This document shows, in pieces, positions 1-49,524 of a DNA stretch of 49,524 nt. Position numbers and translations under genes: made by a program. The stretch is from Phormidium sp. FACHB-1136 (GTDB taxonomy: Bacteria; Cyanobacteriota; Cyanobacteriia; Phormidesmidales; Phormidesmidaceae), in assembly GCF_014697375.1 (NCBI RefSeq), contig NZ_JACJRS010000040.1, forward strand, positions 1 to 49,524, written 5' to 3'. Below the pieces are notes generated by a model. That model saw nothing but the letters and a program-made list of their open reading frames with translations, ran no database searches and was not told where the DNA came from. Every line of letters begins with the position of its first letter. Position 1 is the first letter of the stretch.

Positions 1-24
1 GAAAGGCTTTACATCAGCCAGTTT

Positions 25-68
25 CGGACATGATGGGTCGATTGACTCAGCTCATGTCCGTTTTTCTT
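25..68 (+). terminator. Rho-independent-type terminator hairpin
   Basis: The inverted repeat CGGACATGA (25-33) / TCATGTCCG (52-60) is perfect. A second partial stem (GGGTC/GACTC) lies inside the loop. A T-rich run (TTTTTCTT, 61-68) follows on the plus strand. This is a classical terminator shape for a transcript entering from the left of the window. For the minus-strand cas operon ending at 211 it has no T-run on the correct side, so it is not clearly that operon's terminator. Positions 69-210 show no gene. Confidence 0.6.
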
Positions 69-210
69 GGCGTCCCGCTACCGGATACAGAACTTCCCAC
101 TGTCCAGTATTGGATGATTAGCAAATATTTCAGGAGTCTAGATTTCGGCGTGAGTCTCATTGTGAGACAGTGCCTTCAGTATTTTTCGAGGTGCCCAATT
201 CCGATTAAGT

Positions 211-2427
211 CTATTTTCGCTTTGGTTTCTTGGCTCGCTCGAAAGCCGCTCCCATACTGGTTTGTCCACCTTGACTAGATGAAGATTGTCTTCTTTCAGA
301 TTTCTCCTTAGAAGAATTAACTTTTTTCTGGGATTTGGAAGGCTTAGGAGTAGAGAGATCGCTCCCTTCTGAACCACTGGAACTAGGATTGTTATTGCTG
401 GGAACCCGGCGTTGATCTGAGATTCCTCTGATATCTAAGGGGTTAGGAAGTACCTTTCGATCTTGGAATCTTTCGAGATCCATATATTCAATACCTTCGT
501 CAGGAGGGTCACATTGCAACATAGCCAAAAGCATTTCAATTCGTGGAATTTCTCTCAGCTTGGTTGCTGTTCGGTCTTCAGGATGATCACTGTCACTAAT
601 GCCATCCTTAGGATGAAGGATAGAGAACTCAAAAGCATCGATACATTTTTGTTGCTCGTTAATAGTAGCAATATGCTCTATTTTCTCCCAATCTGAACCA
701 CTGAATAATTTCTGGTAGCGTAGGGGGCGATCACTTAAATACAATTTATGATTAATCTTCACCGCGCCCATGCCTAGCGGTTTACCCATACCCAGAGAAA
801 AGCAATAGTGCTCACCTGCTTTTCCAGTCTGTAGTTCTTCCAATTTGTCACTGCTGAGGCTCAACACCCAAAGCAATAAACCTAGTTCAGCATCACTCAA
901 GTTTTCAAAATGAATATCAAAAGTGAACTTTATCCCTATGTCAAGGGGCTTAATCAAGGTTGTCTGAGAGTCTGAGTTTTCAGATACAGATAAACCTTTG
1001 TATTCTTTATGCCAATACAATTTATGACCACGAATAGCAGTTTTTCCTGGCTCATTTTCTTTTGGCGAGCTGCTAGCGTAATGTTTTAGAGTTTTCTGTT
1101 TGGCTTGAGGCTGAACCAGATAGTGCTGAAATGTAGTTGGTTTCGGACTGGATAAAAGAATCTCTTGTGATTCCTTATCTAAACTAGCTTGAATATTTGC
1201 TTCTTGTTCAGGTTGTGGAATTGCATCGCTAATGAAGATACGACCACTCCGAGCCTGTTGATCTTGATTAGTTTGTTTATCACGTCGCACAAAACCAAAC
1301 ATAGCCTCAGCCATATCTAAAATTATGGGTTGATCTTTAGTATCTTTCAGATGGGGAGGAATGAAGTCTCGTGCTGTTGCAGCTTTGCCATTATGATCAG
1401 GAAAGAAAGGAATCCGAAAATTTGGACTCTGCCCGAATAGGATTACATCTTTTCCTGTTTCTTGAGGTTCACAGTAAAAAATGCATCGTCCGTTTACCAA
1501 AACCCCTTCTTGTTCGGTAAAATTTGGTGATTGTTTTTGAAAAGCGGTTAAAGAACTACAATAATCGCGAATAGTATCATTACTAATTTTAAGTAGTTGA
1601 GCTTGTGAATCAGGTTCACAGACTAGACAGTCATTCTTACGTTTTGTTTGATCAGCTTTTCCAGTTTCTGCCATGTTTCCACTAGTGACTAATACTCCTA
1701 CATACTTATACTGATTCGGCTTGACGCTAATCTTCCTTGCAAAACGTCTCCCATTTTTTAGAGCAGTGTCTTCAAAACTAATATTAATTTTGTACTGTGG
1801 GTAGTATTCTTCGCTGTTTAAAGGAATGAAATCATTAATTACTTTTTTAACCAATTCATCCTTAATCCACACAAAGGATAAGTTATCTACTTTCTTTGCT
1901 GGACGAATAAACCACTCATCTCCTTTTTTCACGAGGTAGCCAGCCTGTACCTTTTTTAGAGTCTTCTTGTAAGGCTCTGCTAAAGGATCTTCTTTCTCAG
2001 CCGCTACAGCCCGAAAGAAGAATTTCTGAGCATCAGAAACTTGGTTGATTTTGCTAAAGCTAATAATCTCAACTAAAGTGCGGAGCATTCCTCGGATACT
2101 ACTTCCTGGAATTACTGGTTTTTGAGTAATGGGATCGGAAAGAAAGTTAGCACGCCTTTGTTTTATTTCTGGCGGAAGTTCATGAAAAGGAATATCACCA
2201 TATTTAGCAAAATCATCTGGTGTCCAACCACAGCGAGTGTAGAGGGGAGATTCAGTGGTGAGAGTACATTTGATTGTTCCTGTGTGGCGTCCGGGATGGT
2301 AAAGATCGCCATCTGGTAAAGAATCAGGATCAACAGTCACAACTTTATCTGGCAGCTCCACAAAATTATAAGGAGCAACTGCTTTACGATCTTCTGGTAC
2401 ACACTTAATATGTTTTGGAAAAGTCAT
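211..2427 (-). CDS. Type III-D RAMP protein, large Cas7 with insertion
   Basis: Last gene of the type III-D interference operon; a backbone subunit of the crRNA-guided effector complex. ATG at 2427 is preferred over an in-frame TTG 6 nt upstream because AAGGAG (2434-2439) sits 6 nt before the ATG, giving 738 residues. The N-terminal half has a RAMP motif (PGSSIRGMLRTLVE, about residue 105). A long middle segment with a lone CLVC pair looks like an insertion, and a second glycine-rich RAMP loop (SLGMGKPLGMGAVKI) lies near residue 560. The C-terminus is a disordered-looking Ser/Lys/Arg-rich tail ending in KKPKRK. Size, position after Csx19 and domain layout match the Cas7-insertion subunit known from cyanobacterial type III-D variants and the TIGR03986-like RAMP family. 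RAMP identity is firm; the exact subunit role is inferred from gene order. Confidence 0.82.
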   Translation of the reverse strand: MTFPKHIKCVPEDRKAVAPYNFVELPDKVVTVDPDSLPDGDLYHPGRHTGTIKCTLTTESPLYTRCGWTPDDFAKYGDIPFHELPPEIKQRRANFLSDPITQKPVIPGSSIRGMLRTLVEIISFSKINQVSDAQKFFFRAVAAEKEDPLAEPYKKTLKKVQAGYLVKKGDEWFIRPAKKVDNLSFVWIKDELVKKVINDFIPLNSEEYYPQYKINISFEDTALKNGRRFARKISVKPNQYKYVGVLVTSGNMAETGKADQTKRKNDCLVCEPDSQAQLLKISNDTIRDYCSSLTAFQKQSPNFTEQEGVLVNGRCIFYCEPQETGKDVILFGQSPNFRIPFFPDHNGKAATARDFIPPHLKDTKDQPIILDMAEAMFGFVRRDKQTNQDQQARSGRIFISDAIPQPEQEANIQASLDKESQEILLSSPKPTTFQHYLVQPQAKQKTLKHYASSSPKENEPGKTAIRGHKLYWHKEYKGLSVSENSDSQTTLIKPLDIGIKFTFDIHFENLSDAELGLLLWVLSLSSDKLEELQTGKAGEHYCFSLGMGKPLGMGAVKINHKLYLSDRPLRYQKLFSGSDWEKIEHIATINEQQKCIDAFEFSILHPKDGISDSDHPEDRTATKLREIPRIEMLLAMLQCDPPDEGIEYMDLERFQDRKVLPNPLDIRGISDQRRVPSNNNPSSSGSEGSDLSTPKPSKSQKKVNSSKEKSERRQSSSSQGGQTSMGAAFERAKKPKRK

Positions 2428-2440
2428 GATCAACTCCTTG

Positions 2441-4475
<2,035 letters not shown>

Positions 4476-4479
<4 letters not shown>

Positions 4480-6071
4480 CGTTGCTTCTCCTTGGTTGCC
4501 TGCTTCGCCACTGCCATAATCAGCTTGAGGGTGTACTCAACAGCTAATGAGTCATCGACGGTTGCTTTGACTTCTGTACTCAATTGAATTTCTGGTGGTT
4601 GAGCGATCCAACTTTGAGGATTTTTCAGTCGTTCTTGCAACCAACTATAAAAAGACTCATTAGTTTGCTTAAATCTTGTCTTCTGAAACTGCTCTAGAGC
4701 CGTTTTTGTGAGGTTGTCGCGATTCAGAAACTCACAAATATCTTGCAAGTTTACTGGTTCAGAACTTATTCCTCCACGAGCAACAAGTTGCAATCTGGAA
4801 AGTTGGCTGTTGGAAATATTCCCGATTTCCAGTTTTCTGTGATCGACTTCCGTTTTTAGAAGCTGGTCTAGTTTTTGACGCAGAAGCTGCGCTGCCATTC
4901 TCTGAGCCAAGGGCAATGATGCTGGATTGATCGAAGGTTGCTGAGATGCAGATTGAGATTTAGGGGGCTTCTTGACTTGAAGTTTTGCTTGTCGATGCCA
5001 GTTGATAGCCACGCGTCCAAAGCCTTCATTGCGGCGATCGCCAATCCCCTGCCAGTGCAACTGCTGGATTTGTTCATCGGTAAGGGTGGCATTCTCGAAA
5101 ACAACTACTGTTCCAGCGGCAAGGGCTGCTACTTGGGGCAAGGGCAGTCCCCACTTGCGATTAAAGCCACCAATATAGGTCTGGCTGCAGAAGATATGAT
5201 TTCGTTCAGGAATGGGTAGCTCACTACCGCAGGTTGCTTTGATAGCATCAACAATTAGGTTCGGATCAGCGCTGGGTTGGCCGTTGGTATCTCGTAGCAA
5301 AGTATCGCTAAGCAAGGTAATTGTGAGATGTTCTGCATCAATATTCTCCTCATCTCCTAATGGTTCAAACTCTTGCCATGAGTCCTTGATTTCATGAGAA
5401 ATTTGAGTATGACCGTAGCCCGCGCTTCGCGATCCCCCTAGCCATAAATCGGATTGACTTAAGAGTTGTTTGAAAAACTCAATATCCTGGTTTTCACAAA
5501 GAATGACAGCCTGAAAAATTTGTCCTGCATCTAGCGCATCATATCGAAAAATTGCACCTTCACTGCTAGGTTGATCTTCTCGTTTGCTGGAGCGACCTTT
5601 GCGGCGATCACGGGTATTGTGGATGTTAATACGTCGCGCAGGCGTGTATAGTCGGACGCAGCCATCTTCAAAAATACAGAACTGATCTCGAATGACTTTC
5701 AGAGACTCTTGTTCGTCATCCTGTTCTAAGCTCAGATCGGAAACATCGATTACCTTGTCTTCTGCAATTTCATAATCCTTTGGTTTGTACCAGGAGCGAG
5801 GTATAGGTAATGTGCGATGCTGTTCTTGCTTAGTGACTAAATAGGCATTGAGATAGCGCGTGTTATTGGATTGAAAAAAGAGCCGTTGTGTTTCCGGATC
5901 GGCTAAATCTAGTTCTCTAAGTCCCTGGTGGTGCAAATAACGACCAATCAAAGCACCTCGAATCATGCTGCCCGGAATATAGTCATAGGAGACGTCACTG
6001 TTGGGATCGCCCTGAAACGAAGTTGCCAGGATGGGTTGTAGAGTTTTAATAGTGACTAAAATGACTGGCAT
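4476..6071 (-). CDS. csx10: Csx10: Cas5-like RAMP with helical Cas11-like tail
   Basis: Csx10 is the type III-D Cas5-group subunit that holds the crRNA 5' handle next to Cas10. The N-terminal RAMP part shows SYDYIPGSMIRGALIGRYL (about 28-46) and a later glycine-rich loop LWLGGSRSAGYGHTQI (about 210). After about residue 370 a Ser/Gln/Pro linker leads to about 150 mostly helical residues (LAQRMAAQLLRQKLDQLL and onwards), which I read as a fused Cas11-like small subunit. In the best-known cyanobacterial III-Dv complex a Cas7 is fused in front of Cas5-Cas11. Here that Cas7 is a separate gene 3 nt upstream, so this looks like an unfused arrangement. The Cas11 assignment rests on predicted helicity and position only. 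Confidence 0.8.
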
Positions 6072-6074
6072 TGT

Positions 6075-6731
6075 TTATGCCTCCGAAACAGCAAAGAAAT
6101 GATCGAGGTGATTCTGGGGTAGAGATTCCCCATTAAGACTACAGCGCACATGACCACGCCCCCGATTACGTCCACTGCCCAGATAGCGGAGGGCTTTGGC
6201 TCCGATCATTAGCAAGCAAAGTTGATCATCTGTCGGTTGCTGCTCAAAAGAGATGTCAGCCGTAAAGATCAAGTCTCTCAATACAACACGAGCAGATCGT
6301 AAACTGCCCCGGTCTGGCACTCCTGTTTCAGGATGAATAGCAGTTTGACGACGAACTGTGGTGAGAGAATCCAGAATTTCAGCTCTGGTTAACTTTTCTT
6401 GGCTAATTTGGTAGGCAACTGCCTGACGTAAATCCTCTTCTGGTAAGCGGGCATCTCCAACATGAATCGCCCCCATCGTGTCCAGGGTGCTACCGGGTTT
6501 GCCAAACAATTCCCCAGCAACTTGTTGCCAGTCAGGTTTTTGATTGCTGGGCAACGCATGAATTAAATTATCGCACTCTTCACTTAATAAGCCTTTGAGT
6601 GTCCGTCCGCGCAAATAGGGAAATCCGTAGGGATCGTGTTCAACTTCCTGATCAATCAAACCAGCGACACCATCTCCTCTGCCAAAGGTGGTGTCACTGA
6701 GCAAGTGAATCTGAAGCTGGTAGAAACTCAT
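6075..6731 (-). CDS. Single Cas7 (Csm3-like RAMP)
   Basis: A 218-residue Csm3/Cas7-like RAMP protein. The N-terminus has GLIDQEVEHDPYGFPYLRGR (about 24-43), matching the Csm3 layout of an acidic loop followed by a P-[YF]-[IL]-x-G-x-[ST]-[LI]-[KR]-G strand-turn, here PYLRGRTLKGLL. The C-terminal glycine-rich loop is LGSGRNRGRGHVRC. The aspartates in GLIDQEVEHD are candidates for the target-RNA cleavage site. The gene overlaps the cas10 stop by 4 bases and ends 3 nt before csx10. Normal size for Csm3. A Cas6 nuclease was considered and rejected because the Cas7 acidic loop and overall layout fit Csm3. Confidence 0.82.
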   Translation of the reverse strand: MSFYQLQIHLLSDTTFGRGDGVAGLIDQEVEHDPYGFPYLRGRTLKGLLSEECDNLIHALPSNQKPDWQQVAGELFGKPGSTLDTMGAIHVGDARLPEEDLRQAVAYQISQEKLTRAEILDSLTTVRRQTAIHPETGVPDRGSLRSARVVLRDLIFTADISFEQQPTDDQLCLLMIGAKALRYLGSGRNRGRGHVRCSLNGESLPQNHLDHFFAVSEA

Positions 6732-8317
6732 GACTCACCTCCCAAAGAAATATAAAAATCCATTACTTCGATCGCATCAAAATAACCACAGGTATCATCC
6801 AGCCATCCCTGTTCCGCCAACGGAGATTTCAGTCTGTGATCGCTGCCAGGCATGATAGGAAGTGTCTCTAGCTGATAAGCCGTTAGAAACTCTTTGGTTG
6901 CCGCTGGTCCTCGTCGCAGCACTTCTCGTAAAGCTTTAACTTTATTACGCTTCTCTTGCCAGACTTCTCCCGCAAATGCTTTAATGATGGTTTCAAAACT
7001 TGCCCAGTTTTGCCAATCATCAGAGTCAGCATCTAACAGAAGCGGTCGCATTTCTAGGTCCTTACCATCTTGACTGCGGTATTCCCGCTCCCGAATTTCT
7101 GTCAGGTCGCCGAGTAAGCCACTAGCTGCAATATGCCAGTCAATAGCAGAAACTGCTTCTGAACGTTCACCTTCCATTAAAGAAAATCCTCGTTTACACT
7201 TGGCAACTTTTTTGGCAGATTGACACAGGGCTTCGCTGAGTTCATAGGCTCTAGCGAAGGGGTAGTGTGCCTTAACGATACAAACTCCGGCACAGGCAGT
7301 CAGTGATTTACCATCTGCGATTGGTTGCGATTCAAATAACTGAAGGGCGCGGACAGCTAGCGTTAAACCCAGACGACCATCGCAGACAAAGGTGATATCA
7401 TCCCCACCATAAACCAGCGGACGGAAGGGTAATTTTTGTGCTGCCAGATCTAGTGTGTCTTGAAGAACTTCCCAGTTAGCAATGAGTTCTTGAGTCAACT
7501 GCTGGAGGACAGCTTTTCCAGCATTTTCAACACTCTGGGAGAGATCGCGCATGGCAGTGATGTAGTCGCGATCGCTCTTACCTTCAGCAAATGCTTGAAA
7601 TCTTTTTCCCATGCTGTTGCCATCAAGATGCACGACGGCAAGGTAACTCATTTCATCCCTAGAACGCCCGAAATCGTCGAAGTCTAGAGGAATATCCCAT
7701 CCATCGGGCAATTGCAGCGTCTGCTTCAATTGCGTATTGGCAGGTTGCTTATTCTTAGGGTTGACGGCATCTAGCTTCGCTACAATTTCCCTAGAAACTG
7801 GATAGTCCGTAGGCGAACCATGATTCTTGCTTTGATCGACCGCCACCAATCGGGTTGAGTTGCAGTCTTGAGTCACCCCTAAACCTAAGAGAGGAGAAGA
7901 GGGAATGCGCGATCGCTTTTTCACGTCTAGGTCATCTTTCATCATCTCCTGGACTGTATCATAGAGCTGATTTTGACCCCACTTAAAATCATGGCGATGG
8001 GCAACGATCAGGTTAATCCCTGGCGCTTCACTCAGAATCTTAAGACTGAGTTTTTCAGTGAAGCCTATGGCCAGGTCAGCAGACTTAAACAGTAAGACGG
8101 TGTTACCACCTCCGGCATAAACTAGTTCCACATTCTGAGTTTCAACCGAGTCTTCAGGGTTTGTAATCTCAAACTCATTGTGCAAAATTTGCCTGACCCA
8201 GGCATCCGTCACCTGTCCAACAATATAGGACGCACCAATATTTTCCCGCAGGCGGTTGCTGCCAAAAATATAGGACTGAATTCCAGTGGTATCAAGAACC
8301 GTCACAGTTAATTTCAT
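6728..8317 (-). CDS. cas10: Cas10, type III-D, cyclase motif present, no HD domain
   Basis: Large subunit of the effector complex. Its second palm domain makes cyclic oligoadenylates from ATP when target RNA is bound. The catalytic GGDD is intact (YGGDDITFVCDG, GGDD at 304-307). The first palm is degenerate (YAGGGNTVLLF, 67-77). A conserved LDGNSMGKRF (231-240) lies between them. At 529 residues and starting directly with the palm-like MKLTVTVLDTTGIQSYIFG, it lacks the N-terminal HD nuclease, so it should not cut DNA itself, as is usual for III-D. Coupled by 4-base overlaps to the Card1-like gene before and the Cas7 gene after. An intact cyclase next to a CARF protein and a Csx3 protein makes second-messenger signalling very likely. 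Confidence 0.9.
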   Translation of the reverse strand: MKLTVTVLDTTGIQSYIFGSNRLRENIGASYIVGQVTDAWVRQILHNEFEITNPEDSVETQNVELVYAGGGNTVLLFKSADLAIGFTEKLSLKILSEAPGINLIVAHRHDFKWGQNQLYDTVQEMMKDDLDVKKRSRIPSSPLLGLGVTQDCNSTRLVAVDQSKNHGSPTDYPVSREIVAKLDAVNPKNKQPANTQLKQTLQLPDGWDIPLDFDDFGRSRDEMSYLAVVHLDGNSMGKRFQAFAEGKSDRDYITAMRDLSQSVENAGKAVLQQLTQELIANWEVLQDTLDLAAQKLPFRPLVYGGDDITFVCDGRLGLTLAVRALQLFESQPIADGKSLTACAGVCIVKAHYPFARAYELSEALCQSAKKVAKCKRGFSLMEGERSEAVSAIDWHIAASGLLGDLTEIREREYRSQDGKDLEMRPLLLDADSDDWQNWASFETIIKAFAGEVWQEKRNKVKALREVLRRGPAATKEFLTAYQLETLPIMPGSDHRLKSPLAEQGWLDDTCGYFDAIEVMDFYISLGGES

Positions 8318-9621
8318 CGGCCCACCTCCGCATCACTCTCTCGAATCCAACCAATGACTTCATCGGCAAAGTTAGCCAGATGCTTACGCCCAAAGAGTCT
8401 AATTTGCTTTTGTGACAGAAGGTTACCCATTTCAGAGGCTAATCCGCCTAAGTCGTCATTGAAACAAAATAGGGCTACTCTTGCTTCACTGCCGCCAAGT
8501 TGCTGCGATCGCAGGTAGGCTTCAAATAGTTTTGATTTGCATAAACTGCGATCTGATGTTGTCGTACAGGAAATTGCGAACAGTTGATAGCCGTAGGTAA
8601 ACGCTACATCAAATTCAAATCCCTCCTGAGTGCCTTCTAATGGAACTTCAAAGTTCAGTCCATAGTCAGAAATACCAGCTTGATTGACAATTGACTGAAT
8701 ATCGCCAAGAAGATAGTGTTCTAGCCATATACCGTCTAGCCATTTGCAAAAGTGCTGAAGATCTTGAAAGCTTGGATGCTTGTGAACAAGTTCGAGGGAG
8801 AGGTCGTCATCTTGATTCAGAAAACCCTCTTGCTGAAATCCTCCTAAAATTTCCTTCGGCAAACAAGTCGTTGGAAACGATAGTCCCCTGAGATCAGTTT
8901 TTGATTTCCAATTGCCTAGTTTTCCACCTGTCTTTTTAGGTTTTCTTGCCGCCTGGCTAGAATCACCATCTCCCTCACAGAAGATTGAGTAGAACCAATG
9001 AAACCAAGCTCTTCCTTTCGTTGCATCTTTATGAACTTCAGCTAGTCGAGTTGCCAGATTGAGTAGAAGTGGATCTTTAGCGGGTTGCTTATTGTCTTTC
9101 CACTTGAGTCCATGAAGCTCAAAAAGTGTGCTAAGGCTAATCGTGACATCTTTTGAGTAAATAGGAATTCTGAGACTTTCGCCCCCTTCGTTATCAATGC
9201 ATATCTCTAGCCGTCGCGGGTCAAGATAGCTAAAAACTGCTTGCTGCCCCTTCTCCTTTATCTCTCTGAAGACAGCGCGATAGGAATGGACTGCCATGGC
9301 TTTCGTTCCACCCGTATAATTCAGCCCGACTTGATCATTCAAATTCTTTAGAACTTGCTGAATTCTTGCTTGAATTTGATAAGCGTCAGACTCGTATTTT
9401 TCAATAGAAACTAATTGGGCTAACTGAAAATCAGCTAACTCGTTCTTCAAAATCTTTGCCAGACGATTAGCTGATCTTTCAGTTCCAGTGGTATAGACCA
9501 GATAGGGAGTGCCACCTTGTTTGAGCAGTAGTCTGGCTGCCACGTAGTTGGGCAAAGGATTTTCGCCGATTAGTAGAAAAAGATGATCAACTTGGTACGG
9601 ACTAAATTTCGAGGCACTCAC
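8314..9621 (-). CDS. CARF-nuclease-like effector (Card1/Can2, DUF1887 type)
   Basis: A 435-residue protein. The N-terminal CARF-like Rossmann domain has VDHLFLLIGENPLPNY and a ligand-loop motif LNYTGGTKAMA (100-110), expected to bind the cyclic oligoadenylate made by Cas10. The C-terminal part has the layout of a PD-(D/E)xK nuclease: GIWLEHYLL (297-305), an acidic strand FEFDVAF (335-341), then LFAISCTTTS (347-356). In the family the last strand normally reads ExK; here the aligned residues are Ser351-Cys352-Thr353, so nuclease activity is uncertain. The start is GTG at 9621 with AAGGAG 7 nt upstream (9629-9634); an ATG overlapping it is out of frame. First gene of the AT-richer block, 26 nt after csx3. 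Confidence 0.78.
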   Translation of the reverse strand: MSASKFSPYQVDHLFLLIGENPLPNYVAARLLLKQGGTPYLVYTTGTERSANRLAKILKNELADFQLAQLVSIEKYESDAYQIQARIQQVLKNLNDQVGLNYTGGTKAMAVHSYRAVFREIKEKGQQAVFSYLDPRRLEICIDNEGGESLRIPIYSKDVTISLSTLFELHGLKWKDNKQPAKDPLLLNLATRLAEVHKDATKGRAWFHWFYSIFCEGDGDSSQAARKPKKTGGKLGNWKSKTDLRGLSFPTTCLPKEILGGFQQEGFLNQDDDLSLELVHKHPSFQDLQHFCKWLDGIWLEHYLLGDIQSIVNQAGISDYGLNFEVPLEGTQEGFEFDVAFTYGYQLFAISCTTTSDRSLCKSKLFEAYLRSQQLGGSEARVALFCFNDDLGGLASEMGNLLSQKQIRLFGRKHLANFADEVIGWIRESDAEVGR

Positions 9622-9647
9622 ATTTTTTCTCCTTAATGTTTTCTGAT

Positions 9648-10577
9648 CTATGCTTTTCCTGCTAACAATGTCTCGACCTGTTCTAGGAGGACGCCGGGAA
9701 TGCCGTCGGTGGCCCCGCGCAGCCAGGGGCCGCAGGTCATGTCTAGGAAAGGCTGGCGGCGATGGACTTGGAGGGAGCGTTCTAGGGTGCTGTGGATCAC
9801 GGCGACGGGTTTGAGGTTGGCGCGGTCGCGGCAGAACTCGTGCCAGGGTTCGATGGCGTCGGGGTTGGCGCTGATGACGAGGTAGTGGGAGCAGGCATCC
9901 AGCAGGGGCAGTTTGGTGTCTTGCACCTTGCCGCCCACATCGACCAACACCAGGGGCTTTTGGCGGCGCAGCTCAAGGATGCCCTGGGCCTGCCAGGAAA
10001 AGAAGCGTTCGCTGGGGCCACCCTTGAAGGCGCGTTTGAAGGCTTCCTGCTGGTCGGCGGTGGCGTTATCGGGCAGTTCTAGCAGCCAGTTACCTTCGCC
10101 GTCCCAGTTGGCCCGCTGCAAAAAGACATCGGGGTGGCGGGGCAGCAGGGCTTGGAAGAGGGCATGGCTTAGGACGGATTTGCCGCTGTCGGGGGGGCCA
10201 ACGATCAGCAGGGCCGCCCCCAGTCGCGGGGGCAGGGGCATTTTGGGCAGGGGCACCACTTGGCCCACATTGGTTTGGTGGGAGTGGGTGGCGACGACCA
10301 CACCGCCCCCCAGGCGCGGATCGTAGCAGGCGACCCAGGCGGTGGGGTGCAGTTCGTGGACGAGGTGGGCATAGAGCCAGATGGGGGCGCGTCCGGTGAT
10401 GACCACACCGCCCGTGGTGTCGATGCCCGCTGGCAGGGTGAGATTTCCCAGGTCACGGGGTTCGATCAGGCGGTCGGGGCTCGTGAGATCGATGGTGAGG
10501 ATTTGGTAGGTGGCGTCTTGGTGGGTTTGGGGTACGCTCAGGCTGAGGTGAATAGAAGACGGAACGGTGAAGGTCAT
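9648..10577 (-). CDS. csx3: Csx3 (Crn3-like ring nuclease) fused to a P-loop ATPase
   Basis: A 309-residue fusion. Residues 1-108 are Csx3, with the family signature TTGGVVITGRAPIWLYAHLV and then VACYDPRLGGGVVV. Csx3/Crn3 proteins degrade cyclic tetra-adenylate and so damp the signal made by Cas10; the Asp and Arg of YDPRLG belong to the known active region. Residues 120-309 are a P-loop domain with Walker A GPPDSGKS (127-134) and Walker B LVLVDVGG (209-216). Csx3-AAA fusions are known in cyanobacterial type III loci. The ATG at 10577 is chosen because Csx3 homology begins there and GAGG lies 8-11 nt upstream; the frame stays open to 10775 without similarity. First gene of the minus-strand operon but strongly GC-rich, unlike the genes after it. 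Confidence 0.85.
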   Translation of the reverse strand: MTFTVPSSIHLSLSVPQTHQDATYQILTIDLTSPDRLIEPRDLGNLTLPAGIDTTGGVVITGRAPIWLYAHLVHELHPTAWVACYDPRLGGGVVVATHSHQTNVGQVVPLPKMPLPPRLGAALLIVGPPDSGKSVLSHALFQALLPRHPDVFLQRANWDGEGNWLLELPDNATADQQEAFKRAFKGGPSERFFSWQAQGILELRRQKPLVLVDVGGKVQDTKLPLLDACSHYLVISANPDAIEPWHEFCRDRANLKPVAVIHSTLERSLQVHRRQPFLDMTCGPWLRGATDGIPGVLLEQVETLLAGKA

Positions 10578-10640
10578 AGCTACCTCGTCAACGGACAGCA
10601 GCCAACGATCCATAGATGGCTCTGTAGTGGTGTTGCCGTG

Positions 10641-10675
10641 ATTATGGCATTCCCTTGGAATGGGTATCTTCCAAG
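10641..10675 (-). promoter_or_regulatory. Promoter and palindromic operator of the csx3-cas10 operon
   Basis: Reading the minus strand, a perfect palindrome CTTGGAA-N8-TTCCAAG (10675 to 10654) is followed after exactly 7 nt by CATAAT (10646 to 10641), preceded by TG as in an extended -10. No good -35 hexamer exists; the palindrome covers that region. Predicted start of transcription is near 10634, about 57 nt before the csx3 ATG. The same palindrome, the same 7-nt spacing and the same TGCCATAAT occur upstream of cas1. The rest of the 10578-10892 gap holds no gene that I can support. Confidence 0.65.
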
Positions 10676-10892
10676 ATATTGAGGTGGCATGGATAAATGA
10701 ACAGGAACGATCAAGGGAAGCTGAGGCAGGCCAGGAGCCAATATGGAGGGAAACGTGGGGGGCCTTTCCGCTCATCCTGTCCCAGGGCTAACCCTAAGAA
10801 TGCCTGAGTTATCTCCGATAAACAACGGTTTTCCTGCATCGTTTTCCATCGTTTTGTTGGCTTTTTTAGCGTGATGTTACCCCTACTTAACA

Positions 10893-12359
10893 ATGATTCA
10901 GTTTCGTTATGATTCAAACCCTCGGTTGCTTCAGTGGCTGAGTGGGAGCAGTCTGGCCCTGCGGTTACGGCGTACCCTACGGATCTGGGTATGGCTACGG
11001 CTGATCTATGGCGATGGGGCATCACCCCTAGCGGATTTGCCGCCCATCTTTCGCTATGGGGAGGTGCGGGATCGGGTGTTTGCGCCCAGTCATCCCCGGG
11101 ACGATAGGGCCACGGTGGCCGATATGCAGCACCGCTGCGGCGGTAGCCAATGCCTCTGCCAAACCCCCACCGATACCCTGTTGTTTCAGCACCATCCCCT
11201 GTCCTCTGCCCAGCGAGATCAGGCGGACTGGGTGGCGGAAATGGCGGCGCTTAGCGGGCTGACGACGGAGGCGGTGGCGGCGGAACTGCGGGCCTGTGCC
11301 TTTGCGACGGTGCATCGCACCCTACGGGACGACCTGACTTGGCTCACCAAACTGGGCTGGCTGGAGTCGGCGGGGCGGGGGCTATGGCGTAAAAAAGCCC
11401 CCCAGGATTGGCCCACCTTGCCGGAACAGGTCGCGATGGGCTATGGGTCGTCGGACTGGTCGCCCCAGGAGCAGCAACAGGTTTTGGGGGTGCTGGAGGA
11501 AATCGCCTTTTTGCGCCCCCAGTTGGCGGTGGTGGTGGAGACCCTGTGGCAGCAGATTACCGTCCAGCCCCAGCCCTCATTACCGCTGGATCGCCCTCGG
11601 CGCTTGTTTGTGCATTTGGACTATGTGTTGTCCCAGGAGGCCCAGGATCAGGTGGATCAACACCAGCACGATCTAGAGCAGCTTTGGCACAGCCCGGAGG
11701 GGGGCGTGGTGCAGTTCGACTATTTCAGTGCGCGGCGACAGCGGCAAACCCAGGTAACCGCCTACCCCGTGTGTTTGCACTATGCCCGTCGGGCCAAGTA
11801 CCTGACGGTCTATGGCCCCACCCCCCAGGGGAATCTGGGCTGGTGGAACTATCGCCTCGACCGGATTACCTCCCCCCGGCTAAAGGTGCTCCCCTGGGGC
11901 GATCCGGCGATTCCTGAAGACCTGAAGCACCTGCGCCAACGGGGCCAACTGCCTACGCCCACCGTGGTGGAAGGTCACCTAGAGGAGGCCTGGGGGTTTA
12001 ATTTCTATCTGCCGAAGCAATGGTTACTGATGCGCTTTTCCCCCGATTTTGCCCGTTGCTATGTGGATGGCACCGACCGTCACCCCACCTTTGCCCCCGT
12101 GGACTATGGCGATCTGCCCCGGCTGATGGCCGCCCACGCCCCAACTGCCGCCCACGCCCAACTCCTGGCCCTGGTGGCGGATCGTTCGCCCCACGACCGC
12201 TACTACCAGGGCTGGATTCGGGTGGGGGATACCAACGTCACCATGCGCCTGCGCGACTGGCGACCCCAGGGCGAGGTGATCGCTCCTTGGGTGGTGCGCC
12301 AACAGATGATTGCCGAGGCGGAACAGGAACTGCGGCAATACCGAGGTGAGGACGGATAG
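10893..12359 (+). CDS. WYL-domain CRISPR-associated regulator (TIGR03985-like)
   Basis: A 488-residue protein transcribed away from the csx3 operon. The N-terminal half contains helices compatible with a winged helix (TLRDDLTWLTKLGWLES, about 142-158). The C-terminal half holds a WYL-type domain: VVQFDYFSARRQRQTQVTAY, YPVCLHYARRAKYLTVYG and WWNYRLDRI (about 272-325). WYL proteins bind nucleotide ligands and often regulate defence loci. A WYL protein of this group, Sll7009 of Synechocystis, is reported to lower crRNA levels of its locus. It may act on the palindromic operators upstream of csx3 and of csx18/cas1, but this is inference. It is GC-rich like cas1 and csx3 and ends 8 nt from the convergent csx18 stop. 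Confidence 0.75.
   Translation: MIQFRYDSNPRLLQWLSGSSLALRLRRTLRIWVWLRLIYGDGASPLADLPPIFRYGEVRDRVFAPSHPRDDRATVADMQHRCGGSQCLCQTPTDTLLFQHHPLSSAQRDQADWVAEMAALSGLTTEAVAAELRACAFATVHRTLRDDLTWLTKLGWLESAGRGLWRKKAPQDWPTLPEQVAMGYGSSDWSPQEQQQVLGVLEEIAFLRPQLAVVVETLWQQITVQPQPSLPLDRPRRLFVHLDYVLSQEAQDQVDQHQHDLEQLWHSPEGGVVQFDYFSARRQRQTQVTAYPVCLHYARRAKYLTVYGPTPQGNLGWWNYRLDRITSPRLKVLPWGDPAIPEDLKHLRQRGQLPTPTVVEGHLEEAWGFNFYLPKQWLLMRFSPDFARCYVDGTDRHPTFAPVDYGDLPRLMAAHAPTAAHAQLLALVADRSPHDRYYQGWIRVGDTNVTMRLRDWRPQGEVIAPWVVRQQMIAEAEQELRQYRGEDG
10902..10914 (+). promoter_or_regulatory. TTTCGTTATGATT box, possible operator
   Basis: This 13-mer overlaps the first codons of the WYL gene. It differs by one base from TTTCGTTATCATT at 14199-14211 at the start of the CRISPR leader, and resembles TTTCGTTGTAATT beside the leader's -10 box. 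It could be a site for autoregulation of the WYL gene and control of the leader. Being inside coding sequence, it may also be chance. Confidence 0.3.
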
Positions 12360-12367
12360 CCCCTGCC

Positions 12368-12721
12368 TCATTCCTCATCCCGGCGGGGTAAGGATTGGCG
12401 GGGAGGATGCCCCTCAGAAATCCGGTTCCAGAAGTTGCCATCGTCCGCCATCTCCCCCCGTTGGGCCTGACCTGGGTAGCGAGGATCGTCTGGACGAGGA
12501 GATCGGGGGTCGTTATTCATGTCGTTGAGCAAGGCGTTGAGGGCCAGATCGCCCATGAAGCCCGTGACCAAGCTGGCCAAAAACACCATCACGGTACAGT
12601 TGATCACCGCAAACAACCCCAGGGGCGCAATGATCAAAATTCCCCAGGTAATCGCCGCATTCGCCAAGGCCACCAACAGATTGCGGTAGCGCACCAATTT
12701 TCGAGCCAGTGATCGAGACAT
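12368..12721 (-). CDS. csx18: Csx18, small membrane protein
   Basis: A 117-residue protein beginning MSRSLARKLVRYRNLLVALA, which I recognise as Csx18, a small CRISPR-linked membrane protein found mainly in cyanobacteria. Two hydrophobic segments (about residues 15-37 and 39-58, the first containing TWGILIIAPLGLFAVI) indicate two membrane spans after a basic N-terminus. The C-terminal 50 residues are polar and Pro/Asp/Arg-rich and probably cytosolic. GGGAGG lies 8 nt before the ATG. It is divergent from cas1 and shares with it a palindromic operator. Function unknown; its tie to the cas promoters supports a role in the system rather than chance linkage. Confidence 0.65.
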   Translation of the reverse strand: MSRSLARKLVRYRNLLVALANAAITWGILIIAPLGLFAVINCTVMVFLASLVTGFMGDLALNALLNDMNNDPRSPRPDDPRYPGQAQRGEMADDGNFWNRISEGHPPRQSLPRRDEE

Positions 12722-12773
12722 CGTGAAACCTCCCTAGAACATTGCCTCAAGACCAATCGCCTCAAGAGCCCCC

Positions 12774-12821
12774 ACTATAATCACCACTTGGAAGGCATCT
12801 CTTCCAAGAGCCTGCCATAAT
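12774..12821. promoter_or_regulatory. Divergent csx18/cas1 promoters around a shared palindrome
   Basis: The perfect palindrome CTTGGAA-N8-TTCCAAG lies at 12787-12808, extended by one more G/C pair inside the arms. On the plus strand CATAAT (12816-12821) begins 7 nt after it, preceded by TGC, pointing at cas1. On the minus strand TATAGT (12779 to 12774) also begins 7 nt after it, pointing at csx18. The operator thus sits symmetrically between two -10 boxes and covers both -35 regions. The same palindrome with the same spacing drives csx3-cas10. Confidence 0.65.
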
Positions 12822-12834
12822 TGAGCCGCCTGAA

Positions 12835-12865
12835 GATCCCAGAGTTCTTCAAGAACCCTGGGATC
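12835..12865 (+). promoter_or_regulatory. Hairpin in the predicted cas1 5' leader
   Basis: Outer arms GATCCCA (12835-12841) / TGGGATC (12859-12865) enclose inner arms GTTCT/AGAAC with a 3-nt loop, a nearly continuous stem in about 31 nt. It starts just after the predicted transcription start of cas1 and ends 35 nt before its ATG. No T-run follows directly, so a simple terminator is less likely. It could act in RNA stability, attenuation or translation control of cas1-cas2. Confidence 0.5.
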
Positions 12866-12900
12866 TGAATCTCGGGAGCTAAATTTTTTCCCTCATCCCC

Positions 12901-13911
12901 ATGACCACCCTCTACCTCACCGAACCGGGCACCGTGGTGCAATGCCGGAATGAAGCCTTGGTGATTAAGCGCCAGGGCCATGCCCAAACCCTGCGGCTGG
13001 TGGAGGTGGGGTTGGTGGTCGTATTGCCGGGAGTGCAGCTCACGTCCCAAGCCCTGGCGCAGTTGATGGATCGGGGCATTGAAACGCTGTTTCTCACCCG
13101 TGGGGGCCAGTTTCGGGGGCGGCTTCAGGGGCAGTTCCCTACCAATCCTGCCATTCGGCTGGCCCAATATCGCATGGTGGAAACGCCCTTTGGCTTGGCC
13201 CTGGCCCAGCGGCTGGTGGCGGGCAAAATTGCCAATCAGCGGGCGCTGTTGCAACGGCGCAATCGGGCGACTAGGGGCACCCTGGGCGCACTGTCGGAGG
13301 CCATTGATGCCATTGCCGCCTATCGGTCTACCCTGGACCACACGGAAACGCCCCTCAGTCGCGAGGAACTGATGGGGATTGAGGGCATCTGTGCGCGGGC
13401 CTATTTCCAAGGGTTACGCCACTATTTCGACCCCCGCTGGCAGTTTCAGGGGCGCAATCGTCGTCCGCCGCTGGATCCGGTGAATGCCTTGCTAAGCTGG
13501 GGCTATGGGGTGTTGTTGGCCAGGGTGTTTGCGGCCTCGGTGCAGGCGGGCCTAGACCCGTACCTGGGCTTTTTCCATGCCATCGAACCCTATCGGCCCA
13601 ACCTGGTGCTAGACCTGATGGAGGAGTTTAGGCCGCTGGTGGTGGATCAGGCGGTGATTGCCATCCTCAATGAGGGTCTGCTGTCGCCGGAGGATTTTGA
13701 ACCCTCGCCGGATGGGGCCGGAATTTGGGTGGGGGCGGTGGGCAAAAAGCTGTTTTTGGCGGCCCTAGAAAAGCAATTGCGCCAAACTACCGACTATCCC
13801 CCCCAGGGCCGACGGCTGAGCTATGGCCAAATTATCCTAGAGCAGGCCCGTTGGGTGGCCCGCTGTTTGGTGGATCGTCAGCTTGATTACGAACCGATGC
13901 GCCTGCGGTGA
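12901..13911 (+). CDS. cas1: Cas1 spacer integrase
   Basis: Cas1 is the catalytic subunit of the Cas1-Cas2 complex that inserts new spacers next to the leader. At 336 residues it is normal size. Metal ligands are recognisable: Glu161 in MGIEGICARAYFQGL, His226 in LGFFHAIEP, and the acidic cluster LVLDLMEEFRPLVVD (235-249). It starts at ATG 12901; no good ribosome-binding site is near, and the mRNA leader carries a strong hairpin. cas2 overlaps its end by 4 bases. It is strongly GC-rich, like cas2, the WYL gene and csx3, and lies directly upstream of the array leader. Confidence 0.93.
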   Translation: MTTLYLTEPGTVVQCRNEALVIKRQGHAQTLRLVEVGLVVVLPGVQLTSQALAQLMDRGIETLFLTRGGQFRGRLQGQFPTNPAIRLAQYRMVETPFGLALAQRLVAGKIANQRALLQRRNRATRGTLGALSEAIDAIAAYRSTLDHTETPLSREELMGIEGICARAYFQGLRHYFDPRWQFQGRNRRPPLDPVNALLSWGYGVLLARVFAASVQAGLDPYLGFFHAIEPYRPNLVLDLMEEFRPLVVDQAVIAILNEGLLSPEDFEPSPDGAGIWVGAVGKKLFLAALEKQLRQTTDYPPQGRRLSYGQIILEQARWVARCLVDRQLDYEPMRLR

Positions 13912-14195
13912 CCCCGATGCTATGGCTGGTTTGCTACGATGTGGCCGATAATAAGCGCCGCCAAAAGCTGGTAAAGCTGCTGGAACAACGGGGCCAGCGG
14001 GTGCAATATTCGGTGTTTGAATGCCCCCTAACGGAAAAGGAACTGCGCCATTTGCTAGAAAAGCGCTGGCTGAAGGTGCTGAACCTGCGGGAGGATAATC
14101 TGCGGATCTATCCCCTGGATGCCACGGCGAAAAAACGAACCCTGGTGTTTGGTGGCTCCCCACCCTACGAACCACCGGACTATGTGATTCTGTAA
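13908..14195 (+). CDS. cas2: Cas2
   Basis: Cas2 is the small ferredoxin-like dimer that scaffolds Cas1 for spacer integration. It has 95 residues with the typical start MLWLVCYDVADNKRRQKLV, whose Asp is the conserved Cas2 residue, and YSVFECPLTEKEL in the middle. The open frame begins at a GTG overlapping the cas1 stop codon by 4 bases; ATG at 13917 (three codons on) would give the more standard N-terminus. Followed at once by the CRISPR leader. Confidence 0.92.
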   Translation: MTPMLWLVCYDVADNKRRQKLVKLLEQRGQRVQYSVFECPLTEKELRHLLEKRWLKVLNLREDNLRIYPLDATAKKRTLVFGGSPPYEPPDYVIL

Positions 14196-14534
14196 CAATT
14201 TCGTTATCATTTGGCGGCGGGTTGGCCCGGTGTTGATGGCCAAAAGGGCCACCAGAAGCCGGATTTTTTGGCATTGAGAAATGTAACGAAGTTTCGAGTT
14301 TTGTCGCGCCTAGCTGGGGAGCGTTAATCGTCGTAAACAAAACTTCGCTCAACGAAACACGATCTGTTTGCCAAAATTGGCCCCACTTTGTATCTTTTTC
14401 GTTGTAATTTGGCTATAATGACCAAGAAGGCTTGGGTCGATTATGAATGTTTCATCTTGTAAACAACGTTCTCCGTACCCCCGCTTTTTCGGTACCTTGA
14501 AAACTACATATTTCAATAGTTTCCAAAGCCGAGG
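14196..14534 (+). promoter_or_regulatory. CRISPR leader
   Basis: 339 nt, AT-richer than cas1-cas2, between the cas2 stop and the first repeat; no gene. It contains a 17-nt direct repeat, TTTCGTTATCATTTGGC (14199-14215) and TTTCGTTGTAATTTGGC (14397-14413), two mismatches. Further TTCGTT elements lie in inverted orientation near 14282-14290 and 14353-14358. The last part carries the palindrome TTGAAA-N8-TTTCAA (14497-14516), 18 nt before repeat 1. Together with the GAAAC 3' ends of the repeats this fixes transcription and acquisition at this end of the array. Confidence 0.75.
14397..14419 (+). promoter_or_regulatory. CRISPR array promoter
   Basis: A perfect TATAAT (14414-14419) lies directly after the second copy of the leader direct repeat (14397-14413), with no convincing -35 hexamer. 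The direct repeat occupies the spacer between -35 and -10, so a bound protein could control array transcription. The predicted start is near 14426, leaving about 109 nt of leader RNA before repeat 1. Confidence 0.55.
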
Positions 14535-17500
14535 GTCAAACACCCTCAATTCCCCGCAAGGGGACGGAAACGCTTCTTTCAAAGTTTGCCTGTCAACATC
14601 GGCACGGCGTCAAACACCCTCAATTCCCCGCAAGGGGACGGAAACGACTTGGCCACGGTATTCCAGATAATCAGCGTTCAGTCAAACACCCTCAATTCCC
14701 CGCAAGGGGACGGAAACTTGATAAGGCTTACTCTCCCATCGGAGACAGCCTCGGTCAAACACCCTCAATTCCCCGCAAGGGGACGGAAACAGGCCGGGGA
14801 TTCAGTCAACATGATTCCTGTCCTGAGTCAAACACCCTCAATTCCCCGCAAGGGGACGGAAACGGAAAACCTCAGCGAGGAACCGCACATTGTCTACAAG
14901 TCAAACACCCTCAATTCCCCGCAAGGGGACGGAAACAGCGACTCTTGAGGACAGGCACTAGGCGGGTGCCCTGTCAAACACCCTCAATTCCCCGCAAGGG
15001 GACGGAAACAGGTCGTCCCTCGTTAGCCCCCGGTTTTCTCTTGTGGTCAAACACCCTCAATTCCCCGCAAGGGGACGGAAACGTGGATATCGCGGGACAT
15101 AGGTGGCCTACGAAAAAAGTCAAACACCCTCAATTCCCCGCAAGGGGACGGAAACCTGAGATTAATGAGAACATCATCAATCAGCACCTCAATGTCAAAC
15201 ACCCTCAATTCCCCGCAAGGGGACGGAAACAGATGAGGTACCGGATTGACCCACCACCCGCGCATTGTCAAACACCCTCAATTCCCCGCAAGGGGACGGA
15301 AACGTAACGTAGATTCTAGCTCCCTCCGTCGCCATACCATAGTCAAACACCCTCAATTCCCCGCAAGGGGACGGAAACTGTAAAAGAGAGATGGTCTCTG
15401 GCTGAACCCACTGTCAAACACCCTCAATTCCCCGCAAGGGGACGGAAACACTATAAAACACCGAAGTGCCTTTCTGGTCACGGACCAGTCAAACACCCTC
15501 AATTCCCCGCAAGGGGACGGAAACACCTTTTCTCGCTGGAAGTAAGTCCAGATGTCCTCATCAAGGTCAAACACCCTCAATTCCCCGCAAGGGGACGGAA
15601 ACAGAGATCGCCCTAGCCCTGACGGATGCTGTTGACCCCTGGTCAAACACCCTCAATTCCCCGCAAGGGGACGGAAACCATAAAGACCTTCACAGGTCTA
15701 ATATCTGGGTCACAGTCAAACACCCTCAATTCCCCGCAAGGGGACGGAAACTCAATGGACAGCTGCTCCTCGCTAGCAGCATCTTCATTGTCAAACACCC
15801 TCAATTCCCCGCAAGGGGACGGAAACTGTTCTCTCCTTTTTATATAATTCAATCCTAGTTAATCTGTCAAACACCCTCAATTCCCCGCAAGGGGACGGAA
15901 ACCTTCTCAGCCATCAGCTCACAGTACTCCTGCCCATACCAGGTCAAACACCCTCAATTCCCCGCAAGGGGACGGAAACTTAGGAACCCCATCCCAACTG
16001 CAATGTAGGTTTTGGGTCAAACACCCTCAATTCCCCGCAAGGGGACGGAAACTCGGATATTGGTCTCTTCCCCATTGGAGCCCTTCACAGTGTCAAACAC
16101 CCTCAATTCCCCGCAAGGGGACGGAAACTATGCGGTATCAGCCGCAAGTGGCACGACGCTCACCTGTCAAACACCCTCAATTCCCCGCAAGGGGACGGAA
16201 ACACCAAGTTGGCCCCAATATCTCGCCCCTTGATTTTGGCGTCAAACACCCTCAATTCCCCGCAAGGGGACGGAAACAGTAGTTATCTGGCCCTATTAGG
16301 TATCTATATTGTGTGTCAAACACCCTCAATTCCCCGCAAGGGGACGGAAACAGAGATACTCCTGCCAATCTTGCCAGGACTCCTTTTGGATGGTCAAACA
16401 CCCTCAATTCCCCGCAAGGGGACGGAAACGCACAGCCCATGGATGAAAATGGCGAACTCATCACTGGTCGTCAAACACCCTCAATTCCCCGCAAGGGGAC
16501 GGAAACCAATCTCCATCTGTTCTTGGAAGGAGACCTCAAACCCTTCTGTCAAACACCCTCAATTCCCCGCAAGGGGACGGAAACTCTGTTGAGCAAGCTC
16601 TTGAACTGGAGAACTCTACTATGTCAAACACCCTCAATTCCCCGCAAGGGGACGGAAACCCTAATATAGAACTACCTAGGGAACACAATGTAAGAGTCAA
16701 ACACCCTCAATTCCCCGCAAGGGGACGGAAACAGAAGGATGTTGGATAGACATAGTGGTCTCCTACCCTAGAGTCAAACACCCTCAATTCCCCGCAAGGG
16801 GACGGAAACCGTAGGGACGAGAGATATTGCCGATGTGGTTTGGCAACAGTGTCAAACACCCTCAATTCCCCGCAAGGGGACGGAAACGGGAAAGGACTTA
16901 ACCAAACCAGCGGCAATGTCGTCCGCGTCAAACACCCTCAATTCCCCGCAAGGGGACGGAAACACGGAACGAGCCAGCGGGGGGATAAACGGTGACGCAG
17001 TCAAACACCCTCAATTCCCCGCAAGGGGACGGAAACTGAAAAACCTATTAGTGTGAATTGATTATAGTGACCTTTTGTCAAACACCCTCAATTCCCCGCA
17101 AGGGGACGGAAACTTTAACCCAATACCTATATAGAGAATAGGGCTGAGCGTCAAACACCCTCAATTCCCCGCAAGGGGACGGAAACGCTGAGTTTTTCAC
17201 TCTTCTGACGAACGTTGAAGTAGAGTCAAACACCCTCAATTCCCCGCAAGGGGACGGAAACATTTAGAAGCTGGTAAAGATATCACCAGCTTTCCCATTT
17301 GTCAAACACCCTCAATTCCCCGCAAGGGGACGGAAACTACAGTAGTCGGGCACATACCTCCATAGATAGGTTAGTAAAGAGTCAAACACCCTCAATTCCC
17401 CGCAAGGGGACGGAAACCATTGAGGTGGTGCGCTGGGCCAATAAAAAACCCCGGTCAAACACCCTCAATTCCCCGCAAGGGGACGGAAACGCCGCTTCGT

Positions 17501-19143
17501 GGAGGTGCCCTATCGCCAGTAGCTTATGCGTCAAACACCCTCAATTCCCCGCAAGGGGACGGAAACCACCCCAGCCGATCAAGTCCCTCGACATCTCATC
17601 CTCAAGGTCAAACACCCTCAATTCCCCGCAAGGGGACGGAAACCGAATGATGCACCACACACCCCCTAGCAGGAAAGTCAAACACCCTCAATTCCCCGCA
17701 AGGGGACGGAAACATTGAGATCCCCCGGTCAGACCAATCGACCGGACAAAGTCAAACACCCTCAATTCCCCGCAAGGGGACGGAAACTGGGCCTCTCGCC
17801 AAATACGGATTCTACGCGATCAGCTTGTCAAACACCCTCAATTCCCCGCAAGGGGACGGAAACCAAAACCCTAGCCATAAGCCCAGGATGAACACGGCTA
17901 GGGTGTCAAACACCCTCAATTCCCCGCAAGGGGACGGAAACCAACCTTAGAAGCGCTGGCAGCAGCTAGGGCGCGGATACTGCGTCAAACACCCTCAATT
18001 CCCCGCAAGGGGACGGAAACGCCGTTACTTGGGTGCGTGGCTGGGGGGCTGCGGTGTCAAACACCCTCAATTCCCCGCAAGGGGACGGAAACGTTTGAAA
18101 ATGCCTGTGGAGGGGAAGCGGCGGGGGCGTCAAACACCCTCAATTCCCCGCAAGGGGACGGAAACGTTTCGCGAGGGCTTGCCCTTTGCCTATCAACAAC
18201 TCCTAGTCAAACACCCTCAATTCCCCGCAAGGGGACGGAAACGGCTTTTTCATTGCTTGGCATCGGGACGGCTAAGCGACCAGTCAAACACCCTCAATTC
18301 CCCGCAAGGGGACGGAAACCGAGTAGATGCTAGGCAGGCGGCACCCGAACGCCCCCTCACGTCAAACACCCTCAATTCCCCGCAAGGGGACGGAAACGTG
18401 AGCAATCAACGGCAAGTCAGCAATTTTCCAATGAGCGGTCAAACACCCTCAATTCCCCGCAAGGGGACGGAAACTGCGAACTGTCCCCCAGGGCCACGCT
18501 TTACCATGCGTCAAACACCCTCAATTCCCCGCAAGGGGACGGAAACAATCGCTTCGATGAAGGGCCAATACCGCGCATTGATGTCAAACACCCTCAATTC
18601 CCCGCAAGGGGACGGAAACCATACCTGCGCGATGAAATTCAAGGGCTATCCCCTCGTCAAACACCCTCAATTCCCCGCAAGGGGACGGAAACCTTCGGTC
18701 GCTGGCACGATGGGTCTAAGCCCGACTCGGAGGTCAAACACCCTCAATTCCCCGCAAGGGGACGGAAACCTTCCTCAATTTTCTTGTTTCTTTTCTTTTC
18801 ATCCTTTGGTCAAACACCCTCAATTCCCCGCAAGGGGACGGAAACTCAGTTCAGCCGCGAGGGCCAATACGAGAATCAGGAGGGTCAAACACCCTCAATT
18901 CCCCGCAAGGGGACGGAAACCTTGCATCGGAACACGTAGCAAAAATTCTGGAGGCGAGTCAAACACCCTCAATTCCCCGCAAGGGGACGGAAACCTCGAC
19001 AGCCGATCATCCACCAGGCGCACACTGCGAGTCAAACACCCTCAATTCCCCGCAAGGGGACGGAAACATTAACTTGATCCTCCGTGGTGGCCCAATCGGT
19101 TAGAGCGTCAAACACCCTCAATTCCCCGCAAGGGGACGGAAAC

Positions 19144-19180
19144 ACCGTGGAGGGGGCCATTGCAGAAGGCATTGAGTTGA
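19144..19180 (+). repeat. Spacer 62, identical to spacer 84
   Basis: A 37-nt spacer starting ACCGTGGAGGGGGCCATTGC and ending GAGTTGA. The same 37 nt recur at 20792-20828. The flanking spacers on both sides differ between the two places. Confidence 0.97.
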
Positions 19181-20791
19181 GTCAAACACCCTCAATTCCC
19201 CGCAAGGGGACGGAAACCAGGAGTTCATCACGAAGGTCTCGCTCTGCATCCCGCGTCAAACACCCTCAATTCCCCGCAAGGGGACGGAAACAATTGCCTG
19301 AAGTTCCTGCTCAGTCTTCCCATGCAACCGTCAAACACCCTCAATTCCCCGCAAGGGGACGGAAACCATTAGGCTTTTTGGATGAAGCGCTCACTAAATG
19401 CCGTGCCGGTCAAACACCCTCAATTCCCCGCAAGGGGACGGAAACACCTACATCATTTTCTTGGAGCCAGCCGACGATGCTCAGCCGTCAAACACCCTCA
19501 ATTCCCCGCAAGGGGACGGAAACCTCCTGCTGTTCCGCAGTCCAAGTTCGCTTGTCCTTGGTCAAACACCCTCAATTCCCCGCAAGGGGACGGAAACGAC
19601 GGGCATAGGTGATCGCGGAGCCGTTACGCTGCCCATCGGTCAAACACCCTCAATTCCCCGCAAGGGGACGGAAACTACATTAGCGGGGGCTACGAGTGCG
19701 ATGCCCTTGATGTCAAACACCCTCAATTCCCCGCAAGGGGACGGAAACCGACCAGCCTACAGCCCAGCTCCTCGATCAGCTCCTCCAGGTCAAACACCCT
19801 CAATTCCCCGCAAGGGGACGGAAACGAATGCCCTCTACGGCATTGAAGATGTCCTTCATGGCAATGTCAAACACCCTCAATTCCCCGCAAGGGGACGGAA
19901 ACCAAAATGGCCTGGGCCTCCCCCACCACATCTGTCTCATCGTCAAACACCCTCAATTCCCCGCAAGGGGACGGAAACGGGCCAGCAGCTTTTGGATCTT
20001 CTTAACAATCGAGTGTCAAACACCCTCAATTCCCCGCAAGGGGACGGAAACAAAGTTTTATCTGAACCTGTTACATCAATAGCCATGTCAAACACCCTCA
20101 ATTCCCCGCAAGGGGACGGAAACGAATTGCAGGCGACAACAGGGCCAGGGTGGCGCTTGATGTCAAACACCCTCAATTCCCCGCAAGGGGACGGAAACGG
20201 GGCTTGAGAGCGGGGCAACTTAGCGACGATTGGAGGTCAAACACCCTCAATTCCCCGCAAGGGGACGGAAACACCTTTGAAGGCTATGGTACTTCTGAAA
20301 AAGAAGCTCTTCGTCAAACACCCTCAATTCCCCGCAAGGGGACGGAAACTCAAAATCGAAATGTTTCTGTTCCACCACCACCATGGTCAAACACCCTCAA
20401 TTCCCCGCAAGGGGACGGAAACTTCGTTTGCGTCAAACCTAAAGCAGCTACGGCCCTCAGTCAAACACCCTCAATTCCCCGCAAGGGGACGGAAACCTAA
20501 AAAAGATCAAGTATAGGAAATACCATGTTTTGTCAAACACCCTCAATTCCCCGCAAGGGGACGGAAACCATCTACTCCTAGGAGGGAGCCGTGATTCAAG
20601 TCAGCGTCAAACACCCTCAATTCCCCGCAAGGGGACGGAAACCACAGTCATGTGCGATAGCCTGCAACTTCAAATACCAAAGTCAAACACCCTCAATTCC
20701 CCGCAAGGGGACGGAAACCTGCTGGGATCGGGCCCAGGTCAGAAGGGGCCAGAAGTCAAACACCCTCAATTCCCCGCAAGGGGACGGAAAC

Positions 20792-20828
20792 ACCGTGGAG
20801 GGGGCCATTGCAGAAGGCATTGAGTTGA
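20792..20828 (+). repeat. Spacer 84, identical to spacer 62
   Basis: Second copy of the spacer at 19144-19180, same length and same boundaries, 22 units further from the leader. Confidence 0.97.
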
Positions 20829-23800
20829 GTCAAACACCCTCAATTCCCCGCAAGGGGACGGAAACAATGTCAATTACACTATTAACCCCCTCCATAAACT
20901 CGTCAAACACCCTCAATTCCCCGCAAGGGGACGGAAACTCAACAATATACCCCAACCTCCCTTAAACTTGTCCTTAAGTCAAACACCCTCAATTCCCCGC
21001 AAGGGGACGGAAACGATCCTCAATTTCTTCTTCTTCCACAAATTGCTTGATCCCGTCAAACACCCTCAATTCCCCGCAAGGGGACGGAAACTGACACAGA
21101 CGGGGGTTCTTCCACCTCAATCGAAAATCCGTCAAACACCCTCAATTCCCCGCAAGGGGACGGAAACGGTGGTGACGGTTTGGCGACCGCCTACGGGAAT
21201 CATCACGGGTCAAACACCCTCAATTCCCCGCAAGGGGACGGAAACAGTTGAACCATACATCCCCCTTCCACTATAGTCTTGAGTCAAACACCCTCAATTC
21301 CCCGCAAGGGGACGGAAACAAAGTTTTTTCAATCTTAGTATGATTTTGGCCCCAAGTCAAACACCCTCAATTCCCCGCAAGGGGACGGAAACGTACGCTC
21401 AAAATTCCCCTCGACCAAGCGCAATTTGGTCAAACACCCTCAATTCCCCGCAAGGGGACGGAAACAAATGGACGGGCGACCCGACCTACGCCCAGGCGTT
21501 GGAAGTCAAACACCCTCAATTCCCCGCAAGGGGACGGAAACTCCCAGAGTGCAGCGCCCCTGCAAATAGCCTGAATCTAAGACGGCTTGAGTCAAACACC
21601 CTCAATTCCCCGCAAGGGGACGGAAACCCTGTGGCAAGGGCTGGATTCCCCGATCTAAGAAATGGTCAAACACCCTCAATTCCCCGCAAGGGGACGGAAA
21701 CTCAACTTCCAACGACACCGAAGCCGTGGAAGTGGTGATAGCGTCAAACACCCTCAATTCCCCGCAAGGGGACGGAAACCGGTCTGGCCATCGCCCGTAA
21801 AGCTGATGCGCTTTGGTGTCAAACACCCTCAATTCCCCGCAAGGGGACGGAAACAACTTAAAGTGGTGACAGTCACTAATATGGGCTTTGTTCACGTCAA
21901 ACACCCTCAATTCCCCGCAAGGGGACGGAAACATAAATTAAATTAGTATGTTCAACAAAAAGGCAAGGTCAAACACCCTCAATTCCCCGCAAGGGGACGG
22001 AAACCTTGATCTTGTTCGAGTAGGGGATGTGGTGCGTCGTCAAACACCCTCAATTCCCCGCAAGGGGACGGAAACCAATGATTCGGGCGACATATTTGGG
22101 ACTGAATATAGTCAAACACCCTCAATTCCCCGCAAGGGGACGGAAACAAGGTGCCTCGTTAATGAAACGAATGCTGGTGTCTAGTCAAACACCCTCAATT
22201 CCCCGCAAGGGGACGGAAACGCCTTGGACGCGGTCCACTGGTCATCGGTCATCAGGCATGGTCAAACACCCTCAATTCCCCGCAAGGGGACGGAAACACT
22301 TAACTCGATATTCAGAGAAAAATGATAATGAATATTGTCAAACACCCTCAATTCCCCGCAAGGGGACGGAAACGGGAAAACCCAGTTTGTTCAGGGAAAT
22401 GAGGCGGTTGGGGGTCAAACACCCTCAATTCCCCGCAAGGGGACGGAAACGACAACGGTGTGTATCTGGGCAGTGAACGGCTACTTGGCGTCAAACACCC
22501 TCAATTCCCCGCAAGGGGACGGAAACGCTAGTTGGATTGTACCATCCTTGTGCCCTAAAGGGCAGGGCGTCAAACACCCTCAATTCCCCGCAAGGGGACG
22601 GAAACGAGGGGGTATCCCGACTCGTCCTGGCTCTCGGCCACATGGTCAAACACCCTCAATTCCCCGCAAGGGGACGGAAACGAGAAGGGGTTTAGCGGGG
22701 CTTGAGAACGATGGGGTTAGTGTCAAACACCCTCAATTCCCCGCAAGGGGACGGAAACTGGCCGTCTGAACTCATCGACACGATGCACCATTGGGTCAAA
22801 CACCCTCAATTCCCCGCAAGGGGACGGAAACAATTCTTGTTCGTTCAAGAAGCTAAAAGAAGCAACGGTCAAACACCCTCAATTCCCCGCAAGGGGACGG
22901 AAACTTTTTATTATGCTTCTATACTATATACGCTATAATGAGTCAAACACCCTCAATTCCCCGCAAGGGGACGGAAACTGATCCTTGCGGCCTGGATAGT
23001 TGCCACCTTTTCCTTGGTCAAACACCCTCAATTCCCCGCAAGGGGACGGAAACGTTGATCGAAGTCGAGCATGTCGTAGATTTTTCGGAGTCAAACACCC
23101 TCAATTCCCCGCAAGGGGACGGAAACAGTATCTGACATGAGCGTCCACTACCTCCAGTTCATGTCAAACACCCTCAATTCCCCGCAAGGGGACGGAAACG
23201 TTTGAAAAATTTATTTTCAACAACCTCGTACCCATCGTCAAACACCCTCAATTCCCCGCAAGGGGACGGAAACATTCATGGGCGAACTTTTCAGTACCCA
23301 CGAACTTAGAGTCAAACACCCTCAATTCCCCGCAAGGGGACGGAAACGCAACAGTACGGGAAAACTGCCAGTTCTCAATGGGGTCAAACACCCTCAATTC
23401 CCCGCAAGGGGACGGAAACTGGTCGTGATAGTGCCTGGGTTGTGCAGGTGAATTGGCGGGTCAAACACCCTCAATTCCCCGCAAGGGGACGGAAACCCCA
23501 TGTTTTTTGTACTGGTCAACGTACTGAATTTGGTCAAACACCCTCAATTCCCCGCAAGGGGACGGAAACCCCCAGCGATGGCCCCGCCCCGTGGCGGGAG
23601 GAACCCTGCGTCAAACACCCTCAATTCCCCGCAAGGGGACGGAAACAAAGGTTAATTCCTTTTCTTCTTCCTCGGTAAAGCCTACTTGTCAAACACCCTC
23701 AATTCCCCGCAAGGGGACGGAAACGTGAAAATGCCAACCGCAGGGCCGGACACCACATCACCGTCAAACACCCTCAATTCCCCGCAAGGGGACGGAAACC

Positions 23801-25183
23801 GTCATCCACAACGACGGGGACGGCCCCGCTCACCACAGGGTCAAACACCCTCAATTCCCCGCAAGGGGACGGAAACTTAAATCGGCGGCGGGTCTTTGGC
23901 GTAATCTTAAACATGTCAAACACCCTCAATTCCCCGCAAGGGGACGGAAACAGGAAAATAGTGAAATTGTCAGCATTGTCAATTTTGGTCAAACACCCTC
24001 AATTCCCCGCAAGGGGACGGAAACTGTAGTTGAGAATCTCATAGGCAGATTCTCGCGTGGTCAAACACCCTCAATTCCCCGCAAGGGGACGGAAACCAGA
24101 GGCGTTGTCTATAGGGATGGTGTTCAGCGGGTGTCAAACACCCTCAATTCCCCGCAAGGGGACGGAAACCATCCCGCAAGCCAGGTAGTTGCCCCCATGG
24201 GTTTGTCAAACACCCTCAATTCCCCGCAAGGGGACGGAAACTTCCCGTGCGATTTAGTACAGCTTGAATTGTTGGCGTCAAACACCCTCAATTCCCCGCA
24301 AGGGGACGGAAACTTGACTTGGGGGCACTGCGGATGGAACCGGGACACGATTGGTCAAACACCCTCAATTCCCCGCAAGGGGACGGAAACTCAGGGTTGA
24401 GGAGCATATCAAGCTCGTCTTCATCTGTCAAACACCCTCAATTCCCCGCAAGGGGACGGAAACCTTCCTCCTGCGACACTCCAAAGTGCATCTGGCCGTA
24501 GTCGGTCAAACACCCTCAATTCCCCGCAAGGGGACGGAAACATCGTATCAACGGTGCCGCTGGCACTCGAATACTTCCACGTCAAACACCCTCAATTCCC
24601 CGCAAGGGGACGGAAACACAGGTATACATTGTTGACCTCAAAAACACTCACAAATAACAGTGTCAAACACCCTCAATTCCCCGCAAGGGGACGGAAACTC
24701 AAAGTCTGACCAGGGTAGAGCCAAGGTCACACCGAGTCAAACACCCTCAATTCCCCGCAAGGGGACGGAAACAGGTATTCACCACGCCAATCCCAGGCGT
24801 CAACAAGGGTCAAACACCCTCAATTCCCCGCAAGGGGACGGAAACTCTTGAACGAATTCACACCAAACACTCCACACCCACCCGTCAAACACCCTCAATT
24901 CCCCGCAAGGGGACGGAAACTTCAACTCTTTAAGCTGTTCCCATTTCTCGTATAGGGCAGGTCAAACACCCTCAATTCCCCGCAAGGGGACGGAAACACC
25001 TCTGAGTAAAAAAGTTCGAAAGAGAAAACCTTGGAGTGTCAAACACCCTCAATTCCCCGCAAGGGGACGGAAACGAGTCTACCTTTGCTATGGGATTGTT
25101 TTGAAATCTGTCAAACACCCTCAATTCCCCGCAAGGGGACGGAAACTGCAATCGCAACTCGCCGACGCCGACCTTGGCCGGGG

Positions 25184-25220
25184 GTCAGACACCCTCAATT
25201 CCCCGCAAGGGAACGGAAAC
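25184..25220 (+). repeat. Degenerate internal repeat 143
   Basis: Differs from the consensus at position 5 (A to G, GTCAGAC) and position 29 (G to A, which breaks one C-G pair of the stem). The only other repeat with the position-5 change is the terminal one, 26853-26889. Degenerate repeats are typical of the distal end of an array, so this may mark a former array end. Confidence 0.9.
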
Positions 25221-25640
25221 GCTGCTGAGTTGTAATCGTCGAGAGCGCTACCGCAGCAAAAAGTCAAACACCCTCAATTCCCCGCAAGGGGACGGAAACG
25301 AACGTCACGACTGGTATTGTCAGGCAAGTATAGTTCCTGGTCAAACACCCTCAATTCCCCGCAAGGGGACGGAAACAGTCTCTGCGCCATCGGGGAAAAA
25401 ATCCACGATTTCAGCGTCAAACACCCTCAATTCCCCGCAAGGGGACGGAAACTTCGTCCACGTTGAAAGTCCATAACTTCTTTCCTTCCTTTGTCAAACA
25501 CCCTCAATTCCCCGCAAGGGGACGGAAACGTACAGATGAAGATGTAAGGCAGACCAGCGTGGTTACGTCAAACACCCTCAATTCCCCGCAAGGGGACGGA
25601 AACCGCAATGGCAAAGCGCACGTTGTCGCTGCGATCAAAC

Positions 25641-26743
25641 GTCAAACACCCTCAATTCCCCGTAAGGGGACGGAAACCCGAGATGATGGGGAGTTATTCC
25701 TTGGCGCGGCTGTCGGTCAAACACCCTCAATTCCCCGTAAGGGGACGGAAACGCGTAGGCGGTTGATCACGTCGCTGGTTGAAACATAGGTCAAACACCC
25801 TCAATTCCCCGTAAGGGGACGGAAACGGCATTGAGGTGATCTACCCCAGTGCCGACGGCATCACCGTCAAACACCCTCAATTCCCCGTAAGGGGACGGAA
25901 ACGCCAGGATACTGAGTTGGCTATCCCCCTGGCTACGGTCAAGGCGTGTCAAACACCCTCAATTCCCCGTAAGGGGACGGAAACCTGTCGCTGGTGATTT
26001 CATAGCTGTAGTTCATCGTGTCAAACACCCTCAATTCCCCGTAAGGGGACGGAAACCATGTGATTCGGCTTAGCCCCGGTTCTCCCTGCCGGGGCGTCAA
26101 ACACCCTCAATTCCCCGTAAGGGGACGGAAACCCCATTCTCTTAGCGCTTCCTTTGGGACGGTTGTCACGGTCAAACACCCTCAATTCCCCGTAAGGGGA
26201 CGGAAACCCGGACGCCTCCACAGCAACGGTAAGACCTCCAGCGGGGCGTCAAACACCCTCAATTCCCCGTAAGGGGACGGAAACTTGCTGGTCAGGTATT
26301 CAAGGGTGTGTTTCATGGTTGCCTGTCAAACACCCTCAATTCCCCGTAAGGGGACGGAAACTGCATGACCTTGTAGCGCTGGGGGTTGCGTAGGGGTTTG
26401 GCCGTCAAACACCCTCAATTCCCCGTAAGGGGACGGAAACGGAAGGACGGTGGCCCCCCGGTAGCGCTTGTAGGGAATCTGTCAAACACCCTCAATTCCC
26501 CGTAAGGGGACGGAAACTGGGCTAGGGCTAGATGGCAATGGAAGCGACTGGAAAGTCAAACACCCTCAATTCCCCGTAAGGGGACGGAAACCCAAATGGC
26601 GGAAGGAGAGAAGTCGCCCAAGATTGAGGAAGTCAAACACCCTCAATTCCCCGTAAGGGGACGGAAACGCCACGGCGGACAGCAACTTTAGTTTTCATGG
26701 TCAATAGTCAAACACCCTCAATTCCCCGTAAGGGGACGGAAAC
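25641..26743 (+). repeat. Block of 15 variant repeats (149 to 163)
   Basis: Fifteen consecutive repeats carry T instead of C at repeat position 23, giving CCCCGTAAGGGG. Repeats 1-148 and 164-165 have C. The change falls in the loop and converts GCAA to GTAA, both GNRA tetraloops, so the RNA fold should be kept. Confidence 0.95.
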
Positions 26744-26889
26744 ACGGCATCCGATAGGGTTTCAGCGAACTTCACAGGGGTCAAACACCCTCAATTCCCC
26801 GCAAGGGGACGGAAACTTCTTGGCCAGGGCATCTACGACCCCCTTAAGCCAGGTCAGACACCCTCAATTCCCCGCAAGGGGACGGAAAC

Positions 26890-27269
26890 CTAGGATAAAG
26901 TTTTCTCGTACTGACTGTCGCCTCTGCCCACACCGAGACTTGTGTACAAAAGGCAAGTCGGAGCCGAGGTCGCTCACATTGCGGCCTCAAGCCGCACATG
27001 AGGCTATCCAAGCCGTCCGGCAAGCACAAGTGACAGAGGAATGGAAATCTCGATACAACGTACGCGCAGGGATTGAAGGTACACTCTCGCAAGGCATCCG
27101 TGTCTTCGGAATGAGACGAACGCGCTATATCGGGCTGGCTAAGACACACCTACAGCATTTGCTTACAGCCGCCGCAATGAACGTCGTGCGGCTAGCGAAT
27201 TGGCTGGCAGGGGTTCCCCGTGCCAAGACACGAACTTCTCGCTTTGCAGCGCTCAACCCGGCTACTTAG
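26890..27269 (+). pseudogene. IS1182-family transposase, C-terminal fragment
   Basis: Directly after the last repeat the plus-strand frame encodes a transposase C-terminus: KFSRTDCRLCPHRDLCTKGK, then EEWKSRYNVRAGIEGTLSQG, MRRTRYIGLAKTHLQHLL and AAMNVVRLANWL. This is the end of the DDE domain of IS1182-type transposases, including the acidic residue of RAGIEGT. The N-terminal two thirds are absent and the frame runs into the repeat, so the gene was cut at the array boundary. No terminal inverted repeat was identified at either side. Positions 27270-27380 show nothing recognisable. Confidence 0.78.
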
Positions 27270-27380
27270 GCTCGTTTCGACTTCGCCAACAGTATCCATT
27301 ACTACTCAAACCCCAATTTGGACATTTCCAAGCTCTTAACTCATATGGATTTGGATATGTCTGTTTTCGTCTATACCAAA

Positions 27381-29105
27381 TTAGATGCGATTACCCTGGG
27401 TCAGATCCTTAAGTGCTTGAAGAAGTCCATCTTGACGAGAGGTAGATATCTCATCTTCTATGGCTACGTCCAAAGTTTGTAGCGCCGCCTGAGTCAAATC
27501 CATAACTGGAGGCTGACGATGATCGGTAGCTTGTTCAAAGGCATAAGCATATTTGAGCAGCTTCGCTTCTGACCACTCAGGCCCTAATAATTCAATCCCT
27601 ACAGGAACTCCAATGGGCGCTGTTTCAGTAGGACTTGAAAATCCACCCTGAAAGGTTACTGCTGGAAAGCCAGTACTGTTTGACAATACGCCATTCCGCT
27701 CTACCTGGTCTTCTCCCACAGGAACAACCAAACGCTTTTGGTGCGGATACAGAATCGCATCAAGGTTATTTTCAGCCATGACCTTCATTACTGCTCGACG
27801 TAAATCATTACGTCTCAGTAAACGATCTTTATAATCCTGATTACTGGATAGGTCAGCGAACTCTGCGGAGGTCTGCATACTACTGACGATGGCAGGGTCA
27901 AATCCACCCATCTGCATAACGTCGTCGAAAGACTTGACAGGGATATCTGGCTCACGGCTCGCTAAATATGCATTAAGCGCTGTCTTAAACTCAATATCGC
28001 CAACTTGGAGATTGGCCGTAAGGGCAGAGAGGTTAGGAATAGTAACTGGAATAATTTCAGCCCCAATTTCAGCCATTTTATCCGCAGCGGCTATAGTCAC
28101 TGCATTAACCTCGGAATGGATATCCTCAGTGCCAAAGAAATCCTCTAGGACTCCTATTCTCGCCCCTTGTAAACCATTTACATCTAATTCATCAGTGTAG
28201 CTGCTAGGTATCCTACCCAGGCTGAATGCAGTGGAAGGATCCCCAGGATCATAGCCTGCCATTACATCAAGCATGATGGCAGCATCTCTAACTGTACGGG
28301 CAATCTGTCCCGTATTATCTTGGGTAAAGCTAACTGGAACGATCCCATGACGACTGACCAAGCCATAGGTTGACCGAATTCCAACTAGGTTATTAGCAGA
28401 AGCGGGGGAACGGGTAGACTGACCTGTATCACTTGCCGTTGCTAAGACACCGAAGTTTAGAGCAATTGCGGCTCCACCGCCACCTGTCGATCCACCAGGC
28501 GTTCTTGTCAAATCATAGGGATTCAGAGTTTGACCACCTAAAGAACTAACCGTCGTGCCCCCACGAGCAAATTCAGTTAAGTTCGACTTGGCTAGAATGA
28601 CAGCCCCCGCCTCTCTTAATCTTTTAATCGTATAAGCATCATTCAGTGGAATTGAGTCTCTAAGACCAACCCAGCCAGCCGTGGTTGGCATATCAGCAGT
28701 ATCATAATTATCTTTGGCGATTACCGGGATGCAATGTAGTGGCCCAACTGGTCCGCTACTTTCATACTGTGTATCTAGTTGAGCTGCCACCTCTAGTGCT
28801 TTAGAATTGACATAAAGAAGAGAGTTAACTACTCCATCGAATGCCTCAATTTGATCTAGGTAATAGCTTACGATCTGGGTACAAGTTAAATCGCCAGAAT
28901 CAAATCCGGCATGAATGGAAGCAATGGTTGCCTCCCCTAGATCAACTGATTCGCTGGCAGATTGGGCAACTAAAGCACTTCTATTGCCTTGAAATGCTTC
29001 TACGACTAAACCTGTTGAAGTAGGCAAAATAAAAATCCCAAATAAATCACTTATAAGCAGCTTTTTATTAAGTTTGCTACGACTAGGATAATGCATTAAC
29101 GACAT
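27381..29105 (-). CDS. Amidase-signature family hydrolase, probably exported
   Basis: A 574-residue amidase-signature enzyme hydrolysing amide bonds with a Ser-cisSer-Lys triad. The Lys is in IPVIAKDNYDT (Lys131). The glycine/serine loop reads RTPGGSTGGGGAAIA instead of GGSSGG. The nucleophile region is ASDTGQSTRSPAS (Ser230), where most members have GGS. The N-terminus has a basic stretch and a hydrophobic run (LLISDLFGIFILPTSTGLVV, 16-35) that could be a signal peptide, so the enzyme may act in the periplasm or at the membrane. The start at 29105 is the first ATG of the frame; a second lies three codons on. Lower in GC than the catabolic genes to the right. It could feed the nitrogen-scavenging cluster but is separated from it by IS remnants, so the substrate is unknown. 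Confidence 0.85.
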   Translation of the reverse strand: MSLMHYPSRSKLNKKLLISDLFGIFILPTSTGLVVEAFQGNRSALVAQSASESVDLGEATIASIHAGFDSGDLTCTQIVSYYLDQIEAFDGVVNSLLYVNSKALEVAAQLDTQYESSGPVGPLHCIPVIAKDNYDTADMPTTAGWVGLRDSIPLNDAYTIKRLREAGAVILAKSNLTEFARGGTTVSSLGGQTLNPYDLTRTPGGSTGGGGAAIALNFGVLATASDTGQSTRSPASANNLVGIRSTYGLVSRHGIVPVSFTQDNTGQIARTVRDAAIMLDVMAGYDPGDPSTAFSLGRIPSSYTDELDVNGLQGARIGVLEDFFGTEDIHSEVNAVTIAAADKMAEIGAEIIPVTIPNLSALTANLQVGDIEFKTALNAYLASREPDIPVKSFDDVMQMGGFDPAIVSSMQTSAEFADLSSNQDYKDRLLRRNDLRRAVMKVMAENNLDAILYPHQKRLVVPVGEDQVERNGVLSNSTGFPAVTFQGGFSSPTETAPIGVPVGIELLGPEWSEAKLLKYAYAFEQATDHRQPPVMDLTQAALQTLDVAIEDEISTSRQDGLLQALKDLTQGNRI

Positions 29106-29213
29106 CCTAAATCCTAGTAGAGTATAGATCTTAGCTCTTGTCTTAATTGTTACTTCGACTACTTTTTATCCTCTTATTTGCGGTTCTTAACAAAAGGGTA
29201 GACGATTAATTTC

Positions 29214-29250
<37 letters not shown>

Positions 29251-29251
29251 A

Positions 29252-29352
29252 AGGGCACCTCGATTAATACAGATCTTATTGAGAATGACTGCGAGATTAA
29301 AGGGGTTTCAGGTTCTTCAAGTTCGCAATAAGGCAATTAATCGAGGTGCCCT
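29252..29352. mobile_element. 101-bp MITE-like element
   Basis: A perfect 17-bp inverted repeat, AGGGCACCTCGATTAAT (29252-29268) and its reverse complement (29336-29352), encloses 67 bp without coding capacity. TA dinucleotides lie near both ends, as for elements that duplicate TA. It looks like a non-autonomous miniature transposon, but it could be an IS scar or a large hairpin. Positions 29353-29505 show no gene. Confidence 0.6.
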
Positions 29353-29505
29353 AAAGGTAGATGCCAAATATTTCTTTTTTGAAATTACCCCTAATCTATT
29401 GGGTTAAGTGCTAGAGCTGCCCCTCGAACAAGTAGGTTAATTTATACTGATTTCAGGACAGTCCTACAGGACAGCCCTAGATCAATGTCACTGACTTAAC
29501 CTGAA

Positions 29506-29718
29506 TCAGGCCGCCAGCTTAGCTTTGAGAACAGCACGAGGTTGTCGCATCCGAGGGAAAGGTTTGGGTCTTCGCTTGACGACTCTAGGTTCTTGTTGAT
29601 GGGGATGAACCGGTAGCAGGTCAGTGGCTATCTCGTTGAGCAGATCGCTATACAAGGCGTTGCGCCCGGGTGGCTGACATGGCACAGACCCTGAGATACG
29701 TAAATTCCAGCGTCTCAT
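29506..29718 (-). pseudogene. IS4-like transposase, C-terminal fragment
   Basis: About 70 codons with ALYSDLLNEIATDLLPV and RVVKRRPKPFPRMRQPRAVL, the kind of basic KRRPKxFPRM tail seen at the end of IS4-type transposases. No catalytic DDE region is present in any nearby frame, so only the 3' end remains. It lies in a cluster of broken genes between the amidase and the amidohydrolase operon. Confidence 0.5.
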
Positions 29719-29743
29719 GTCACCTCACCTTTTCCCCCTCGCA

Positions 29744-30121
29744 TCACGAGATTTCAAGCCTTTCACCCACTTCTGTCAGGCAGTCAGGGGGACGACTGCT
29801 GACATGGATCGCCTCGCACACCTCCTTGAGGGTGATCGACTGATCCAGGTGGGCCAGCATATAGTCTTCCGCCTGCTTCACCAGTTGCATCCGGTTGAGG
29901 GTGGGCGGCGTTTTGAGGCGATCCACCGCCTGGGATGGAATGGCGTCGATCAACAGGGGAATAAAATCTTCTAGCAGCAGCGTTTTGAGGTGAGGCTGTT
30001 GTAAAAACTGGGGTTAGTGCTGAATCAAGTTTAGTAGTTGGCTCAGATACTCTTTAACCGCTGGCATAGCGGCGGGGGAATGCACATAGTTAATTGTCCA
30101 CAATTTTTCATCGAGATCCGA
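29744..30121 (-). pseudogene. AraC-family regulator, broken
   Basis: The minus-strand frame reads DEKLWTINYVHSPAAMPAVK, then KEYLSQLLNLIQH, an in-frame TAA (30014-30016), then FLQQPHLKTLLLEDFIPLL and QAEDYMLAHLDQSITLKEVC with AIHVSSR. This is the central part and first helix-turn-helix of an AraC-type regulator. The second DNA-binding helix is missing after VSSR, and a further stop or truncation lies near 30122, close to the left end of the IS1 element. The gene is therefore disrupted at both ends and internally. Confidence 0.7.
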
Positions 30122-30142
30122 TCACTCCATGGCTTAGTTTTA

Positions 30143-30990
30143 GGGTAGTGCATTAATGTACGGGACGGAGGAAAATCAGGCTACGCCACCACGATAACCA
30201 GGGAGACAAACGCATGGCCATTGAGATGACCTGTCCGACCTGTGGGTCTCACGACATCTCCAAGAACGGCACCAGCCATCGGGGGAAGCAAAATTACAAG
30301 TGTCGAGACTGTGGGCGTCAATTCGTGGAAAATCCGCAATGGCAACCGAAGCCAAAGGAGACCAAGGCACTGGTGAATCGGTTGTTACACGAGAAGATCC
30401 CCCTAGCGGGCATTGCACGGGCGACGGAGACGTCGGAGAGTTGGGTACAAGGTCAGGCCAATGCGGCCTATGAATCGGTTCCCCAAACAGCGGAGGTCGT
30501 CCCTAAGCCGCAAGGCCCCCTCAAAGTCCAGATGGATGAATGGAGGTCGTTCGTCGATCACAAAGGGAACAAACAATGGGTGTGGTTGGCTATGGATGCC
30601 GAGACCCGGGAAATCCTGGGATGTCATATTGGCGACCGTTCTCGGGCGTCGGCGAGAGCGCTCTGGGAGTCCCTTCCAGGGGTCTATCGCCAATGTGCCA
30701 AGGTCTATACGGACTTCTGGGAAGCCTACGTCACGGTGATTCCGAGCAGACGACATGAGGCGGTGGGCAAAGACAGTGGCTTGACCAGTTACATCGAGCG
30801 CCTGAACAACACGCTGAGGCAGCGGGTGGCGCGACTGGTGAGGAAGACCCTGTCGTTCTCCAAAAAGCTCGAGAATCACATCGGAGCCATCTGACTATTT
30901 ATCCATGACTACAATCGCTGCATCAGAGAGAAGCGGGCCAAGCAAGGTGACCCCATTTTTTCCTCTAGCCTGCACTAAAATGCACTACCC
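30143..30990 (+). mobile_element. IS1-family insertion sequence
   Basis: An 848-bp element bounded by perfect 12-bp terminal inverted repeats, GGGTAGTGCATT (30143-30154) and AATGCACTACCC (30979-30990). It holds a single transposase gene with an internal stop. No 8-9 bp target duplication is visible at the ends, so flanking DNA may have rearranged after insertion. Confidence 0.85.
30214..30978 (+). pseudogene. IS1-family transposase with a premature stop codon
   Basis: The N-terminal zinc-finger-like domain has CPTCGSHDISKNG and CRDCGRQFVE, followed by a helix-turn-helix region and the IS1 DDE nuclease (VWLAMDAETREILGCHIGDR; VYTDFWEAY; LTSYIERLNNTLRQRVARL). The frame stops at TGA (30892-30894, codon 227) after KLENHIGAI. 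The same frame then continues with LFIHDYNRCIREKRAKQG to a natural TAA at 30978, just inside the right inverted repeat. Related proteins have Trp at that position, so a TGG-to-TGA change removed the last 27 residues. The element is probably inactive unless the stop is read through. Confidence 0.85.
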
Positions 30991-31445
30991 ACTCTTGAAG
31001 CAGAAACTATAGGGGTGTGGGTAGGCGTTGCATCATGGGGGCTGTCAGGCTTTAGCCAGCGAATATGAATCAATCTTTTTGGCATCGAGTGTAATCTAGT
31101 ATACAGTCTACGCATAAGCTTCCCCGTAGTATCGTCCCAACAAGTTTGGGCTTGGCTTGGCGTGGTTGAAGCCTCTGAAGGAAGGTGCCTTTGGCACTAG
31201 CGCAACATTTCCTGAAGACTTTTTTGGCCATGAATTTTTTAGTTTTGTCTGAATCCAGCTTGCCTGAATTTAGCTTATTCAAGGCCAGGGATGTATTTTC
31301 AGGAATATGTATAGCGCCTGGTAAAGAGCAATTGAAGTAGAGTCTTCAGAGTTCGTCCCAGGTGTTATGGATCTAGCCGATAACTCTGGTCAATTGGCTC
31401 GATGTTTTTCGGTTTATTTTGTCCTGGTATTAATCTAGGTGAAAT
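30991..31445. other. 455-bp gap without a recognised gene
   Basis: Lies between the IS1 element and the first amidohydrolase gene. It has a short frame on the minus strand (31070-31282) with no recognisable motif. A GTATAC palindrome (near 31108) and a small GTGCC/GGCAC hairpin (31185-31197) could belong to the control region of the downstream operon, but no clear promoter was found. Confidence 0.5.
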
Positions 31446-32999
31446 ATGGCATCAACACTTATTCACGGCAAGTACGTCATTACCAAGTCGCTCAGTCATA
31501 CCGAGGCAGAAATTATTGAGAATGGTGCGATCTTCCAACAAGACGGTCGTATTGTTGAGATTGGCTCTTACGAAGACTTGGCTGCTAAATACCAACCCGA
31601 TGAGGTTTTGGGATCAGACTGTGATGTGGTCATGCCCGGATTCGTCAACAGCCACCACCATGTTGGGCTAACTCCCCTACAGTTGGGTTCCCTCGACTAT
31701 CCTCTGGAGCTTTGGTTTGCTTCTCGGCTGTCTGCCCGCCCGGTCGATTTTTATCTCGACACGTTGTACTCCGCCTTCGAGATGATTGAGTCAGGCATTA
31801 CCACCGTGCAGCACATTCACGGTTGGCTACCAGGGCCAGCGGGGAATTGGCCCGACCTCACCGGCAAACTGTTGAAGGCTTATGAAGACATTGGTATGCG
31901 GGTGTCGTACTGCTTTGGAGTACGCACTCAAAACCATTTTGTCTACGAGTCTAACGACGAGTTTGTCGCCAAGCTACCCCCCAGCATTGCAGCGGATATG
32001 GAAGCTCTGCTGAAGCTCCATGAAGTGCCCCTGCAGGACTACCTGTGGTTCTTTGAGGGCCTCTGGAAAGAGTGGGAAGGGAAGGCCAGCGATCGCATTC
32101 GTATTCAGCTAGCACCGGCCAACCTGCACTGGTGTGATGACGACGCTCTCATTCAGCAAAATGAGTACGCCCAGAAGTACGGCGTCGGTATGCATATGCA
32201 CCTGCTAGAAACCCCCTATCAGATGGAATATGCCAAGCGCCGCACTGGTACCACTGCCGTCAAGCACCTGAATAAACTCGGTATTTTGGGCAAGCATCTG
32301 ACCCTGGGTCATGGCGTTTGGCTGACGGAAGACGACATTGACCTGATTGCCGAAACCGGTACCATGATCTGCCACAACGCCAGCTCTAACCTGCGTCTGC
32401 AGAGTGGCATCGCCCCTTTAAACTATTACGCCAAAAAGGGGGTGCGGGTAGGCATGGGGCTCGATGAAGCGGGTCTGAACGATGATCGCGACATGTTGCA
32501 GGAGATGCGCTTAGTACTCAAGCTGCACCGCGAACCGGGTATGGATAGTCTGGTGCCCGCTGCGGCGCAGGTTTTCCAAATGGCAACGGAAAACGGTGCC
32601 CATACCACCCGCTTTGCCCAGGAGATAGGCACACTAGAGCCTGGTAAAGCCGCCGATATCGTGCTGATGGACTGGAATCACCTGGCCTATCCCTACCTGG
32701 ATGACACCATTCCAGTGTTAGAAGCGGTGCTCCATCGCAGTCGCACCCACGGCATTCACACGGTGGTCTGTAATGGTGAGGTGATACTCAAGGATCGCCA
32801 GTTCACCCGCGTCGATAAAGACGCTCTACTTGAGGAACTAGCCGAGTCTATGCGAACCCCACTAACACCGGAGGAATTACGGCGACGGGAACTCGCAAAA
32901 GAAGTTTTTCCCTACGTGAAGAAGGTCTATGACGGGTGGTTTGATCCTAAATCTTGTGAGTCCTTCTATAGTCCAAACTGTCGTTGTCCGGCTTGCTAA
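31446..32999 (+). CDS. TRZ/ATZ-type amidohydrolase (heterocycle deaminase)
   Basis: 517 residues of the metal-dependent amidohydrolase superfamily, the group with atrazine chlorohydrolase, guanine, 8-oxoguanine and cytosine deaminases. Metal and catalytic residues are visible: His70 and His72 in FVNSHHHVGL, His252 and Glu255 in MHMHLLETP, His289 in LTLGHGVWL, and Asp340 in MGLDEAGLNDD. It ends in an unusual Cys-rich tail, NCRCPAC. AGGTGA precedes the ATG by about 5 nt. First gene of a plus-strand run with an importer and a second amidohydrolase, so it probably removes an amino group from an imported ring. The exact substrate cannot be read from the sequence. Confidence 0.85.
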   Translation: MASTLIHGKYVITKSLSHTEAEIIENGAIFQQDGRIVEIGSYEDLAAKYQPDEVLGSDCDVVMPGFVNSHHHVGLTPLQLGSLDYPLELWFASRLSARPVDFYLDTLYSAFEMIESGITTVQHIHGWLPGPAGNWPDLTGKLLKAYEDIGMRVSYCFGVRTQNHFVYESNDEFVAKLPPSIAADMEALLKLHEVPLQDYLWFFEGLWKEWEGKASDRIRIQLAPANLHWCDDDALIQQNEYAQKYGVGMHMHLLETPYQMEYAKRRTGTTAVKHLNKLGILGKHLTLGHGVWLTEDDIDLIAETGTMICHNASSNLRLQSGIAPLNYYAKKGVRVGMGLDEAGLNDDRDMLQEMRLVLKLHREPGMDSLVPAAAQVFQMATENGAHTTRFAQEIGTLEPGKAADIVLMDWNHLAYPYLDDTIPVLEAVLHRSRTHGIHTVVCNGEVILKDRQFTRVDKDALLEELAESMRTPLTPEELRRRELAKEVFPYVKKVYDGWFDPKSCESFYSPNCRCPAC

Positions 33000-33101
33000 A
33001 GCGGGTTGCTAAGTTGCAATCGTGGTGATCTAGCAGCATCTGCCTAGATGAGTTGAGACTTTTCGTTTTGTTGACTGCATTTGAATTAAGGAGAACACGT
33101 T

Positions 33102-34142
33102 ATGTTTCGCTCTAGTACCAGTCGCCGCCGTTTTCTGGGGATGAGCCTAGGCGCTGCCCTCACTCCCGCCATGCTTTCACTTTTAAGCAGTTGTGCCGGT
33201 GGAAGCAAAACCGCCTCAGGGGGAGAGCGGGCCATCAAGTTCGCGCACGGAACTGGGCTCTGCAACATGCCTCTATTTTATTCAGCGGAAAAGCAACTCT
33301 TTAATCAGTATGGCTTTACCGGAACGGCGGCCCTCACACCTATGCCTGCTGACGTGGCAGTTCAACTCGCCACAGGACAAGTAGAAATGGCGGTAATTCC
33401 GTTTACCAATGCGATCGCAGCCTATCTCCAGGGAGCATCCTTCCAGGTCGTGGCAGGTAGTGGTGTGGAAGGTTTAATTGTAGTTGCCAAACCTGAAATT
33501 AAATCCTTCGCTGATCTGCGGGGTAAGAAAGTTGCTACCTTCCAAGCCGATACTTTAGATGTCGTCGTCTACGACTACTTGAAGAAGGAAGGAATGACCT
33601 ACGACGATGTTGAAATGGTGTACTTGGGCGATGCCACCGAATTGCTCAATGCCTATATAGCGGGTCAGGTCGATGCGGTCAGTCATATCGAACCCTTCGC
33701 CACCAAAGCAAAAACAGCTACCAACGGCAACATCTTAGGCGATGGCACTGATATTTACGGTAAGGGTTATCCTGATTGTGTGTTGGCCGTGCGTAACGAG
33801 GTGATCGAAGCCGACCCAGATATGGTGAAGGATGTAATTCGGGTCTTCTTCGAAGCCCAGTATCAAATCGAAAGCAACTTTGAAGAGGCGGCTAAAACGA
33901 CCATCGACAAATACTACAAAACGGATATGGAAAGCCTGCTGGCGGCAGCTCAGGCTCAGCCCCCTGGGGTGGATATTCGGGACAAGCGTGACTTTATGTA
34001 TAGTCGGGCTCAGAGCATGAAAGAACTGAACTACATTAACGCTGACCTCGATGAAAACTTCGTCAACTTCTCCTTGCTCGAAGAAGTGATTGCAGAAAGT
34101 CCTGAACTTTGGGAACGAGTAAAGGTAAAGGTCACAACTTGA
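33102..34142 (+). CDS. ABC transporter substrate-binding lipoprotein (SsuA/TauA/NMT1-like)
   Basis: Periplasmic binding protein delivering a small substrate to the permease and ATPase encoded next. The N-terminus has a twin-arginine motif (SRRRFLGMS), a hydrophobic run and a lipobox ending LLSSC (Cys31), so it is probably exported by Tat and lipid-anchored. The NMT1/THI5-like fold is seen in LCNMPLFYSAEKQLFNQYGF, GQVEMAVIPFTNAI and LRGKKVATFQADTLDVVVYD. A polar motif near the C-terminus is RDKRDFMYSRAQSM. Relatives carry sulfonates, nitrate, pyrimidine precursors or riboflavin; the neighbours suggest an N-heterocycle here. Confidence 0.88.
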   Translation: MFRSSTSRRRFLGMSLGAALTPAMLSLLSSCAGGSKTASGGERAIKFAHGTGLCNMPLFYSAEKQLFNQYGFTGTAALTPMPADVAVQLATGQVEMAVIPFTNAIAAYLQGASFQVVAGSGVEGLIVVAKPEIKSFADLRGKKVATFQADTLDVVVYDYLKKEGMTYDDVEMVYLGDATELLNAYIAGQVDAVSHIEPFATKAKTATNGNILGDGTDIYGKGYPDCVLAVRNEVIEADPDMVKDVIRVFFEAQYQIESNFEEAAKTTIDKYYKTDMESLLAAAQAQPPGVDIRDKRDFMYSRAQSMKELNYINADLDENFVNFSLLEEVIAESPELWERVKVKVTT

Positions 34143-34254
34143 TCTCTAGGCTTAGCATGGGGAACCTTACAAAATCTTACTCCTGACTAACCACCCTCCC
34201 CATGCTTTTCCCATCTCCACAATTGTTCGTTGATAGTCACTTCTATCCCCCACC

Positions 34255-35148
34255 ATGACAACCAAAATGCAACCGCAGCTTTCCCGCACCACAGGCCCAC
34301 CATCGGCTACCCGAACCAGGTCAACGGCAAGGGCTCGGTGGGCAAAATCCACCGCTCAATCGGCTATGTGGTGGATACTTTCATTGGGGTTATTCATTGG
34401 TATTTGGGAGCTAATTACCGTTCTAGGGTGGACTAATCCCATGATTCTGCCACCACCCCATGAATTTCTGGCGGAAATTAGCAACCAAGATCAGTTCCTA
34501 GCCCCCAAAATTGGGGTAGCCCGTACGGGGGGCAATTTTGTACTATTGACGGCTATTGTAGCAACCCTAAAACGGGTGCTGATTGGTCTGGTGCTAGGCT
34601 TCATTGCCGCCCTAGGGGTAGGTGGCTTGGCCTGCTACTTCAACTTATTCGGTAAGTTGACCTTGCCGGTCATTACGCTGCTGGCTCCCATCGCCCCCAT
34701 TGCTTGGATACCCTTTGCCATTATGGCCTTTGGCATTGGCGACAATGCGGCTATTTTTGTGGTGTTTATCGGAATTTTCTTTCTGCTGACCCTGGCCACA
34801 GTCAATGCCATCCGCAATGTGAATCAGCTTTATATCGATACGGCCAGAGTGCTAGGGGCTAATCGTCGTCAGGTGATGTTTAAGGTGATTTTACCGGCAA
34901 TTATTCCTGACTTATTCTTCATTTTGCGAATTAACTTTTTTGCAGCCTGGATGGCGGTGCTAGCGGCGGAAATGGTCGGCGTCAATACAGGTTTAGGTGC
35001 GATTGTGATGGTGGGTCGGCAAATGTTTAATGCTAATCTGATGTTTTTGGGTATGGCGGTCATTGGGTTGGTAGGCTATTTGTTGGATGTTGGTTTCCAG
35101 CAGCTTCAAAATCGCGTGCTCTGGTGGAAGGGCGGTTCGCAGTTGTAG
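34255..35148 (+). CDS. ABC transporter permease (SsuC/TauC-like)
   Basis: Inner-membrane subunit with about six membrane spans, beginning with MWWILSLGLFIGIWELI after a Ser/Thr/Arg-rich 37-residue N-terminus. The EAA-type cytoplasmic loop that docks the ATPase is present: DTARVLGANRRQVMFKVILP. The first ATG lacks a strong ribosome-binding site. It follows the binding-protein gene by 112 nt and is followed by the ATPase 38 nt after its stop. Confidence 0.9.
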   Translation: MTTKMQPQLSRTTGPPSATRTRSTARARWAKSTAQSAMWWILSLGLFIGIWELITVLGWTNPMILPPPHEFLAEISNQDQFLAPKIGVARTGGNFVLLTAIVATLKRVLIGLVLGFIAALGVGGLACYFNLFGKLTLPVITLLAPIAPIAWIPFAIMAFGIGDNAAIFVVFIGIFFLLTLATVNAIRNVNQLYIDTARVLGANRRQVMFKVILPAIIPDLFFILRINFFAAWMAVLAAEMVGVNTGLGAIVMVGRQMFNANLMFLGMAVIGLVGYLLDVGFQQLQNRVLWWKGGSQL

Positions 35149-35186
35149 CAAAATTTTGTACAGAGCTAGTAAGAGCACAGAAAATC

Positions 35187-35993
35187 ATGGGGCAAATCAT
35201 TTGCGATCGCGTCTCCAAAATCTGGAACCCAGACGATGCGGATGGCAACCTAGCCATTGATGACATTAGCTTTACCGTTAGTCCAGGGGAATTTCTGGTC
35301 ATCATCGGCCCCAGTGGCTGCGGCAAAAGCACCCTGCTGAGCATGATGGCCGGTCTGGAAATGCCCACCACTGGTGTCATGCTCCATAACGGTGAGCCCA
35401 TTACCGCGCCTTCCCCCCATCGCTCGATGATTTTTCAACAGGCCTCCCTATTCCCCTGGTTGTCGGTGCTGGATAATGTGGCCTTTGGGCTCGACCTACA
35501 GGGAATCAGCAAAAAAGAGCGGCTTGAACAGGCCAAGCACTATCTCCAGCAAGTCGGCCTGCTGAAGTCGGCTAACCGCTACCCCCATCAGCTTTCTGGG
35601 GGTATGCAGCAGCGGGCCTGCATTGCCCGCGCCCTCTGCTTGGGCACCGACGTCCTGCTGATGGATGAACCCTTCGCGGCCCTCGACGTGCAAACCCGCC
35701 ATCAGATGCAAAAATTTTTGCTGGAGCTGTGGGAAGGCTTAGACAAGACCGTGGTGTTTGTCACCCACCACATCGATGAAGCCGTTTACCTAGCCGATCG
35801 TGTCCTGATTCTTACCGCCAACCCTGGTCGTGTGTTGGAGATGATTCCGATTGATATGGAACGCCCCCGCGACATGATGGGCAAAGGCTTTGAGTATCAT
35901 CGCAACCTGTTTGTCGAACACCTGCGCTCCGAGGTGGTGCGCGCCTTTGAAGAGCAAGAACTCGCCGAAATGCTGGATACGCGGATTAAGTGA
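35187..35993 (+). CDS. ABC transporter ATPase (SsuB/TauB-like)
   Basis: Energises the importer. Walker A is GPSGCGKST, the signature LSGGMQQRACIARAL, Walker B VLLMDEPFAALD and the H-loop VTHHIDEAVYLAD. ATG 35187 is chosen because family similarity begins at MGQIICDRVSKIW; the frame is open from 35124, overlapping the permease gene, but the extra 21 residues look non-native. Its end overlaps the next gene by 4 bases. Confidence 0.9.
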   Translation: MGQIICDRVSKIWNPDDADGNLAIDDISFTVSPGEFLVIIGPSGCGKSTLLSMMAGLEMPTTGVMLHNGEPITAPSPHRSMIFQQASLFPWLSVLDNVAFGLDLQGISKKERLEQAKHYLQQVGLLKSANRYPHQLSGGMQQRACIARALCLGTDVLLMDEPFAALDVQTRHQMQKFLLELWEGLDKTVVFVTHHIDEAVYLADRVLILTANPGRVLEMIPIDMERPRDMMGKGFEYHRNLFVEHLRSEVVRAFEEQELAEMLDTRIK

Positions 35994-36478
35994 TGATGTT
36001 GAAGCAGTTTCCCCTACTCCAAAATCTGGCCCAATTTATCACCGGTAAAGAGCCTCCCACCGATGCACCCGCTATCGATATCTGGGCCTATGCGGAACCC
36101 GCTGGAGAAGAGCCCGACCCCTTGCAGCGCAACGTCTTACAGTGGCGACGGTTAATCTCCTCTGTGCGGGAACCGGTGGAAGAGTTTCCTGGGCAACCGG
36201 TCAACATTATTGGCTTCGTCCATCGACCCTTTCCGCCTATGCCAAATCAGTTTGTGCTGGCCCGACGAGTCATTCGCTGCTGTCTCGCTGATACGATGCC
36301 CCTCGGTCTAGCCATTGCGACGGAAGCCGCTGACACCTATGAGGCAGACCAATGGCTACGGGTGCAAGGCTGCTTTGGCACCACTCTCTACCGCAATCGC
36401 CCTACGCTGGTTGTCATTCCTGCCTCCATCACCCCAATTGCAGTTCCTCAAAAGGCTTACATCAACGGGGTTTTCTAA
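35990..36478 (+). CDS. TIGR03943/YcgQ-like soluble domain protein
   Basis: A 162-residue protein whose central and C-terminal part (VNIIGFVHRPFPP, VLARRVIRCCLAD, WLRVQGCFGTT, VVIPASITPIAVP) matches the C-terminal soluble domain of TIGR03943/DUF1980 proteins. Those usually carry two or more N-terminal membrane spans and pair with a permease-like partner. Here the membrane part is absent and no partner lies nearby. It overlaps the ATPase gene by 4 bases, so it is co-translated with the importer and may be an accessory subunit. Role unknown. Confidence 0.65.
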   Translation: MMMLKQFPLLQNLAQFITGKEPPTDAPAIDIWAYAEPAGEEPDPLQRNVLQWRRLISSVREPVEEFPGQPVNIIGFVHRPFPPMPNQFVLARRVIRCCLADTMPLGLAIATEAADTYEADQWLRVQGCFGTTLYRNRPTLVVIPASITPIAVPQKAYINGVF

Positions 36479-36542
36479 CAGGATAGCGATGAACCAACGG
36501 ACTTTATTGGGTCTGCTGACGCCACTGTAACAGTGCCTTGCA

Positions 36543-36558
36543 GCCCTAAAAGTAGGGC
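36543..36558. terminator. Small hairpin after the ABC operon
   Basis: Perfect GCCCTA/TAGGGC stem with loop AAAG, 64 nt after the last importer gene and before the second amidohydrolase. No T-run follows, so termination is only a possibility. Confidence 0.3.
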
Positions 36559-36671
36559 CTGGAATGGGTGGAGAGTATAAGTAGCCAAGAATGCGCCCTA
36601 GATTGGGACACGACGATTTACCACGATTTTCCTTGACTGTTCATCTGTAGTCTTCTATTTACCGTGTTGCT

Positions 36672-38207
36672 ATGGCTACTTCTAGGTACCTTATTAAACA
36701 GGCCACCGTTCTACCCTTTACCCTACAAACCGATGGTGCTTTAGATTTAGAACCTCATATCCAGGATGTGCTGATAGTAGACGATCGCATTGTCGAAGTC
36801 GCTGATCACATCGAGCCAGGTTCCGAGCCAGCGCAGGTCATCGATGCCCGTGATCATCTTTTGATTCCGGGTTTTGTCAACGCCCATGCCCACTCCGTCG
36901 AAATTTTGGAGAAAGGCCGCTACGAGGCTCTTCCCCTAGAAGCCTGGATGCTGTACACCTATCCCCCGCTCAAGGGAAAGCACCTCAGCCCGCGCCTGTG
37001 CTACCTACGCACCATGCTAGGAGCCCTGGAGATGGTCAAATCTGGGGCCACAACCATTCAAGATGACCTGATTGAGCTGCCCTACATCACCCCAGAAATC
37101 TTTGAGGCGGTCGCCCAGGCCTATATAGACATTGGCCTGCGGGCCAGCCTCACTCACCACGCCATTAACCTGCCCCTGTACAAAACCATTCCCTACCTGG
37201 AGGAGTTTTTGCCTGACGATGTCCGGCAGGATCTAGATGCCATGGCAGGGCTAGATGATGACACCTGGCTTTCCATGTTCAAAGATTTCTACGCCGACTG
37301 GCATGGTAAGCAGGGGCTGATCACCCTCGCTCTCGCCCCCTCGGCCCCCCAGCGGGTAACGCCGGATCTGATGCACCAGATTGCCGCACTTTCCGAATCC
37401 CTGGATCTGCCTATCCACACCCATATGCTGGAGACCAAAACCCAGGCGGTGACGGGGCCAGAGTTTTACGGGCCGGGAGAGTCGGTGGTGAGCTATGCTA
37501 AGCGCCACGGCATTCTCACCCACCGTACCGCGATCGCCCACGGAATCTGGCTGACGGATCGGGATGTGGAGTTAATTGCGGAAGCGAGGGCCACTGTTGT
37601 CCATAACGTGGTCAGCAACCATCGCCTGTGCAGCGGCATTGCCCCCATTCGCCAACTGATGGATGCTGGGGTCAATATTGCCCTAGGGTCTGACGGTATG
37701 AGTTCTAACGACTCCTTCAATATGTTCGATGTGCTGAAGATGGCAGGTCAGGTTCACTCTGTTACCCATCCCGACTATTCCCGCTACCCTCGCGCTCGGG
37801 ATGTACTGAAGTGGGGTACCTACGGGGGAGCCCGATCGGCACTACTTCAGGAACAGGTGGGTGCAATTGCGCCTGGCCTCAAAGCCGACTGCGTCCTCTA
37901 CGATCTCAACACTACCAACTTTATTCCCCGTGGCCACTTGCCCATTCATTTGGTCTACGCCGAACATGGTCAGTCGATCCGTAAGGTCTTCATCAATGGC
38001 CAACTGGTCATAGAAGACGGCACCGTGCTAACCATCGATGAATCGGCACTGCTAAGCGAATTGCAGGATTTACTCACCGAGTATGAGCCAGAACGGGCCG
38101 AACTCTACCGCCAGGCCGAACGCCTAATGCCTGCCATTGAAGCCACCTACCAGAAAGCCATGGCTCAACCCCTGCCCATAGAGCGATTCACCCGCATCGA
38201 GAAGTAA
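36672..38207 (+). CDS. Second TRZ/ATZ-type amidohydrolase
   Basis: A 511-residue paralogue, distant from the enzyme at 31446. Metal ligands: His72 and His74 in GFVNAHAHSVE, then LPIHTHMLETKT, TAIAHGIWLTDRD and IALGSDGMSSNDSF, the full set of the deaminase/chlorohydrolase group. Active-site surroundings differ from the first enzyme (NAHAHS against NSHHHV; SDGMSSND against DEAGLNDD), so the two probably act on different intermediates. The start lies 193 nt after the importer operon. Convergent with the racemase gene. Substrate not assignable from sequence alone. Confidence 0.83.
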   Translation: MATSRYLIKQATVLPFTLQTDGALDLEPHIQDVLIVDDRIVEVADHIEPGSEPAQVIDARDHLLIPGFVNAHAHSVEILEKGRYEALPLEAWMLYTYPPLKGKHLSPRLCYLRTMLGALEMVKSGATTIQDDLIELPYITPEIFEAVAQAYIDIGLRASLTHHAINLPLYKTIPYLEEFLPDDVRQDLDAMAGLDDDTWLSMFKDFYADWHGKQGLITLALAPSAPQRVTPDLMHQIAALSESLDLPIHTHMLETKTQAVTGPEFYGPGESVVSYAKRHGILTHRTAIAHGIWLTDRDVELIAEARATVVHNVVSNHRLCSGIAPIRQLMDAGVNIALGSDGMSSNDSFNMFDVLKMAGQVHSVTHPDYSRYPRARDVLKWGTYGGARSALLQEQVGAIAPGLKADCVLYDLNTTNFIPRGHLPIHLVYAEHGQSIRKVFINGQLVIEDGTVLTIDESALLSELQDLLTEYEPERAELYRQAERLMPAIEATYQKAMAQPLPIERFTRIEK

Positions 38208-38310
38208 TTTTCTTGATCTCCAACGGGGGCCGGATCGAGACTTCAGCTACGACACTATCCATCCTAAGGCCGAGCCTGGTGATGGGTGCGAACTTCAATC
38301 TGGATCTCGC

Positions 38311-39066
38311 TCAGGTCAAGTTCTTGACCTGAAAGTGGGAGCCATAGCCACGCATCAACTTCTTCTCGGGAGTTCGGTAAGTAAGGTGTTTGCTAGTGGA
38401 TTTTCCTAAACTCACCAACGACTCTGCCATCTTCACCGCCGCTGCAACCGAATCAATGACGGGCACACCTAGGTGATCCTCTAGCTGCTGCTCCAGGCCA
38501 CTCATACCGGCACAGCCCAAACAAATGGCTTCGGCACCATCCTCCTCAATGGCAAGTTTGCTGGCCTGAAGGAGGACTTCTACGGTGTTGGCGCGATTAT
38601 TTTCCGTCTCCAATACCGATAGGGATGTCGTGCGCACGGAGGCACATCGGCCCGTCATCCCAGCCTTATGAATGGTCTTCTCCACCATGTCCCGTGCCCG
38701 GTGCAGGGTCGTGACAACGCTCCACTTCGCCGCCAGCATATTCGCCACATAGAGGCTGGCTTCAGCAATACCGACCACGGGTTTGGCGGTAATTTCTCGG
38801 GCCGCTTCAATGCCGGGGTCGCCCCAACAGGCCAGGATAAAGGCATCTGAGTTCTGGTCTAAAAGAATTTGCTCCAAAATGCCGGGAATGGCTAGGTATT
38901 CGTCGTAGAACCCTTCGATGGATTCTGGCCCCGCCTGGGGTGTCACGGTGACGATTTCGGTGTGGGCAAACTTGGCGGCCTGGGCAGAGGCGTCGATGTT
39001 GTGGGTCATCGGCTCGCAGGTGTTGCCGTTGATGACTTTGATGCGACAGGTCGAGAGGTTAGCCAT
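38311..39066 (-). CDS. Asp/Glu/hydantoin racemase family protein
   Basis: A 251-residue cofactor-independent racemase of the hydantoin racemase type. The two catalytic cysteines are Cys80 in AFILACWGDPGIEAA and Cys185 in AICLGCAGMSGLEQQL. It would interconvert D- and L-forms of a 5-substituted hydantoin or similar compound so that the next enzymes can use both. Third gene of a minus-strand set with the hydantoinase A and B genes, 108 nt after the B subunit. A maleate isomerase or allantoin racemase activity is also possible in this family. Confidence 0.82.
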   Translation of the reverse strand: MANLSTCRIKVINGNTCEPMTHNIDASAQAAKFAHTEIVTVTPQAGPESIEGFYDEYLAIPGILEQILLDQNSDAFILACWGDPGIEAAREITAKPVVGIAEASLYVANMLAAKWSVVTTLHRARDMVEKTIHKAGMTGRCASVRTTSLSVLETENNRANTVEVLLQASKLAIEEDGAEAICLGCAGMSGLEQQLEDHLGVPVIDSVAAAVKMAESLVSLGKSTSKHLTYRTPEKKLMRGYGSHFQVKNLT

Positions 39067-39174
39067 GATCTAAGCAATCAAGCACAAAAGACTGAGGTAG
39101 GGGTTAGTACGACCATGGGATGATCCTGCGGTCGAGAACACGCCCTACCTAAACTCAGGTTTTCAGGGATTTCA

Positions 39175-40971
39175 TTATCCCATGGCCTGGCGCAGGACAC
39201 GGGTTGCGGCGTCATCAACGACCATACCGGCTGGATCAATCACCACCCCATAATCCCCCTGTGCAACCTCAATACTGACATAGCCATCCAGCACATCCTC
39301 TAGCACGAGAGCGGGGTCACGTTCCAAGGGGTTGCCGTAGCCGCCGCCGCAGGGGCTAATGGTCCGCAGGGTGTCGCCCACACGGGTTTTGCGACAGGGA
39401 AACTTGGAGGGGAGATCGTCTTCCCTGCCTTCCATCGGGTTCAAGATCTGCACCCCGCCGGGGGTGCCATCGCTGCCGCCAAAAATGCCCCAGGGGGCAT
39501 ACTTGTTGCCTTCCCCTTCTAAGGACATTTGGCCTGGGGCTAAAAACTGAATATCGCGAATGGAGCCCAAGCCACCCCGATACTGGCCAGCCCCGCTAGC
39601 GTTTTCGATCAGCTCGTAGCGGGTCACCCGTAGGGGCAGGTGGGCCTCGATATCTTCGATGGGGTTGTTGCGGGTGTTGGCGTAGAGGGTATCGACTCCA
39701 TCCATACCGTCTTTGCCGTAGCGACCGCCGTAGCTGCCTTCAGTGATATCCATGTAGACCCAGTAGTCTTCGTCGAGGGCACCACTATAGGAGGCCACTT
39801 TAATATTGCCAATGCCGCCGCTGACGTTGTGGGGGGCCACCTGGGCCAGGGCTTTCATCAGGGTGTCGGCGACCACGTTGCCGGGGCAGCAGCGGGCAAT
39901 CACCGGGGCGGGGTAAATCGGGTTGGCCAGACAGCCCTTGGGGGCGGTGATGTGGATGGGCCGCGTCAGACCCGAATTTTGGGGCACGTACTCCATCAGG
40001 GCGGTGTCGAGCAGCACCGATCGCAGGGTCACGAAGATGGCAATGTCTACGGTGCCGACGAAGGGCATGTTGATGGGGCGATCATCGATCTGGGGCGAGG
40101 TGCCCGCCAGGTCGATGGTCATGTCGCTGCCGTCGATGGTGACAGTGACGGCCACTTTGAGGTCTTTCTTAGCCGGGTCAGGGTCGTCGAGAAAGCCATC
40201 CATATAGCCCTCCGCCGAGTAGGTGCCATCGGGCAAGCGCTCAATCGCTTGACGCATCATGCGCTCAGAGTAGGTCATCAGGGTTTCGCTGGCAGCGAGC
40301 ACGGTGTCGAGGCCGTACTGATCAACTAGCTCCAAAAACCGCTGTTCTCCCACTCGGCAGGCGGCCACCTGGGCTTCGATATCCCCCACCACCACCTGGG
40401 AACTGCGGATGTTTTGCCGCAGCATGCGCCACACCTGGCGGTTTTTCACCCCGTTTTCGTAGAGCTTGACCGCTTTGAACTGAAGCCCCTCGGCAAAGGC
40501 ATCGACGGCATCGACAATGCCGCAGCTACCGGGGGATGACGAGCCAATATCCAAATGGTGGGCGGTAGTGAAGGAATAGCCGATCAGCTCGTCGTTGCGA
40601 AAGATGGGAATCCCGATGCCAATGTCTGGCCCGTGGGAGGCCCCGTAGTAGGAGTGGTTGTGCAGAATCACATCGCCGGGGTAAAACGCTTCGCCATCCT
40701 CGGCCATGGCCTTAAGCACCCCCCGCATGTAGCCTGGAATCGGCCCTAGCTGTAGAGGCGTGCTGTAGGCGCATTCGGCCAATTGCTGGCAGTCGGCGTC
40801 GAGAATAGCGGCTCCAAAGTCTTCGGACTCGCGAATGATGCTGGAGTAGGACATGCGGGCCAGTTTGTGGCCCATTTCTAGGGCGATGCCATTGAGGGCA
40901 CCAGCCACCACCTGGGCAGTAACGGGGTCAATTTGGGGGAGCTGGCGAGGTTGGGGCAAAGCGACTGTCAT
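39175..40971 (-). CDS. hyuB: Hydantoinase B / 5-oxoprolinase-type beta subunit
   Basis: A 598-residue HyuB-family subunit that works with HyuA to open a cyclic amide with ATP hydrolysis. The family start is clear: VTAQVVAGALNGIALEMGHK, then MSYSSIIRESEDFGAAILDA. Glycine-rich motifs near the end are normal (GAGQYRGGLGSIRDI, ISPCGGGYGNPLERDP). Length is usual. It lies 202 nt downstream of hyuA with no gene between them. Confidence 0.88.
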   Translation of the reverse strand: MTVALPQPRQLPQIDPVTAQVVAGALNGIALEMGHKLARMSYSSIIRESEDFGAAILDADCQQLAECAYSTPLQLGPIPGYMRGVLKAMAEDGEAFYPGDVILHNHSYYGASHGPDIGIGIPIFRNDELIGYSFTTAHHLDIGSSSPGSCGIVDAVDAFAEGLQFKAVKLYENGVKNRQVWRMLRQNIRSSQVVVGDIEAQVAACRVGEQRFLELVDQYGLDTVLAASETLMTYSERMMRQAIERLPDGTYSAEGYMDGFLDDPDPAKKDLKVAVTVTIDGSDMTIDLAGTSPQIDDRPINMPFVGTVDIAIFVTLRSVLLDTALMEYVPQNSGLTRPIHITAPKGCLANPIYPAPVIARCCPGNVVADTLMKALAQVAPHNVSGGIGNIKVASYSGALDEDYWVYMDITEGSYGGRYGKDGMDGVDTLYANTRNNPIEDIEAHLPLRVTRYELIENASGAGQYRGGLGSIRDIQFLAPGQMSLEGEGNKYAPWGIFGGSDGTPGGVQILNPMEGREDDLPSKFPCRKTRVGDTLRTISPCGGGYGNPLERDPALVLEDVLDGYVSIEVAQGDYGVVIDPAGMVVDDAATRVLRQAMG

Positions 40972-41173
40972 GGCAAGTTAGGTGGAGATACGGTGTTTGG
41001 TTTAGGGTGGTCTGTTTTGAGGACTGTCTGACTTATAGAGGGAGCCTGACCTTGATGTCGTAACCTGTACTACGGACGGGGGGGCTTGTGGTGGAGCCCC
41101 TGGGCGGTGCATTACTCGCGAAGGCACCCTACAAAAGGCCCTGGGTCTCAGCTTGACGAAGCCGCAGAGGATC

Positions 41174-43288
41174 TCAGCCTACGGCGGCCTCAATGGCGAC
41201 CCGCTGATCTACGGGGGATTCTGCGGCCAAGCGAATCAATAGATTGCCATTAGCCTCTACCGTGGTGTGGCTGTGGGGCGGTAGCAAAATCGTCGAGTCT
41301 TTTTGAAAGATCACCGCTGGCCCTTCGATCTCGCCGCCCACGGGCAGGCGATCGCGCTCAAAGAAATTGGTTGAGTATTTTTCGAGCTGGCCCTTGACGC
41401 GGAAGTAGGTGACCGCCGTTTTGAGCCAGGCATCTTTGACGTCGCCCTCGGTGGGCACGGGCAGCCCCGCCAACTTAGGCATGGGGCCAGTGCCCGTCAC
41501 CCGCAGGGTCACCAACTCCACCACATTCTCTGGAAAGGCGTGGCCGTATTCGGCGGTGTGCAACTCGTGGAACTGCTGCCAAACCTCTTGCAGGGTGGTC
41601 TCTGCTAGCTCACCGCCGGGAATCAGCGCCCGCAGCTCGTAGCCCTGGCCGACGTAGCGGCAGTCAGCAAAGCGTTGCAGCGTCATCTGGTCGTCGCTAA
41701 AGCCATCGGCCCGTAGCTGAGCTTTGACCTGGTCTTCTAGGGATCGCAGGTCGGCATTGAGTTTGTCCAGGTTGGGGGCGGTGCTGAGCACAAACTCGTT
41801 TTGAATCAGGTCGTGCTTGAGGTCGGTGGTGAGCAGCCCCATGGCGGAGGTAATGCCGGGGTAGCGGGGCACAATCACCTCAGGAATACCGAGTGAGCGG
41901 GCCACCTCGGCGGCATGGAGCGGCCCCGCCCCCCCCTGGGCCACTAGGGCAAACTGGCGCGGGTCTTGCCCCTTTTGAATGGTGCGGGAGCGAATGGCGT
42001 TGGCCATGTTGTTGTTAACGATGGTGACAATGCCCGCCGCCGTTTCGTAGAGGTCGAGCCCCACCCGGTCAGCGAGGTCTTGCACCGCCGCAAAGGCGCG
42101 ATCAGGGTAGATGGCCATTTCACCCCCTAAAAAGTGGTCGGGGTCGAGGCGGTTGAGCACCACGTTGGCATCGGTGACGGTGACCTCGGTACCGCCCTTG
42201 GCATAGCACACCGGCCCCGGCTCGGCCCCGGCGCTGCGCGGCCCGACCCGAAAGGCACCACCCTCATCAACGTAGGCGATGCTGCCACCCCCCGCCCCAA
42301 TGGTGTGAACATCGATCATCGGCACCATTACCGGGTAGCCAGCGATCCAGGTGTCGCGGGCGGTGGCCTCGGCAAACCCCCGCTCAGTGACTAGGCCAAT
42401 GTCGGTGCTGGTGCCGCCCATATCAAAGGTAATCAGGCGATCTCGGCTCGACCGTTCTCCGGCGGCGGCTCCCCCCAGCACCCCGGCAGCCAGCCCCGAC
42501 AACAGCAGGGTAACAGGCTGCGCTCCGGCCACCTCGGCAGTGGCCACCCCGCCGTTAGAACGCATAATGTGCAGCTCGCCCCGCATCGATTGTGCCTTAA
42601 GGCGACGGCTGAGGTTGTCGATGTAGCGCTTGACCCTAGGGCCAACAAAGGCGTTGATGCAGGCGGTGGTAAAGCGCTCGAACTCGCGAAACTGCGGGAA
42701 GATGCTGGCACTGGTGGTGATAAACGCCTCAGGAAATAGCTCCTGGGCCAGGGCGGCGACTCGGTCTTCGTGGCACGAGTCAAAGTAGGAGTTGAGGAAG
42801 CAAATAGCAATCGATTCTACCCCGGCGGCCTTGAGTTCGAGAATGGCGGCGCGGGCCTCAGCTTCGTTGAGGGGGGTAAGCTCTTGACCTTTAGGATCGA
42901 GGCGTTCGGCCACCACCTTGCGATCACGCCGTTTGACCAGTGGCCTAGCCTGCCAGGGAATATCCTGCATAATCGAGTAGTGCTGGGGCCGCTGATGCCG
43001 CCCAATGTGCACAATATCGCGGTAGCCCTGGGTTGTAATCATGCCGGTACGAGCCCCGTCGTGGGTAAGCAGGGTGTTGGTGGCAATGGTGGTACCGTGC
43101 AGCACATGCTCAATGGCGGCGTAGTCGGTTTGGGCCATCTGGCAGAGGGTGGCAATGCCCGCCATCATGCCGATGGAGGGATCTTCGACGGTGGTAGGCA
43201 CCTTGTGAATCCAGGTCTGAGCCTGGGCCACATCGGCCAAAATGAGATCGGTAAAGGTCCCTCCAATATCTACGCCGATCAGTTTCAT
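41174..43288 (-). CDS. hyuA: Hydantoinase A / 5-oxoprolinase-type alpha subunit
   Basis: A 704-residue HyuA-family ATP-binding subunit. The actin-like phosphate motifs are GVDIGGTFTDLIL (5-17) and ITFDMGGTSTDIGLV. Other family blocks are VLHGTTIATNTLL, IMRSNGGVATAE and GAGGGSIAYVDEGG. HyuA/HyuB pairs include N-methylhydantoinase (creatinine breakdown), 5-oxoprolinase and acetone or acetophenone carboxylases. Lack of a third, small subunit and the presence of a racemase and an N-carbamoyl hydrolase favour hydantoin cleavage. Divergent from the M20 hydrolase, with a 189-bp shared control region. Confidence 0.88.
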   Translation of the reverse strand: MKLIGVDIGGTFTDLILADVAQAQTWIHKVPTTVEDPSIGMMAGIATLCQMAQTDYAAIEHVLHGTTIATNTLLTHDGARTGMITTQGYRDIVHIGRHQRPQHYSIMQDIPWQARPLVKRRDRKVVAERLDPKGQELTPLNEAEARAAILELKAAGVESIAICFLNSYFDSCHEDRVAALAQELFPEAFITTSASIFPQFREFERFTTACINAFVGPRVKRYIDNLSRRLKAQSMRGELHIMRSNGGVATAEVAGAQPVTLLLSGLAAGVLGGAAAGERSSRDRLITFDMGGTSTDIGLVTERGFAEATARDTWIAGYPVMVPMIDVHTIGAGGGSIAYVDEGGAFRVGPRSAGAEPGPVCYAKGGTEVTVTDANVVLNRLDPDHFLGGEMAIYPDRAFAAVQDLADRVGLDLYETAAGIVTIVNNNMANAIRSRTIQKGQDPRQFALVAQGGAGPLHAAEVARSLGIPEVIVPRYPGITSAMGLLTTDLKHDLIQNEFVLSTAPNLDKLNADLRSLEDQVKAQLRADGFSDDQMTLQRFADCRYVGQGYELRALIPGGELAETTLQEVWQQFHELHTAEYGHAFPENVVELVTLRVTGTGPMPKLAGLPVPTEGDVKDAWLKTAVTYFRVKGQLEKYSTNFFERDRLPVGGEIEGPAVIFQKDSTILLPPHSHTTVEANGNLLIRLAAESPVDQRVAIEAAVG

Positions 43289-43477
43289 GGTTAACGACCT
43301 CTGCCAAAGGAAACGCCCGCATCTTAGGCAAAGACAGGCTTGTTACGCTGTTCAGCCTGCACTGTTTTATTAGCGACTGGCAGGTTTTAGGGGGAACTCC
43401 TCAGTTAGTAGCGGTTGAAACAGTGAACCGATAGCTTTTCTGACCAGGATAAATCGGCATAGTTTGAGGTCAATTGT

Positions 43478-44728
43478 ATGGCGGTGATTACTTCTCTGAG
43501 GATTAATGGCGATCGCCTACAGCAGCGCCTCAATGCCCTTGCCGCCATTGGCCGATTGCCCGAGGGTGGGGTGCGGCGCATTGCCTACAGTGATGATGAC
43601 TTAGCCGCCCGCCAGTGGGTCACCGCCGCCATGGTAGAGGCCGGTATGACCGTCACCTGCGATGCGGCGGGCAACATTATCGGTCGGTACGCTGGCAAAA
43701 AATCCCTGCCAGCCCTGGCTACCGGCTCCCACATTGACACGGTACCCGCCGGGGGCCGCTACGACGGTACCCTGGGGGTGCTGGCGGGCATTGAAGTCGT
43801 CGCCACCCTGCATGAGGCGGGGCAGCGGCTCAACCACCCCATCGAGGTGATCGTCTTTACCGACGAAGAGGGGGAGATGATTGGCAGCAAAGCCCTGGCA
43901 GGCACCGTTAATGGGGATGACCCCGAGCCCTTGCGGCGGCTCGACGGCACCGCTATTCAAACCTGCCTTCAGCGGATCGGCGGCGACTGGGACGCCCTCC
44001 CCACTGCCCGCCGTACCGCCCAGGATATGGCCGCCTACCTAGAACTCCACGTCGAACAGGGCGGCGTGCTGGAATCGGTGCAGCGCCAGATCGGGGTCGT
44101 GCAGGGCATTGTCAGCCTGCACCGCTACCAGGTGGTGATTATCGGGCGGCCCAACCATGCAGGCACGACCCCTATGCCCCTGCGCCAGGATGCCCTCTAC
44201 GCGGCATCGCTACTGGTGGCTGCTGTCCACGACGTGGCTGCCAACCCTCCGGGCGATCAGGTCGCCACGGTCGGATATCTCACGGTACAACCCAACGCGG
44301 CTAACATCGTGCCGGGCCGGGTAGACCTCACCATTGACCTGCGCGATCTATCCCTAGCGGTGATCAACAGAATGGTGAATCATCTCCAGCAGCGTATTCA
44401 GGCGATCGCATCGACGACCCAAACTAAGATTCAGATGCAGCCCCAGCACGCCGTGGATCCTACGCTGGCCAGTTCTACTATTCAAGCCACCATTGCCGCC
44501 GTTTGCGATCGCCTTCAGATCAGCCATTACTCCATGCCCAGTCGGGCCAGCCACGATGCCCAAGAAATTGGCCGCATTACCCCCATGGGTATGATTTTTG
44601 TGCCCAGTCAGGCTGGGGTCAGCCACGCTGAAGACGAATACACCTCCCCTGAGCAATGTAGGCAGGGAGCTGATGTGTTACTCAACACGCTGCTGCAGTT
44701 GGATAGTTCATTTGAAAAGCTGAATTAA
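43478..44728 (+). CDS. N-carbamoyl-L-amino acid hydrolase / allantoate amidohydrolase (M20)
   Basis: A 416-residue M20-family zinc hydrolase of the HyuC/AllC/beta-ureidopropionase group. Metal ligands are visible: GSHIDTVPAGGRYDGTLG (His85, Asp96), FTDEEGEMIGS and ELHVEQGGVLE. The dimerisation lid carries RPNHAGTTPM. It would remove the carbamoyl group from the ring-opened product, releasing ammonia, CO2 and an amino acid. Divergent from hyuA. Its stop overlaps by a few bases the stop of an IS1 remnant on the other strand. Confidence 0.87.
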   Translation: MAVITSLRINGDRLQQRLNALAAIGRLPEGGVRRIAYSDDDLAARQWVTAAMVEAGMTVTCDAAGNIIGRYAGKKSLPALATGSHIDTVPAGGRYDGTLGVLAGIEVVATLHEAGQRLNHPIEVIVFTDEEGEMIGSKALAGTVNGDDPEPLRRLDGTAIQTCLQRIGGDWDALPTARRTAQDMAAYLELHVEQGGVLESVQRQIGVVQGIVSLHRYQVVIIGRPNHAGTTPMPLRQDALYAASLLVAAVHDVAANPPGDQVATVGYLTVQPNAANIVPGRVDLTIDLRDLSLAVINRMVNHLQQRIQAIASTTQTKIQMQPQHAVDPTLASSTIQATIAAVCDRLQISHYSMPSRASHDAQEIGRITPMGMIFVPSQAGVSHAEDEYTSPEQCRQGADVLLNTLLQLDSSFEKLN

Positions 44729-44898
44729 GAGATGAATCTTGCAAGAGTCGGGACATCGCCGAACTTGAGGTAGCGCAGTAGCAACCGTACCGAGTGGGCC
44801 AACATATCCACGGACTTGGAAGAACACAGTGTTTTGCGATGCAGGCGGGCTAGATAATGTCGTAACCGCGTGTTCTCGCCTTCGACCCGAGTCATGTA
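44725..44898 (-). pseudogene. IS1-family transposase, C-terminal remnant
   Basis: About 57 codons reading YMTRVEGENTRLRHYLARL, LHRKTLCSSKSVDMLAHSV and RLLLRYLKF, the end of an IS1-type InsB-like transposase different from the one at 30214. Upstream sequence to 45003 stays open but shows no transposase similarity, so only the 3' end survives. No inverted repeats found. Positions 44899-45051 show nothing else. Confidence 0.7.
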
Positions 44899-45051
44899 GC
44901 CGGCATTCCGCAGGTTGGCATTGCTGAATAGCAGTGTGATTTCCCAGAACTTTGAATAAAGCCTCAGTACTTGCAGAATTTGGTTCATAGCCTGAATCAG
45001 CAACGTCGAAAATCATATGTCAACTCGCGGAATATCAGTTTAAAACTCTAG

Positions 45052-45672
45052 TTACTCACTGAGGTCGTCGTCAGCCCATCCTGGAGGTGAATCATACAAA
45101 AAGTCGTCTTCCTCATCGCCGTAGTCCCAGGCGGCCCGGAGAGCGGGGATGGAGCCTGTCAAGATTTCGTTGTACTCATAGAGCAGCTTACGCAGGGCCA
45201 CCACCCGACGATTGTGGGCTTTGGCGGCCTCACTCTTATCCTCCAGTCGCTGGGCGAAGGTTCGCACCCAAACCAATGGGCCTAGACCCGCTAAGTCTTC
45301 CCCCTCAGGTACGGGTTGAGCTTGACCGTCACCTGGGTCATAGTAGGCTTTGGCTCCAGGCACCGGGAAGGCAAAGTGAATCTGAACAGAAACCCCCTGG
45401 TCTTGGTACTGAGATCGTGTTCGTTTGGCCGGATGATAGGCCCAGTAATGGGCTTTCTCTAAGTCAATGACTTCGTTCAAGATCCGAATCTTCAAGCCCT
45501 GTTCAAGCCACTGAACGCCGTGTTCTTGACCCCGTTCACGATTCTTTTGAAGGAAGGTGTGGGCGTCATTAGGATCGGTGAAAGGAAACGGACAGCGCAT
45601 TAAGAAAGCCTGAAGATATTCAGACGATAGCGCACTTGCTTTTTCAAGTTTGATCTGAGCAGAAAGAGCCAT
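45052..45672 (-). CDS. Hypothetical protein
   Basis: Not recognised. From ATG 45672 it gives 206 residues; an in-frame TTG lies 9 codons upstream. The sequence is soluble, with LNEVIDLEKAHYWAYHPAKR, VSVQIHFAFPVPGAKAYYD and VRTFAQRLEDKSEAAKAHNR, and an acidic C-terminus rich in Asp, Glu, Trp and Tyr (DYGDEEDDFLYDSPP). No signal peptide or membrane span. The codon pattern fits a real gene and no better frame covers the region. It sits downstream of the type IV secretion genes on the same strand, so it may be a plasmid-encoded accessory protein. Confidence 0.6.
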   Translation of the reverse strand: MALSAQIKLEKASALSSEYLQAFLMRCPFPFTDPNDAHTFLQKNRERGQEHGVQWLEQGLKIRILNEVIDLEKAHYWAYHPAKRTRSQYQDQGVSVQIHFAFPVPGAKAYYDPGDGQAQPVPEGEDLAGLGPLVWVRTFAQRLEDKSEAAKAHNRRVVALRKLLYEYNEILTGSIPALRAAWDYGDEEDDFLYDSPPGWADDDLSE

Positions 45673-45827
45673 AGTTTTTGAGTTGCAAACTGAGTTCAAA
45701 TCATTCTATCTTAACGAACACATGATCTGGAATAAAACCTACAGAAATTAGGTCAATCTATTGATCAATTTGATTCAAATTGTATCGATTCTCTAGGCAA
45801 GAAGGAGAAGAGAAAATTTAAGCCAAT

Positions 45828-46562
45828 CTAAATCTTTTGAACCTGAATGTCAGCATCATCAAACTGACGTTGTTCTTGACCTAATGCCGCCAAGGCTTCA
45901 AGGATTTCGACGTCAACGCCTTGAGCCTTGGCGGCCTCCCGTAACGATTGGCCTGCGTCAACCTTGGCTAATACGGCTTGAACATCATCGACAATGGGAT
46001 CATCTTCAGGTGTAAGCCCCTGGGCAATCGCAGCCTCCAACCCCTGGGCGATGAGTTGGGGCGATAGATCAACAGGTGGAGCAGGGTTAGGACCAGCTAG
46101 GTCACCAGGTCGATCCCGTTCAGGCGTTGTCGTGATTACAATGCCCGTATGGGGTGCCGCTCGGTCAGATTGCCACACATTGAAAGTGTAAAGCCGCAGA
46201 TCACCACCGGGTGTAATGGTCTGTACCTGAAGCGTAGTGACGGCATTCGTAGTCAGTCCAGGAAAGGCTAACGCTTCAATGGGCGTGACAAATAACGTTG
46301 TGGCGAGCCCAGATTCAACGGGAGCATTGCCCGTAAATACGGTTCGAGACGGGTCAGCTAGATTGACAAAGACAATCCGTTCTTGGACTTGGCTAAAATC
46401 GATGACCGTCGAGCGTCCTGGTTCTAACTGAACCTCGATGAGGTCGCGAAGGGCCTGATCTTGAGACACTTGGCGGTAGGCGGTTGCTTGGACGGATTGT
46501 GCCAGCATCACTGGCGTCATGGCAACCATGCCAGCCGAAATGATTGGTAAACCACGCATCAT
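45828..46562 (-). CDS. VirB9/TrbG-like secreted protein
   Basis: The ATG at 46562 gives 244 residues with a signal peptide (MMRGLPIISAGMVAMTPVML, then AQSVQATA). The following domain resembles the N-terminal part of VirB9/TrbG: STVIDFSQVQERIVFVNLAD, TTLFVTPIEALAF, TTLQVQT and LRLYTFNVWQ. The C-terminal part is different, with predicted helices (LTPEDDPIVDDVQAVLAKV; LREAAKAQGVDVEILEALAA). It lies just downstream of the VirB10-like gene, so a place in the outer part of a conjugation channel is likely. VirB9 identity is tentative. Confidence 0.55.
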   Translation of the reverse strand: MMRGLPIISAGMVAMTPVMLAQSVQATAYRQVSQDQALRDLIEVQLEPGRSTVIDFSQVQERIVFVNLADPSRTVFTGNAPVESGLATTLFVTPIEALAFPGLTTNAVTTLQVQTITPGGDLRLYTFNVWQSDRAAPHTGIVITTTPERDRPGDLAGPNPAPPVDLSPQLIAQGLEAAIAQGLTPEDDPIVDDVQAVLAKVDAGQSLREAAKAQGVDVEILEALAALGQEQRQFDDADIQVQKI

Positions 46563-46572
46563 TGTGTGTCGA

Positions 46573-48294
46573 TTAAGGAGCAATCTCTAGAAAACTGTTG
46601 ACGACCACCGTGACCGCCATCCCTTCAGGTAAAACGGCCACCGTATTGGCCTCAATGTTGGCCTGGGTATTTTGCTCGGAGCGTCGCCGAATCCGGTCTG
46701 AAATCGTACTGCCAAACCCTTCTAACACCCCGCCCAGCAGGTTAGGGTCTCGAGTCGTGCGGATCACGGTGGAGCTGGTACTATCCCCCGACGCCGCACT
46801 CCTAAATTCTTCTCTAGGCTGGTTCAGGACGGCCCCGGCCTGACCTAGGGCAGACAATGTGCCCACCAGCAGGTCTTCAGCGGCCAGGTTGGGGCCAAGG
46901 TCGTTCAACCGTTGGGCCACCAAAGGCTGAGCCCCCTGGCCCTGCACCAGCAGCGCTCCTTCGGGTAGGGTTTGCTGAACGGTCTGACCTCCAGCAGGAT
47001 AGACCACAGCAATGGCGCTGGCCTGAACCAGTTGATGGTCGGGGCTGACGGTGCTGGCCTGAACCACCAGGGTTGTGCCCTGCGGGAGTCCGACTCGTCC
47101 CCGTGAATCCGTGAGGTCTTGCTCCAGTTCAATCACAAACCGACCTGCGCCCAGGTCTGGCGATTGGGCTGAGCCTGACGCTAAGTCCCATGCCATCGGA
47201 GTCACGACCTTAGCTTGAACCTGAGTGCCGAGTTCGGGTTGGATGGGTGAAGGCGACGAGGGCTGAGCCTGACGATGGTGGTGCCAATCGAGGATGCCTT
47301 GAGTGCCCGGTGTCGAGGCCACCAATGTCGATGGATTCGATTCACCCGGTGCAGCAGGTTGACGAGGCTGGCCAGATCGTGGTCTAGGGGATGGAAGCTG
47401 AGGCCGCACTGAAGCTTGAAACCCAGGACGGGCTAGGCCAGGTTGGGCTGACGATTGAGGTAGAGACTGAAGCTGAAGGGTAGGCTCACCAATCGACACC
47501 CGCTGGAAAGGACTTTGGGTTGGTTGAGCCTCGGTCGCCGCCTGAGCCAACCCGTCCGCTGGGGTCGTGGCCATCGCACTGTCTATCTGACGCTCCCCAG
47601 CTTGTGCGGTGCCCAGTTGCGCTAACTGTGACCAGCGCTCAAACGGGTCAACGGGTGGGGCTGAAGCGGCTGGAGACGGTGTGGGTGTGGGCCGAGGAGC
47701 AGGCCGAGGGGCAGGTTGGGATACGGGCCGGGGCGATGGCGACGACACCACCGGACGAGCTGGGGACGGTTCTGGCTCTGACACCACTTCGTCTTCTGGT
47801 TCTTCATCTACCACCAGTTCTGTGTCCTGGGCCTCTAGATCCTCTAGAATCGTGCGCTGATCCTGAAGGGCAAGCTGACTACGAAGTCGCGCACTGTCGT
47901 CCTGGAACACCAATTCTTCCACGGCCTCCTCTTCGGGTGCTTCGGTAACGGGCTGAGGTCGTCGGGTGAGGCCTAACAACAGCAAGGCACCCACCCCCGT
48001 CAAGCTACCGAGGGCTAGGACAATGGCCATCGTCTTTTGGACGGGCTTGCGGTTGACGGTATGCACACGGTCGTTGTCTAGGGCCAGTTCGTGGGCAACG
48101 ACCTCATCGACGACCCCTTGGGCCTCAAGGTCAGGGTCAGGGCTGGGTGCGGATGATTCAATGGCACTGTCTCCGTCAAACAGCCATTCCTGGGGCAGTG
48201 GCCCACCTTGACCCGCTAGGGCACGTTCTTGAGCGGGGTCAATCTTTTCAACTTCAGAGAACCCCATCAAACCGATTTCCGTAGGGTTGGTCAT
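46573..48294 (-). CDS. VirB10/TrbI-like conjugation protein
   Basis: 573 residues with the VirB10 plan: about 85 cytoplasmic residues, one membrane span (TMAIVLALGSLTGVGALLLL, 88-107), a long Pro/Ser-rich periplasmic spacer (about 150-250 and beyond), and a C-terminal beta-rich domain (GRFVIELEQDLTDSRGRVGL; PQGTTLVVQAS) ending with AVLPEGMAVTVVVNSFLEI. VirB10 spans the envelope and couples the inner-membrane and outer-membrane parts of type IV secretion channels. Its start overlaps the stop of the VirB8-like gene by 4 bases. Confidence 0.75.
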   Translation of the reverse strand: MTNPTEIGLMGFSEVEKIDPAQERALAGQGGPLPQEWLFDGDSAIESSAPSPDPDLEAQGVVDEVVAHELALDNDRVHTVNRKPVQKTMAIVLALGSLTGVGALLLLGLTRRPQPVTEAPEEEAVEELVFQDDSARLRSQLALQDQRTILEDLEAQDTELVVDEEPEDEVVSEPEPSPARPVVSSPSPRPVSQPAPRPAPRPTPTPSPAASAPPVDPFERWSQLAQLGTAQAGERQIDSAMATTPADGLAQAATEAQPTQSPFQRVSIGEPTLQLQSLPQSSAQPGLARPGFQASVRPQLPSPRPRSGQPRQPAAPGESNPSTLVASTPGTQGILDWHHHRQAQPSSPSPIQPELGTQVQAKVVTPMAWDLASGSAQSPDLGAGRFVIELEQDLTDSRGRVGLPQGTTLVVQASTVSPDHQLVQASAIAVVYPAGGQTVQQTLPEGALLVQGQGAQPLVAQRLNDLGPNLAAEDLLVGTLSALGQAGAVLNQPREEFRSAASGDSTSSTVIRTTRDPNLLGGVLEGFGSTISDRIRRRSEQNTQANIEANTVAVLPEGMAVTVVVNSFLEIAP

Positions 48295-49061
48295 GACTCA
48301 TTTGGATCGAAAGGAACAATATCAACAATCTGAAGGCCAGCCCCCAGGGTGTCGTAGACCAGTTGCTCGACGCGGGAAGCCTCGTCACCGAGGGGAGAAT
48401 TCGGAATCTCGACGGCCTGCAAGGTGTAGGTGCGATTCCAAGGAATGGCGCGCTGGGAGCCATTTCGACGGTCTAGCAGCCGTCGTGTGGATACAATATC
48501 GACCTCCCATCGCCCGTCGGCGATCTGTCGGGGGTCAGAAATATCTTCAATCGTGATCACCTGGCGCAGTTCACCTGTGAACACACCACTGGGGACGATT
48601 TCGGTGGCAAAAAGCTGAAGCATTTCAGATCCCAGTTCAGGTTCTAGTAGGAAGCTGGCGATGGACACCGAAAACGGCACTCGGCCCCTGACGCCCTCCA
48701 CCGCGACGCCCTCATCGGGTTCATCGGTTCCGGGCAGTGTGCCGTCCCAGTTGAAGCTGAGCATCGTCCAGTCATTGACGACTTGGCGAATCACCTCAGG
48801 CCGACGATAGTTCCGTTCCCGTTCACTGATGTAAACGGTATCGCCGTTGGTCAGTTGCACAAAGGTGGGCTGACGATTGACGATCCGATTGACGCGCACC
48901 GTCAAAAACAAGATGAACACCAGCGTGACGCTGCTGAAGCCCAGAATGGCGAGCTGAAGCAGGGCCAGCAGACTCTTATTGTTGCCATCTAACAAACGCT
49001 GTCTCGACAAACCATGCTCTGAGCCTTTGTTGCGGCTAAATCGACCAATTCTTCCGGTCAT
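48291..49061 (-). CDS. VirB8-like inner-membrane conjugation protein
   Basis: 256 residues: a short basic cytoplasmic N-terminus, one membrane span (SLLALLQLAILGFSSVTLVF, 30-49, with a few more hydrophobic residues), then a periplasmic domain with SERERNYRRPEVIRQVVNDW, FSVSIASFLLEPEL and RQVITIEDISDPRQIADGRW. Topology, size and place between VirB6-like and VirB10-like genes fit VirB8/TraE-type proteins, though sequence similarity is weak to the eye. Confidence 0.6.
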   Translation of the reverse strand: MTGRIGRFSRNKGSEHGLSRQRLLDGNNKSLLALLQLAILGFSSVTLVFILFLTVRVNRIVNRQPTFVQLTNGDTVYISERERNYRRPEVIRQVVNDWTMLSFNWDGTLPGTDEPDEGVAVEGVRGRVPFSVSIASFLLEPELGSEMLQLFATEIVPSGVFTGELRQVITIEDISDPRQIADGRWEVDIVSTRRLLDRRNGSQRAIPWNRTYTLQAVEIPNSPLGDEASRVEQLVYDTLGAGLQIVDIVPFDPNES

Positions 49062-49104
49062 GGGTCACAGGTGATAGGTTGGACAAATCTTTAAAGAGCG
49101 GTCT

Positions 49105-49524
49105 TTATCCCGTCGTGGGGCTGCGGTCATCGGCCCGCACTAGGTTGTTGGCCCCGCCAGCACCGGGTTGGCCCGCGCTACTCACTTGATTGGCCATCCG
49201 CCACGCAAAGGCACTTCTCACCCCCAAGGCCGCTGTACCGACGAGGGCACCGTTGATGCGAGCGACCGTACTCTGAAGGCCGGAATAGACCGCCACGCCA
49301 CCCCCTTTCGCCACCAGACCCGCCACCACCGGAGCGCCGATGGCCAGAAGTAAGGCAAACCCCAGGTCGTTGAGGGTGCTGGTAGCGGTCTGGCCAATGC
49401 GGTTGGCGACTAAGCCAACGACGAGGTTGTAGCCAAACTGAACACCGAACAAGCTGATAAAGCCCACCAGCCAAGCGAAGATCAATCGGCCCTGGAAGGG
49501 CAACAGGGACAGGCCCATGGCCAC
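49105..49524 (-). CDS. VirB6/TrbL-like membrane protein (partial)
   Basis: The C-terminal 139 residues of a gene that continues past the right edge. Hydrophobic helices (LIFAWLVGFISLFGVQFGYN; LGFALLLAIGAPVVAGLVA) are followed by a small-residue region and a polar tail (AGQPGAGGANNLVRADD). Polytopic membrane protein next to VirB8- and VirB10-like genes, hence the VirB6/TrbL suggestion. Any start codon within the window is not to be trusted. Confidence 0.55.
   Translation of the reverse strand: MAMGLSLLPFQGRLIFAWLVGFISLFGVQFGYNLVVGLVANRIGQTATSTLNDLGFALLLAIGAPVVAGLVAKGGGVAVYSGLQSTVARINGALVGTAALGVRSAFAWRMANQVSSAGQPGAGGANNLVRADDRSPTTG

What the first reader, a model, noticed from the sequence alone, without database searches (positions are those of the whole stretch)
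25641..26743. Fossil stratum of repeats with a fold-preserving loop change
Repeats 149-163 all have T at position 23, turning GCAA into GTAA. Both are GNRA tetraloops, so selection on RNA fold would tolerate it. New repeats are copied from the leader-side repeat, so the block marks a period when that repeat carried T. The return to C in repeats 1-148 needs a reversion, recombination or joining of arrays.
Basis: partly seen in the sequence, partly recalled or inferred. Interest (0 to 1): 0.6.

Follow-up and report, generated by a model that had tools for sequence, protein, structure and literature searches.

The report
Variant-repeat layer inside a CRISPR array
A cyanobacterial CRISPR array holds a run of 15 repeats with one changed letter, a layer left from a time when the copied repeat carried that letter; the later return to the old letter is better explained by exchange between arrays than by a second mutation.

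Summary
The array belongs to a type III-D CRISPR system of a cyanobacterium related to Nodosilinea. The loop reading holds: GCAA and GUAA repeats fold alike (-9.2 kcal/mol both), and in one congener all 52 repeats of an array have T at this place (GTAA in 50, TTAA in 2). The "stratum" reading also holds. The open question was the return to C. In 120 arrays (4009 repeats) I found internal there-and-back blocks with unique spacers here and in three other genomes (14, 26 and 3 repeats), against six one-way changes. A mutation-only simulation giving about seven one-way changes expects 0.01-0.04 returns; 0 of 400 runs gave three. Two more blocks carried copied spacers, and one relative has an array of two joined repeat types. 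I therefore favour repeat-mediated recombination or conversion over back-mutation. No strain sharing spacers was found, so the event is inferred. Repeat 143 shares a change with the terminal repeat and may mark a second join.

The parts
25641..26743 (+). Block of 15 repeats (149-163) with C23T, loop GTAA in place of GCAA, with their 14 enclosed spacers
   Evidence: fold
14535..26889 (+). CRISPR array, 165 repeats of 37 bases, 164 spacers (mean 38.1 bases)
14196..14534 (+). Leader region between cas2 and the first repeat; its end carries CCTTGAAAACT and GTTTCCA, as in most of 12 sister loci (by eye)
   Evidence: extent inferred
26780..26889 (+). Oldest repeats 164 (consensus, C23) and 165 (terminal, A5G, C23)
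25184..25220 (+). Repeat 143 with A5G and G29A; shares A5G with the terminal repeat; possible scar of an array join
   Evidence: inference
25604..25640 (+). Spacer 148, leader-side border of the block; ends ATCAAAC, 6 of 7 like the repeat start (only such case in 164 spacers, noticed after the fact); not leader-like
12901..13911 (+). cas1
13908..14195 (+). cas2
   Evidence: PF09827, 79.1 bits, cut-off 23.8
211..10775 (-). III-D effector operon: Cas7-type proteins, Csx19, Csx10/Cas5, Cas10d, a CARF-PD-DEXK protein and Csx3
10893..12359 (+). CRISPR-associated WYL regulator (TIGR03985)

Best explanation
The array grew from the leader side, each new repeat copied from the leader-adjacent one (established biology). 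Early in its history the leader-adjacent repeat changed C23 to T; the change was neutral for the crRNA hairpin (GCAA to GUAA), and the following acquisitions copied it, leaving 15 T repeats. The leader-adjacent position then became C again through homologous recombination at the repeats: a crossover with an array copy that had kept C (another chromosome copy in a polyploid cell, or incoming kin DNA), or short conversion of the leader-adjacent repeat. It was probably not a second mutation. The later repeats, 148 now present, copy that C. Shown: the block, its borders, equal folds, recurrence in other genomes. Inferred: the order of events, the recombination step and its partner; polyploidy was not tested.
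For: Exact block with C on both sides. Same architecture with unique spacers in three genomes not chosen for it: L216 (G008) repeats 30-43 of 46, L230 (G032) 36-61 of 78, L220 (G001) 19-21 of 28 (recounted). One-way changes in the same 120 arrays number six (L112, L115, L116, L171, L240, L254). Mutation alone at a rate giving about seven one-way changes expects 0.013 returns with 37 free sites and 0.037 with 5, and 0 of 400 runs reached three. Array rearrangement is visible in relatives: G025 has a 14-repeat A8G block made of one amplified spacer unit; G054 has an array with repeats 1-7 of one type and 8-12 of another sharing the 3' core; PCC 7117 has copied spacers 9-15 behind a variant block, at a contig end. 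When C returned, the part of the array now left held 15 T and 2 C repeats, which makes a donor outside it likelier (inference).
Against: No second array of this repeat exists in the genome today, and pattern and cas1 searches turned up no strain sharing this array, so the partner is hypothetical. C23T has arisen several times in the class, so the site is mutable and a true reversal is possible. The T block is unbroken, so conversion inside the array cannot be frequent. The survey is small, its arrays are of unequal relatedness, and blocks were classed partly by eye. In L220 the variant also stands in the terminal repeat, so that case is less clean. At a change rate three to four times higher than seen, with only five free sites, 3 of 400 runs did reach three returns.
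Confidence: 0.6

Rival explanations
1. Plain mutation and back-mutation: the leader-adjacent repeat changed C to T and later T to C.
For: Needs no partner; the GTAA core occurs once in each of five of 388 genomes, so the site mutates readily; both loops fold alike.
Against: In mutation-only simulations returns are some 80 to 230 times rarer than the three seen outside this window, even with only five free sites. In this array only positions 5, 23 and 29 vary at all.
Confidence: 0.2
2. Growth inside the array: one repeat mutated once and new spacers were then inserted at that inner repeat (ectopic acquisition), so the block needs a single mutation.
For: One mutation suffices. Ectopic acquisition in Streptococcus thermophilus arrays is on record (titles seen in the reference list of PMC8047081), and that review says Cas1-Cas2 of some systems integrate at other repeats in vitro (passages seen). 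Spacer 148 ends in ATCAAAC, like the repeat start (noticed after the fact).
Against: The spacer upstream of the block is not leader-like: 6 of 20 matches, 62nd percentile; likewise unremarkable in L216, L230 and L220. Some fourteen insertions at one inner site would be needed.
Confidence: 0.12
3. Assembly artefact: segments of different arrays or strains were mis-joined.
For: The PCC 7117 contig end shows how an array can break in assembly; the window comes from a 260-contig assembly.
Against: 162 of 164 spacers occur once and serve as anchors; the one identical pair (62 and 84) lies far from the block. Clean blocks also occur in G032 (3 contigs) and G008 (2 contigs).
Confidence: 0.05

Closest known systems
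Repeat variants in CRISPR arrays (S. agalactiae CRISPR1, PMC4466440, passages seen)
   Same: Rare single-base repeat variants in an otherwise uniform array; degenerate terminal repeat; duplication of the leader-end repeat.
   Different: There variants are 1.5% of repeats, listed by lineage; no internal layer with a return is described in the passages I saw.
Array rearrangement by recombination between repeats, and array collapse and repopulation (review PMC8047081, passages seen)
   Same: Homologous recombination between repeats as the agent; repeat polymorphisms used as traces of past events.
   Different: The passages speak of deletion, duplication and collapse; here the trace is a return of the ancestral base with the variant block kept.
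CRISPR arrays beside cas1 orthologues in other cyanobacteria (L107-L118; effector type not tested)
   Same: 37-base repeats ending CCCC-loop-GGGG-A-C/T-GGAAAC; 11 of 12 have GCAA, L113 has GAAA.
   Different: The survey flagged no internal there-and-back block in these 12; L115 has a leader-end block C37T in repeats 1-11 of 81.

Membership tests
CRISPR array | Regular repeats with unique spacers beside cas1-cas2 and a leader | tested here: met
   165 repeats, 164 spacers of 163 sequences; cas1 and cas2; leader-end motifs like those of most of 12 sister loci, by eye
Type III-D CRISPR-Cas | Cas10d, Csx10 and Csx19 in one operon | tested here: met
   PADLOC Cas10d E 1.2e-145, Cas5_IIId E 5.4e-167, Csx19 E 6.8e-40; Csx19 over the NCBIfam cut-off (129.8 against 35), Csx10 147.6 bits, under its cut-off of 177.3
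Type III-D CRISPR-Cas | Cas6 to process the repeat RNA | tested here: inconclusive
   No Cas6 among the 20 window proteins scanned (frames beyond 43288 were not scanned); two Cas6 matches elsewhere in the genome, C220 and C82; which one serves this array is unknown
Stratum copied from a leader-adjacent variant repeat | Contiguous run of one variant with distinct spacers | tested here: met
Array joined by recombination | Partner array or strain that shares spacers on one side of the border only | tested here: inconclusive
   Repeat-pattern searches of 96 and 63 genomes, own included, and of genome contigs, a cas1 scan and a search of 60 family genomes with the block's DNA (list cut, hits not checked one by one) showed no such partner
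Amplified repeat-spacer unit (as in G025) | Same spacer repeated through the block | tested here: not met
   All block spacers differ; the G025 block has one spacer throughout

The most novel reading that the evidence does not exclude
Leader-adjacent repeats of cyanobacterial arrays are often reset to the ancestral base by exchange between array copies (for example among chromosome copies of a polyploid cell), so long arrays are mosaics and their order is not a simple time line. In this array both the return to C at 148/149 and the odd repeat 143 would then be joins, 143 being the former terminal repeat of a regrown array.
Probability: 0.3. Interest if true: 0.6.

Novelty: new member of a known kind. 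Interest (0 to 1): 0.4.

Why it matters
Spacer order is widely read as a chronological record. If blocks that return to the ancestral repeat are nearly as common as one-way changes, arrays are joined or converted more often than spacers alone reveal, and silent repeat variants become a marker for it. The G001, G007 and G025 arrays, with one repeat in T and C forms, would let both loop forms be compared in processing and acquisition.

Tried and rejected
Target matches to date the spacers: the block gave none in phages (E up to 1) or plasmids (E up to 1e-5); the leader-side part 14535-20500 gave three weak phage places, E 0.1-0.5, all on one spacer. Exact 24-base cores of three spacers (149, 150, 146) gave none in viral contigs. 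In the own genome the two best matches to 24000-26890 outside this array (E 0.095 and 0.33) turned out to be spacers of other arrays (contigs C220 and C89) that share 19 bases with block spacer 159; the weaker ones were not followed.

Different origin of the block by base composition: block spacers have 57% G+C against about 50%, permutation p 0.019, but the best change point for the whole array is not significant (p 0.18). Not relied on.

Leader mimic in front of the block: not supported. Frequent conversion within the array: rejected, since the T run is unbroken. PCC 7117 (L145) first looked like a second clean return; withdrawn because the return carries copied spacers at a contig end. G025 (L217) was withdrawn because its block is one copied unit.

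Rows left out before the counts: own-genome fragments and short pattern loci (L001-L039, L069-L098, L187-L198, L208-L215), L186, L255, L256; arrays under 6 repeats; duplicates (three or more shared spacers). After the count I set aside: blocks in the first or last repeat column where the repeat's edge is unsure (L067, L105, L156, L172, the second array of L202), L253 (not oriented, perhaps no CRISPR), the blocks near the trailer of L200 (inner repeats 9-10 and trailer repeats 9-11, in an old, mixed part) and that of L202 (repeats 5-6, indel-shifted). L115's one-way block also stands in the last column but was kept, because all 81 repeats share that edge with sister L117. L202's A10/C10 return, ending in a single repeat, was seen by eye and not counted. 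Earlier versions of the survey gave 64, 121 and 123 arrays; they differ in loci and in duplicate removal.

Papers: eight of ten searches used. Passages were seen only in PMC8047081 and PMC4466440, the rest as search listings. I met no account of a there-and-back block in these, which is not proof that none is in print.

Full report
What is there. The window holds a CRISPR array of 165 repeats and 164 spacers at 14535-26889. It belongs to a type III-D system: the minus-strand operon 211-10775 encodes Cas7-type proteins, Csx19, Csx10/Cas5, Cas10d, a CARF protein and Csx3; a WYL regulator, cas1 and cas2 precede the leader. The genome has this one array with this repeat and arrays of another repeat on contigs C220 and C89.

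The observation. Repeats 149-163 differ from the consensus by C23T alone; 148 of 165 repeats are consensus; 143 has A5G and G29A; 165, the terminal one, has A5G. The block is contiguous beyond chance (2e-19). Both loops give the same hairpin at -9.2 kcal/mol.

Is the change tolerated? Among 88 surveyed arrays with a 4-bp GC-rich stem and a 4-nt loop, 64 have GNRA loops: 56 GCAA, 4 GAAA, 2 GTAA, 2 GTGA. In one congener (G001) all 52 repeats of one array carry T at this place, 50 as GTAA and 2 as TTAA, while the same 34-base repeat has GCAA in 44 of 44 repeats of G025 and in 13 of 14 close copies of G007. Among 388 genomes of the class, seven have the GTAA form of the core: 50 copies in G001, 15 here, one each in five others. 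So the change is recurrent, mostly stays single, and can fill an array.

How the block arose. New repeats copy the leader-side one, so a run with distinct spacers is a layer in time.

Why C came back. In 120 arrays with 4009 repeats (recounted; rows left out are told under Tried and rejected), four have an internal block of at least two repeats with unique spacers and the same base on both sides: this window (15), L216 of G008 (14), L230 of G032 (26) and L220 of G001 (3, where the terminal repeat carries the variant too). Six arrays have a one-way change: L115 at the leader end; L112, L116, L171, L240 and L254 at the trailer end. Two more internal blocks carried copied spacers (L217 of G025; L145, PCC 7117) and are put down to unit copying or to a contig end. 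A simulation of mutation alone over the same array lengths, set to give about seven one-way changes, expects 0.013 returns with 37 free sites and 0.037 with five; none of 400 runs gave three or more. Only at a rate giving 22 one-way changes, with five free sites, did 3 of 400 runs reach three. The window itself was chosen for its block, so three is the fair number. Back-mutation is thus a poor general account, and recombination or conversion a better one. Rearranged arrays seen directly in relatives agree: the G054 array at C2, about 203.4-204.3 kb, has seven repeats of one type on the leader side and five of another behind, sharing only the 3' core.

Limits. No strain that shares spacers with this array was found: T-form pattern scans of genome contigs and viral contigs gave none; the nearest cas1 (88%, G005) sits at a contig end without array; 60 genomes of the family searched with the block's DNA gave matches in other arrays at mostly 64-76% identity or over short repeat cores, in a cut list that I did not check one by one. 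So the exchange partner and the order of events are inferred. The spacers could not be dated.

Repeat 143. Two changes in one inner repeat, one of them shared with the terminal repeat, suggest a former terminal repeat: the array may be a join of a regrown array (1-143) with an older tail (144-165). The review PMC8047081 (passages seen) reports collapse and repopulation with such repeat traces. Similar reappearance of terminal-repeat variants a few repeats inward is seen in L173, L179, L185 and L220. This is a lead, not a result.

Noticed in passing
window 19144-19180 and 20792-20828 (spacers 62 and 84): Two spacers 22 units apart are identical over all 37 bases while their neighbours differ; re-capture of one protospacer or a small exchange.
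   Followed up: partly
window 26441-26480 (spacer 159, inside the T block): Shares 19 identical bases with a spacer of the genome's second array on C220 (E 3e-7 among 164 x 115 spacers) and with one on C89: arrays of two repeat families hold overlapping spacers, apparently from one target.
   Followed up: partly
window 26697-27266: The array's trailer end runs into an open frame with a DDE transposase domain (PF13751, 93.6 bits); looks like a truncated insertion-sequence relic behind the last repeat.
   Followed up: partly
L217 (G025:C4:1114000-1130000): One spacer occurs 16 times, 15 of them in tandem, with the A8G repeat variant; a strongly amplified repeat-spacer unit in a genome of 10 contigs.
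   Followed up: partly
L201 (G054:C2, about 203.4-204.3 kb): Array built of two repeat types, 7 then 5 repeats, sharing only the 3' core.
   Followed up: partly
L173, L179, L185, L220: A variant of the terminal repeat reappears a few repeats inward with consensus repeats between; in L173 the change covers all four loop bases (CTTG to GAAA).
   Followed up: no
L220 (G001:C1), leader end and spacer 1: The last 16 or so bases of the leader recur at the end of spacer 1, as if leader and spacer had exchanged or been copied.
   Followed up: no
window 27384-43288: Beyond the array: an amidase, an IS1-type transposase gene, two amidohydrolases, an NMT1-like binding protein, a transporter permease and hydantoinase A/B genes; perhaps an uptake and breakdown cluster for a hydantoin-like compound.
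   Followed up: no
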